A stretch of DNA of 64,000 nucleotides from Pisolithus tinctorius (lineage: Eukaryota > Basidiomycota > Agaricomycetes > Boletales > Pisolithaceae). The stretch is taken from assembly GCA_024663395.1 (NCBI GenBank), contig JANFAH010000030.1, forward strand, positions 372,001 to 436,000. The letters are read 5' to 3'. Below the pieces are notes generated by a model, which did not search any database, had not been told where the DNA came from, and was given only the letters and a program-made list of their open reading frames with translations. Made by a program: the position numbers and the translations under genes. This document shows, piece after piece, positions 1-64,000 of the stretch. The stretch's first letter is position 1. Each line of letters starts with the position of its first letter.

Positions 1-925
1 TAATCCCATTGTAACGCTACCCAGTGCAGTAAACAGAGACATGTAACATAATCTCTGAGACCAGTAAGATAATCCTTCCTGGTCAATAGATTGGATAGCA
101 AGGAATCCGACATTGGCGGCTAGAAGCACGGTAGCCTATCCGAAAGGTTCAGTGATGAGTACATATATGTACCAGACTTGTGGCCCTACTCACGAGTAGG
201 TTAGATGCATCGATTTCACTTTGAAACGTTTTTGAGAACGCTTCCCATTTGTCTAGATCTGTTTGATCATCAACTTGAGTAGTTGCAAGGGCACTGCTGA
301 CATATCGCAGTCGATCAAGGAAAATCATCATGCTAACTATGTCTAATATCACGAGGAACACAGTTGAATACGTCGACGGAGGTGGTGTGGACGATCCTAA
401 ATTTCCGACAAGAGGGTTGGAGCGTCGCACACTTTGATATCACAAACGTCAGCGTGGGCACCTGCCGAAAGCCTTTGTTACATACCGCTGAGGAAGTGTA
501 TGCATTGGTGGGTAGCCATGAGCGGTGAGATTTGTATCACTTTGCGGTCTGCCGGGGTCTGAGAGGCCAACTTCGGGCTTGACGATAACATCAGAGATCG
601 AATTGTACAAGTGGTTAGGAAAGCTACGCACCTTAATTGCGTCAGGTTGTGTAGGTCCGTGGCTCAAAACCGACTCTCCATCGTCGGGGTATGGTACGGT
701 TGCGTTCCGAAAGCTGGCACCAAGAATGGGCAAATTCGAAGCAAAGATGGTACATGCATCATTCTCTGGCAGGTACTTCCGTTTCTGCTTCCGGATGAAA
801 GAGTTCCAAAAAGACAGGAGGTACCGGAATAAATACGAAGTTGTCGAGAAGCATCGTTTGGCGATGGCGATGAATAACTTGGGTAGGCGAACAAGAACTC
901 GCAAGAGCGACTGGGGAACCAACAT
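1..925 (-). CDS. Predicted multi-pass membrane protein, 3' end beyond the left edge
   Basis: Three exons can be joined: 925-486, 431-194 and 135-1 (continuing off the window). Intron 1 (485-432, 54 nt) has a GTATGT donor, an internal CTGAC and an AAG acceptor. Intron 2 (193-136, 58 nt) has GTGAGT and TAG. Frame is preserved (phase 2, then phase 0). Exon 2 holds a hydrophobic stretch around FLVILDIVSMMIF and an acidic part with KWEAFSKTFQSEIDASNLL. Exon 3 starts ATVLLAANVGFLAIQS and continues into another hydrophobic segment. From memory, the 'ASNLLATVLLAANVGFLAIQSID' type of sequence recurs in many Agaricomycete proteins of unknown function. The ATG at 923-925 is the first in frame, but upstream exons are possible. 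I assign no function beyond a membrane location. Confidence 0.65.
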
Positions 926-1565
926 GATGGTATGAGAACGGCAGGAACTTCCTGACAGACGCCATATGCGCTTCCCCTGGAACCAAACACCAGCAATTCA
1001 GCTTGAGAAAGTACTGTGGGCAAGAAAAGATGAGCACAGTTTCGAACGAAGTGCCTTCGCCTTACATAATCACTCCGTTGACCATTCTTATTCTAGCAAT
1101 TTATTTACGACCATTCCGTACATTCATCCTGTCCCTCCTTGCCAGCGGCATTTAGCACATGGCTCAAATCCACTTCGCTGGTTGCAAAGTATTGCTCTAG
1201 AGCACCTTATGACGGATGTCGAGGGATTCGCTCGGGAATGGAGGTTGATATCCGCACCCTGAGGTTTCCCGATAATCAAAATGGCACAGGACGAAAAAGA
1301 AAATTTATCTTGTACCTTGCAACAGCCGCACAACGCAAGTGACACCTCCAAATCAGAAGTCTGGTGAGCGCTCGGTCAACTTAATTGGCATTATTGGGCG
1401 CGTCTCTTAGGGCAGGCTGGAATCCCAAAAGCGGTAGAATATGGAGAACAACAACGAATCTTCCTGCTCAGCCATCCTTCTGCAGACACCAATGAGCGTC
1501 CTTTGTCATTATCATATGATCCAGCCCAAGAAAGGACCCTCGCATGGTGCACTATCACAATTTGA
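926..1565 (+). other. Intergenic segment with a possible terminal exon of an unrecognised gene
   Basis: This stretch separates the membrane-protein gene from the acyl-CoA synthetase pseudogene. On the plus strand, 1411-1565 follows a good acceptor (TCTCTTAG). It reads an ordinary-looking peptide containing EYGEQQRIFLLSHPSADTNE and ends at TGA 1563-1565. A GTGAGC donor lies about 50 nt upstream. I could not connect it to an upstream exon in a consistent phase and do not recognise the protein. It overlaps the antisense 3' end of the pseudogene by a few bases. It may be a chance reading. Confidence 0.2.
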
Positions 1566-3090
1566 CACGGATTCCGACCTGACCGTGTACCAAATCTGAT
1601 GTAGCACAATCACGAAGTTCACGACGTAGGATCTTTCCTGGCGCACTGAGAAGGATGCTGTCATGATGATATGCTTGGACACGATACACGATTTCATAAC
1701 ATACCTCCTAGGAACATTTTCTACCAGAACGATTCCACCACGTAGCTTCTTGTGAGGAGCAGCTCTTCGAGCGACCCGTTCTTGAATGTCAAGTGCGAAT
1801 GACGCTGCCTCCTTCGCAACGGCTCAAACAGGGGCAACATAAGCCCTGGAATGGGAAATGGTAAGTTACACGAGATGTACGTGCCGTACGGAGCCCTCCT
1901 CTGTGCAGCTTATGACCTTGGAGGATATGTACCTCGCCAGTTCCGTTTCCTTCGTGTCTGGCACACCAGTCACAGCGGCGTCAACCACATCAGGATGTTG
2001 CAATGATAGCGACTTGAGCTCTGCAGAGAATGTGGGTGATTCAGGAAAAGAAAGATATTATCCCTACCTGGGAATCCTCGATCATAGGGGAATCATGTGT
2101 ATTGCGACGAGATAGCCTCAAGACTGTGTCCGCGAACGCACCTTATATTTGGTCAGCTCCTTCCGTCTGTCAACAAACCTGAAGAATCCGTCTTTACTTC
2201 TGACAGCGATATTGCCCGTTTTAAACCAGTCATCATCGATGATAACTGCGGCTGCGGCTAACGAGTTCTTGAAGTAGCCCTGGAGGCATTGAATATCACC
2301 CGCATTAATGCAAAGAGGTGAGAACTGTTGTGGACCTCCGTGACATTCGGCCCTCCCACCCACGTCTCACCAGCGCCTTCAATATGCACCAAAACTTACT
2401 TTGTATGTCTTAGCTAGTCAAAGGACCACCGGATTAAAATGTACCTCTCCATTGACCTCGCGAGCTAGTCGAATCTCTGGGTTGGGGATTAATACTCCAA
2501 CCGAGGCTGGATGACAGTATGTATGCTTGTCCAGCAGTATAAATGCGGTGGGCGATGTCTCCGTGAGGCCATACCCTACATCCCCAAAAGGAATGACCAT
2601 ACTCATTTCCAGCAGTCCGAGTAGGCAGATTCCCTGACACCATACTTTGAGCGGTAGTGACGTTGAAGCCAGCCCTCTCAAAGCATTTCTTAACAGTGAA
2701 TATCAGGCCTTGGTTGTGCAGTGCAGTGCAGCTGCACACACTATTGTATAGACGGAGCCGAGACCGTATTCGTCGACGACTGTAAATGGGGACGTTAGTT
2801 CTACCTGGTTTCGTCAAATGCCAGGCTATCATGGAATCACAGAAAAGTCGATACATACCTTCATAGCAATCGTATACAAGTAATATGGGAGGAACTATCA
2901 TCCGGCCTGTCACACGATACTTCTCTACTGCTTTCAAGAATGCTTCGGACACGAACTCAGAAATGACGACGCTCGGTATGCAGACAACGAGTGGAAGTGA
3001 AAGAAGCTTCACCACGCCATAGATATGGTAGCAGGAAAGAGGTCCAAGAATGACGTCTAGTTGCTCAGTCCAGCTACGTGGCTACATTGG
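1555..3090 (-). pseudogene. Acyl-CoA synthetase / 4-coumarate-CoA ligase-like (AMP-binding), broken and 5'-truncated
   Basis: Pieces of an ANL-superfamily adenylating enzyme (carboxylate + ATP + CoA to acyl-CoA) lie in order on the minus strand. 3060-2870: ILGPLSCYHIYGVVKLLSLP, then AVEKYRVTGRMIVPPILL. 2681-2420: VGYGLTETSPTAFILL, the conserved YGLTE motif A5. 2360-2140: GYFKN...DDDWFKTGNIAV and FFRFVDRRKELTKYK, the GD/hinge region with GN in place of GD. 2030-1900: LQHPDVVDAAVTGVPDTKE. 1850-1700: AAPHKKLRGGIVLVENVP. 1640-1555: PGKILRRELRD, with the catalytic C-terminal Lys. Introns are still visible (GTGCGT, GTATGTT donors). An in-frame TGA interrupts the C-terminal domain near 1825. The N-terminal half, with the P-loop SSGTTG region, is absent beyond about 3,090. 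It is therefore a decayed remnant, not a working enzyme. Confidence 0.85.
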
Positions 3091-3950
3091 GCTGGCGTCG
3101 ATGTGGCTCAGGCGGGATGAGAAGGGAACGGGTAAGCTGAAGAGTAAAGGAACGGAGCTGCCCGCGGGACATTGCTATCTTAGTGGTTGCATCGATGAAA
3201 GCCAGGGAAGGTGCAGGGGAGCCACCGACAAGACACGGAATGTCGGAGACATTCCGAGAAGTGGGTGGAGGTCGACCTGTGAGAGAGAGGGACAGGTGGA
3301 AGTGGTGACTTGAAAACTTGCTCTTTCGTGGGGGTGATTGGAAGGTGGTCACACCGTTCATTAATCAACATCGGGGGGAGGGAAGCTTCCTGCACCAGCC
3401 CGGAACTAGCCGGTACGGAGCCTCATCGCCATGCCACGTGCTTCCTGGTGGTGCTAATTCGGCACGTGCTTAACCTAATTTCATCCGCATCACGGGCTGA
3501 TGGGACCACGCCTATCGTTTCTGGTGCGTAGAGTGTGGAGTTTAATGATGAAGCTTCAGTGTCTTGTTCTGTCATGAATGGAGTCCAGTCCCTCAGCTTC
3601 TCTTCCTTTCAAGAGGCACTCGCTGTGCAATGTCCACCGGTGCCTGTCTTCTGGCTACTCTCCCTTTTTCACTTGGATCTCTTGCATACATCCCCAAAGG
3701 CCGTACCCTCGCAGGTCCACGGCGACTCAAACCCAGCGTAGTCGTCAACAGACCACTAACAAGCGGACAACTTCCACGTTGTCATGATCGACAAGCTGGA
3801 CGTTCTGAACCTCAGAGCTGATCAGTGATTTGTACGTCCTCCTGATCCATCTTGCATACTCGTGCTGCCGTACCTGTACAGCCGTCGTGAGAGGCATATC
3901 GCACTCACCCCTAAGCGTGTTCCTCCTCTCCCTCAGAAGCTTGCTGGGCC
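3091..3950. other. No gene recognised
   Basis: CpG content is normal. Open frames up to about 95 codons occur on both strands but carry no recognisable motif, and no convincing exon chain was found. The missing 5' half of the acyl-CoA synthetase is not here in either strand. Confidence 0.5.
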
Positions 3951-3952
3951 GG

Positions 3953-4890
3953 TCACGTCCCTGTGACCTTCACGAAAGTCTTGCGAAATATACCCTTCCC
4001 GAAGGCGGTGTCATCGACGTCACTCCCAGACACTCCGGTAGCGTCCTCATCAGCAGGTATGACTTGACTACCCAACAACCTTGCAAGTGCAGAGTCACAC
4101 CCGCCTTTCCCTTCGTCGAGTGCTTCTCCCTTGCCGATGAAGAAGGGAATGAGGACAGCACCTCCGAGCTCATCACACCCCGGACTGGTGCAACCATTAC
4201 GTCCGTATCTTTCGCTTGCGCCCTCTACATCCTCGTATACATCATCTTTGAACGTACTCATCTCAATACCTCATCCGCCTCGATCTTCGCATCGCCGCAC
4301 ATCCCACTCAGTCCCTCTTGTCTGGTACGATTCATCGTTGCTCTCACCACCGCTTTTCGCGCGTCTTCATCTGCGTGCTCAGAAAGCATCATCTCGGCCA
4401 GAATGCGGAGTAGAATGGTTGCGTTAGCTTGTCTAGAAGGTAAGAGAAAATAGGGATTGCGGGGCCGTAGGCGTGGAGATGGACGCAGAAAGAGTAACTT
4501 CGACAGCGGGGACGAAGAGGGCGATGGCGAGAGCAACCGACAGGATGTAATTGTTACTCGCTCTGGGGGTGAGTAGATTCGGCTTGCGCCGACCGTTTGT
4601 ATTGAAGAGGTGGGCTCGATGGGGGACGTCGAGGACGACGGAGCTGAGGAAGGGCAGAGCGCTCCCAATTCTTTGTATCTCTTCGTGAGCAACAAATTAT
4701 GGCCTGGACCAAACGATTATCACCGCACCCGGGAACGACTCTCGCTCTCGCCTGCGCAATTCGCGCCGTTATTTTTACCCAGGATGACGCTCGTTGTTGA
4801 GCCTTCTGCGTCGGCGGGCAATTCGTCACTTCCCGCTATTTCGAAGGCAGTGTTGTTGGAGCTTCACCTGCCTCCACACCCATGACCCAC
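3953..4890 (-). other. Possible spliced gene, unrecognised
   Basis: Several minus-strand segments look like exons separated by short introns. One covers 4,880-4,760 (contains ELPADAEGSTTSVILG). One lies around 4,700-4,460. One starts after the acceptor CTTCTAG at about 4,440 and reads ATILLRILAEMMLSEHADED. One at 4,240-3,953 reads SDVDDTAFGKGIFRKTF near its end. Phases could not be made fully consistent and no domain is recognised. A plus-strand frame at 3,830-4,453 covers the same DNA and is an equally weak alternative. Confidence 0.25.
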
Positions 4891-5566
4891 GGACGCGAAC
4901 GACGGAATACGCTTGAATCGCGGTCTCTGCGCAGTTTCATGGATCTAAAGGCCGATTCGGACGAGCGCCTGTCTTCGTGGAAGTGGAGAGGTTGTATTGA
5001 GATTGACGTTGCCTGATCGTAAATACCCCTTGCGACGTGGTATGATCTTCCCTACAATGTTTCTTACTGTCCGTATTCTCTCCAGCTATCCTATTCACTC
5101 TGCTTAGACCCGATACATGGGACGTATCCAAATTCCGTCCATCCATTTTGTTGACTTTTGACTTCCTTAGATGCTTCTAATTGTGGTTTCTTACGCATTA
5201 CTCTGCCGAACGTGTAGTTTTAGCCTCCAAAATATGCTATTTTCTCTTTAATTTTCCTGTGCCGTTCGCCGCTCTTACATATGATCTCTTGCAATCTCTA
5301 ATATGTCCAGTTCTATCTTCCCCCACAATATACTCAACCATGACACCCGAGTAATATATGGATTGAAGAAAGTCATAATAGCGTCAGCTTGACCCAAACA
5401 TTTTCTAAATCAGAACGTGTACTTGGTTATCGATAGGCGCCTTATGTAATATCATTCGATCAGCAGCAGTCCACAACCCCACGCCCACTCCACTCGTCCA
5501 TCTTCACTTCGAACCATACGCTTACTGCTCCTGCGACGTTCCAAGAACTTCGACTTCTCATTATTC
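4891..5566 (+). promoter_or_regulatory. Intergenic region upstream of the GTPase gene
   Basis: There is no open frame of interest here. The segment is AT-richer around 5,150-5,460 and ends in a pyrimidine-rich stretch (5,460-5,560) just before the ATG at 5,567. This fits a fungal promoter and 5' leader. No clear TATA box is asserted. Confidence 0.35.
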
Positions 5567-8500
5567 ATGGTGTGTTTCAAGGCATTGTGTTGTATTTGGC
5601 AGCCGCCTTCCCCGAGCGACGATGCAGTCGTTCCGCAAGTTCCTGCTCCCGTTGGAGCTGCTCAGCCCCCAGCCAGTACAGACATCCTCGTCCCTGCACC
5701 GACTGAAGTGCCTGTCGAAGCCCCAGACTCTCCCTCAGTCAATATTGGGGGTGTTCGTGCAGCCGTGGCGGTCGAAAACACGCCGCCATGTTCTCCTGTG
5801 GGCCCTAGCCCTAGCAACGTGGACACTCCCGCTTCCGCCCCTACCGAAGGTGGTTGCACGTCTTCTTTATGGTTTCCTTTAGTTTATTTAGTGACTTGCC
5901 AGGTGCTCCGTCAAACAGTACAGATGCGCTTGTTCCTGCACTGACCGAGGCGGAACCCACGGTTCCGCGTTCTCCGGAGGAGAGTGCGGATACTCCTGTT
6001 CCTGTACACACTGAAGAAGTACCCACCGGTAAGCGTTGTACATGCGACGATGGAAACAAGTCTAAGAACATTAATGATCAGTGTCAGCCTCCGCACGCTC
6101 TAGGTTTCGCTTAGATCCTGCGAAAGCTAGAGAGCACATCGATCGCATCAAACGCTTTCGCATTCTCGTCATGGGAAGAGCCAATGCAGGTAAAACAACA
6201 ATCCTGAAGAGGGTTTGTAATACTACGGATGAACCAGAAATTTTTAATGGAGAAGGAGAGAAGGTGTGTACGTTTCATGGTATTTGTTTGAGTTTAACAA
6301 CGTGTCGGGCTATATTCAGGTGGATGCTACTGTGGTGCAGGGTTCCCTAAAGGTGAAGTAACTTCATGAATATCCTGCAGCTTATGTGGAATGTTTGAAT
6401 GTATCCAGCGTGGCTACCACAACATTGAGGATGAGCTGGTTTTCAAAAGTAATCAACGCTTTGTATTCCATGACTCACGTGGATTTGAAGCTGGAAGTGA
6501 AGAGGAGTTTGACATCATGAAGGAATTCGTGATGGATCGTGCCAAGACAACCAAGCTCGACAAGAGAATTCATGCCATATGGTATGGCCACTATGTTTGA
6601 CACCCTAACAAAGTGACATGGTTTCTGTGATGGATTTAGGTTTTGTATTCCGTTGAATGAGAGCCACAGGATGGTCACAGCTGCAGAAAAGAAGTTTTTT
6701 GATGAGTGTGATACAGGACATGGTGTGTATATTGACTGTGCCCTGTTTGATGTTTTCAAATTTCAATGTTTTTGGCACAGTTCCTGTGATTGTATTGCTA
6801 ACAAAAACAGATACATTGGCCTTGGATGCATTCATGGGGCTCATTGATGATGGTTTGGATGAAGATGATGCAGTGGAAAGGGCTGCAGAGGTAGAGAGAA
6901 GGAATGTGAATGAGTGTCTTGTAAAGGTGAAGGGTTGGTTGGATGAGTTGAGGTTTCCGCCCCATGACTATCTGCCACTCATGGGTGGGTATCCTAACCA
7001 TCACTGCAGAATGGCCCAGTTTCACAGAAAATGACAGCAGGAATGGACAAAGAGAATGCTGAGTGTACACCCCTACTAACATGCACAGCAAATGCTTTAA
7101 GTGAGGAAGGACTGCAGCAGCTCCTCATATCATCACAGCAGTCAAACCTAGGACTGTGTTTGGAATTTGCAATAACAAAGTAAGTGAGAAAGTAGAAGGA
7201 TAAAGATGTGCTGATAGGTGCAAGGACATTGAAGAAATGCATGAATACCTTTGTTGACAAGATAGGGCTAACAAGGCTTTCAAGGATCCTCTCATGCTGG
7301 TTTCCATATGTAAGAAAATAGTGAATGGTATGGATGTTATGCTGATTTGACAGCAGGCAGTGTGTGAAGTTGCAAAAAATCTGACTAGTGGATACTGATA
7401 TGACTGTGGCTTGGGATTCATAGTGTGTGAGTGGAGTCATAGCAGGTGGCAGCAGGATACTGACCATGTTCACCTGCACCCACTTGGACTTGGATTCATA
7501 GCAAGTAAGTGGAGTCATGGAAGGTGGTGGAAGCATTCTCACCATGTTCACTCCCACCCTTTTGGACTTGCATTCATAGAAAGTGAGTGGAGTCATGGCA
7601 GGTGTTGGAAGCATTCTGACCATGATCACCCCCACCCTTTTGGACATGGATTCATAGTTGGTGAGTGGAGTCTTGGCAGGTGGTGGAAGCATTCTGACCA
7701 TGTTCATTCCCACCCTTTTGGACTTGCATGCATAGTATGTGAGTGGAGTCATGGCAGGGGGTGGAAGCATTCTCACCATGTTCACTCCCACCCTTTTGGA
7801 CTTGGATGCATAGATTGTGAGTGGAGTCATGGCAGGTGGTGGAAGCATTCTCACCATGTTCACTCCCACCCTTTTGGACTTGCATTCATAGGGAGTGAGT
7901 GAAGTCATGGCAGGTGGTGGAAGGATTCTGACCATGTTCACTCCCACCCGTTTGGACTTGGATTCATAGGCAGTGAGTGGAGTCTTGGCAGGTGTTGGAA
8001 GCATTCTGACCTTGTCTACTCCTACCCCCTTGGACTTGCATTCATAGGGAGTGAGTGGAGTTGTGGCAGGTGGTGGAAGCATTATGACCATGTTCACACC
8101 CACCCATTTGGACTTGCATTCATAGGAAGTGAGTGGAGTCATGGCAGGTGGTGGAAGCATTCTGACCATGTTCACTCCCACCCTTTTGGACTTGCATTCA
8201 TAGTATGTGAGTGGAGTCATGGCAGGTGGTGGAAGCATTCTCACCATGTTCACCCCCACTGTTTTGCACTTGCATTCACAGGAAGTGAGTGGAGTCATGG
8301 CAGGTGGTGGAAGCATTCTGACCATGTTCACTCCCACCCTTTTGCACTTGGATTCATAGGGAGTGAGTGGAGTCATGGCAGGTGGTGGAAGGATTCTCAC
8401 CATGTTCACTCCCACCCTTTTGGACTTGCATTCACAGTTGGTGAGTGGAGTAATGGCAGGTGGTGGAAGGATTCTGATCATGTTCACTCCCACCCTTTTG

Positions 8501-11500
8501 GACTTGCATTCATAGAGTGTGAGTGGAGTCATGGCAGGTGGTAGAAGCATTCTGACCATGTTTACTCCTACCATTGTGGACTTGCATTCAAAGTTGGTGA
8601 GTGTAGTCTTGGCAGGTGGTGGAAGCATTCTCACCATGTTCACTGCCACCCTTTTGAACTTGCATTCATAGGGAGTGAGTGGAGTTGTGGCAGGTGGTGG
8701 AAGCATTCTAACCATGTTCACTCCCACCCTTTTGGACTTGCATTCATAGGAAGTGAGTGGAGTCATGGCAGGTGGTGGAAGCATTCTGACCATGTTCACT
8801 CCCACACTTTTGGACTTGCATTCATAGGATGTGAGTGGAGTCATGGCAGGTGGTGGAAGCATTCTGACCATATTCACTCCCACCCTTTTGGACTTGCATT
8901 CATAGTTGGTGAGTGGAGTCATGGCAGGTGGTGGAAGTATTCTCACCATGATCACTCCCACCCTTTTGGACTTGCATTCATAGGAAGTGAGTGGAGTCAT
9001 GGCAGGTGGTGGAAGCATTCTGACCATGTTCACTCCCATGCTTTTGCACTTGCATTCATAGGAAGTGAGTGGAGTCATGGCAGGTGGTGGAAGGATTCTC
9101 ACCATGTTCACTGCCACCCTTTTGGACTTGGATTCATAGGCAGTGAGTGGAGTCATGGCAGGTGGTGGAAGTATTCTGACCATGTTCACTCCCACCCTTT
9201 TGGGCTTGCATTCATAGCAAGTGAGTGGAGTCATGGCAGGTGGTGGAAGCATTCTGACCATGTTCATTGCCACCCATTTGGACTTGCACTCATAGTATGT
9301 GAGTGGAGTCATGGCAGGTGGTGGAAGGATTCTCACCATGTTCACTCCCATCCTTTTGGACTTGCATTCATAGATGGTGAGTGGAGTCATGGCAGGTGGT
9401 GGAAGCATTCTGACCATGTTCACTCCCACCCTTTTGCACTTGCATTCACAGTTGGTGAGTGGGGCCATGGCAGGTGGTGGAAGCATTCTGACCATGTTCA
9501 CTCCCACCCTTGTGGACTTGCATTCATAGAGTGTGAGTGGAGTCATGGCAGGAGATGGAAGCATTCTGACCATGTTCACTCCCACCCTTTTGGACTTGCA
9601 TTCATAGTTGGTGAGTGGAGTCATGGCAGGTGGTAGAAGCATTCTGACCATGTGCGCTCCAACCCTTTTGAACTTGCATTCACAGTTGGTGAGTGGAGTC
9701 ATGGCAGGTGGTGGAAGCATTCTGACCATGGTCACTCCCACCCTTTTGGACTTGCATTCATAGGAAGTGAGTGGAGTCATGGCAGGTGGTGGAAGCATTC
9801 TGACCATGTTCACTCCCACCCTTTTGGACTTGCATTCATAGTATGTGAGTGGAGTCATGCCAGGTGGTGGAAGGATTCTGACCATGTTCACTCCCACCTT
9901 TTTGCACTTGCATTCATAGTATGTGAGTGGAGTCATGGCAGGTGGTGGAAGCATTCTCACCATGTTCACTCCCACCCTTTTGGGCTTGCATTCATAGCAA
10001 GTGAGTGGAGTCATGGCAGGTGGTGGAAGGATTCTGACCATGTTCACTCCCACCCTTTTGGATTGCATTCATAGAAAGTGAGTGGAGTCATGGCAGGTGG
10101 TGGAAGCATTCTCACCATGTTCACTCCCACCCTTTTGCACTGGCATTCATAGGAAGTGAGTGAAGTCATGGCAGGTGGTGGAAGCATTCTCACCATGTTC
10201 ACTCCCACCCTTTGGACTTGCATTCATAGAAAGTGAGTGGAGTCATGGCAGGTGGTGGAAGCATTCTCACCATGTTCACTCCCACCCTTTTGGACTTGCA
10301 TTCATAGAGAGTGAGTGGAGTCATGGCAGGTGGTGGAAGCATTTTAACAATGTTCACTCCCACCCATTTGGACTTGCATTCATAGGAAGTGAGTGGAGGC
10401 ATGGCAGGTGGTAGAAGCATTCTGACCATGTTCACTCCCACCCTTTTGCACTTGGATTCATAGGGAGTGAGTGGAGTCATGGCTGGTGGTGGAAGCATTC
10501 TGACCATGTTCACTTCCACCATTTTGGACTTGCATTCATAGAGAGTGAGTGGGGTCATGGCAGGTGGTGGAAGCATTCTCACCATGTTCACTTCCACCCT
10601 TTTGGACTTGCATTCATAGGAAGTGAGTGGAGTCATGGCAGGTGATGGAAGCATTCTGACCATGTTCACTCCCACCCTTTTGGACTTGCATTCATAGGAA
10701 GTGAGTGGAGTCATGGCAGGTGGTGGAAGGATTCTCACCATGTTCACTCCCACCCTTATGGACTTGTATTCATAGCAAGTGAGTGGAGTCATTGCAAGTG
10801 GTGGAAGCATTCTGACCATGTTCACTGGCACCCATTTGGACTTGCATTCATAGGCAGTGGGTGGAGTCATGACTGGTGGTGGTAGCATTCTGACCATGTT
10901 CACTCCCACCCTTTTGGACTTGCATTCATAGGAAGTGAGTGGAGTCATGGCTGTTGGTGGAAGCATCCTGACCATGTTCACTGCCACCCTTTTGCACTTG
11001 GATTCATAGCATGTGAGTGGAGTCATGGCAGGTGGTGGAAGCATTCTGACCATGTTCACTGCCACCCTTTTGGACTTGCATTCATAGGAAGTGAGTGGAG
11101 TCATGGCAGGTGGTGGAAGCATCCTGACCATGTTCACTCCCACTCTTTTGCACTTGCATTCACAGTTGGTGAGTGGAGTCATGGCAGGTGGTGGAAGCAA
11201 TCTGACCATGTTCACTCCCACCCTTTTGGACTTGCATTCATAGGGAGTGAGTGAAGTCATGGCAGGTGTTGGAAGCATTCTCACCATATTCACTCCCACC
11301 CTTTTGGACTTGCATTCATAGAGAGTGAGCGGAGTCATGGCAGGTGGTGGAAGCATTCTCACCATGTTCACTCCCACCCTTTTGGACTTGCATTCATAGA
11401 GAGTGTGTAGAGTCATTGCAGGCAGTAGAAGCATTCTGACCATGTTCCCTCCCACCCTTTTGGACATGCATTCATAGTTGGTTAGTGGGGTCATGGCAGA

Positions 11501-14500
11501 TGGTGGAAGTATTCTGACCATGTTCACTCCTGTGCTTTTGCACTTGGATTCATAGGAAGTGAGTGGAGTCATGGCAGGTGGTGGAAGCATTCTGACCATG
11601 TTCACTGCCACCCTTTTGGACTTGCATTCATAGGAAGTGAGTGGAGTCATGGCAGGTGGTGGAAGGATTCTCACCATGTTCACTCCCACCCTTTTGCACT
11701 TGCATTCATAGATGGTGAGTGGAGTCATGGCAGGTGGTGGAAGGATTCTCACCATGTTCACTCCTACCCTTTTGGACTTGCATTCATAGCAAGTGAGTGG
11801 AGTCTTGGCAAGTGGTGGAAGCATTCTGACCATGTTCACTCCCACCCTTTTGGACTTGCATTCATAGAGTGTGAGTGGAGTCATGGCTGTTGGTGGAAGC
11901 ATTCTGACCATGATCACTCCCACCCTTTTGGCCTTGCATTCACAGTTGGTGAGTGGAGACATGGCAGGTGGTGGAAGCATTCTGACCATGTTCACTCCCA
12001 CCCTTATGGACTTGCATTCATAGGCAGTGAGTGGAGTCATGGCAGGTGGTGGAAGCAATCTGACCATGTTCACTCCCACCCTTTTGGACTTGCATTCATA
12101 GATAGTGAGTGGAGTCATTGCAGGTGGTGGTAGCATTCTGACCATATTCACTCCCACCCTTTTGGACTTGCATTCATAGGAAGTGAGTGGGGTCATGGCA
12201 GGTGGTGGAAGTATTCTCACCATGATCACTCCCACCCTTTTGGACTTGCATTTGTAGTTGGTGAGTGGAGTCATGGCAGGTGGTGGAAGAAATCTGACCA
12301 TGTTCACTCCCACATTTTTGAACTCACATTCATAGGAAGTGAGTGGAGTCATGGCAGGTGGTGGAAGCATTCTGACCATGTTCACTCCCACCGTTTTGGC
12401 CTTGCATTCATAGAGTGTGAGTTGAGTCATGTCAGGTGGTGGAAGCATTCTGACCATGTTCACTCCCACCCTTTTGGACTTGGATTCATAGGGAGTGAGT
12501 GGCATCATGGCAGGTGGTGGAAGCATTCTGACCATGTTCACTCCCACCCTTTTGCACTTGCATTCATAGTTGGTGAGTGGAGTCATGGCAGGTGATGGAA
12601 GCATACTTACCATGTTCTCTCCCACCCTTTTGGTCTTGGACTCATAGGGAGTCAGTGCAGTCATGGCAGGTGGTGGAAGCATTCTGACCATGTTCCCTCC
12701 CGCCCTTTTGGACTTGCATTCATAGAAAGTGAGTGGAGTCATTGCAGGTGGTGGAAGCATTCTGACCATGTTCATTCCCACCCTTTTGGACTTGCATTCA
12801 TAGTTGGTGAGTGGGGTCATGGCAGGTGGTGGAAGCATTCTGACCATGTTCACTCCCACCCTTTTGGACTTGCATTCATAGCAAGTGAGTGGAGTCATGG
12901 CAGGTGGTGGCAGCATTCTGACCATGTTCACTCCCACCCTTGTGCCCTTGGATTCATAGGAAGTAAGTGGAGTCATGGCAGGTGGTCAAAGCATTCTGAC
13001 CATGTTCACTTCCAACCTTTTGGACTTGCATTCATAGCAAGTGAGTGAAGTCATGGCAGGTGGTGGAAGCATTCTGACCATGTTCACTGCCACCCTTTTG
13101 GACTTGCATTCATAGGAAGTGAGTGGAGTCATGGCCAGTGGTGGAAGCATTCTGACCATGTTCCCTCCCACCCTTTTGGCCTTGCATTCATAGAATGTGA
13201 GTGCAATCATTGCAGGTGGTGGAAGCATTCTGACCATGATCACTCCCAACCTTTTGGCCTTGCATTCATAGTTAGTGAGTGGGGTCATGGCAGGTGATGG
13301 AAGCATTCTGACCATGTTCACTCCCACCCTTTTGAACTTGCATTCATAGAAAGTGAGTGGAGTCATGGCAGGCAGTTGAAGCATTCTGAATGTATTCACT
13401 CCCATTCTTTTGCACTTGCATTTATAGAAAGTGAGTGGAGTCATGGCAGGTAGTGGAAGCATTCTGACCATGTTCACTGTCATGCTTTTGGCCCTGCATT
13501 CACAGTTGGTGAGTGGAATCATAGCAGGTGGTGGAAGCATTCTCACCATGTTGACTTCCACTGTTTTGGCCTTGGATTCATAGCATGTGAGTGTGCTCAT
13601 GGCTGCTCATGACAGCAATCTCATCATGGTTACTGCCAATATGACATTGGGTTTTTAGTTTGTGAGCCCAGTTATAGCAGACTTTAGCTAGATGTCTGCT
13701 TACTATTCCCCTTTTAAAATAATGCATTTCTGGTCATAGAATGTGAGTCTCATCCAAGATTATTGAACAGGTTGTTGATGCTATATAGATGGTGAATTTC
13801 ATCATTGTATTTATGAAATATTCATATTTTACAATTTTTCAGGATGTAGGTGCACATTTTCATGGAGGTCGAATTTGACCCTTATCTCCCTATTTGCATC
13901 TATCAGCCTGTTAGTCATCATCATTCACAATTATTTCCCATGCTAATATACCTTGTCCAGAATGTGTGCATTTTTTTGGAATTCATATTATGATTTACTG
14001 ATAATGTTTGTAGTTGGTTTGTGGCCCCATTCCTTATTGACATTATTTGATATGGTCCCATGACATATTGCTCAGGTGGTCAGTTTTGCCTCCCTTATTC
14101 TGCCATGAATGGATGACTTGATTTGACAACATCATAGCCTACTATTAAGACTCATTCCTTCTCTAATGTCCAAATGCCTCCCTTGGCCAAATCACCACAG
14201 CCTTCAATGCAACTTGTTGCAGAACATGGCATTGGTAATTGATATCCTGTCATGATTTCACACCCATAACCCACAATTGCAGGTTCTCTTCTTGTGTTTG
14301 AATATTTATACTTCTGGTTGCAGTCCAACAAATGCAATAGTGATTGGCAGACAGGCCTTAAATTGGCTGTCACAACATATCAAACATCAGGTGTTCAAGC
14401 TAATGTTGCCAAACTTGTCACAGCAGCATTTCAGCAACATGGTGAAGATGTGGAGGCTTTATCTCCCATCCTTGTAGGTATTGCAAAGGAGAATCAGATG

Positions 14501-14527
14501 TGTATGATACTATTTTCTCAACACTAA
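5567..14527 (+). CDS. P-loop GTPase with an array of one-codon micro-exons (about 97 exons, 616 aa predicted)
   Basis: Conventional exons: 5567-5849, 5903-6028, 6082-6263, 6320-6352, 6409-6581, 6640-6722, 6781-6984, 7038-7179, 7225-7309. They end in phase 0 after 437 codons. Then come a short exon 7354-7359 (or 7357-7359), 84 exons of 3 nt (7424-14016), a further 3-nt exon at 14076-14078, 14201-14234, and 14283-14527 (stop TAA 14525-14527). Total 1,851 nt, divisible by three, with no internal stop. Residues 1-136 are Pro/Ala-rich. The G domain has Walker A GRANAGKT (168-175), G3 HDSRG (about 229-233) and G4 TKTD (301-304). The following part (CTPLLTC...SSQQSNLGLCLEFAITK...WFPY) matches the Agaricomycete GTPase family I know. 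The triplets add a Glu/Leu-rich coiled-coil-like stretch (about 439-524), followed by a helical C-terminus (LKLAVTTYQTSGVQANVAKL). It probably acts as a cytosolic GTP-binding switch; partners are unknown. The G-domain exons are secure. The micro-exon chain is inferred from sequence only. Confidence 0.75.
7310..7423 (+). other. Lead-in introns of the micro-exon array
   Basis: After the exon ending WFPY (7309) a GTAAGA donor follows. The sequence CAG|CAGGCA|GTGTGT at 7351-7365 offers a 6-nt exon (Gln-Ala), or a 3-nt exon GCA if CAGCAG is the acceptor. The next intron (7360-7423) ends GGATTCATAG like the array introns but is otherwise unrelated to them. This is the diverged upstream edge of the array. 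Confidence 0.45.
7427..13658 (+). repeat. Tandem array of 78-bp units: a 75-nt near-identical intron plus a 3-nt exon, about 80 copies
   Basis: The unit starts GTGAGTGGAGTCATGG, has an internal TTCTGACC or TTCTCACC (CTNAY, branch-point-like) about 37 nt before the end, a pyrimidine run, and ends TTGCATTCATAG. A variable triplet follows each unit. Triplet n starts at 7424+78(n-1) for n=1-34; at 10075 (35) and 10153 (36); at 10230+78(n-37) for n=37-80. Then it starts at 13659, 13740, 13843 and 14014 in diverged introns. AG precedes and GT follows every triplet. The base before AG is T, C or once A, never G. Donor variants are all tolerated forms (GTAAGT, GTGGGT, GTGTGT, GTTAGT, GTCAGT). The two 1-bp deletions (about 10,064 and 10,211) lie inside introns. 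CpG is almost absent. A simple minisatellite would not concentrate its variation in one 3-nt window. Confidence 0.9.
13587..14282 (+). other. Diverged downstream introns and micro-exons of the GTPase gene
   Basis: Beyond unit 80 the introns lose similarity to the consensus, yet 3-nt windows between AG and GT continue. They are TTT 13659-13661 (TTTTTAG / GTGAGC), AAT 13740-13742 (GTCATAG / GTGAGT), GAT 13843-13845 (TTTTCAG / GTAGGT), TTG 14014-14016 (TTTGTAG / GTTTGT) and GTG 14076-14078 (GCTCAG / GTCAGT). The 34-nt exon 14201-14234 follows CACCACAG and is in phase 0 with them. The intron 14235-14282 joins it to the last exon in frame. Confidence 0.6.
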
Positions 14528-15858
14528 TCAACCCCTTTCTCACCTGTGCTTGGACCAGCAAAGTTTCAATAGTTGGGGATATATTTCAAGTGGTTACTGA
14601 AGTCACTGTGAGTCCCCTCCACTTCCCATTAGTGTGGCATATGAAGAATGAAGAAATTATTTTCAGCCCACTAGTGCTTGTGTCATTTTGAATCCTTCCA
14701 TGTGGAGGGAAACTTCCAAAACATGTAGTTGGCTGTCCTCCCTGTAACATATGCTATTGACCTTCAAATTGACAATCCCCACATTTTCCACACCAGGAAA
14801 TACTGATGAGATGTGATGGTTCCATATAAATTGAATCAAACATATATCCTATGCCTCATCACTTGGCTACCCAGAGTTTGGCCTTACTTATGTTCTATGC
14901 CATTCTTTTTTGTTTTTATGACCCATGTCCAAGTGCAATTCATCCCCTACACAAGTGACCCAGTAGCTAAAACCTTTCCCACCTAACCAGCCCTTTGCTG
15001 AACCTACCACCTGCATTGTGTCATGATAACTGCCCTATAACTTAAAGGCCTTACCTCCTAGTACATTAGCACACCACACAGCATCACATGCACAAGGCAT
15101 GTCAGCAATGTGAAGTGTACCTCAATGTACCTGAAATCTCATGAATGACATCTCTGAGGTGATATTGCCAGAATCTGTTAAGTCTGGGTCTAATCACACA
15201 CTACTCTGACAAGAATAGAGTCAAGGGGAAGTGGTTGAATGAAGGCTGCCTGGGTCCAATATTTATCAGAGGTGCAAGGGGCCATGTTCCAGGATGCATA
15301 GCCATCCTGGTCTGTCACAGCAAGCATTTTACAATTTTCTTTGCACAAACATGTGAAAAAAATTCTTTTAAAGATACTCTATTTTATCACATGCTCTCTG
15401 CTTAAACAAGTGGAAATAATCTTATGTATTGAATGGCTTTTCTGACAGAAAACATGGCACAGTAGATTTCCAATGTTTTGCTGGTGAAAAACAATTACTA
15501 TGACCCACCACCAAAAACCAAAAGCAATCATCAAAAAAATATTAGTACTGTTTTCTACATGTTATGTAATTGATTAATCAAATGTTGTACCATGAAATAA
15601 TTTAAACACACTGGTCATTAGAGAACATGTGATGTTACATAGAATATCACAAGTAAATGATAAATGTGTTGTATGTGACAATACTAATAAACTTTAACCA
15701 AGTCTTTCAATGTTGACCCACAAAACATCAGATTATTGGCTCAATGTTTACTTCATAAACATGACATTTGAAACAATATTTGTTATGTGCAAAAACATGC
15801 TACTGAGATTCCATATTAACATGCTAAATATTTTCAATCAAATCACACTGTTTTGTCT
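14528..15858. other. CpG-poor non-coding DNA
   Basis: No gene is recognised. The DNA is AT-rich with almost no CpG. A stretch near 15,322-15,370 (GCAAGCATTTTACAATTTTC...) resembles the terminus of the MITE at 32.8 kb, but no matching inverted end was found, so it is at most a fragment. Confidence 0.5.
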
Positions 15859-16440
15859 CCCAGAGAACATGATAAATAAAGAGTGTATTATGGTGCCCTG
15901 TTGTACCACAGAACATGATAAGTGGCATCTGTAACCATCAATGCTATCACTGCTTGTCCTTGCTCAACCACCCCATCACATGCTGTCACATGATCTTATA
16001 TCATGGAATAAACCTCAGTCAGTCATGATATGTGCCACCTGACTTTTTATACTTGAGTATTCTGTGTCCTTTGTTGTTTTTTCTTGCAACAACACATTGA
16101 TGACACACATTATAATGTTCTGTGGTAGAACAGGATAGTCCAAAATCCATGGTTTCCCTGACTGACTAGAGAAAGAGTAGCCTCTGATAGCACCCCCACC
16201 ACTCATGAATGTCCCCAGTCCACTTTTGAAAGTGAAAGAGCACAAGGCAGTTCATGCAAGAAATGGGAAATTCAGCACTGTATTTGCAGTAGGCAGCAGT
16301 CTGACAGTAACTGAACAGCTCAGAACCTTCACAACACCTCTACATATAACATGCTTACTTCACAGTTTATAATGCTCCATGGTGGAACAGGATATTGATA
16401 TTTTATTACACTATTTATTTATCATGTTCTGTGGTACAGT
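15859..16440. repeat. Cluster of short inverted and direct repeats around a TACCACAGAACAT core
   Basis: Related sequences occur at about 15,859-15,890 (AGAACATGATAAATAAA), 15,902-15,921 (TGTACCACAGAACATGATAA), and in inverted form at about 16,108-16,131, 16,368-16,392 and 16,419-16,438. The copy at 15,902 is a perfect 20-bp inverted match to that at 16,419. They look like ends of small, partly nested MITE-like insertions. Confidence 0.45.
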
Positions 16441-17502
16441 TGTGGACAGACAAACATGATGATTTTGATTCTGGATTCCCCTGACTTTTTTGGGGAAAAC
16501 TAACACTTGAATCAGATGCTATGGGTGAAAATACATCAAAAAACAGTGGTCCAAAGTTTTTCCCATGACTTTTTAGGGTGGCCAAAATTTTGGTTAGATT
16601 GAATGTGGTACTTAGGGTGTGGTAACATGTTATTGACCCTATATAAGGTAGGATTAAGAACCACTTCAATGAACATTATGGCTTTTTGTGAGAGCTGATG
16701 GACATCAGGACCCTTCTTGTATTCCTTGGGGTATCTGAGTGACTGCTTTCATTGGGCAGCACACTTTGCTTCTCTCAGAGGTAACCAAGTCTCACCAAGA
16801 GGGTCACCACCAGCACTAATGGCAAGGTTGACCAACTGAGCACAGAGATCAGCCTCACCAACACCCATGACTTGGAATGTGGCATCATCATGTTCAGGTT
16901 CATCCTCTGACTCACTCTCACTGGCTGTGAACTTCAAACTGTCAAGTACATTGGTGCATTTCCACTCCAGTTCTTCATCTTCTGCCTCAGGGCTGGGAGC
17001 ATGAGATCATGTCCTCATGCATTTGCTTGTGTGCTGATCCTTGTCAGATTTGGGTGTATCAGGGAATGATACATTGCCTGTTTCAACAACAGCTGAGCTC
17101 TGGTTATGCAAACCAGCCATGTTGCATGTTACAGTGGGTTTTCAAGAGCAGCCACAGGGCATTCCTGTGTCTAAGAGCAATTCACATGACCACAAACCTC
17201 AGACTTGCTCCATTTTTTCTGCTCCTCACTAGCATGACAGCTGTACCCTGACATTGAAATCATACTGTACTAGGCTAATGCTACTTATTCCGCTTTTTCC
17301 AGGATTTTTACAAATTCTTTTGGGGGCTGGCCACATTTTTGGGTCAAAATTTCAAAAACTTAGTATAACAAAAATTGGCTCATGCAGATTGCATTGTTAT
17401 GTCCTAAATATGCCTAGTATACATTTGTAACACCCCTGGAATGTTGTGCCATATTGGAATAATTCAACGAGTAAAATTGTCATGTTTGTCTGTCCACAAC
17501 TG
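16437..17502. mobile_element. 1.07-kb terminal-inverted-repeat element, non-autonomous
   Basis: The left end CAGTTGTGGACAGACAAACA (16437 onward, 23 bp including TGA) has its exact reverse complement ending at 17502 (CTGTCCACAACTG). Inside, the minus strand around 16,990-16,749 stays open with an acidic peptide (SESESEDEPEHDDATFQVMG, then AQLVNLAISAGGDPLG). I do not recognise it. No transposase is visible. No convincing target-site duplication was found. Confidence 0.55.
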
Positions 17503-18395
17503 TCAAACAGGATATTTTGTGCATGACAGACCCACCATGGTCCTCATTGGAAGAACTGGATGAGTCATTTTATCAGTGATACATTGTACTGTTTTATGTG
17601 TTTCATCTTTTAATTTAGGATATAATTGTGGAATCTGTAGATAGACATCAGTATGCTGACAAGCTACTGAGGGACTAAGTGCACAGCAGAGCAGAACAGC
17701 AAGAGGCCTGATGATGCAGCTAGGGCAGAGATGCTGAAAGATCAGAAAAACAAGTCAAGCACACTAGAAGGGAGTGGTCAGCTTGTCACCTATGAAACAA
17801 TGTCAAAGAGAGACAAACTTGGATTTGTGCACAAGGCAGTCATGCCCACAAATGAACCTAAACAGCTCAGAACCTTCACAACATGAACCTTGACCCAAAA
17901 GCTTTGGTGCATCAACTGCATGTCTTCAGGGGATCACTGGAAGTAGTTTTGGCACAAATCCTGCATGTGGGTCTTGTCCTGGTGTCTCATGCACTCGATT
18001 CATCAAAGGTACTATTTGTCATGCTCCATCTTGAACATATTTCACCTGTTCATCCACATAGTATTCTCTGCTGTATCCATCCATAGCCATAGCCCTATAT
18101 TGCACATCTGAGTTTCTCACATAGTAGTTCATTTCAGCACTTAATGGAAAAACTGTTCTTCAATGTGTCATGTGCTCTCAAGCTTCTTCCTGATGAGATT
18201 GCTAGAAATGGTTAGTAAGGACTTCTTCAGGAAGACAAAAGCCCCTTGTGGTGGGCTCCAGATGAAGAGAATTGATTTTTAGTAACATAGAAAAATTAGT
18301 TAGATAGGGTGAGTGCAGTCTTGACCCCAAAGGGGCTTTGTCCTGAAGAATTTGGGTGAAATAAGGGAAGACAAAACAACCCTAATACTTGGCTC
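17503..18395 (+). other. CpG-poor DNA with a short coding-like remnant
   Basis: From about 17,690 to 17,885 one plus-strand frame is open and reads a hydrophilic peptide (RPDDAARAEMLKDQKNK, later TYETMSKRDKLGFVHK). It is unrecognised and has no flanking exons I can define. The phrase AACAGCTCAGAACCTTCACA at about 17,859 is repeated at about 16,316. Confidence 0.3.
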
Positions 18396-18399
18396 TTGG

Positions 18400-19470
18400 T
18401 GCACTCCTGTTCCTGTTTGATCTTCAAATCCTTGCCTTGTGTGAGTCTATATTCTATACTTCTCCTCCCTTGTACATGTGTGAACTTGACAGAAAAGTCT
18501 ACAGTACTAGAACCTGTGAAAGCCCATAATCTCCTGGCCAAGTAAGATGCAAGCATGGCAATAGAAAGCAAGGTTAGTGCTGATGCAGGCAGCACTTCCC
18601 AAGTTCTCAAGGACATATAGCACAAAACACCAAAAAAAGAACATGCCCCCTCATTTTTAGCCCTCCTAGAACACTGATCTCCTTTCCCTTCCCTCCAGAC
18701 CCCAGAAACTGAATTACCATAGGTGAAGACTTTGTCTTCCCTACACTGCCTGTCTTGATAGATATGAGGATACATTTCACATCCATGTCATTCCTAATGT
18801 ATTCCAAGTTCTGCTCATGTTCAGATGGACTCATAGATCCATCATCTAAATAATATGTCAGCAAGTTTGAAGATAGTCAGAAGGTCTCACACTCACAGTG
18901 AGTAAGTATGAAGCCTTTTGGCACTGAGGAACTTTTGTACCAAATCCAGCAAGGATGTGAAGTACAAGAATATGATTATTTTTCCTTGGCCTGCTGAATC
19001 AGCATTGATTTTGAGAAGGTTGACAAGCTGTCTCATCTTCACTGACAGGGCCAGAACATTGCATATCCCAGACACAGATTTATGACTAGAAAATTTCACT
19101 GGCTTCATGCACTGGAAAACCTCACTGTGGGGTTTGGTCAAGCCCATCACTAGTTGTACAACAGAAGGTACATCCTTATGTCCAGTTGTTGTCATCATTA
19201 GCTTCCAGATGAAGTCTAGTCAAGAGATCAATTCTCCAATGCACTGACTTAGTCTGCCCAATGAATCAGAAGACAATGATGCAGAGACATTTTCATTGAC
19301 AACACCACCACAAAACACAAGTGTTGGGTGATCACAAGCTATGGAGCAGGCAAAATTAATCCTTAACAGCATAGCAGAGAACCAAGTTGCTCACCTTGAC
19401 AGAGGCAAAGAAGCATCTCCAAAACACAAGCAAAATGAGTCTTCACTATGTCCTGCTTTACCCATTCCTT
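18400..19470 (-). pseudogene. SNF2-family helicase, C-terminal helicase half, decayed
   Basis: The minus strand carries, in order, ACDHPTLVF (about 19,350), SVKMRQLVNLLKINADS and IIFLYFTSLLDLVQKFLS (19,060-18,910), LDDGSMSPSEHEQNLEYI with CILISIKTGSVG (18,850-18,740, motif V region), and IEYRLTQGKDLKIK (about 18,450). This is the order in Rad5/Rad16-like SNF2 ATPases, which remodel or translocate on chromatin. The segment with motif VI (the arginine-finger region) is not readable, frames change several times, and CpG is depleted. I take it as a pseudogene fragment. Confidence 0.75.
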
Positions 19471-19956
19471 GACCTTGGACCTGAGGTGCCCCTCAAGGGT
19501 ATGGTATAGTCCTCATTCATCTTCATTGAACTGGTATCAAACCACATGGGCATGATGGCCAGGGAATTGCAGTGCATTGATTTGAACAATGTCTTTCCAG
19601 TGTAGGGAGCTATATACTCCCTGAGGCTGAAACAGGATACTGTCAGTAAATTCCACTGCCTCTGTGACAAGCCCCTATCACTCTGTGCCTTCAGAATTCT
19701 TTCCACTTGCTGCCTCATGTTCCATCCTACCCCCTTTCAGCTTCAGAGTTTCTCTAGTCATCAATGAGCTGATCTGAAAAATTCCACATTCACCCAGAGT
19801 CATCAATAGGCTCTGCCCAGCCACATCACCAGTCATCTGTGCCAGTTCATCACTAAAAAAATTCCAGTTGCCCCTGTCACCCCAAATTCCACAATCTGAC
19901 TCCTTGAACCCATATGCTTTTACCTTCTGCACTGCTGCTGTCCTGCCACCCCCCAC
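19471..19956 (-). pseudogene. Coding remnant, unrecognised
   Basis: Two minus-strand frames read coherent peptides: ESDCGIWGDRGNWNFFSDEL with GECGIFQISSLMTRETL (19,900-19,740), then ALAIMPMWFDTSSMKMNED (about 19,560). The codon use looks protein-coding. It lies immediately upstream of the SNF2 remnant on the same strand but shows no helicase motif. It could be part of that gene or a separate inserted ORF. Confidence 0.4.
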
Positions 19957-22330
19957 TCTCCACCTGTATGCATACCCTCATTCTGTTGGAAGATACCCCC
20001 CTTGCCCTTGTTCCTGTTACTCTTGTTTACCACTTGCTGGACTATTTCACATGCATCTGTACTTTGCTGACAGCTGTCATCCTTTCCTTTATTTTCTGGT
20101 CTTTAAGTTTTTCTGCTCCACTTTACTCTGACTCATACCTATGTCCCATGTACTATAAAATTCCACTGTTGCATCAGAAAAATACCACCCACTTTTGGAG
20201 TCACTATCTGTGTGTGTTTTGCAAGTTCAAGAGTCCCCAGAGTCTAAAAGCATCTATTGAGTCTACAGCATCTACAGTGTCTCCAGTGTTCTCCATACTT
20301 CCTTCATCTCAGATATGCTCTTCTTGTCCCATAACCCATAACTGCCCTCAGAAATCCTGCATACCCAACTTGCTATTGCTCGTGTGTCAACAAGCCTTTG
20401 GAATTAAATTCTGTGTTCCTTGCTCATATACCTATCCCTACTAGTGTGTCCCTTGACCTCTCCTTCCACTCAGCACCCCTTGGGATGATCCTAGGGAGTT
20501 TAAGTCATGTCCCACACTGGTGACAAAGCATAACAGCACTTAAAACAACCTGCAGGATGCATGAATGCAAGTAATAAATGCACCACACCAGCCCACAAGT
20601 AATGGGAATGGAACAGCACACCAATGCCAGGAAGGGGGATGGTAGTGAATCTGGGTTCAAATTTGATATAACTGCAAATGTGGCACAATCAGTGCTTGGG
20701 AGATCTGGAGGCATACAATCAGGGGCAGTTGAGGGACATTGCTATTTGAGGGTAACATAAAGCTGAATTCATCATTGAAGAGTGTCATCTTCAAGCTAAT
20801 GGAAATGGGGGCAATACTGGACACAGTGAACACACAATGTCACAGGATGAAGAGAAAACATGCACATAGAAGCAGTCCAGTAAAGACCATCTGCAATCAC
20901 ATATGAGAAGACCTCTGTCAAGTCTCTGAAATCTGGCATCATCAAGGGCAAGGCAAGACACAGTTGATGGAGAGGGTCACAATGGTACCATCATTGAGCA
21001 GGGTGATGATCAGCACCAGCTGTAGCAGAATGCAACCACAAGAATAGTGAAGTGGATGACAATACAAATAGTCATGGCACAAGTGCCACACATATGTTGG
21101 AAGATGATAAGGGAACCTCAGATGGTATGGACAATAGTAGAGAGACTGGGTTGTGTGAGGACAATATTGGCAGCAAGTCAAGCAACATCAGAGAATGGCC
21201 AGAGTGCTAGATCTCACTGATCACCATGCTGGCTCAAAATTTGTGAATAATTGCCAAAGCTTCATGGTGTGCAGCCCTCAGACTTGAGTGCATGAGATTG
21301 CTATCATCATACCTAGCAGTGTTATCAGTGATTATCAGAATCTGTATGTGCAAACAACTGGACTGAGAATTAAGTATGAGCCTACCTCTAAGTATCCACT
21401 GTGTGGGCATGTACCATATTTCAACATATCTGTGTTTAGTGCTGATGCCATTGCGCCCATAGGCTACCAGTAGTCTACCAGTAGCTTCTGGAAGCTGTCC
21501 GCAATCCTCATTTATTGCTTAACATCTGGGTTATATTGAAAAACACCTACTGACAACCTCACCAACATTTGGCACAACCAAATCATAGCTCTTTGTGAAC
21601 ACAGGCCCAACCTCACCCCTTGAGCACTGCTGGGAAGTTTGGCTACAAGATGCATGTACTCACTGATTTGGGATGTAAGTTGAGAATTTTGAGTTACTCA
21701 TAAGTAGTAATCAAGTTTGAGGAGACATGTTAAACATGATGGTGTACAACAGTTCAGAGGCCATATTGATGAAGGGATGAAGGGGAAGAAGGTAGGTGGA
21801 AGAACATACATACTTGCAAAAGGAAAATGCCTGTTCCAGTATCAACCAAAGTGCAAGAAAAAGGCACAGGAGACAAAGCATGAAAATGAGGGCCCAAGTG
21901 GGGGCCAATACCAGATTGGTGTGTGCGCCTGGCCTGTACAAGTGTGAAAGAGAGGTGCAGAAGGGACAGCTTTTGGAAAACAGTTCTTATGAGTAAGGGC
22001 CAGACATGTGACTCAAATGTAACCCACCATCAATGTAATCATGGACAGCAACAATTTTCTTGGCAACACTTTGGTGATTAGAAGGGATGGACAATGCAAC
22101 TAATGGATGGCTGCATGTTGATGATATGTACAAAAGCCATAAGACAATTTGGATGGGAGGACAGGATAATGACTTGCTGTAATAAGTTAAGCATGCAGAG
22201 CATTGATCTGAATGTGAGAGAAGTCAGGGTCTGAGTCATAACTGGTGCATGTGATGTGTGCAGACATCAAGAAGATGAAACAATGAGGGAAATGTTGCTT
22301 GACCTCAGAAAAGGCACAGAATGCTTAAGC
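19957..22330. other. CpG-poor DNA without a recognised gene
   Basis: Open frames up to 176 codons occur (for example plus strand 19,914-20,444), but they are Cys/Leu/Ser-rich products of skewed composition with no motif. No RNA gene was seen. Confidence 0.5.
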
Positions 22331-23110
22331 AGACCTATGGTAGGAGGCTCTGTGGTCATGGGAGCTGTAGCTGGCACATATATGCTGGTTGGGATGATCA
22401 TCTTGACAGTGACATTTGGCAACTGCAAGCTGAAATGTGAAGCAAATGGGAGCATTGTTGTTGTGACAGACAAATTTGCCATCCTGGGCTCTTGCAAAAG
22501 TTTGTTGGCCTTCCTGCATAGTTTCTTCATTGCAGACCAAGTATTTATGACCAGTGCACAGGCAGATGACACAGGTAGTGGCAAGATGTTGGTTACTCCA
22601 AAAGGACTCTTCAGGATTCCCATTGCAAGTCCAACACTCATAAGGAGCAAAGCATTGGGGATGGGAAGGGGCCTTGCCAGAGGTCAAAATTGATCTCATA
22701 TGCTGAGTCAAGAGCTGCTTGAAGCATAATTGATACTGATCAAAAGTTAGGGAGAAGTTGGGTTTGGCAGAGCATCTACAACAAATCTCTGTGTCAAACC
22801 TAAGGATGACAGTGAAGTAGTCAAGGAAGTGTTCCTTCCAAGTCAGAAAGTGTAAGTGACAAGACCACATGCACTTCATAGTCAGTCCCTGACATTTACT
22901 AATCCATTCTAGGTAGGGTCCCAAGCCAAATACCAATCCAGGGGGCACATGCCAATTTCCTTGGGAAACTGACTGATGTTGAGAATGTAGTCCTTCTGAT
23001 TTTTCTGGTAAATTTTCATGATCTTCACAGAGTGATGCTTGTTCTGCAGTTTACAAAGTGATTCATAGGTGAAGAGTGAGAGTGGGATATGATATCCTGC
23101 ATCTGCCAAA
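22330..23110 (-). pseudogene. Decayed retroelement gag-like ORF with Cys/His zinc-finger tail
   Basis: The minus strand reads YHIPLSLFTYESLCKLQNKH (about 23,090), then in other frames a long hydrophilic part, ending in NNAPICFTFQLAVAK followed by a Cys/His cluster (CHCQDDHPNQHICASYSSHD) at 22,460-22,340. An ICxxFN...C...H.C..CG...H layout is one I associate with basidiomycete retroelement proteins, possibly the DIRS-like group. Frames shift and CpGs are absent. The assignment is tentative. Confidence 0.4.
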
Positions 23111-24720
23111 TCATTGATATGACTGGAAATGGCTATGGTGTTGCCATCAGGAGTGACAACTGGAGCTTGCTCGTCTAAATCAAAGCAAATTGGAAGTTTG
23201 ACTGTAGATGCTCAGCATTGATGAGAGTGTCAACAGAAGCCTTAGAGGAGGGAGACAGTAGCATATATGTGGCCAAAGCCTGCTGATGTTAACTTCCAGG
23301 GTTTCCAGATTGGGGTTGAGGAGTCTTTGGGGGATGGCACATGGCGACTGCAGGGGAAGCGCCAATAGGAAGTGGTGGTACAGTGAGAGTAGGAGCTGGA
23401 GGAGGGTTGGTGAGCATAGTGGGCGCAGGGGCCACAGACTGACCAGGAACAGCAGAGGGTGTGTTCAACATGTCAGGAACACTTGCAGGGAGAGGAAACA
23501 TGCTGTCAGTGCAAAATACAAGTGTATGTATGAGTACTTCAAGCACATGTGATGAAGTTGAAGATGAAGAGTACAGAGGGGATAATCTAAGAGTTGTGTG
23601 ATTACTATGGATTCAGCTCTGATCAGCTCAGTGTCAGTCCTGAGCTTCATGTTACAGTCAGTCCTTAAGTTGTCACACCTCACCCATATGTATAACCCTG
23701 ACTCAGCATAAGTATCAAGCCATGTGAGCCCTTCTTCTTTTGCCTTACCAGTGTCTAGGTGTTTGGGTTCCTGTGTTCCCCTGAGCAGTTCTGCAATGAA
23801 TGCTTCCAGCATTATTATATCACTATCATTGTCACCCTAGCCAAAAGGATGAGGAAGATGGTGTGCTGATCCAAGGCATTGATGCAGTGAATTGCAGGGG
23901 TGCCATGCCATATTCAATGGAGCAGACTGACCTTCTATTCCAGAGGTGTGCCATTCAGAGGTAATCTCATCACTCATATTGTTGGTCCATCCTTTGCATA
24001 CAGCTTTGTTACCAAGGGCAATTTCAGCACTAATCAGAGGGGCCAGAGCATTCAGCATGGCATGGTAAGTATAGATGCTATGAAGAATTAGTAGATGTCA
24101 ATCAGTTTAGGAGCACAAGACTAACATCATGTTAGGTGGGTTGCTGTGAGATGCCAACAGTAAGGCTGAGAGAACATGCATGTCCTAGAATGAAGTGATG
24201 TCTATCATGAGGCTAGCAATTGATACACTGCAAGGGATCAGATAGCTGCATCATGCAATGACAGGGAGACTTGCTTGTCTGTATTAATGACACTGCATGA
24301 AGTCATATACCTGCCACATTTTGACTATCCTAGCACTACTCTGGGCCACTTCAAGGACTAAATCATTTCCCTAAGCATTGCCAGCATTGAAATTGAAAAT
24401 TGCCCAGCTTAAGAATGTGCTTGATGGTCCATTCCCCTAGGATGCATAGAGCTTCAAAGTTGGCATGCTGCTGCCCACCACCAAAGAAAAGCATCTCGCC
24501 TAAAGGAGACAAAAGCACCTCAAAGTTACCTATCTGCATGAACATTTCTACAACTCTCATCATCACATATGCTGCCCCAAGTGGTTCATGGATGGTGGGT
24601 ATTTCATGTAGATACACCATAGTGAGAGACCAGGTGCTAAAAATACCATGGTTGCCAGACTGTGACATCCACCTCAGGCAGCAGTTTTTTGGAGGGATGG
24701 TGGTCTGTTAGATATATATT
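23111..24720 (-). pseudogene. Decayed ORF fragments, unrecognised
   Basis: Minus-strand segments 24,668-24,363 (contains VMMRVVEMFMQIGNFEVLL and WTIKHILKLGNFQFQ, stop at 24,363), 24,058-23,837 and 23,812-23,640 read like parts of a protein, separated by stops. A Pro/Ala-rich stretch lies at 23,546-23,289. They may belong to the same retroelement as the zinc-finger remnant. No RT or integrase motif is visible. Confidence 0.35.
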
Positions 24721-24988
24721 TTGTGACAGCAACAATGCATCTAACAGACCCTACCTCCAGCAGTGGTTCCCAGATGTATCTAATTATGGTTATGCTTCTT
24801 GAAGTGATCCACCCCTCCCCTGCCAAATCTGGATATGTCTTCTGCAACATAAGTGAAACAGGGTAATTTACCCCTATTTCCTGTGCTTCTGATGGACAGT
24901 GTTACTGATAATCCCTCTGTTGACCCTCACTCAACCATCTTGAGAGCCTCTCAAGACCCTCACCCAACCATCTCAAGAGCCTCTCACC

Positions 24989-27253
24989 AACCTCCATAGA
25001 TACACATTTATCATTCCAATATGGCATCCCATGGCTTCTGAGTGATTGCATAATCAATATGTGGCAACTTGTTACAGACATTCAGTGACTCAACCATCTT
25101 GGGAGCCTCTCAAGAGCCTCACCCAACCATCTCAAGAGCCTCTCAGCAACCTCTGAAGATATATATTTATCTTAGTAACATAGTAACCTGTGCTTCTGAA
25201 TGATTATGTAATCAAGAAGTGTCATTGTTAATGAATCTATGATCTCAGATCTGACCTGCACTTCTTTTTTGATTATGTAATCAAAAAAGCAGACTGAACA
25301 CCCTGCTCTCCCCTGGCTTTTTCTGCTTCACCACACACTCTCCCTGCCTTGTGAGATGTTCTACTGAGTTCCAATGGAATGTTTGTATGTTATTTCATAG
25401 ATACACATGCAATTTTGATCCAGTCAAGTGCCCTGGAAGGATGCCAAAATAAATAGGGGTAAAATGCGAACTCTGTCCGCATTTTTGCAATTCTTGACAT
25501 AGGAACATGTGGATTGTGTCCCCAGGCAGCCTTAACATACATCTACAATGTATCAAAATCCCAAGGCATCAGCACCAGCCCTTGCAGAGATATAATTAGT
25601 TCTCCTCCACACTGTATGGGGTACAGGCTAGTATCCTTGTCATTTCTGGATTTTCTAATGCATTGGGACTATTGAGGATATACAGTACAATGTCTAATTA
25701 GAAGAGGTTGGATAATTTAATTGAAGGATGAGATGCTAGACCGCTTTTTTGGTTTTTTCTGATATGGCTACCACAGGACTCCTGTATGGATAACTTGTGA
25801 TGTAATACCTTGGAATGGCTCTTCTATGGTAGGTCTACCAATATCCAGGATTACAAGTCCATCCATTCAGGATTGGAGGAGCAGGAAAGAAAATGAGTTC
25901 TGAAGAGCGTGGGAAAGTGACCGAAGATTTTAGGAGACTTTGAAAACATATAGAAAATCTGTAATACCACAACATACAGTAATGAAATGATCATTATATG
26001 TGCATGGTTAGATTGCTACTGTCATTTGACACCTCTCTATACCATCTTTCTGTTGTCCAATCTGTCCACTGAGTGCCCATTGCATAGATGTGTTACAACT
26101 TTGCTAGACTCTGCTTCAGTCTTGCAGTGCATACATAGAATGCAGACCAGGAGGTTTTCGCATTTTTGGCATTTCATGCAGCTATATTATAGTATCATTG
26201 CTATCAGAGTGTTCAGTGCATCAGCCACATACTATCTCTACAGTATCATGTACATTGGAGTGCTGTGTATTGTAGTATTACAGATTTTCTATATGTTTTC
26301 AAAGTCTCCTAAAATCTTCGGTCACTTTCCCACGCTCTTCAGAACTCATTTTCTTTCCTGCTCCTCCAATCCTGAATGGATGGACTTGTAATCCTGGATA
26401 TTGGTAGACCTACCATAGAAGAGCCATTCCAAGGTATTACATCACAAGTTATCCATACAGGAGTCCTGTGGTAGCCATATCAGAAAAAACCAAAAAAGCG
26501 GTCTAGCATCTCATCCTTCAATTAAATTATCCAACCTCTTCTAATTAGACATTGTACTGTATATCCTCAATAGTCCCAATGCATTAGAAAATCCAGAAAT
26601 GACAAGGATACTAGCCTGTACCCCATACAGTGTGGAGGAGAACTAATTATATCTCTGCAAGGGCTGGTGCTGATGCCTTGGGATTTTGATACATTGTAGA
26701 TGTATGTTAAGGCTGCCTGGGGACACAATCCACATGTTCCTATGTCAAGAATTGCAAAAATGCGGACAGAGTTCGCATTTTACCCCTATTTATTTTGGCA
26801 TCCTTCCAGGGCACTTGACTGGATCAAAATTGCATGTGTATCTATGAAATAACATACAAACATTCCATTGGAACTCAGTAGAACATCTCACAAGGCAGGG
26901 AGAGTGTGTGGTGAAGCAGAAAAAGCCAGGGGAGAGCAGGGTGTTCAGTCTGCTTTTTTGATTACATAATCAAAAAAGAAGTGCAGGTCAGATCTGAGAT
27001 CATAGATTCATTAACAATGACACTTCTTGATTACATAATCATTCAGAAGCACAGGTTACTATGTTACTAAGATAAATATATATCTTCAGAGGTTGCTGAG
27101 AGGCTCTTGAGATGGTTGGGTGAGGCTCTTGAGAGGCTCCCAAGATGGTTGAGTCACTGAATGTCTGTAACAAGTTGCCACATATTGATTATGCAATCAC
27201 TCAGAAGCCATGGGATGCCATATTGGAATGATAAATGTGTATCTATGGAGGTT
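24989..27253. repeat. 2.27-kb near-perfect palindrome: 991-bp inverted arms around a 283-bp loop
   Basis: Left arm 24,989-25,979 and right arm 26,263-27,253 pair with a constant coordinate sum (52,242) along their length, so no indels separate them. Every stretch I compared is identical except for a few mismatches next to the loop. CpGs inside the arms (for example in ATGCGAACTCTGTCCGC) are intact in both, unlike the surrounding DNA. The outermost bases are AACCTCCATAG and its complement. A related 60-65-bp phrase (CTCAACCATCTTG..., CTCACCCAACCATCTC...) lies both just outside and just inside the left end. The loop holds a 134-codon frame (25,987-26,391) without motifs. This is either a long-TIR DNA element or a foldback structure. 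Confidence 0.85.
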
Positions 27254-28030
27254 CATCAGGAAATTAACCAAATACTATCTGTGCTTTTTATGGAATTATT
27301 TGTCTATTTTGACTATTATGGCTATTTCCAGTCACACTCAATACAGACAAAGTTTAGATTAGTCAAAATAGTTAAAATAGTCAAGATAGTATTTCTCAAA
27401 AAGTTCAAAAGTCAAACTAGTCAAGATAGTAGTAGTAGTAGTAGTAGTAAAGAAAGTGTTATTCTGTGCCATATACCATATATACAGGGGTCTCTGTTCA
27501 TTTAGTACTTGAGTTATATATACTACCTAACACCTAACTGCTTCTCAAGTTTGTGTCCCAGACAGTCAGCCACACAGTCATTCTAACACCTTTTGAGTAC
27601 TGTCTGCAAGCACTCGCTCACTGAGTCTTTACCTGCACTCACCACAGTCAAAATACATGCATCCATCAAAAGAGAACACTTGTCTCAGAAGTGTTCAAGT
27701 GACTCTTGTTATGTGGATGAGAATTGGGCAAGTGTGATGTGGGCGGTATGCAGAAGGAGCGAGATGAGCGAGATGGAACAGGGGTGTGTCGTCCAGAAGA
27801 CAAACCGCTACCTCACTTCACACTCTCGACTTGAGTGTGCTTACCAACTGTGTAGATAGATTCAAATGGCTAGCCGAAGCCTTAAACCTACCTTACCTCA
27901 AGGCAGAGCATCTAAAATGGCTGGCAGGAATGGTGGACTAATGGGGAGCCCTAGGCTCTGCCATTAGGGCATTCACTTGCTGGTAAGGACTGGTAGGCCA
28001 CAGGAGGCCCATGCTAGTACATCGAATTAG
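27254..28030. other. Non-coding stretch with a TAG microsatellite
   Basis: No gene is recognised. (TAG)7 lies at about 27,427-27,448, next to several AGTCAAAATAGT-like short repeats (27,300-27,430). Confidence 0.5.
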
Positions 28031-29916
28031 TTAGAATAGTGCAACATATGGTAAATGCTCCCTCATGCACTTTAATTCAGAATGTTTTTTTTTAAAAAAA
28101 AGAGTGCACTTACTGTCTGTTTCCTCCATTGTGGGACTGAGTGGTCGCTTGAGGGATGACGCTCCAGATGAAGCAGGTGAAGGACTGTTAGAGGACGACA
28201 TAGATTGACGATGGGGGGTGGCATCACATAGCGAATTGACAGTGTGGCAACTTGCATTAGATAGTGTCAGCAAGTGCCTTGTTGCATTGTAGTTGTCATG
28301 CACAGAAGCCAATTGCTTGGCAGGACAGGTCTGGGACAAGTTAACTAATGCATCAGCGACACCCTCATCATAATCCTCATCTACCACTCAGGATGGCAGG
28401 TGTGGGGTGGCACTAGTCGGAGATGGCTATAGTGAACAATTTCCAGAACCGCTTGAACTTGTTGTGTCCTGTCCATCCTTCACTGAGAATGAAGGAACCT
28501 TGAATGACACAGGTAGATTAGTGGGTAAGCCAGAGTCATCCTTGGCCTGACATTGATGCTTCTTCCTCTTTGGGGCATCACTAGGGATCGACCCACCAAT
28601 ACTTTGTGTGTCCAAATCCTTGTCCTTCACCAGTTGTGGCTGCTTCCTCCTGTTCTTTGAGTCAGCTGATGAAGGCTCTGGAGACATAGACATGCGAATA
28701 TTTGTATGTAGCAAAATGTGAGGTACTGCCTCTGGTGAGTTGACAACTGAACTTGAGTGCCTTCTCGACTCTACATCTTGCTCCACCGGACGTTCATGCA
28801 TGTCGAATCTGGCGGGATCGTAGCGCCAGTGCCCACTTTCAGGAGGACCCAAAGGTTGATGGGACAGGCCACCAGGGGGCTTTGAGTCCCAATGAGGCTG
28901 CAAGTGATGGGCAGAGCAAGGCGATGTCTCCATGGGACTCAGGGCATGGCAAGGTCCTGGGGAGTGGGAGGTGTAGTAAGGTTGCTGCAAAGGGTGAGTC
29001 AGATATTCAGAATGTCTGCAGTGGTTGTGATCCTCCCAGTCATGATGGTGCTCTGGGTGAGGACCACAGTGATCCCAGGCCATATCACAATCTGCTGCAT
29101 GTAGCTCACATGGATATGAAGGCAGCATATGCTGGGAAGCCAGAATGCTTGGCTGAGCCAGCTCAATTGGCTGATGACTTGGAGGAGGGTAGGCCAGGAA
29201 GGTGGAAACAGGAGAGCAAGGGCAAGTGGGATGGGGAGCAGGTGATGTGGATCCCAAAGGGACATGTAGTGGGTGGTTGAAGTACTCCAAGTGCTGTGCT
29301 AGATCCTGGTTGGTGGAAGATCACAGTTCTTCTGTTGAGAGCTGCTGTTGTGGGATGGGGTGGTGCAGCAAGAGACATGGGTGACCAGTGGGGCCATGAC
29401 CAACACTCAGGAAGGGCCAGAGAAGTCACAGTGATGGGGGTGATGAATGTCCATGGGGGCAAGTGGGGTGTGAGAGGTGGGATGCCTCAATTCATCGATG
29501 GAAACAGGAGGGGGAGGACCCCTGAATGGAGGAGAGGCATGGCTAACAGGCACAGGAGGTGGGGGCAAATGAAGGCTATCATTATTTCCTGGACCTCTAG
29601 AGTGGGACCTAAGTAAGGGGTGGGTGGAAGTTGACTGAAGGAGGAGCAGAGGGCCACTCAAGCCAGGTGGAAGTGTAGATGGGTTAGCATAGGCATTTGG
29701 GTGAACATCTTGTGGACCAGGGGCAGTGGGAAGCTGACCACCGGTCGCTTGGGCATTCTTTAGCAACTGTAGTTGCTGTGAGATGACATGACACACCTCA
29801 GAGATGTACAGGTTGATTCGGATGGCATGCAAGTATGCATCCAGTGCAGAGTCTGGGATATTAATTAGTAGAGGCCACCACCAGTCAACTTGATAGATGA
29901 ACCTGCTTTGACTCAT
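28031..29916 (-). pseudogene. Pro/His/Ser-rich ORF, unknown function, probably broken
   Basis: The 5' part (29,916-29,407) starts MSQSRFIYQVDWWWPLLINI and has a predicted helical part (LDAYLHAIRINLYISEV) followed by proline-rich low complexity, ending at a stop. The reading continues in another frame at 29,290-28,427 (288 codons, Pro/His-rich, then a basic stretch DAPKRKKHQCQAKDD that could be a nuclear localisation signal). It then continues as a Ser/Pro-rich segment at 28,387-28,031. It lies directly downstream of the Plavaka transposase on the same strand and may be a companion ORF. The change of frame near 29,400-29,290 suggests it is no longer intact, unless an intron is spliced there. 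Confidence 0.4.
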
Positions 29917-30179
29917 GGTCAGGGATTGGATAGCAAATGTTACATGGTAAATATAGCCAATTGATTTGGGTGGTTCTCAAGTACATGGCAAGCTAGAATG
30001 CAATTTCAAATGCATGATGGTTGGCGAATTTGTTCACATAGAAGGAATTGAATGTATCATAGGAGTCATGAGGCTTGATGTCTCTGGTGTTGATGTTGTG
30101 GGTGGCATAAATGGGGATGAGATGGGCCGCATGATATATCGCATCGATGTGAATGATGGCAATGTGTGGGATGTTGCAT

Positions 30180-30858
30180 TGTAGGAAAAGTCCAAGTAGC
30201 TGTATAATACAAGCTAGATGGCTTAGATAACAACAATAAAAATGAAGGGAACAAATTGCTCATCCCAAGGGATTCTGGACCATCAAGACTAGAAGGTGAG
30301 ACCTGGTGCTTTGTAGTGGTAGTGACTCATGATGTGTGCAGCATGGTCCACAGAATAGTACTGGCGATGCAAGCAGTGCAAGTGGTATACATAGTTTGTG
30401 TGCAGCAGGATGTGAGATGTGCAGTGTAGATGAAGTGAAAAGGAAACTCATGGTGACCTTCTGAGTGCCAAAAGGTGCCATTCCATACCTAAGTACAGGG
30501 CTTTATAGTCCAGGCAAACCCAGAACCTAAGTAAGACAGAGTACAAGTAAGGGAAAACCGCATGACAGCACATACACACAAGACAGGACAGGCCAGAACA
30601 GAGGCTGAGGGTATACTACTAACAAAAAGGAACAGAGACTGTGGTAAAAGAAAGAGTCCAAGGGAAAAGAAGTGACCAGAGGACAGAGGCCACAGGCATA
30701 ACATTGCATGAGAGGGAACGAGGGCATGGGAAGGTGGTGAGGTAGGTGGGAAGGCAGAATGTGAGTGGCAGTGAATGCAAGAGGTCTGGGAATGTACTGA
30801 TAGTCGTGGACAGTAGATGATAGGGGCTTACATGTCCAAGGAATGCAGATTCCTTACA
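30180..30858 (+). mobile_element. Solo LTR of the Gypsy family seen at 42.7-52.8 kb, CpG-decayed
   Basis: TGTAGGAAAAGTCCAAGTAG ... ATTCCTTACA is alignable from end to end with the LTRs at 42,685 and 52,100, but nearly every CpG is now TG or CA. It is inserted in the Plavaka transposase: coding resumes on both sides (SYNAH on the right, NIPHIAIIHIDA on the left). A TGCAT match flanks it with a 3-nt offset, so the target duplication is not clean. Confidence 0.85.
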
Positions 30859-32762
30859 GTGTGCATTGTAACTTGGGTGGATGATCCACATCCCTGTAGC
30901 TACATCTGGGCCATCCCCCATGTGGTCGAACCAATGTATGACAGTGCATGGATACAAAGTGCCTTGATACTTGAATGAAAAAAAGCACAGAACACAGGCA
31001 ATGTCCAGTCCATGCATACCCTCTGCCTCTGGATTGGTTACAACAAAGACACAGTCAAAATGGGGTCCTTTGTTCCTCCACATGGGGCAGGAACGAATGT
31101 GCTCATGGCACATGCCATAGAGGCCACATAGATCACTCGGTGCAAAAAAAGTGGAACACACAGAGTTGTAGACATGCATGCTACCATCACAGGGTGGGCA
31201 CTCATTGAGGGCGATGTCATCCAGATCATCAGTGGGAAAGAGTTGTGAGTAGAGGAAGCAGTGCAGAATGTTGGGAAGCTGTGGCAGACAAAGCTAGCTG
31301 CTAGGGCACCTACAGTCCTTGTGCGCTTATGTTCTAAGATATTTAAACCAGTTAGCATCTGAGTATGTACAGAGTGGAAGGTTGAGACATATGATGGGTA
31401 CGAGCCAATGATACATGGGCCTCGACCAACCTGGGAGCATCAACAGCATCGCCCAGTTCCTCCTCATAACTCCCTGCTTGTTCTTCGATTTTGTTGGCCA
31501 TGTCATGGCTTTCCCCAACTTGGTCACATGGATCATCAGCATTGCTGGGATGTTGACCTGAACACCTGTCAGAAAGGGGCAAATCATAGGATTAATACTT
31601 GTACCTAGAGCCCCAAGTGCATGTGATAGCAATGGTTCATTTAACATACCACGTTCTTTGAAGTCAGCATGCATGGCAATGAGTTTGTAGAGCCTCTGGT
31701 TGATCAAAAGCATCTGTCTGAGAGCTTGAAAGTAGTTAGTGTGCTGATAAGGCTGTTTGACAGCCTTAATATGTTTGGACTCTGTAATTGAAGAGCAGAG
31801 GCTGTTAGGTGTGCCAAACTGACAGATAAGGTGGTAGTAATTCTTCATAGCATGTTGCCAGGGCAGTGAGAAGGTATCAACTACCCCAGCATTCTGGAAG
31901 ACTTCGCGATAAAGGTGGAAGCACCTGAGTGCATCGTCAATTTCAACAAGCATCTGTTGAGTGATAACATTCCAACAAATGAGGTAACAAAATTCCAGAA
32001 AGGCTCGAAAAGTGAAGATGATGTATTGTGGAACATAACCTTCAATTGCTGTGATGTAAACCTGTGAAGGACTGGTCAATAATCACACAAAGGAAATACA
32101 GATGAGCACACCTTCATAAGGCCCTTGGAATTGTCACTGGTCCACTGTTTGAAGTGTCAACCTTGAGGGAAATGCCACAGCCCAGTATATGGGGCAACAG
32201 CTGTGACCCTGAAAGACCATGAAGTAGATATGAATATTAATTGAAGTCATGTACTGCTGGTCAATCTCATCCAAGACTTTTTCTGCCTGTGTCTTTCCAT
32301 GAATGTGGATTAGGTAGCGCTTGACCCAATCCACCAGGTGGTCCTTGAACCCACCTTTGATAAGCTGGTGGAGGATATCTGGTGAATGCATGCCGTAGAT
32401 GTCTGCATGCAGAAAATCATTTGTAAATGGCTGTCTTTGATTAGAAAACGAAAGAAAACATGGGGTTACACTTACCACTATGTCACCAACAATCCCATAC
32501 ATGTCCCACAGTTTATGAAAGTCAAATTCTTTGATCACAGTGTCAGCATGCTCACAATGATGATGGAGCGCATCATCATCCAGACTCTCCTGGTGTGCAA
32601 GGCACTTTGGGCACCAATTCCATATGATACAAGACAACAGAACTTGTTCCTCATAGTCAGCTATATAAGCCACTAGTGAATATATGATGTGCTGATAGTA
32701 TTTGTCACCACATAATATTATTTCTGGGACACTCATAGTGGGTCAAAGCGAACAAAGAATGC

Positions 32763-33194
32763 ATGTTAGCAAGGAGTGGAAAAGCTGCCTTTTGAAATTT
32801 CAGAAAGCAGAGGAACTGGCATCACTGCAAGCATTTCACAATTTTTCATGAGCAAAGATGTTGAAAAAAAATTGAAGGAAGAGATACCATGTTATAATGG
32901 ATGTTTCCACAGACAAAATCCAAAAATAATACTTCATTTTCTTTGCCTTCTCCACCAGCAAACATGAATTGTCAGTAATTGTCATTAGACTAGAAGCTAA
33001 TAGTCATTACCATCAATTAATGTTTATAGGTCAGACATGCAAAGAAAATAAATTATTAATTTTGGATTTTTTGTTTAAAAATATCCAAAATAACATTGTA
33101 TCTCTTCCTTCAATTTCTTTCAACATGTTTGGTCATGAAAAATTGTGCAATGCTTGCAGTGCATGTTCTCTAGTGGCTAAATGGTATGTTAGCA
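32763..33194. mobile_element. MITE inserted in the Plavaka transposase
   Basis: Terminal inverted repeats of about 55 bp lie at 32,808-32,862 (CACTGCAAGCATTTCACAAT) and about 33,118-33,173 (inverse of CACTGCAAGCATTGCACAAT). The 9-mer ATGTTAGCA occurs at 32,763-32,771 and 33,186-33,194 and may be the target duplication (8-9 bp would suit hAT). About 36 and 12 nt lie between it and the inverted repeats, which leaves the true ends uncertain. There is no coding capacity. Confidence 0.6.
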
Positions 33195-34338
33195 GTGAAA
33201 CAAACTTGTGGAATGTGGGATCTTACTCTTTGGCATTGCCAGGAACCCAATGAGGACTACCACACTGCAGTGAGCATGACAAACAGTGTTGCGAACATTT
33301 CTGATGGAGAGATACAAGGGGTAATAGTCAGTCTGGCCAGTTGCTACCAATACCATTGTCTTGTCACTACCGAGAATGATGGGAATTAGTGTTGCCCCAG
33401 CTGTTGTTGGATCCTCACTAATGATTCTGTCCTAGGAGTGTGAAGTTAGCATCAATTTCAAGCTGCAGTGGGCATGACTTACTGCCTTGTTCCACACCCA
33501 GGCTCCTGACATGAAATCCTCCCAGTGCCTTTGATTGTTTGTAGAATCATACTCCTGGTATGGTATGTAGTCGATTTGACCTATTAAGTCAGTGCGTGCA
33601 AGGACATTGTGGATGACTTTACGTGGATCTCGATACCATACATCATAACTGTCGAGCATCCAAGGAGCCATATTGCTGTCTTGTCCATCTCGTCCATTGT
33701 TGGCATACCACACCACAAAACTCTCCCACTTGACCTCGCTGATGGATGTGCTGTTGATGATGTGATAAAGGTCTTTCTGGTTAGCAAATAGTGGTTCCCC
33801 ACATAAGGCAAGTAATGACATGGCCCAGATTTCAAGCAACATGTCGATTTTTTTGGTGGGCATTTTGGCCTGCCTAAAGAGAAAATCCACAAGCTCAAAT
33901 TCCAGCCAGTTTCGGAAAGGGGATCAGTCATCAGAAGACCTCTCTGCAGACAGCAGTGGTGGTGCATCATCCGACAGATATCGACCGCTGGCATCGCATC
34001 TTCATGCTATGGATGAGGTATTAGTTGAAGTAGTTATCATAGTGTATATGCAAATTACCATTTAGACCTGGATGAAAATTGTGATAAGTCCTACCTGCAG
34101 GACCAACGAACTCTGGCCCTAGACTCTCGCATTCCTGGCCTGATGAGTCAGAGTCATTGCCATCACCATTGACATTGCCAAGTTCTTGATGGCTGGGAGT
34201 TGGAATGTCATACTTGGTTGCTGGAGGAAACATGTCTGTGTCATGGTCTGTTTCATCGTAGTCTTGTCCTAAATGGTCAGGCGACCCTGTGCTGATGGCG
34301 AAACTTGGGGGAATGTGGCCTAAACTAGGATGATGCAT

Positions 34339-34730
34339 GTGTGTTGAGTAAGACCTGAGAGATTTCTAAACCAATGGTTGCACCCCAGTTCAGCACAAGG
34401 GTTCATAGCGCGTTAAACATCAGTCATGTAGGCATTTTCAATGTAAGGAAACATGTTGGGATGGTGTGGGTGAATTAGCTTGAGGTAAGTGGGACTTTGT
34501 ACAGAAAACTAGGTACATTGTTTGTGAGATCTTTTTTGCATAAAGAAGCGAAGTTTAAACTCACCTTGCTCTGTCTCTGTCTCCCTCCTTGCATCGCAGG
34601 TACTATGTCAGCCGATGATTCTTCTAGAAGTCATTGTCTGTGAAGAGAAAAGGCTAATCTACACCCAGGACAAATAGTTCTTGACACACAGGTTAAATGA
34701 CATACTTCAAGCCAGAAGAAAGCTGATGAC
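34339..34730. other. CpG-poor DNA, nothing recognised
   Basis: This is the region upstream of the Plavaka N-terminal exon. I see no inverted terminal repeat that would mark the element's 5' end. Confidence 0.4.
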
Positions 34731-37060
34731 TTGCATGCAAAGGACTTGAGTGATGCCCATGCTGCTGTGGTTCAACAGGGCTGCACCTGGATCTCAGAGA
34801 TGGAGGCGACCATGGAGGTAGAGCAGGCAATGCAAGACACTGTCAAAGCGAAGCCTGTGAAGCTGAAACTGAAACCAAAGGGCAGGCAAGGCAGACCTAC
34901 AAATATATCTGACTTGCCTTGTGGTGAAGGTGCAGTTGCAAATGTCATAATTCATTGGTTCTGGGTGCTGATAATCAATCAACAGTTGCAAATATAGAAG
35001 TAGAAGCTCACCATGTGACTGCTGATGATTTTTTGGGCTTGAGCAATAAGCTGCCAAGATGACATGATACACCTGAGCTGCTGGGTGATGATGTGGCAAC
35101 TTCAGCACATGTGCCCAACCTAGGAAAGTCCTGGTATGTTGTGCTCTTCCCTTGCACGATGCTCCTTCTGCTCACTGAATCAACTTTATTTTGGCTGAAC
35201 CTTACCTGGAATGTTAGCACCCCAAACAATAGGACTCTTTTGGCTGGTCGCATCAAGAGCTGGGCCAGCAGCATCGCACCTGTTGGAAATGGTACCCCCC
35301 ACAATTCTGTAACATCAGGCTCCCAGGTTCAAACCGATGGGATGCCTAACCTGCCCCCTTCCACTGTCCCATCCTTAACAACTAAAGCCACCAGCATCAG
35401 CTCAGAAATTTCCATCACAGAGGATGATCAGGAGCATGCTATGCCACAGGAAAGCACCAAATGCCATATGATCAGCAACAACATTCCTGCAGTGGCCCAT
35501 GATGAGGATGAACATTACTTCAGGGACCCCCTTACCATCTCTGCCAAGTTTACACAGTACCAGAAACCTGTTGAGGTATTTTTCTTTGGATCACGAAAGC
35601 CCATGAGTCTCACACACACACTGGTACTATTTCTAGGCTATGGCATGTGCTACTAACACAAGCACTGATGCCGAGAGTGATCTCAAGGTCGAAAATCCTA
35701 TTTCCCATGCAGTGCAGGCTGGCTTGAAGCACAGGCATGCTGATCATGACAATGTTGAATATGTCTCCTCATCCGAAGTTGAGAACATGGATGATGGGGG
35801 TTCTTTCTGTGACCTCCATGATGTAAACATTCGCATGAAGGTTGTAAAGGAGCTGCATGTTACTACAATGGTATGTCCTCTGGTTGTCATAACCGCGCGT
35901 TCGTCATAGGACTTTACTCACTCCGCAACCTTTTCCGCCGGTCATTCGCTCACTCCGCACCAACTCCGCCCACCTTCTATCGTCTACGAACCATCTCCGC
36001 TCCGACTGTTGTCGGACTTGTGTTACTCTCCTACCGGACCGAGCGGTCCATTCTCTGAGGGGTCATGTGACTACCTTCGCAGTCAGGTACTCCGCAGCGC
36101 GCTCACCGCGTGGGCCAGCGCCTGGACTGTTCCCTTTTCTGGATGTTCTGTGTTACCCGTTCGTATGTCCTCCGTCTACCCTTCATTCGTCGTCCAGGAA
36201 ATTTTACTTGAAAACTTATGAGTCTCCATATGTCAGTTCCGATTCCGGTTACTGTACCTCCGTAGTAGTATAAAAACATGTACTGTACTCCGCTGTTCTT
36301 CAGTACGAATATCAACTTAGTTCCTACTCCCTCTGATTCCGTCTTCTGTCTGTCGGAGTTATCTCCGACTCTCCGTCTGTGCTCTCCCTCTGAAATACGA
36401 GGGCTGAGATCGTGCAAGGGGGTAGCGCACGAGCTAAACCCGACGCCCTCACTCCGCTCCGCCTTTGTCTCGGCGGTCTTCATTCCTGCTGACACTCCGC
36501 TAGTCGGAGTTCTGTTCTTCTGTGTCGGACTTGCTTCCGAACCCCTCTCTAGACCTTATATAGCGTCGGAGTTGGTCGGAGTAGGCCCGGACTTGACACT
36601 GGTTCACTTAAGGTCATTGCTAACCTATGTCAAGTCACAGACTAATATCAGAATTGACAAGCCAGTGAAGAAAGCGAAGGTTAGTGACAGTAGCCAGCAC
36701 AGAACTAAAGCTATGACTCAGGAATCGAGGGAGTTGGCCTTAGCAAGTTCCACATCAGATTGGCCACTTTTGACAGGGACCAACAGCATGACTTGTGGGC
36801 ACATACATTTCATCAATGCAAACTTGCCTGAAGAGCTGCAAGAGGATAGAAGATGGTCAAAACCAATGCTCCCCACTCTCCTCATGTGGGCCAGGTCATC
36901 CACTGATCTGTGGGCAAATCCCAGATCTGGAGCTCATGACTGCCCTTCGCATTATCATGACCTCCCTTGTCTTGGATTTCGATTCTCATGCAGTATGCCC
37001 AGGGACACCAACTTTTGTGCTGGTAAGATTATTCTGTTTACACTTAAACTAGATGCTTGA
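34731..37060 (+). pseudogene. Decayed ORF of a basidiomycete family of unknown function, split by a solo LTR
   Basis: Plus-strand pieces: 34,731-34,925 (ends PVKLKLKPKGRQGRPTN), 35,200-35,580 (Ser/Thr-rich with acidic clusters), 35,640-35,875 (EYVSSSEVENMDDGG, MKVVKELHVTTM). After the solo LTR come 36,640-36,960 (KPVKKAKVSDSSQHRTKA, NLPEELQEDRRWSKPMLPTL) and, in another frame, IPDLELMTALRIIMTSL. A 'LPEG...RW...P.L..W....DLWAI.D..L..ALR.I' layout resembles large families of uncharacterised proteins in mushroom genomes that behave like mobile-element ORFs. That is memory-based and uncertain. Confidence 0.4.
35885..36598 (+). mobile_element. Solo LTR, CpG-rich, with target duplication CTGGT
   Basis: It begins TGTCATAACCGCGCG and ends CGGACTTGACA. 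CTGGT lies at 35,880-35,884 and again at 36,599-36,603. It contains a TATAAAA-like box (about 36,270) and GAATATCAACTTAGT, which is shared with the LTRs at 42,130, 58,055 and 62,566. It is therefore a relative of that family. Its many CpGs contrast with the CpG-poor host sequence, so it inserted late. Confidence 0.9.
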
Positions 37061-38612
37061 CTCATTTTTTGGGCAGGCAACTTGGCAACTCAGTCTGTGG
37101 CACAGCAACTTTGGCTCTACCACTGTCACACACCAAAGGTGTTGTGGACATGACTACAGCTGACTCTGCCTAACTCATCAACAAGTTGCATGCCCATGCC
37201 ATGCATATGAAGACTAAAGCCCTCATGCAAAGAAAGACTGCTGGATGTGAGCAGTCATCCTTTGCACAAGAATGAGTTGTCAGTGCTAAAGAGAAAAGAG
37301 GAAGTGAGTTAAGCATGCATTAAAAGTTTTTAGCACCTGTGTATGGCATTCCGGTTTTCATTGTATCTCCACCATTTCCAAAGATATTGACTTCATTCTC
37401 ACACTTGCCTAAAGTGCTCAGCCATGCCATCCTGCCTTCCAAATTTGGAGAGGATCCTCGCACCCTACACATTTCTGCAGCACTCCAACCATCAGATGCT
37501 CATTTCACTCAGTCCATCAGATATGGCCACCTCTTCATCGATCATCTCGCTTGTCTCATTTGCCAGAGACAATGGCTACATATATCTGCCAGGTGTTCCC
37601 ACCAGCTTCTGTCCTGAAGCCCCCTGGTTCATTCCCTCGTTGTCAGCCCTGTCCCATCCCATGCAGCTTGGTCAGCATGTTCTCCTCGTCAGTATGACTT
37701 CCAGAAGGACATTCTTTGGTTGCCTCAGGTCTGTCACTCAGTTACAAAGGTCTTATGTGGTCGTTTTGGTCTCCCCACTTGATGAAGCATATGGATCGTT
37801 CCTCCCTGCTCCCTGCACTGTCTTTGTTCCAATCTCATCCATCATTCTCCCCACATTGTGACAGCTGCAGTATAATCTACTGTCCTCCAGCCTCCCTGAT
37901 CACATTCATGACAAGTACGACATGCATCTTGCCTTTTTACTGCAAGACCCAGCAGAAGACATCCCCCCTTCTCCCTCTCCTCCATCAGAGCCCCATTCAT
38001 GAAGTATTTATTGACTTTGCTGAGAGGATGAATGGGTGGGGGACACAATCGCCTATGCTCCCATTACTCCACAGACCCCCAACACCCTAGCCTTTTGACA
38101 CCTGACTCATGCCATCCATTTCTGGAATTAATACTTCCCCATCTGGAAACACTGTCTATCTGTTGTCCAATCTGTTGGTCCAGTGATGTCTCTGCTGAGA
38201 TCTGACTTGCATCACCACCCCCTAATGTGATCCAGTGTGCTTACCCAGTTTCTGACTCTATTTGACTCATACTCTGATATTTTGACTGTCCTTGACTTGT
38301 TTATTTCCAATACTTACCAGTTCTTCTATGCTTGCTTACTTTCCATTTCTTGCTTACTCATCATGATTACTCAGTCCTTACTCATTACTTACCAGGTGTT
38401 TGTGCCTTGTTTGTCACAAGCTGTGCTCCCCCCACAGTATATAAACCCCATGTACTTAGCTACCAAAAAAAGCAATCCAGAGTCACTCAGTCAGTCAGTT
38501 CAGCTCTCATTTCAGTGTATAACTCATCATCAACAGTTGAGGCTCAATGAAGGAGTCTCTCTGTCATCACTTATATACTTGGTAGTTGAGGCTCATTCAG
38601 AAGGGTCTATCT
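37061..38612 (+). other. CpG-poor DNA with LTR-like promoter near 38,440
   Basis: The plus-strand frames at 37,339-38,090 are His/Ser/Leu-rich and shift between frames; no motif is recognised. At 38,440 AGTATATAAACCCC is followed within 50 nt by repeated CAGT motifs (ACTCAGTCAGTCAGTTCAG). This resembles the TATA and initiator part of a retrotransposon LTR, but ends and a target duplication were not found. Confidence 0.3.
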
Positions 38613-41600
38613 CACTGGAAACATTTCTCAGTTTCTTTGCTGAAAACATTTTAAAAAAAGATTGAAAAATGAGACTCTTTAATTTGGGATGTTTTTGTGA
38701 GAAATATTGTAAAAATATATTGAATTTGTATTGTCTATCATGCCTTACAAAATGCCACTAGAAAATTTTAAAGCTTTGCATATAAAAAAATTATGGATGT
38801 TCAGCAGAATGATTTTGAAGACAATATGTGTGATACATTGTAAATAATTTTCCAATATATGTCACTTTTTTTTAGAATTAACAATTGGCTTTTTTGTGAG
38901 CAGAAAGTTTACAAAGTAGGCAGTATTTATTTAGTCTAAGTACTGTATTACAATGATGAATTGTGTGCTGAAGCTCATATGAAAAACATTCTGCTTTTTT
39001 TATGCTCAAACATGTAATATACAGTGAAATATTTTTCAACAAAAAATCAAATCAGAAATAAAGTCTTTCCACATTAAAATCATAGGTCAAAACATCAAAA
39101 ATTATTTCTAGATGAAATATTGAGTATATTATTACACATGCCAAGAGCAATTGATACAGTATAATTTTTCAAGGCACAAGGGAGTCTTTGAACACAGGTC
39201 ATTCAATGCACACAGAATGTAGTATTAAGTAGTGGACTACTGTATAGTTGTAGATCTTGCGACTGCCATTGCTTTCAAGTGCATTGCCACTTTGAGCCAA
39301 GCTGATCATACTACCATCTGAGTATCATCTAAGTATCTGGAAAATTTGCCAGATACTTAGATGATAACAAGTGGCCAATTTTGAAATGGGGGTGCATGGA
39401 TATAGTGGCCTGTGGGTGGCAATGGAACTAATTTTGCAGTGTTTGTAATTACAATTGTGGCTCCCCCTCATCCTCATCCTGCTGCTCCTACCAGTGGTTG
39501 TCCCATCCATGGTCTGAGCCTCCCTATACCAAGTGCACATGCCTCCCCTACAGCTCTTCTTTAAATACAGCTTTGTACCAATTTAAGTGCCTTGAGGTCA
39601 AAACCTAACAGTCAGGACCACTCACTCTGACAAACTCTGACACTCCCAGAGGGCTAAAACCAAAGTGCAGAGGAAGTTTGACAAAGCAGAGAGGCAGAAG
39701 TGGAGTGAAGGCATTGGGTTCAGCTTGTGTGCTGCCCCCTTGTATGTTACTCAATGGAGGTCAACAGCTGTCAGTTGGGTGCTCTTAGATGAATATGGAA
39801 ACTTTGAATAGTGCAACAAAAAGGAATATGTACATACTAGTAGCCTCAGGGAATCCACATGCCCCATCAGTGGATTGGATGTCAGTGGTTGCACATCACT
39901 AGCTATTGAGCCATTCTGAGGACATAATAAAGCACAATTAGACAGCACCATCAGTGGTAGGCAACTACAGTACAAAAGTCACTCACCTTGGTTCCTTCTG
40001 ATATGTAATCAACCATGTGTTCCAGGGATCAATGTTGATGTGGTACAAATCATGAGTGGTATGTGACAATGCAAGGTCACATTGGCATGTGTCAATCATG
40101 ATTTGTCTGAAACCAGCCTTTCAGGAGCTTTTTTCTTGGTTTCTTTCTGATTATAGTACACCTGTTTTATTAATTGTTTGTGTAATGGATGACTGCATGG
40201 CTAATCATAGCTGTCAACACTGGGGAACTCCTAAATGATATGCATGAAACTTACTCAAGGAACTGCTCAGCAGTCTCATGCATCTTTGTAAGTACCATGG
40301 ATGACAGTTCCTCAGCACTCTGGAGAGAACATGAGTTGTCTTACTGATCAAAACATTTGCCATGACATATGAATTGTTGGCTCTTGCTACCAATGTCAAC
40401 CTCAACAGCTGGTCAAGCATCTGACTTCTCAGCAATTTTGAATGCTCTGTAGACAATATAAGATGCTGTCCTGTTTGACAGTTGTTGCATGTACTAACCA
40501 GTGCTTCAAGTCCTCCTGGACATCCACACCCTTGAACTTGCAGCCAATCAAGCCCTTAAATGTGAAGACAGTGTTGATGGATTAACCACTGCTTGACACT
40601 TGGCAGGCAGGCCAATGAGATGCTCCCCATGTTTTGTGAAGGCCACTACTGATGGGGTTGTCCAGGCACCTTTGGAGTTCTCAGTCACACATGCCTGCTT
40701 GCCCTCTATGATGGAAATGATGAACTTGTTGTACCAAGGTCAATTCCAACCATGAGGCTTTCAATAAATGCCAAACTTTTTTTTTCCTGCAGGAGGGTCA
40801 TCAACATACCAGTGACTTTAGAGTTCATGTTCCCCATGATTGAGGACCACAGGATGTCCTGTATGAGTGAGGGTGTGGTTCCCAGCATGTGTCAAGTCTG
40901 AGGTTACCAGGTTCAAGACTGGACCAGAGACTGGTACAGGCATGAGGTCAAGGGGTCAGGGATCAGATGGTGTACTGTTTGGACTTAGTGACTGATGACA
41001 CAGCACTGTTCCCTTGTGTGGGTCACAGTCCAAGTCCAAGGCTGAGGCAGAGGATTTCAGATGAGACTTATTTGATTTCAGACTGAGGGAATACAGGCCA
41101 AGTATCTATGGGTTTACATACTAGGGGTAACTATAGTATGAAGACTGGTAATGCCAGTCTCACAGAGATTGGTAACTGATTGGTAAGAATGGTATTAGTA
41201 AGTCATGACAAAGATAACCAGAGACTGGGACAGAGACAAGGGCAGACTGGGGACAAGGCTGGGTCAGGCTCAACCAAAATGACACTTCATAGCAGCACTT
41301 CAAAGCAGTGCTAACTGTGCTAGTCCAACTGGGGGTAGGGATTTGGCAAGGGTGAGGCTGGACTGAGTGAGTGCAAGGCTGAGTCTGGCTGGGGTCAAGG
41401 CATGGCTACAACAGCATGCCATATCTGCATTAAAATGTGTAATAATATACTCAATATTTCATCTAGAAATAATTTATGATGTTTTGACCTATGATTTTAA
41501 TGTGGAAAGACTTTATTTCTGATTTGATTTTTTGCTGAAAAATATTTCACTGTATATTACATGTTTGAGCATAAAAAAAGCAGAATGTTTTTCATACAAG

Positions 41601-41960
41601 CTTCAGCACACAACTCATCATTGGAATACAATACTTAGACTAAATAAATACTGCCTACTTTTTAAACTTCCTGCTCACAAAAAAGCAGATTGTTAATTCT
41701 AAAAAAAGTGACATATATTGGAAAATTATTTACAATGTATCACACATATTGTGTTCAAAATCATTCTGCTGAGCATCCATAATTTTTTTATATGCAAAGA
41801 TTTAAAATTTTCCAGTGGCATTTTGTGAGGCATGATAGACAATACAAATCCAATATATTTTTACAATATTTGTCACAAAAACATCCCAAATTAAAGAGTC
41901 TCATTTTTCAATCTTTTTTTAAAATGTTTTCAGCAAAGAAACTGAGAAATGCTTCCAGTG
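38613..41960. mobile_element. 3.35-kb element with about 525-bp terminal inverted repeats (CACTG ends), carrying an Hsp70 fragment
   Basis: The left repeat 38,613-39,138 and right repeat 41,436-41,960 are inverted copies (for example ATTTTAAAAAAAGATTGAAA at 38,648 and its complement near 41,925). The ends read CACTGGAA...TTCCAGTG. TCT flanks both sides, a possible 3-bp duplication. CACTG ends with 3-bp duplications suit CACTA/EnSpm-like elements. No transposase is inside; instead a fragment of a host chaperone gene is present. It is a non-autonomous, gene-capturing element by structure. Confidence 0.75.
40214..40790 (-). pseudogene. Mitochondrial-type Hsp70 (DnaK/SSC1-like) N-terminal fragment
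   Basis: Minus-strand pieces read MVGIDLGTT (phosphate-1 loop, about 40,755-40,727). After a frame change comes [20 protein letters not shown], then [20 protein letters not shown] (40,710-40,570), [20 protein letters not shown] (about 40,560-40,500), AFKIAEKSDA-stop-PAVEVDIGSKSQQF (40,450-40,380), and AEELSSMVLTKMHETAEQFL (about 40,320-40,255). The order and spacing are those of the ATPase domain of mitochondrial Hsp70, roughly residues 30-160. Intron-like gaps with a GTAAGT donor remain, so a genomic, not a cDNA, copy was captured. One stop sits where an Arg (CGA) is expected. It is non-functional. Confidence 0.8.
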
Positions 41961-42129
41961 TCTGCCACCATCCATCATCTGAAGCTTTCTCCACTCTTAG
42001 TCAGCAGTCTTGCTTAGTCATCCCTCCACTCCTGTGTAACTCATCATCAACTTGTGCCAGGAGCATGTTTTATCAAGGTCCATTACTCCCAAATACTTTC
42101 AGCTGAACACCTTCACCCTGTTCAGCATC
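41961..42129 (+). repeat. Fragment of a retroelement leader with a conserved stem-loop
   Basis: CTCCTGTGTAACTCATCATC...GTGCCAGGAGCA at about 42,027-42,066 has a close relative at about 58,988-59,030 (CTCCTGCGTAAGTCATCGTT...GTGCTAGGAGCA). Both keep an inverted CTCCTG/CAGGAG or CTCCTG/TAGGAG stem. This indicates the host DNA around the nested LTR elements belongs to one older element family. Confidence 0.45.
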
Positions 42130-42684
42130 TGTCATATCCATGACTCTTGGACTCGGACTCAGCCCAGTCTGGACCCCTAGCCCCTAACTCCGGTCAACTC
42201 CGGTCCTAGTCCAGCCTAGAAAACCCAATCCCGGCCCTAGATAACTCAACTCTGGCTTGCATAACTCAAGTCCGGTGTTTTACCCCTATCTCCAGTCCAT
42301 TTCGGCCTCCCGGCCTTGCACTGCTCCACCCCGGTCCTCCCAGGTCTATGTCCAGGTCACCCAGACATAACTCCGGTCTGTTTCCCTTTGTTTGTACTAT
42401 ATTTAGTCTAGCCCATTCATCAGACTTTGCTTACTGTACAATCCTGTGTCCGACCCCGGTTATGCCGGTCACCCGGACTTTGGCTATTAACCTCGGCACA
42501 GCCACTATGGCTATCCACTCTCTTGCTAATCTTCTTGCTAATAGCTTATTAACAAGTCCGGCTCTATGTTCATTATCCCGGACCGGCCTCATGTATTTAA
42601 CCCCTGTACATACTTTGTAGTACCCTCAGTCAGAATATCAACTTAGTATTACCCTCAACTCCATGTTACCCCTCGAGACTACGC

Positions 42685-43338
42685 TGTAGGAAAAGTCCAA
42701 GTAGCTGTATAACACGAGCTAGATGGCTTAGATAACAACAATAAAAAATGAAGGGAACGAATTGTTCGTCCCAAGGGATCCTGGACTGTCGGGACTAGAA
42801 GGAGAGACCCAGCGCTTTGTAGCGGTAGTGTTTCGTGACGTGCGCGGCGTGGTCCGCAGAGTAGTACTAGCGATGCGAGCGGTGCGAGCGGTATACGTAG
42901 TTCGTGCGCGGCGGAATGCGAGATGTGCGGTGTAGACAAAGTGGAAAAGAAACTCGTGGTGACCTTCCGAGTGCCAAAAGGTATCATTCTGTACCTAAGT
43001 ATAAGGCTTTATAGTCCGGACAAACCCGGAACCTAAGTAAGACAGGGTACAGTAAAGGAAAGCCGCGCGACAGCGCGTACACAGAAGACAGGCCAAACTG
43101 AGGCCGAGGGTATACTACAAGCACTAAAGGAATAGAGACCGTGATAAGAGAAGGAGTCCAAGGAAAAACAACAACCGGAGCACAGCAGCCGTGGGTATAG
43201 CATTGCGTGAGAGGGAGCGAGGGCGCGGGAAGGTAGCGCGTGAACAATGGTGAACGCGAGAGGGGAGCGGACGTAACAGTAGTCACGGAACGGTTAATGA
43301 TAGGGGCTTACGCGTCCAGGGAATGCGGATTCCTCACA
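42685..43338 (-). repeat. 3' LTR of the Gypsy element
   Basis: 654 bp; sense-strand ends TGTGAGGAATCC ... CTTTTCCTACA. Relatives: 52,100-52,753 (5' LTR), 30,180-30,858 and 60,775-61,436 (solo copies). Confidence 0.93.
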
Positions 43339-45500
43339 CCTGCGGGGGACTTAGATGCTGACCGTCCCCAGTCAGCCACGTGGCGCGGAGGACATAAATA
43401 GCTTGCCGCGTGGTGATGGCAACGGTGTGGTGCCGAGGGTTCGAGAACACCGGATGATTCCGCGTGGAAGCGAAGCAAGCGTAGAGCCGAGGGACGCGAG
43501 AAGGCCGTTGAATACCACGTATAGGCGTCCGGACTGATGACATAAGCGCCTCATGGCCGCTAAGTATATATTTGTTAGTGCGCGGCTCAAACCTTCGCAT
43601 CGATTTGATTCTTTCCCCCTCATCAATCGCCTTCTCTATCGCTCTAGTCATGTCTGCCAACCGTGCCCCTCGCCTGTCCCAGCTCGTTCGTGTGGCTACC
43701 CCCGACCCGATCGAAGCGGAGAAGACCGCTTTAAAGGCGAGGTTCGTCGTTGCCTCCGCGGCTCTGGTCGCTGAGGCGAGGTGCCTCCCGGATGACAAGG
43801 AGGAGCTGTGGGAGGAGAAGGTTACGTGGATGCGCCGATGGGAGGAGAGAACAGTGAGTGGGCTAGCCGTCTGAGACCCGCGGCATTGACCGTCCTCTAG
43901 GGGGAGGTGTACCCCATCGTCGAGCGCGGGCAAGAACTGGGCATCGACACCAAGATAGACGCAGCGGATGGACCCGCCATCGCAGAGGCTGATGAGGCCT
44001 ACAAGAGGTGGGTGGCCGAGGAGATTGCGCACAGAAAGGCCGACGAAGACGTGCGGATGGGCGAGGAGACTGCGCAGGCCGTCGGCGAGCAAGATGTGAG
44101 TGTCGCGGCGCCGGCAGCGACAGAGAAAATGTCGCATGTCGAGGTTGTAGCCCGGCCGGTTCGAAAGGTGAGTGCGCGGCTCGTATGATGCGGTAGCAGC
44201 TGACACTGGAGTCCCAAGCGATCGCGGCAGACGGTCGTTGAGAGCGAGGTCGAGGACGAGCCGAAGATCGTCGTCCCGTCCGGTTCTATTCTCCACAAGG
44301 TGCCCTGCGCGCGCTGCCTGGTCAGGAATGCCGCGTGCACGGGTCCTGTCGGCCGCACGTGCAACGGCTGCGCGCGGATGAAGCAAAGGTGCGAGAAGTC
44401 GACGAAGGCCGCGGGAAAGAGAGCGCAGGCCGGCATGTCGGTCGGTAAGTAGTGGTCCCATCTCTGGAGGTGCGAAGTTAACGGTTCGCAGCCCAGGCTT
44501 CGAGGTCCGCGAAGGCCAGCCCTTCCAAGAGGGCCGTTGACGACGACGAGGTGGAAGTGGTCGAGAGCCACACACGCGCGAAGGGGAAGGCACCAGTGCG
44601 TAGTCGGCTCGACGCCAAGGTCGCGGCCGACCTCTCGCAGTCGCTGAGGCTGCTGCGTGCCGAGGCCGCGGAGTCACAGGCCGCGTACCTTCGCCTGCAG
44701 GTGCGCGTCGATCAGCTCGCCGAAGCGCTGGAGAAGATTGGGGTGGAATAGGAATGTTTGTAGTTAGTTCAGATTCGTTGTACTGTCCCAACCGCATGTC
44801 AGCGCATACCGCGCTAAATATACCGCTCTTCTTGCTTCTGTGCGAAGTTGCGAACGACTCGGAGTGCTTGGTGATGTCCTGCGGGATAGTGCGGCCGCAG
44901 CAGGATATGATGCGCGGGGTACCGCCCGACTTGTCTTCTTCGTGCGACTTTTGACTTCTCTCAACGGTAAGTCCTCGTGAAGCGATCTTGATGGTAGGAT
45001 GTGACGGACTCTTGAAGAGGAAGCGAAGGGACTGTTTATTGGGTAGCTGGGACGGTCTTTGTGTATCAAATGTAAGGAGACGGAAGGAGATTTGAAAGAA
45101 AAGTAGATCAAGGGGCGCACGCTGACTGCGCGATCGAAGAGGAAATGTGCGGGGTGGTTGAGAGGACCCGCGGTATAGGGCGGCCGAGGACGGCATCAGT
45201 GAGACTAGTAAGAGAGATAGGAGAGACGTTGTTTTGGCTATATACTTATTCGGTGTTTTGTTATTTTTCTGGACAGTTTTGGACTTTTTGTAAGCGGTTT
45301 GTATGTTTTTTGAAGGACTAGCTATCAGTAGAATCGCCGGACGAAACCCGGGGTGGAATAGAGGTCTCCGGACGAAACCCGGGGTAAAACAGATAAAGGG
45401 AAACGAACTATGTCTGATATCGGGTGTATCGGGTGAATCAAGTGGTATGCTGGTCACCCCTGCGGGGGACTTTGAACGCTGACTGTCCCCAGTCAGCATG
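43339..45500 (+). repeat. Segment between pol and 3' LTR bounded by direct repeats
   Basis: CCTGCGGGGGACTT..A.GCTGAC.GTCCCCAGTCAGC occurs at 43,339-43,377 and again at about 45,459-45,498. It contains a GCTGAC/GTCAGC inverted pair that could form a hairpin. The first copy abuts the 3' LTR. The enclosed 2.1 kb holds the antisense Zn-cluster gene. At 45,333-45,392 CCGGACGAAACCCGGGGT is duplicated in tandem. Confidence 0.75.
43650..44751 (+). CDS. Zn(II)2Cys6-type protein with C-terminal coiled coil, antisense inside the Gypsy element
   Basis: Exons 43650-43853, 43901-44167, 44219-44444 and 44492-44751 are joined by three short introns (GTGAGT/CTAG, GTGAGT/CAAG, GTAAGT/GCAG), giving 318 aa with frame kept throughout. 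Cysteines in exon 3 follow CX2CX6CX7CX2CX6C (CARCLVRNAAC, then CNGCARMKQRC), the pattern of the fungal binuclear zinc cluster, which binds DNA in Gal4-type regulators. The last exon has a basic stretch and a leucine-repeat helix (AAYLRLQVRVDQLAEALEKI), as in dimerising factors. It is transcribed against gag-pol. It may regulate the element or be captured host sequence. The ATG at 43,650 opens the first exon and no other gene overlaps on this strand. Confidence 0.7.
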
Positions 45501-45637
45501 GGAGAAGGAACGAGTGTAGTAGGAGAAGCCCCGGGGAGGCGGGCGAGGCCGCGGAAAGAGGTATGGGTATCGTGGGAGAAGAGGGTACGGGGGAATAGCG
45601 CGATAGACAAACTGTGGATACTGGAAAGGACGGATAG
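44752..45637 (-). other. Non-coding 3' part of the Gypsy element between pol stop and Zn-cluster gene
   Basis: A 758-codon frame on the minus strand (43,334-45,610) runs through here and through the antisense of the Zn-cluster exons. It has no domain and is best explained as an antisense shadow in GC-rich DNA. No clear polypurine tract was found next to the 3' LTR. Confidence 0.5.
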
Positions 45638-48600
45638 TCAGCTGCCCGCGGAGAAAGCCTCCACATCATCATCAGAGGGGTCATCCTCAGCTTCCTCAAG
45701 AAGGCGGTCTAGCTCTTCATCATCTAACCCAGTAATGCGAGTTACAGTTGCGCGGGTCTGAGACCGCGGGTGGTAGGGAAGTAAGCGGAATGCAGCGAAG
45801 CGGAGTTTGGAGATGGAGCCATCCAACTCAGCCAGCAGGTACGAACCCCCAGTGGTCCAACGAAGGACGACCATGGGACCAGTGTACCGTGGCTTCGTCT
45901 TCCAGTTCAGTTCCTTCTCTACGCGGGAGTTGCGGACAAGCACGAGGGCGCCGGGAGCGAAGTTATGGTCTTTAATGCGATGCTGAAAGGCGGTTTCGAA
46001 CTGCTGGATAGACTGGAAGCGTGCGCGGAGGACGTTGCCGCGGACCTGGTCTAGGTCATCCTGACGCTTCTGTAGCTGGCGCGCACGCCAAGCAATCAGT
46101 TCTGTGGTAGTCAGCGGCGTAGCATCATCGCGGGATAGGGGCAAGAGGAAGGTAGCCTCAGCGAGATCAAATGGGAACAGCGGCTCGACACCGTGCACCA
46201 TGAAGTAAGGGGATAAACCCGTAGACTTCAGAATGGTGACCCGCTCGGCCCAGAAGATGGAGTGCGCAACGGTGTGCCAGCGGCGATCATCGTTCTCGCA
46301 GCTCTTCATGATAGCCTCGCGAACATCATAGTGGCGGCGCTCTACAATGCCGTTAGCCTGAGAGTTGTAAGGAGAGATATGGATGTGACAGATATGATAT
46401 TGCGTGGCTAGGGCATCTAAAGCTTGGACGAACGCGGGACCGTTGTCGGTGACAATCTCGGTGAGCGGACCCCAGCGGCATAGGATATCCTCGAAGATGA
46501 AGGACGCGAGCGCGGTACTATTTTCCGCGCGCAACATGCGCCATTCGGGGTATGAGGTGAGCGCGCAACGAGCCTGTACTATGTAGCAGTAGCCGCCGGC
46601 TTTGGGCATCAGCATCGTGTCAATGTGAGCTTTATGAAACAGGCCCCCTATCATGGGTACAGTGGGGGGGATATGAAGCTTCTGCGTCTGGCGGATCTGG
46701 CATTCGTGACAAGTGCGAACATACCACTTCACATCCTCGACAAGAAGAGGCCACCAGAAGCGAAGGAGAAGGCGCGTGTGGACCGTGAAGACCCCCTTGT
46801 GTCCGAGGCCGTCATGCGCTTCTTTGATGAGACGATACCGCTTGGATTCGTCGACGACTAGCTGGTGCCGTCCGTGCGGTTCTCTACGCCATAAGTTACC
46901 ATCTAGGAGGAAGAAGCGGCTGGCCGAATTAAAGAAGGATGAGTACTGCGCATCAGTAAGGTCAGGAGGTCGCTCGCGGGTCGCGAGGAATGCGCGGATC
47001 ATTTCTATCTTTGCTTCGCGTGCCCGAGCTTTCGCGGACCGCGGAATGGCAGGGTCGTCTGGGGTATCGGAAGGGTTATTAGCATCAGCAGTCGCAGAGA
47101 ATGCGAGATAGAAGGATGTAGGCAGCGGGAGGCTCGCCCGATGGTAAGCGGGTGGCGGTAGGGAATGCTGGTCTTGACTGGAAAGTGACATAGGAGGCGG
47201 GCGGTCATTGACAACCTGTGTAGAGAAAGAGTAAAAACGGTCCAGCCAATCCTCATGGTCGTCATCCTCGGGCGGGTCGAGCTCTGACCGCGGACGGCGG
47301 GATAAGCCGTCAGGGCCGGCATGCTTGTCCGCGGGAACGTGGACGAGTTTAAACGAGAAGAGGAGGACGCCAGCGATCCAGCGATTGATCGTCGCGTTAG
47401 GCTGGAGATCTGGGTTATTTATCATGCCCTTAATATACTTCGCATCTACCTCCACAGTGAAGTTAGTGAGACCGAAGATGTATACGCGTACCGCGCGCAA
47501 CACGCGGAAGAGACCATACAACTCAAGCTTAGCCTGGGAGTAGTGGCTTTCCACTTCATTGAGGGTGATGGATCCGAAGCGACTTGGGTACCGTCTGCCA
47601 TCTTCGCCAAGCTGGTAGAGGATGTAGCCAACTGCAATGACCGATGTGTCGACTGCCAGAACTACTTCGCGACCGCACTCGTAGTCGATTCTTCGGAGTG
47701 CGGGGGACTTTACAATTTCATCCTTGAGTCGTTGCATGGCAGCGCGTTGCGGCTCTTCCCATGTGAATGGTACGTCTTTCCGCATGAGCGCGACTAGCGG
47801 CCGCGCGATCTTGGCGAAGTCTTTGATGAAGATGCGTAGCACACCGCAGACACCGAGGAAACCGCGAACCTGTGTCAGGTTGCGGCACTCGGGCCAGTTG
47901 CGGATCTTCTGCACTTTGCTTTCTTCAGGAATGCGACCTTCAAAGGTGCACTTGTGGCCAACGATCACAGCGGACAGAGCAGCTAGCACGAACTTCTTTG
48001 CTGAGACAGTGGCTCCGACGTTCTGCAAACGCTGAAGGATACGGTTAACGACTATACAGTGATTCCAGATAAATTTCCGAATCCCAGGATTCTCCAGGAT
48101 AGTCTCATAGGAGCCGTCTGCGCGCTGATAGCGGGTGGTCTCGGATTTCACGGGGACGTCATCTATGAAGGGTAGGGTATGATGCGGGATCTCATCCTGG
48201 AGAACAAATGCAGTATCTCCCTGGTATACCTGTACCGCATTCGCATGACCTTGCGGCAGAGTAGTAAGCCGATGTGGTCCGAGGGGGGTACCGAAGGTGG
48301 TGAGGTCGCGGGAATCGACGTGGAGTGCGCGCTGGTCATACCTGGAGTAGAGGTCCATCATCGCATACACCGCATATCCAGCAAAGGATTCTGCGAGATG
48401 TTCTACGAAGGGCGGAACGGACGCATCGCGGATGGTCACTGCATTCAGGGGCTGTAAGTCATGCACAAGGCGAAGAGACTTTCCGTCTTTCTTTACTACG
48501 CAGAACCAGCGGGAGCGGTAAGCCGCTGTAGAAGGTTCATACATGCCGGACTTGATGCGATCTTTAATCATGTCTATGACTTGGGCATGGATCGCGTTCG

Positions 48601-49249
48601 GGATAGGGATGTTGCGTTGGACCCAAGGCGTGTGCAGAATCGTAGGGATCTTTACTGGCGGAAAATAGCGTTCGTCTAGGTGTCCACGCTCTGTAATGTC
48701 CCAAGCGAATGCGAGCTCATGGACCGAAACGAGCCAAGTTACGAGTTTAAGTTCTTCTGGCCAAAGCCAATCTGCAGGGTCGAGGTCAAGTTCCGCGGCC
48801 CGTTCGGCAGTGAAGCGGACGCCCGGGGTGAAGTCTGGTGGATGGGTTGGAAGTGGTTGGAGACCAGCGAGCGGGTCGTCAGGCAGGCTGCGCACGATGC
48901 GGTATTCTTCCGCCATCGGGGCAGGTACCGTCCGAACCTTCTTGGCAACCGGCTTGTAAACGAGGGTGCGAACCGCGGGATCTAGTTGATAAACGCTGCC
49001 GAATGCAGCTATAGCAGAGGGGTTTAGTATTGTCTGAGTGGAAGAGAGGAAAGTGAAAGCAGGCGAGGGTATTCCGGCGGGTATGTTCCGCGGTACGGGT
49101 GCCGCGGGCGAAGAGAAGTTCGTCGAAGTAAAGGCTAACGATGAGACTGTAGGACTGAGGAACGGATAACAGCGGCTAAATAGGAAACAGGACGTTTTAG
49201 TAGGCTCTCCCCGACCGTTTGGTGGATCATCAATATTCAAAAACCCCAT
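45638..49249 (-). CDS. pol: Gypsy pol: reverse transcriptase, RNase H, integrase
   Basis: 1,203 codons uninterrupted. After a linker of about 200 residues, RT begins near FCVVKKDGKSLRLVHDLQPL, continues through AVYAMMDLYSRYDQRALH and LPQGHANAVQVYQGD, and its active-site box reads PFIDDVPVK (F-I-D-D in place of Y-x-D-D, as I recall for one basidiomycete Gypsy lineage). RNase H-like: EVVLAVDTSVIAVGYILYQ, with a conserved D. Integrase: HHCC zinc finger (HDGLGHKGVFTVH ... CHECQIRQ) and the DDE triad in HIDTMLMPK, VTDNGPAF and GIVERRH. The C-terminus (FAPGALVLVRNSR, KTKPRYTGPMVVLR) matches the usual GPY-type tail. It overlaps the gag ORF by 13 nt in the -1 frame. Confidence 0.95.
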   Translation of the reverse strand: MGFLNIDDPPNGRGEPTKTSCFLFSRCYPFLSPTVSSLAFTSTNFSSPAAPVPRNIPAGIPSPAFTFLSSTQTILNPSAIAAFGSVYQLDPAVRTLVYKPVAKKVRTVPAPMAEEYRIVRSLPDDPLAGLQPLPTHPPDFTPGVRFTAERAAELDLDPADWLWPEELKLVTWLVSVHELAFAWDITERGHLDERYFPPVKIPTILHTPWVQRNIPIPNAIHAQVIDMIKDRIKSGMYEPSTAAYRSRWFCVVKKDGKSLRLVHDLQPLNAVTIRDASVPPFVEHLAESFAGYAVYAMMDLYSRYDQRALHVDSRDLTTFGTPLGPHRLTTLPQGHANAVQVYQGDTAFVLQDEIPHHTLPFIDDVPVKSETTRYQRADGSYETILENPGIRKFIWNHCIVVNRILQRLQNVGATVSAKKFVLAALSAVIVGHKCTFEGRIPEESKVQKIRNWPECRNLTQVRGFLGVCGVLRIFIKDFAKIARPLVALMRKDVPFTWEEPQRAAMQRLKDEIVKSPALRRIDYECGREVVLAVDTSVIAVGYILYQLGEDGRRYPSRFGSITLNEVESHYSQAKLELYGLFRVLRAVRVYIFGLTNFTVEVDAKYIKGMINNPDLQPNATINRWIAGVLLFSFKLVHVPADKHAGPDGLSRRPRSELDPPEDDDHEDWLDRFYSFSTQVVNDRPPPMSLSSQDQHSLPPPAYHRASLPLPTSFYLAFSATADANNPSDTPDDPAIPRSAKARAREAKIEMIRAFLATRERPPDLTDAQYSSFFNSASRFFLLDGNLWRREPHGRHQLVVDESKRYRLIKEAHDGLGHKGVFTVHTRLLLRFWWPLLVEDVKWYVRTCHECQIRQTQKLHIPPTVPMIGGLFHKAHIDTMLMPKAGGYCYIVQARCALTSYPEWRMLRAENSTALASFIFEDILCRWGPLTEIVTDNGPAFVQALDALATQYHICHIHISPYNSQANGIVERRHYDVREAIMKSCENDDRRWHTVAHSIFWAERVTILKSTGLSPYFMVHGVEPLFPFDLAEATFLLPLSRDDATPLTTTELIAWRARQLQKRQDDLDQVRGNVLRARFQSIQQFETAFQHRIKDHNFAPGALVLVRNSRVEKELNWKTKPRYTGPMVVLRWTTGGSYLLAELDGSISKLRFAAFRLLPYHPRSQTRATVTRITGLDDEELDRLLEEAEDDPSDDDVEAFSAGS
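49237..49249 (-). promoter_or_regulatory. Candidate -1 ribosomal frameshift site at the gag/pol overlap
   Basis: The sense strand reads GAATGGGGTTTTTGA. In the gag frame the last codons are TGG GGT TTT TGA, so the heptamer G GGT TTT fits X XXY YYZ directly before the stop, and pol lies in the -1 frame. The pol ATG overlaps here too, so stop-restart translation is an alternative. Confidence 0.5.
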
Positions 49250-51498
49250 TCGACTATACTTTGGTGGCTATGGCAGTGCTTGCCGCACTTGCAGCGCGGA
49301 CAGCCCTCGTGCCACGGGCGCGTGGGCAAAGTGTACTCGCGGCTGTTGTTCGGGTCTCGGAGAGTGATCCGCTGTCCGCCGTCGGGATAGTCGTTTGTTA
49401 CCGCACTCATAAGGCAAATGAACGGACGTCCGAGGAGCATGTCGAAGTTGGCATGCTCAATTACTTGAACCTGGAGCATGACTGGCCCAGCGCCGAAGTC
49501 GAGTTTCAGGTTCTCCAGTACGCCTACAGTAGTGTCTTTAGACATGTTAGCAGATGTCATAGTCATGAGATGATCGCAGCGCAATGGAAGCCCGATCTTT
49601 TCCCAAACGCGCCTGGGCATGGCGACGATTTCCGAACTGGAATCTAGTACGCAGTTGATGGTGACGTCGGTCCCAGGGACCTTGGCTTCGAGGCAGCGGA
49701 GCGGCAGAGTGTGGTGAGCTACGATGGAGCCGTCGTCACCGCGGATAACGCGGTCTCCGTATTCGCGCGCGGTTCTTTGAGGATCGTGGCCGGTCAGTTC
49801 ATTCACTTGTACTCCTTCTTCATCGTCGCTACGAACTACCTCAATCTCGTTTGTGGTGACGCGTTTCGCCATGGTGATGTCTCTGAACTGTTTGCGAAAC
49901 TCCGGGGCAACTGCAAATAATTCTTTGACTGGCATGGCAACGCTGGTTTCAAGTATGCGCTCCACGATACGCTTGGGCGCGGCTTCGTCTTTGAGAGGGA
50001 ACGAGTAACGGTACTGGTTTTGATTGCGAACTGCTGGGTACAGTGTCTGCGACGGAACAATTGCCGCGGGAACGGGGTCCTTGCACGCGGGCGTTGGAGC
50101 CGGATTAGTCGGAGGAACATATGGTTTCGTAGCGGTAGATGTTGGTGCAGGTGTGGAGGGCTCAGATGCCTGGCGAGCGGCATGCGAACTTTGGACGCCA
50201 GGGGAAATGATTTCCTCTTCAACAGTGGCTGTGCGCGGGTCGACTCGTGGAGGGTTGGCAGGACGTGCCGCGGGTCGAGCTGTGATTTCAACTCCGTCGA
50301 AGCGGGCTTTCTTTCCGCGGGAAATGACTGCTCCCTTGTTACCTTTATCCGCTTGGTAGGTAGCCCAAGCTTGAGCGACATATGCTTGGAAGTCAGGGTC
50401 AGCTAAGTCTGCGACGGGTTCATCGGCGTCTTGGACGGTGTTTAAGAAGGCAGAAGGCTGGATTTCCAGCTGCACGTCAATTTCAGGATGAGCAACGCAG
50501 AAGAGGTTAGCGGTGCCTTGCGCGGCCGCGTTGCGCGGAGCGGCAGGAGTCGTAGCACGCGTGCTGGCCTGGTCTCTGTCAGCCATGACGCGGTCAACAG
50601 CCTCTCTCAGTGAGTTACATTCAGGGAAACGTGGAATTCGGCTCCCGTCCGCCAGATAGAGACGGTTGTCTGTACCTCTCGTGATCTTACCGGCACGGAT
50701 ATAAACTTCAACGAGCACGCACATCCTTGTCCAGTGGTTGGGGTCTGCACAGAAACCACAGCCGGGTCTGCGTTGCTGCGGCGGAGGCTGCGTCTGGAAG
50801 TTGTATTCCTGTTTAACGACAGTACCAGCAGGTGGCACTTGTGGCATGTAAGCCGACGAGGGAGGTGCAGCTGGCGAGGCCGCGGTACCCATCGTCAGTA
50901 CCGCGCTACGAAGAGCGGATCCTGTCAGAAGGAACTTGGCGGCTTTGACGACTTCTGCGAGTGGGTATGGATCGTCAGGGTGGAGGTCGGTGCGGACTAT
51001 AGAGAGTCGATGACGAATACGATCTGCGATGGCCCTCGGGAAGCCATTCAGGAACATGGAATCCCGTTCCGTCTCTGCAAGCTTTTTAGTTTTAATGAGG
51101 AGGGCAGAAATCTTAGCGAATTTCCGCTGGTATTCTCCGAGGTCATCCTGGTTCCGCATAGGCTTGGACTGATATTCTTCGACGAGGTACTGCAAGTCTG
51201 CACGGCAGTAGCGGTCGTCACCCTCGCAGCCAGGGTACAAACCCTTAACAGCTACTACGAAGGCATCCCAGTCGTCGGCCGCGGGAGCGGCTTCCGGAAG
51301 CGTTTGCCAGACCTCGGCTTCTTCGAGGTCAGCGTAGCGGATTGCGGCTTTGATCTTGCCACGGTCATCAAGAGCAGCGAGAGTACCGAGGAAGTCGATG
51401 TCTTCGAGGTAGCGCGGAAGCTGCGCGGGAGAATCTCCGCTAAATTTAGGTGAGTTTTGTGTACCGCGGAGCGGCATCTGAAACTGAGGATTAGCCAT
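49237..51498 (-). CDS. gag: Gypsy gag with zinc knuckle and aspartic protease
   Basis: 753 codons from the first Met. Capsid-like N-terminal part: LPRYLEDIDFLGTLAALDD, LGEYQRKFAKISALL, FLNGFPRAIADRIRHRL. Knuckle: CGFCADPNHWTRMC (CX2CX4HX4C). Protease near the C-terminus: INCVLDSSSEIVAMPRRVW, with DSS where most retroviral-type proteases have DSG or DTG, and FDMLLGRPFICLM (the ILGRP-like motif). The frame stays open upstream of the Met for a further 200 codons up to the LTR (52,099), with a Pro/Ser/Thr-rich composition and no Met. The true N-terminus may therefore lie in a spliced or LTR-derived leader. Gag assembles the particle; the protease matures it. Confidence 0.9.
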   Translation of the reverse strand: MANPQFQMPLRGTQNSPKFSGDSPAQLPRYLEDIDFLGTLAALDDRGKIKAAIRYADLEEAEVWQTLPEAAPAADDWDAFVVAVKGLYPGCEGDDRYCRADLQYLVEEYQSKPMRNQDDLGEYQRKFAKISALLIKTKKLAETERDSMFLNGFPRAIADRIRHRLSIVRTDLHPDDPYPLAEVVKAAKFLLTGSALRSAVLTMGTAASPAAPPSSAYMPQVPPAGTVVKQEYNFQTQPPPQQRRPGCGFCADPNHWTRMCVLVEVYIRAGKITRGTDNRLYLADGSRIPRFPECNSLREAVDRVMADRDQASTRATTPAAPRNAAAQGTANLFCVAHPEIDVQLEIQPSAFLNTVQDADEPVADLADPDFQAYVAQAWATYQADKGNKGAVISRGKKARFDGVEITARPAARPANPPRVDPRTATVEEEIISPGVQSSHAARQASEPSTPAPTSTATKPYVPPTNPAPTPACKDPVPAAIVPSQTLYPAVRNQNQYRYSFPLKDEAAPKRIVERILETSVAMPVKELFAVAPEFRKQFRDITMAKRVTTNEIEVVRSDDEEGVQVNELTGHDPQRTAREYGDRVIRGDDGSIVAHHTLPLRCLEAKVPGTDVTINCVLDSSSEIVAMPRRVWEKIGLPLRCDHLMTMTSANMSKDTTVGVLENLKLDFGAGPVMLQVQVIEHANFDMLLGRPFICLMSAVTNDYPDGGQRITLRDPNNSREYTLPTRPWHEGCPRCKCGKHCHSHQSIVEWGF

Positions 51499-52078
51499 TG
51501 GTGGGTTAACCTGTGGTGGCGGTGCCAGATTGGCGACGGGTGGAACGGGTATTGGTTGGGTGTGCGAAGCGGTTGGTATAGTGCGCGAGCGAGCTGGCGG
51601 AAGCGTTGGCGGGGTACTAATTGGCTGATGGGTGGTCTGCGACCGAGTGAGTGGTCGCGGCAGTGTGGCGGATGGAGCTGGGAGTCTGGGTATAGATTCG
51701 GAGGCGTCAAAGAGACGGGAAAAAGAGGGCGTCGGTGATGATGAATCAGATGATGTGACGGGTGTTAAAGGTGATGGCGGGGTTTCGGGCCTTCGGGGAG
51801 TCGAGTGGATAAAGCCACCGGGAAAATCAGGGGCAGTGAGATCTAGGTGATCCGACGCGACGGATATCTGATCTGCCGAGATATCAGGAGGGGTGATCGC
51901 GGGTAGTACCCATGGAATGTCAGCGGGTAATTGCGCGTGATCCGGTGTTACGGGTGAAACAGGGCGGAAAATGTCGGAGTCTTCTGACAGGTTGAGATTG
52001 CGAAAGTGCAGGCGTAAATTTTCTAGTTCGGTGCGTTCGGCGGTGCGCCTGAGCGACCTTCTGGAAGCGACAGCAGAA

Positions 52079-52097
52079 TCCCTCGCGGTGGGCTCCA
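52079..52097 (-). other. Primer-binding site candidate
   Basis: Two bases inside the 5' LTR the sense strand reads TGGAGCCCACCGCGAGGGA. TGG at this place pairs with the CCA end of a tRNA. I cannot say which tRNA. Confidence 0.55.
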
Positions 52098-52099
52098 GT

Positions 52100-52753
52100 T
52101 GTAGGAAAAGTCCAAGTAGCTGTATAACACGAGCTAGATGGCTTAGATAACAACAATAAAAAATGAAGGGAACGAATTGTTCATCCCAAGGGATCCTGGA
52201 CTGTCGGGACTAGAAGGAGAGACCCAGCGCTTTGTAGCGGTAGTGTTTCGTGACGTGCGCGGCGTGGTCCGCGGAGTAGTACTAGCGATGCGAGCGGTGC
52301 GAGCGGTATATGTAGTTCGTGCGCGGCGGAATGCGAGATGTGCGGTGTAGACAAAGTGGAAAAGAAACTCATGGTGACCTTCCGAGTGCCAAAAGGTATC
52401 ATTCTGTACCTAAGTATAAGGCTTTATAGTCCAGACAAACCCGGAACCTAAGTAAGACAGGGTACAGTAAAGGAAAGCCGCGCGACAGCGCGTACACAGA
52501 AGACAGGCCAAACTGAGGCCGAGGGTATACTACAAGCACTAAAGGAATAGAGACCGTGATAAGAGAAGGAGTCCGAGGAAAAACAACAACCGGAGCACAG
52601 CGGCCGTGGGTATAGCATTGCGCGAGAGGGAGCGAGGGCGCGGGAAGGTAGCGCGTGAACAATGGTGAACGCGAGAGGGGAGCGGACGTAACAGTAGTCA
52701 CGGAACGGTTAATGATAGGGGCTTACGCGTCCAGGGAATGCGGATTCCTCACA
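52100..52753 (-). repeat. 5' LTR of the Gypsy element
   Basis: 654 bp. It differs from the 3' LTR at only a few positions, several of them CpG transitions (for example TATACGTAG against TATATGTAG), which fits a recent insertion. Confidence 0.93.
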
Positions 52754-53105
52754 ACGCTATAGCTAAGGCCGAGCCTTAAGCTATCCCCGACCCCTGTCCT
52801 GGACCTCTCCCTGGCTTGCATAAGGGTACAGCACATAAGCTGAGACCAAGGGAGGTAGATCCAACCCTGGGCCGGCTTCCCCTTGTGCGCACTCCAACAC
52901 CAGTCTTATTCCCACGCTACCAGTCTTATTCCCGCACTCCCGGCCTTAAGTCCGGTCCTCTGGACTTAGCCCCTGACCTCTGGCCTCAACTCCGGTCCCA
53001 CCGGACTTGGCCCCTGTCTCCCAGCCTTGATTCTGGCCACTCGGACTTGGCCCCTGTCACCCAGTCTTGAAGCCCGGTCACCCGAGGGTAAACCTGTACT
53101 TCACA

Positions 53106-56100
53106 GTATATTCTGACTCACACTTGTGCAAGCCATTGCATCATGTCTAGGTCCTGCTCTAGAGCCCCTACCCATGACCTTGCCCATCAGGACTCATTGG
53201 GATACCTCTCCTCTGACTCCGGGGCCCAACCCGGAGATCTCTGCTAAAGCAGAGAGGTAACCCGGCACCCTTGGCACTCTGCACACCCCTGGGTTGCATT
53301 ACCCCTGACACTACGTCCTTAGTTGTCAAAACCTAATGCATCCATTCCCTCACTCCTGCCCTGCCTGCCCCTCGTTTTCTCCTGACTCCGGACCGGCCAT
53401 GTCAACCCCTGAGTCGGACTCACCATCCGGACTCACCACCAACCCGGGTTCACACCTGAGCCCACTTCCAAGTCGGAATTACTCTCTGGACTTGCCCCTG
53501 AGCCGGCCTCATCAACTGGACTCACTTCTGTTAGCTCCCCCGAGCTGTCTCTGACCTCTGGCTGGTCACCCTGGCCTTCACCACAGTCCTTACCTCAGTC
53601 ATCCCAGCACTCCAGCCCAGCTGTCTTCATCCGGTTCTACTGTACTGAACACTGGGATCTCATCACTCATTTGACCTCCTGACTCCCTGATATTGGTCTT
53701 CGGACCTCAGTGCACCTCTGGTGCAACCCCCAGGCCTGGACTTGGCCAGTCCTGGCCCTCAACACCTTCCCTGGTTCCCCATCAGCACTCGGCTTCAGTG
53801 GTTTTTGGGTCCGGTCTCCACCCTTGGCCTTTGCTACACCGGCCTTGGAGCCCTGGACCCCCTTCCGGTCTCCAGACTGTCTGTTACCGGCCTGTCCAGC
53901 CTTGGTTGGCTTGTCCACACTCACCCGGACTTGCCTGAAGCCGGTTTGCCACTTCCCTCAGCCTCCTGCCCTTTGTTACTGGCCCTCTTGGCCCCGGTTT
54001 GATTCAGCCACCTCACCTGGACTTGTCTAGACCTGTTACTAGGTTTTGGACCAGTCCTGGCTCCCCTCAGACCTTTCTGTTCCTCACAGACCCCTCCTGG
54101 GTCTCCTGTCCATTGTCCTGATGCTACACTAGTCATCTCGGCCTCGGGATGGTGCTCATCCTTTGGACTTGCACCGGGCCTCAGCTCTGGTGGTCTTAGC
54201 TAGCACATGACACCTCCGTTTTGGTCTAGGACCGGTCTGCCAGCCCTCTGGCCCTTAGCCCGGTCCTGACCTCTTTTCCAGCCTCACTTTTCACTTGGAG
54301 GCACCCCCTGGGCATGCTAGCCCTTTGGACTTGCTCCTGGCCCCCGATTTTCGGTCTAGGACCGGTCTGCCGGTCCTCCGGCCCCTATCCCGGTCCCTGA
54401 CCTCACTTCCAGTCCTTTCCCTGTCCTCTGTCCATCCCGGGATCCTAACTGGGTTAACAAGTTGGTAACTTTGTACTCCGGAAGCCAAAACCGGTGGTCG
54501 TGGTTGAGACAAAACAATTAGAGTCTACCCCAGGATCCTAACTGGGTCAACAAGTTGGTGCTCTGGTACACCAGAAGCCAAAACTGGTGGTCTCAGTAGA
54601 GACAAATCAATTAGTGCATTACTCTGTTCCCCTTAGCAGTCCTCCTGGCTTGTCCTGCCAGCCCCTGGACTTCCCTCGGCCTCAACCCAGCTTTGTAGCC
54701 CTGGTCCAGACTTGCCAACTCCGGTCCCCTTGTGGTCCTGGCTTGTCCTGCCAGTCCCTCAGCTTCACCTGGCTTTTCAGCCCTGGACCGGACTTGCTAA
54801 CTCCGGTCCTCCTATTTGTGTCCACTTTGTCCCACCTCTGGACTCCCTTATGACCGGTCCTCTGAGTTCCGGTCTTCCCTCCTTCACTAGGCCTTGTCGG
54901 CCTGTCACCTCCGGACTTCCTTATAACCCCTGACCGGTCTTGCTGACTCCGGACTCCTTTCTCTTTCCCGGTGCTCGTCTCCAGACTTCCTCATGGTCCC
55001 TGACCGGTCTTACTCACTCCGGGCTCGTTTCTTTGGCTGGTCTCCTGTCTCCGGCCTCCCTCGGCCTCTGATACCCCTTGGGTAGCTCTATGCTACTCCT
55101 CTGTTGCTCATTTGGCCTTCGGGCCTCTCCCTCCTCCCGGAACTACCCCTGTCCTCTACCCAGTGTTATGGTCTTGACCTAGCACCTCTTTCCGGTCCTT
55201 GGTGGACCTGGCCTTGGTTCTCTCTCGGTCTCCGACCCCTGTTTAATTGGCCTTGTCAACCTGTTAGGAACTGAAGTATTTTGGTTGTAGGGAACCGACT
55301 AGCCCACTCAATAGGCACCCATTGGTGGCCGAGTGTAGTGCAGTCACCTATCCCCACCTAATACTAAAGTTTGCTAACCCCCCTGACATCAACCCCACCT
55401 TGGAGCATGAATTTGCTTGCAAGACACCCCGGGCTTCGGCCCATCTGACAAACCCCCAACTCTGCCGGTCTGTTTCCCAGCTCACCCACTCGCCCCGGAA
55501 CTTGTATGTTCGCGAGGCCCCTTTGGGTACCAGCTGACCCCTCACCTTCCCCTAACCAACCATTGCCACTGTCACCCCACCATTAACTCTGGAACTCCAG
55601 TCCTACCCACTCTCCCAACTCCGGTCTTACCAGTTGTCTTTTGGCCTGCCGGTCTTCACTGGCCTTCTGGTTTCCTCTCAGGCTCTGGTTCCGGCCTTCA
55701 TACCCTTACCTTAGACTCCAACACTCCCTACTATCCCTGTACCAGTCCAGCCTGCTCTGCCAGCCTTGTATCTCCGCTTTTAAAGCTTTTCCAGCCTTGA
55801 AAAAGCTTCCCAAAACCGGTCTTGACACCTGTTAAGCCGGTCTCAGCATTCTAAGTACTCGGACTTGCAACTCCGGTGGTAGTACTCCTACTACCTGTCC
55901 AGTACTCCTCTCGGTGGTCCTAGCCCACACCTTGTACCCCTGTAGACTTGGGAAGTCTACCCTAAGAGGGGGATAAGGGACCTCACTAGTGACCTACTCT
56001 CTTCCAAACTCCTGTCTGCTACCTCTCCGGTGCCCTCAGCACAACCCCACTCGGTCCCTGCACACCGGTCCCTGGTTCCTTGGTCCGGTCCTTGCATACC

Positions 56101-58054
56101 AAAGCACTCCCAAACCACCTGCCCTGGGTTGCTCCCAGCCCCTAACATCTGTGTTGGTACTCCGGTCTCACTATCTCAGTAGTCCTCGGCCTCAGTGATT
56201 GTGTGTTCACTGGTCTCACTGGCCTCGGCCTCCTGTTCTCAGCCTTTTGGCTGGACAACCCCTAGGCCTCACCCGGTCTCCAGACCCCCTGAACTGGTCC
56301 TCCAGTGGCTTTTGGCTCTCGGGCTTCTTGCCACCAGAAAACCCACTTCCAACCAACTCTGGACACCCCTAAACCAGACTCAACACCCGGACTCCCCTCC
56401 TGCTGACATCCCTAGGCCTTCATTGAACCGGCTTTATGACCTGCTGGTCTCTGGTTCATGCCTAGCTATGTCCAGCCCTCCAGTCCTTGTGCAAACTCAA
56501 CTCTCGCTGTCCTAGACAGCCTCCCCGGTCCCTCACTGTCCTCCAGAAGCCCATCCGGCCTGTTCCAAGGTGCTTGGCACTTGGGCTTGCCACTTCCGGC
56601 CTCGGGACTACACCTTGCTACCCCTGGTTACCCCAGTCTCAGTGTTAGCCCGCTGGCCTACACTGTTTTGGCCTCCGGTTGTCACCCCACCAGCTAGAAG
56701 GCACCTCAGGTCACCTCTAGCCACCCCAAACCCCTCCGACTCCTTCAGACTGGCCTTCAGCTGGTTGCTCCGGCCCAGCCCAACTCCAGACCGGTCTCCC
56801 TTTGGATTTCTGGCCTTACAGCCCCATCCAGGTCGAGACTGGTTCCCCATAGCCTTTCTAGCCCTTCTAGCCCTTACTGGCTCCTGACTGGTCCCCACCC
56901 AGCTTTTCTAACCCTCCCTGACCATTAGACCGGTCTCCAGCTGCCCCTTCCGGTCCTCTCCGACCCTCAGACCGGTTCCCGGCCTTCCAGGCCTTCTGTT
57001 CCCTTGACTGGTCTCTGGTCTTGCTGTTTTCGCCAGACCACTTGCTTTAGCACAACAGGCTTCAGCTGCTCCTGGTCCTGGTCTCCGGCTTTGGCCACTC
57101 CCGGCCTAAGCCACCCTCGGTCTCAGCCTTCGGCTTTGACCCCTGTCTCTGGCTTCGGTTTCCTGTTCCCTTGTTATATGTTTTCTTGGTTTTCTGTTAT
57201 CTGTTTTCTTTTTCTGTAGATACACACTTTCAGACCCCATGACCCCCTGGAGCAGGCCTTGGACCTAACCTGGCCTTCTCGGCACTTCTCGTGACCCTCT
57301 GTATCCCTTCCCAGTCCAACTGGTGCATTCCTAGACTGGTTTTCCGGCCTTCCTGGCACCCACCTAGCCTTTGTGTCATTCTGTTGTCACTCAGCAGCAC
57401 CTGCTACACCCCTGGACCATCTTATGGTCATCTCTGGACCTCTCTGGACCCTCTCGGTCTCCATGTTGCCCTGAACTGGCTTTGAAGCACATCTCTGGCC
57501 CTAGTGGCACACTCCTGGTACATTAGTTGGACATTACCAGTCCCCTGCACATCTTTGGTCTCCAGCTTTCCCTGACCTGGCCCTGAAGCACACCCCTAGG
57601 CCTTACCTGGTCATTCCCAGCCTTCGGTTTGCCTTAACCCAGCTCCGAAGTGCAACTCCGGCCCTCTGAGACATTGGCCTCAGCTTTCACTGTCTCTGGA
57701 AACCCCTGTCCAGCTGGTCTAGTCACTCCCAGACTCGGCTTTTCCCTGTCCCGGCCTGTGGAACCATCTGGCGGCCTCCTAGACCGGTCTCCGACCCTCC
57801 TTGTTGTTGCTTCTCTGGTCTCGGGTTCCCGGAACACTCCTCAGACTTGACCCTTGACCCCAAACCCGGCTCATGCCATTCAGGTCCGAACTACTGGACC
57901 TCCAGTCATTACTACCCTGTTTCCTGGCCCTCGGGCTCTCCCTTGGCACTGTGTGTGCACTCGGACTCACTCCGAGTCATGCGACCTCACTGCATAACCC
58001 TCTGAGCATGTTTCCCTATGGAACCTCAAGGGTTCGGTTCCTAAGAGGGGGATA
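53106..58054 (+). mobile_element. Internal region of the non-autonomous LTR element
   Basis: There is no ORF above about 130 codons and no retroviral motif. The plus strand is strongly pyrimidine-rich and studded with CCGGTC, CCGGAC and CCGGCC words. Local duplications: about 90-100 bp at 54,429-54,612 (GGATCCTAACTGGGTTAACA and GGATCCTAACTGGGTCAACA), and TCGGTCTAGGACCGGTCTGC at 54,352 repeating a phrase at 54,221. A second copy of the purine tract (CCTAAGAGGGGGATA) lies at 55,960-55,975, about 2 kb before the one at the 3' LTR. No standard TGG primer site follows the 5' LTR. Confidence 0.7.
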
Positions 58055-58958
58055 CTGTCATATCCATGACTCTTGGACTCGGACTCAGCCCAGTCCGGAC
58101 CCCTAGCCCCTAACTCCAGTCAACTCTGGTCCTAGTCCAGCCTAGAAAACCCAATCCTGGCCCTAGATAACTCAACTCTGGCTTGCATAACTCAAGTCCG
58201 GTGTTTTACCCCTATCTCCGGTCCATTTCGGCCTCCCGGCCTTGCGCTGCTCCACCCCAGTCCTCCCAGGTCTATGTCCAGGTCACCCAGACATAACTCC
58301 GGTCTGTTTCCCTTTGTTTGTACTATATTTAGTCTAGCCCATTCATCAGACTTTGCTTACTGTACAATCCTGTGTCTGACCCCGGTTATGCCGGTCACCC
58401 GGACTTTGGCTATTAACCTCGGCACAGCCACTATGGCTATCCACTCTCTTGCTAATCTTCTTGCTAATAGCTTATTAACAAGTCCGGCTCTATGTTCATT
58501 ATCCCGGACCGGCCTCATGTATTTAACCCCTGTACATACTTTGTAGTACCCTCAGTCAGAATATCAACTTAGTATTACCCTCAACTCCGTGTTACCCCTC
58601 GAGACTACTCTATAGCTAAGGCCGAGCCTTAAGCTATCCCCAACCCCTGTCCTGGACCTCTCCCTGGCTTGCATAAGGGTACAGCACATAAGCTGAGACC
58701 AAGGGAGGTAGATCCAACCCTGGGCCAGCTTCCCCTTGTGCACACTCCAACACCGGTCTTATTCCCACGCTACCGGTCTTATTCCTGCGCTCCCAGCCTT
58801 AAGTCCGGTCCTCTGGACTTAGCCCCTGACCTCCGGCCTCAACTCCAGTCCCACCAGACTTGGCCCCTGTCTCCCAGCCTTGATTCTGGCCACTCGGACT
58901 TGGCCCCTGTCACCCAGTCTTGAAGCCCGGTCACCTGAGGGTAAACCCGTACTCCACA
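58055..58958 (+). repeat. 3' LTR of the non-autonomous element
   Basis: 904 bp, with a TATTTAA box near 58,520 followed by GAATATCAACTTAGT. Same family as the split 5' LTR and the inverted solo copy at 62,566-63,469. Confidence 0.9.
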
Positions 58959-59510
58959 GCATCCCCCACTCTCTCATCATTCATTCACCTACTCCTGCGT
59001 AAGTCATCGTTGACTTGTGCTAGGAGCACCCTCCACTTGAAGTTCCCCCCCCCACTTTAGATTCTTTCTGCCCTCCAGGTACTGCAGAGGCACACCACCA
59101 CTTGCTCTATATTTGTCTTTTGTGTTGGATTTGTTTGGTTTTCACCAGCTTTCTACACCTCAACTCACACCACTCTGGATGGATGACTACCATGAGTTCT
59201 TACAAGAGCTCACAACTAATTTTGGTCTGCATGATGCCATAGTGGATGCCATCCAACAACTCAAGAACCTCACTATGAAGGATGGCTCTTGAATTACCAA
59301 ATACATTGTGGAGTTCAATCATTGGGCTTCACAGGTCAAAGACTATGGTGTCAGCACACTCCACCACTGCTTCTATAGCAGACTTCCAGACCACATCAAA
59401 GACAAGATCACTCAAGTCAGAAAGCCTTCTACCCTCACACAACTCCACAAACTTGCTCAGACCATCGATGTGCACTACTGGGAATGTAAAGCAGAGATCT
59501 TGTGCACCAC

Positions 59511-59862
59511 TGTAGGAAATTGAGAAATAAGTGAGTGGTTGAGGGGTAGGGTGAAATCTGAGGGGAGAGAGTAGGCCAAAAGGGGCTTCTATAGCCTGAG
59601 ACTGGATCCTGGTAGTCATCTGAGGGTTTCTATGGCTGTCTGGGTGCAGGGAAACAACCTGCTCGATTTCATCTCTCATCTGTGGTATCTCATCTGTTGT
59701 TTTTAAGGAAAACTAACTATGCCAGTCACTAGGTAGTGCTGACTAAGCAACAAAAAAAAAGCGAAATTCTAAGAACAAGTAGCAGAGGGATAGCTAGAAC
59801 AAAATAAAGCAAAATCTTCAAAATAAAACAATTCCCCCAGTAGGGAAATTACATTCCCTACA
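59511..59862 (+). mobile_element. Small LTR-like insertion (352 bp) in gag
   Basis: It starts TGTAGGAAATTGAG and ends CATTCCCTACA. ACCAC (or CCAC) flanks both sides, and the gag reading joins across it (EILCTT / TTKSATDK). It has TG...CA ends and no coding capacity, and is CpG-free. It is probably a solo LTR of a small element. Confidence 0.65.
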
Positions 59863-60774
59863 CCACCAAGTCTGCCACTGACAAGTTGCAGTCCTCTAAC
59901 TCTGACAACAAGTCTAAGTCGTCATCCTCTGCCTCCACTCCAAAGTCCAATGCCAAGGGCAGGGGCAAACAGAAAGATCTGCCCAAGTCCAATGTGCCCA
60001 AATCCAACATTGCCCATCTTCTGGGTAAGGATGGCAAACTCACCTCCACTGAATGCCAGCACAGGATGAAGAACAACCTCTGCCTCTTCTGTGGTGAGGC
60101 TGGCCACTCCACCAAGGACTGTCCCAAGTCCACCTCCCACACAGCCAAAGCCCATGCAACTATGGCTGGAACTCCACCTCCTCTGCCTGCAGAGAAGGCA
60201 GAGCCAAAAAATTAGCCCGCTCCTCCAGGGAGCTCGCACAGCCTGGAGGAAGTGTTGATCCCAACTGTGTGCAACTGGACATCTGACTCAACACATCTGC
60301 TCTTTCTAGTCCCAATTCTTTACTTCCATATGTAACTCTTCTTGACTATTCTGTTGATACTGTTTCTGCATTGATCGATTCTGGTTCTTCTCATTGTTTT
60401 GTAGACCCATCTATAATCAAAAAATATGCCACTCCTGTTTCCTCCATTTCTCCACCAATTCTGCTCTGCTTGTTCGATGGTAGTACAAATGCTGTCATTT
60501 CCCAAGAAGTAGATCTTTCTCTCCACTTTCCTTCTGGTGATGTCAATTCCATTTCATTTTATGTTACTCCATTGGATTCTTCATGTTCACTGGTGTTAGG
60601 ACACAACTGGCTCACCCACTTCAATCCATCAATTGACTGGGTACTGGGCAGTATATCATTCAAACCATCGCTACAGGGAATGCCAACACCCCAGGTGCCT
60701 TCATCATCTTCCACTGTGACCTCTGCTCTGTTTGCAGCTCCAACTGCACCTCTGACAGACTCACTGCACTCTGC

Positions 60775-61436
60775 TGTAGGAAAAATCCAAGTAGCTGTAT
60801 AATACGAGCTAGATGGCTTAGATAACAACAATAAAAAATGAAGGGAATGAATTGTTTGTCCCAAGGGATTCTGGACTGTCAGGACTAGAAGGTGAAACCC
60901 AGTGCTTTGTAGTGGTACTGTTTTGTGACGTGCATGGCATGGTCTGTGGAATAGTACTGGCAATGCGAGTGGTGTGAGTGGTATACATAGTTTGTGCGTG
61001 GTGGTATGTGAGACGTGGTTGTGTAGACAAAGTGGAAAAGAAACTTGTGGTGACCTCCCAAGTGCCAAAAGGTATCATTCTGTACCTAAGTACAGGGCTT
61101 TATAGTCTGGGCAAACCTGGAACCTAAGTAAAACAGAGTATGAGTAAGGGAAAACCACACAACAGCGCATACACATAAGACAGGACAAGCCAGAACAGAG
61201 ACTGAGGGTATACTATTAACAAAAAGGAACAGAGACCATGGTAAAACAAAGGGTCTGAGGGAAAAGAAGCGACCAGAGCACAGCAGCTGTGGGTATAACA
61301 TTGTGTGAGAGGAAGTGAGGGCATGGGAAGGTGGTGTGTGAACAATGGTGAATGTGAGAGGGGAGCGGACGTAACAGTAGTCATGGAACGGTTAATGATA
61401 GGGGCTTACACATCCAGGGAATGTGGATTCCTCACA
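60775..61436 (+). mobile_element. Solo LTR of the Gypsy family, partly CpG-decayed
   Basis: TGTAGGAAAAATCCAAGT ... GATTCCTCACA, 662 bp, lies between the protease and RT parts of the decayed Gypsy. Its CpG content is between the young copies (42.7, 52.1 kb) and the oldest copy (30.2 kb). The target duplication is not clean (ACTCTGC-like sequence on both sides with an offset). Confidence 0.88.
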
Positions 61437-62565
61437 CCACTCTGCTTGTCTCACTCATCAATGCTGCTGCATATGTCAGAGCCTGTGCCCTCCCTGGCTT
61501 AGACAGTTCTGCTTGCAGCTCTCTGCTGATGATGTGAAGCTTTGTGCATCCTCCACTTCCTCTCCACCTCCTGACCTCTCCTTGGTCCCTCCTGAGTATC
61601 ATGAGTTTGCCAATGTCTTTAGCAAAGACAGGGCTACTGAACTTCCACCACACCGCTTGTTCAATCTCAAGATTGACCTTGAGGAAGGAGCCTCTCTGCC
61701 CATTGGCATGATCTACTCTCTGTCTCCACCAGAGCTTGAAGCTCTCTGCACCTTCATTGATGAGCATCTTGGCTATGGTTTCATCAAGCAGTCCACCTCC
61801 ACTCATGGTGCCCCTGTCCTCTTTGTAAAGAAGAAGGACAGTTCACTCTGCCTCTGCATAGACTATTGAGGACTCAATAAAATCACAAAAAAAGATCACT
61901 ATCTGCTGCTGCTCATCTCTGACTTGCTCGACTCTCTGAGCTGTGCTAAGGTCTACACAAAGATTGACCTCCACTATGCCTATCATCTGGTTTGCATCAC
62001 AGATGGAGATGAATGGAAAACTGCTTTCTGCACTTGTTATGGTTCTTATGAGTGGTAGGTAATGCCCTTTGGTCTGACTAACATGCCTGCAGCCTTCCAG
62101 AGATTTGTTAATAGCATCTTTGTAGACATTCTCAATGTCTGTGTTGTGGTATACCTTGATGACATCCTAATTTATTCACAGGACATGGAGTCGCACCACC
62201 AGCATGTAAAAGAGGTACTCTGCCACCTTTGAAAGCATGGTCTTTATGCCAAGCCAGAGAAGTGCAAGTTTCACTCTGACTCTGTTGAGTACCTCAGTTA
62301 TGTTCTTTCTCCCTCCAGTCTCACCATGTCTGCTGAGAAGGTTCAGGCAGTTTGCAGCTGGCCTGAGCCACAGAAGGTGCAAGACATCCAGTCTTTCCTT
62401 GGTTTTGCAAATTTCTACAGATGATTCATTAATAACTACTCTGACATCATTGTTCCACTCACTCACCTCACACAAAAGGGTGCTCCTTGGAACTTTTCTG
62501 AGGAGTGCCACTCCACTTTCCTCTGCCTGAAGGATGCCTTCAGCTCTGCTCCTGTTCTCACCCAC

Positions 62566-63469
62566 TGTGAAGTACGGGTTTACCCTCGGGTGACCGGGCT
62601 TCAAGACTGGGTGACAGGGGCCAAGTCCGAGTGGCCAGAATCAAGGCTGGGAGACAGGGGCCAAGTCTGGTGGGACCGGAGTTGAGGCCAGAGGTCAGGG
62701 GCTAAGTCCAGAGGACCGGACTTAAGGCTGGGAGCGCGGGAATAAGACCGGTAGCATGGGAATAAGACCAGTGTTGGAGTGCGCACAAGGGGAAGCTGGC
62801 CCAGGGTTGGATCTACCTCCCTTGGTCTCAGCTTATGTGCTGTACCCTTATGCAAAGCCGGGGAGAGGTCCAGGACAGGGGTCGGGGATAGCTTAAGGCT
62901 CGGCCTTAGCTATAGCGTAGTCTCGAGGGGTAACACGGAGTTGAGGGTAATACTAAGTTGATATTCTGACTGAGGGTACTACAAAGTATGTACAGGGGTT
63001 AAATACATGAGGCCGGTCCGGGATAATGAACATAGAGCCGGACTTGTTAATAAGCTATTAGCAAGAAGATTAGCAAGAGAGTGGATAGCCATAGTGGCTG
63101 TGCCGAGGTTAATAGCCAAAGTCCGGGTGACCGGCATAACCGGGGTCAGACACAGGATTGTACAGTAAGCAAAGTCTGATGAATGGGCTAGACTAAATAT
63201 AGTACAAACAAAGGGAAACAGACCGGAGTTATGTCTGGGTGACCTGGACATAGACCTGGGAGGACTGGGGTGGAGCAGCACAAGGCCGGGAGGCCGAAAT
63301 GGACCGGAGATAGGGGTAAAACACCGGACTTGAGTTATGCAAGCCAGAGTTGAGTTATCTAGGGCCGGGATTGGGTTTTCTAGGCTGGACTAGGACCGGA
63401 GTTGACTGGAGTTAGGGGCTAGGGGTCCGGACTGGGCTGAGTCCGAGTCCAAGAGTCATGGATATGACA
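62566..63469 (-). mobile_element. Solo LTR of the non-autonomous element family, inverted, target duplication CCCAC
   Basis: It begins TGTGAAGTACGGG on the plus strand and ends GGATATGACA. CCCAC occurs at 62,561-62,565 and 63,470-63,474. It interrupts the RT/RNase H coding sequence (PVLTH... / WVPDAPLTVE). It shows the intact site into which the 10-kb Gypsy element jumped in the related LTR. Confidence 0.92.
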
Positions 63470-64000
63470 CCCACTGGGTTCCTGATGCTCCACTTACAGT
63501 TGAAACCAACACCTCCAACTATGCCATTGCTGGCATTTTGTCAGTCACCTGCTCTGATGGTGAACTCTGCCCAGTCACTTTCTACTCCTGCACCATGACC
63601 ATGCCAGAACTCAACTATGATACCCATGACAAGGAGCTGTTGGCCATCTTCAAGGCCTTCTGCCATTGATGGCATTACTTAGAAGGCTCTGCCTTACCTG
63701 TCGATGTGGTGATGGACCACAAAAACCTTGAGTATTTTTCTGCTTCTAAGGTTCTCACCCATCAACAGGCCTGCTGGTCAGAGTACCTTTCCCAGTTTAA
63801 TCTCTCTATCTGCTTCCAACCTGGCTGCTTGGGAGCCAAGCCTGATGCCCTTACGTGCCATTGGGACATCTACCCAAAAGGGGGGGATAGGGACTATGTG
63901 CAGGTAAATCCTCACAATCTCCACCCTATGTTTACACAGGAGCAACTCATGTCATCCCTCCATACCACCACCCTCATGGCACCTGTGCTCTGTGCTGCCA

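Follow-up and report, generated by a model that had tools for sequence, protein, structure and literature searches.

The window, a stretch of 64,000 nucleotides from the root-symbiont fungus Pisolithus tinctorius, contains a GTPase gene that we model with 100 exons (5567-14527, + strand). The joined coding sequence of 1,917 nt is open throughout and gives 638 amino acids, followed by a single terminal stop codon. The parts of the gene are:

5567-5849, 5903-6028, 6082-6263, 6320-6352, 6409-6581, 6640-6722, 6781-6984, 7041-7179 and 7225-7309, + strand: nine ordinary GTPase exons, from tblastn with P0032 and P0102 and the joined open frame
7357..14078 (first 7357-7359, last 14076-14078), + strand: array of 89 predicted one-codon exons, all of the form AG-NNN-GT
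7427..13583, + strand: near-identical array introns of 75 nt each, except for two of 74 nt; consensus GTGAGTGGAGTCATGGCAGG...GCATTCATAG
13659..14078, + strand: tail of the array, one-codon exons with diverged introns
14138-14234 and 14283-14527, + strand: two 3' coding exons with the stop codon at the end, from tblastn, the open frame and a homologous annotated fragment (P0121)

The nine 5' exons (5567..7309) comprise 436 codons and end in phase 0 at ..SCWFPY, and the 3' exon at 14138 begins with PTIKTHSF.. Between them, all 89 triplets, from GCA at 7357 to GTG at 14076-14078, have AG before and GT after. (We entered the ATG at 13789 into the chain manually, as our chain program does not accept its donor, GTGAAT.) Each 75-nt intron together with one codon makes a 78-bp minisatellite unit. 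The last six triplets (ATG GAT CCT AAT TTG GTG) align with a conserved tail in the paralogues, which is often M-D-H-N-L-V. On both sides of the array, tblastn places the homology to the gene on the + strand.

The first-pass annotation had already proposed a GTPase gene of one-codon exons here, and our analysis supports this, with several corrections. It counted 84 triplets in 7,424-14,016, each between AG and GT; the flanks are as described, but there are 87 triplets in that span and 89 in total. Near-identical introns of 75 nt account for 77 of the 90; two have 74 nt, and these correspond to the two 1-bp deletions that had been assigned to introns, while the other 11 have 46-78 nt. The joined frame does lack stops, but its length had been given as 1,851 nt. 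The 3' exon had been started at 14201, and we move this to 14138; the same rule gave an in-phase exon in the 22 modelled loci. Phase 0 of the flanking exons holds in the window and in the modelled paralogues, with conserved peptide, and the diverged introns of the tail do keep the AG-NNN-GT layout.

The window gene and its relatives share the G1 motif GRANAGKTT, which fits the GxxxxGKT of P-loop GTPases. For four relatives (P0088, P0002, P0023 and P0090), Pfam gave weak matches to MMR_HSR1 / Arf and other GTPase models. The MMR_HSR1 scores of P0088 (22.8) and P0090 (22.1) were slightly above the cut-off of 21.9, and those of P0002 (20.2) and P0023 (19.7) were below it. No NACHT, ANK or NB-ARC domain was found in these four proteins by Pfam at E up to 0.1. 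Matches in a fold search were mainly over the G domain (IRG and dynamin-like proteins were considered).

The P. tinctorius genome contains about twenty further modelled arrays, all in this one large, multicopy GTPase family. Our counts cover 22 modelled arrays, or about 20 distinct loci, as two pairs (L011/L012 and L022/L023) have near-identical members. Three loci were left unmodelled: we found no chain in L016 and no 5' exon in L025, and the 3' exon of L034 lies beyond the stretch. L036-L039 (partner or further copies) are outside the counts, and L040 was counted apart. Scans of IMG/VR and of prokaryote contigs for the repeat pattern gave no hits. The models of L012 and L023 each miss one unit (a base of the triplet is gone in L012, and an altered donor fails the rule in L023). 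Among the 887 triplets in these arrays there are no stop codons, versus 75 expected if the three positions are taken as independent within each array (computed on 886 triplets). The exceptions to the pattern are in L040, a distant copy with three TGA among its 59 triplets, and in L012, where a unit that reads AAA in the near-identical partner L011 is one base shorter and would give a 2-nt exon. It is possible that the latter is a homopolymer error.

The gap of three nucleotides is nearly invariant. In 68.6 kb from 22 loci, the pattern [TC]AG-N{L}-GTRRGY occurs 762 times at L=3 and at most 12 times at any other L from 0 to 30 (twice at L=2). When donors and acceptors were scored separately at 11 loci, the best acceptor was exactly 3 nt upstream for 459 of 485 strong donors; another 20 had no acceptor above the threshold, and 6 had one at another distance. 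The introns of the 22 arrays are 45-157 nt long, and in 273 of 909 the length is not a multiple of three. In old copies, where the introns differ by 28-33% and their lengths fall into all three frame classes, the gap is still three. In 814 of the 909 introns, the CTNAY branch-like motif of the first-pass annotation is located 12-60 nt upstream of the 3' end; after shuffling, the number is 288. The paralogues conserve the codons of the tail while the neighbouring introns have diverged. Finally, the haplotypes L035 and L036 differ at 2 bases in 3,492 and by three whole units, with codons GGG, GAA and AGA.

We also looked at the proteins of relatives. Six transcript-like proteins are encoded by short 'lgn' contigs, which we infer to be RNA because introns are missing. 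Four of the six have about 36-51 extra residues at the junction where the array lies. In P0023, a protein of 473 aa on a contig of 1,585 nt, WFPY is followed by 51 residues and then by VGGVMAGGAVC, which agrees with the translation of an array intron of L029 at 9 of 11 positions; among 300 random 11-mers, the highest agreement was 5. Judging from these sequences, P0023 probably reads into an unspliced array intron, that is, one retained intron. P0088 and P0090 continue into the C-terminal exons; as we read the alignment, their insertions are about 43 and 36 residues long, respectively. The other two, P0054 and P0072, have just 6 and about 14 residues after WFPY. We made no use of the tails of P0025 (4/7) and P0072 (10/26) as translated introns, as these matches are weak and have no control of their own.

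Two public gene models, P0012 and P0013, contain runs of the 3-nt exons of the array, off frame. P0012 traces to AAT GGA CTT CTT CTT GGA TTT TTT TTT GGA GGA GGT GTT and requires two 2-nt exons; P0013 can be traced over 33 residues, as far as the fetched sequence extends, and omits a GTA unit that would be a stop in its frame. Because they are off frame and need 2-nt exons or an omitted unit, they look like gene predictions, and we excluded them from the RNA evidence. A chimeric query of 12 predicted array peptides, including the window's, gave no match at E<=10 among the 7,999 scored candidates that shared the most words with it, out of 5.8 billion proteins. With the C-terminal part of the window gene as the query, we found five annotated P. 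tinctorius proteins, all of them fragments, and no assembled transcript.

We propose, with a probability of about 0.87, that the window gene is a fungal GTPase whose 89 triplets are predicted one-codon exons, likely joined in order into a variable stretch of 89 residues. From the DNA and protein sequences at hand, this is the best fit because the introns diverge around a constant 3-nt gap, there are no stops in the 887 triplets, the flanking exons are in phase 0, haplotypes differ by whole units, and transcript-like proteins have insertions at the junction. It is improbable that the array is instead a single 6.8-kb intron, a minisatellite that is removed whole, so that the mRNA joins 7309 to 14138 and the triplets are non-coding. 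The frame does survive the skipping of all 89 triplets (550 codons including the stop), several public gene models, among them P0002, P0005, P0006 and P0008, place the 3' exon directly after FPY, and we found no transcript for the array of the window or for 11 other local arrays. But this would leave unexplained the lack of stops, the fixed gap amid diverged introns, the conserved tail codons, and the insertions in the transcript-like proteins of relatives.

The missing transcripts would also be expected if the family's architecture is real but many copies, that of the window included, are duplicates in decay, so that the window locus is silent or a pseudogene. The TGA triplets of L040, the 2-nt unit of L012 and the size of the family point the same way. 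We consider this unlikely, though with an appreciable chance of being correct, since the window's 100 exons join into one open frame, all sites of the array have their GT and AG, and 22 arrays have no stop at all. Almost no weight goes to the idea that the DNA codes for a protein of 26-residue repeats, on the antisense or the sense strand, in which the triplet would encode a hypervariable position. The long antisense frame noted in the first-pass annotation is real in young arrays, which hold long open frames (1,024 and 925 aa antisense in the window), but such frames are absent from old arrays. There the unit length is often not a multiple of three, and in L027, L028, L030 and L035 the frames stay open for at most 99-172 codons. 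As the frames close in old arrays, we rejected a repeat protein, which is untenable for the older copies; the homology on both sides of the array, on the + strand, also argues against it.

If the one-codon-exon model is correct, the spliceosome would join the 89 triplets between two conserved parts of the protein, with one amino acid per triplet. As each exon consists of a single phase-0 codon, the frame would survive when any unit is gained, lost or skipped, and the protein would differ by one residue; L035/L036 show such a change of units in the DNA. The introns would most likely be removed one after another, 5' to 3', because two splicing complexes hardly fit on one 3-nt exon. By analogy with the repeats of fungal non-self receptors, the variable stretch would probably act as a rapidly evolving segment for recognition or binding in a multicopy NTPase.

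The introns are near-identical between arrays, yet the codons are almost unlinked to them. The consensus intron differs by 0-4 of 75 positions among 14 arrays. It is possible, though doubtful, that the arrays arose simply by duplicating a codon and its intron in tandem, with point mutation and selection for changed codons acting afterwards. This would fit the whole-unit differences between haplotypes, a weak association between the codon and the type of intron in 6 of the 14 tested arrays, and the runs of equal neighbouring codons in L035 (11 versus 3.0 expected) and L021 (11 versus 5.7 expected). However, 19 of 21 arrays tested have no excess of equal neighbours, a result that also led us to reject a target-site-duplication model. 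Furthermore, in L013 the introns differ pairwise by 1.1% and the triplets by 60% per site, and a set of 60 introns that agree at all 75 of their positions comes after 13 different codons; leaving out the twin copy L012 reduces the set to 50. Nor do we see fast codon mutation at present, because in five near-identical pairs the triplet is the same at every one of the 162 aligned AG-NNN-GT sites, a few of which may fall outside arrays.

We tentatively suggest another possibility, a codon-by-codon diversity machine, which we also rate as less than even. A predicted GTPase receptor would store its sensing stretch as one residue per 78-bp unit, and the copies of a master intron would serve both as splice scaffold and as homology for the exchange of units. 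A process that spares codons (introns rewritten from a common intron, for example by reverse splicing and reverse transcription) might hold the introns to one sequence as the whole string of codons is replaced, and free pairing of identical splice sites might add in-frame isoforms.

The first-pass annotation knew of no precedent for such a run of exons, but codon-sized microexons have been reported in NACHT-ANK genes of Tuber melanosporum (Iotti et al. 2012, Fungal Biol 116:261, as cited in PMC4986451, PMC10197012 and PMC3689799). As far as the citing papers describe them, these nank genes are also an expanded NTPase family of an ectomycorrhizal fungus with tens of 3-bp exons per gene (we predict 89 in the window and 887 in the 22 arrays). 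They are from an ascomycete, encode NACHT-ankyrin proteins and have reported alternative splicing, whereas ours is a basidiomycete GTPase with no NACHT or ankyrin in the four relatives. The window array is, on those accounts, a new case in another protein family and phylum of a kind already known from truffle NACHT-ANK genes.

Other systems share single features with the array, to the extent that the cited texts cover them. The repeats of fungal NLRs (Podospora nwd and others, PMC4986451) have near-identical units with few highly variable positions, shuffle between paralogues and are linked to NTPases; there the conserved part is protein, whereas here it is intron, and of each unit just the variable codon would be left. 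Micro-exon genes of Schistosoma (PMC10526429) also have many tiny, mostly in-phase exons, but these are 10-20 short exons (mostly 15; the abstract gives their size as 3-81 bp and the main text as 6-81 bp) with introns of 0.1-5 kb, unlike the 89 exons of 3 nt and the introns of 46-78 nt in the window. Fungal introners or introner-like elements (PMC9860276, PMC4457414) are likewise near-identical introns at many places in a genome. The copies that we examined are all in one gene family, packed one codon apart, and the fungal group in PMC9860276 is Pezizomycotina. A single-nucleotide exon in Fusarium CYP621A (PMC12940212) indicates that fungal spliceosomes can use such small exons, although that is one exon and not an array. 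Our literature search gave no report of such arrays in Pisolithus or in GTPases among the matches listed, and a term search of PMC10066745, on Pisolithus genomes, had no hit for GTPase or intron.

If spliced as predicted, this would be a gene of 100 exons in 9 kb, 89 of which are just one codon long, and its family has about twenty such arrays that we modelled. It would also add, from a different phylum and protein family, a second case of fungi varying an NTPase by codon-sized exons, and this suggests a general way of generating in-frame diversity. Such an array would strain models of exon and intron recognition, and many RNA-seq aligners and annotation pipelines would overlook its exons. For intron evolution, the decoupling of codons from introns calls for a mechanism of intron homogenisation that spares exons. 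For splicing studies, the arrays supply 478 natural 75-nt introns of known context.

Tandem repeat analysis identified a 78-bp tandem array in the window, within a GTPase gene. Each unit is a 75-nt stretch, starting with GTGAGTGGAGTCATGG and ending with ATTCATAG, followed by one triplet. Across 74 units, heterozygosity at the triplet positions was 0.70, 0.66, and 0.54; outside the triplet, it was mostly below 0.2 per position (maximum 0.41). Full modelling of the window gave 89 triplets, from 7357 to 14078, and all 89 are preceded by AG and followed by GT. The exon 5' of the array ends in phase 0 with ..SCWFPY (position 7309), and the exon 3' of it begins with PTIKTHSF at 14138. The model comprises 9 upstream exons, 89 one-codon exons, and 2 downstream exons (1,917 nt; 638 amino acids; a single terminal stop). 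A G domain with GRANAGKTT is encoded upstream of the array; in four related proteins (P0002, P0023, P0088, and P0090), the Pfam match to a G domain is weak.

The array belongs to a family. In the assembly (92.5 Mb, 221 contigs), we found 483 matches to a 281-bp piece of the array, and the pattern AGNNNGTGAGTGGAGTCATGG occurs 677 times in the genome (reversed control: 0). The window gene's 5' and 3' modules are found as a pair at many loci, with arrays between them. We modelled 22 arrays of 14 to 89 units each; modelling failed for loci L016, L025, and L034, which were left out. Near-identical pairs of loci on separate contigs (L011/L012, L022/L023, L035/L036, L030/L037, and L038/L039) suggest that both haplotypes are partly present in the assembly. 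The GTPase family itself is very large, with 857 database proteins at E ≤ 1e-10; the best 120 of these come from six named Pisolithus species and from other contigs.

The argument for predicted one-codon exons is that the gap between acceptor and donor stays fixed while everything else in the arrays varies. In L027, L028, and L030, the introns are widely diverged and have many lengths (equal-length introns of L028 and L030 differ pairwise by 28-33%), yet the gap is three. Within the same motif search, 762 sites had a gap of 3, and no other gap up to 30 had more than 12. The lengths of 273 of the 909 introns are not a multiple of three. The modelled loci have phase 0 and conserved peptides on both flanks of the array, and the final codons (often ATG GAT CAT AAT TTG GTG) are common to paralogues despite diverged introns. 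There are no stops among the 887 triplets of the 22 modelled arrays, while 75 in 886 would be predicted from per-array base composition at each of the three positions. In 814/909 introns, a CTNAY motif is present 12-60 nt upstream of the 3' end, as compared to 288 after shuffling. The third triplet base is C in just 1 of 886 triplets from all 22 arrays, possibly as a result of donor preference or CpG loss.

Among the arrays examined, which are a part of the genome's arrays, the exceptions were in L012 and L040. One unit of L012 is AA where its near-identical partner L011 has AAA, leaving a 2-nt AG-GT gap in a poly-A run. This unit would shift the frame if included, so it would be skipped, a homopolymer sequencing error, or a lesion. 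L040 is a distant copy in the lineage of the database protein P0106 (46% identity to the L028 query). In its otherwise regular array of 59 triplets, three are TGA (at L040 positions 1747, 2156, and 3795), so either this copy is decaying or its TGA triplets are skipped. CpG decay is a possible source of these triplets. The L040 array also holds two CGA units. Its 59 units have a different, 79-nt intron that has its beginning and CTGAC part in common with the window intron. The two introns align with a score of 50, no higher than the best of 500 shuffles (50.5; mean 30), so a common origin is at most suggested.

Codons and introns seem to be decoupled. L035 and L036 have 2 differences in 3,492 bases, one 19-base gap, and a difference of three whole units (ENG-LLL versus ENG-ERG-LLL); across the five near-identical pairs, 162/162 aligned triplets are equal. 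For L011 and L014, the 5' flanks are 96.8% similar and the codon strings are unrelated. The intron consensus differs at 0-4 of 75 positions across 14 arrays, and at 1/75 between the window and L011 though their 5' flanks are about 82% alike. Sixty introns in seven arrays that are identical at all 75 bases follow 13 different codons (50 introns and still 13 codons if the twin L012 is left out). Codon identity is only weakly linked to intron type; of two permutation tests, at least one gave a value under 0.05 in 6/14 arrays. Within the 75 bases, there is almost no linkage between common intron variants, except for one adjacent pair (r2 = 0.67). Simple unit duplication with point mutation would not readily give this pattern. 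One candidate explanation is unit exchange, accompanied by very strong selection for diverse codons; the other is intron replacement that spares codons.

Six proteins from the source 'lgn' are among the best 120 of the 857 relatives. The contigs of four of them (P0023, P0072, P0088, and P0090) extend only slightly beyond the coding part despite the gene's many introns, so we infer that these are assembled transcripts. In P0023, WFPY is followed by 51 residues and then VGGVMAGGAVC; 9/11 positions of this peptide agree with the beginning of a translated L029 array intron (for 300 random 11-mers, the best was 5). Upstream codons would thus be joined with a later intron still in, as expected from in-order splicing. 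P0088 and P0090 have about 43 and 36 extra residues and read through into the C-terminal exons. Between WFPY and the end, P0025 has about 48 residues, P0072 about 14, and P0054 six. The annotated P. microcarpus protein P0004 has 56 residues inserted at the same junction; P0002, without them, is an older model of apparently the same gene. We found no P. tinctorius array transcripts in the protein database with 12 predicted array peptides (including the window's; no match at E ≤ 10 among the 7,999 candidates scored, those with the most words in common) or with the window's C-terminal part. We do not consider P0012 and P0013, public P. tinctorius models built from runs of 3-nt exons, to be RNA evidence, as they look like ab initio paths. 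Public annotation seems to split genes at the array (P0121-P0124, P0001, P0003, P0016, and P0102): the N-terminal part stops soon after WFPY, and the C-terminal exons are separate small proteins.

P. tinctorius is an ectomycorrhizal basidiomycete, and the window's DUF4100 and Plavaka matches are consistent with a basidiomycete source. In the AlphaFold model of P0088, confidence is high over much of the G domain and surrounding helices and low over most of the insertion (residues 401-463); on a plain reading, the insertion would be a flexible or fast-changing segment. Fold matches are mainly to G domains of IRG, dynamin-like, septin, and other GTPases. Codon-sized microexons were already reported in NACHT-ANK genes of Tuber melanosporum (Iotti et al. 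2012, via citing papers), so this kind of structure is known; what is new here is the protein family, the phylum, the arrays described, and the codon-intron decoupling. Both systems involve expanded NTPases in ectomycorrhizal fungi, so by analogy a putative recognition role for the array-bearing GTPases is plausible.

The window also contains other elements:
32134-32736, minus strand: Plavaka transposase match (E = 1.9e-38)
43334-51498, minus strand: three long ORFs, two with domain matches to DUF4100, aspartyl protease, reverse transcriptase, RNase H, and integrase
54436-54614: 93-bp tandem repeat, 1.9 copies (tandem repeat analysis)
From its domain content, we predict that 43334-51498 is a Gypsy-like retrotransposon.
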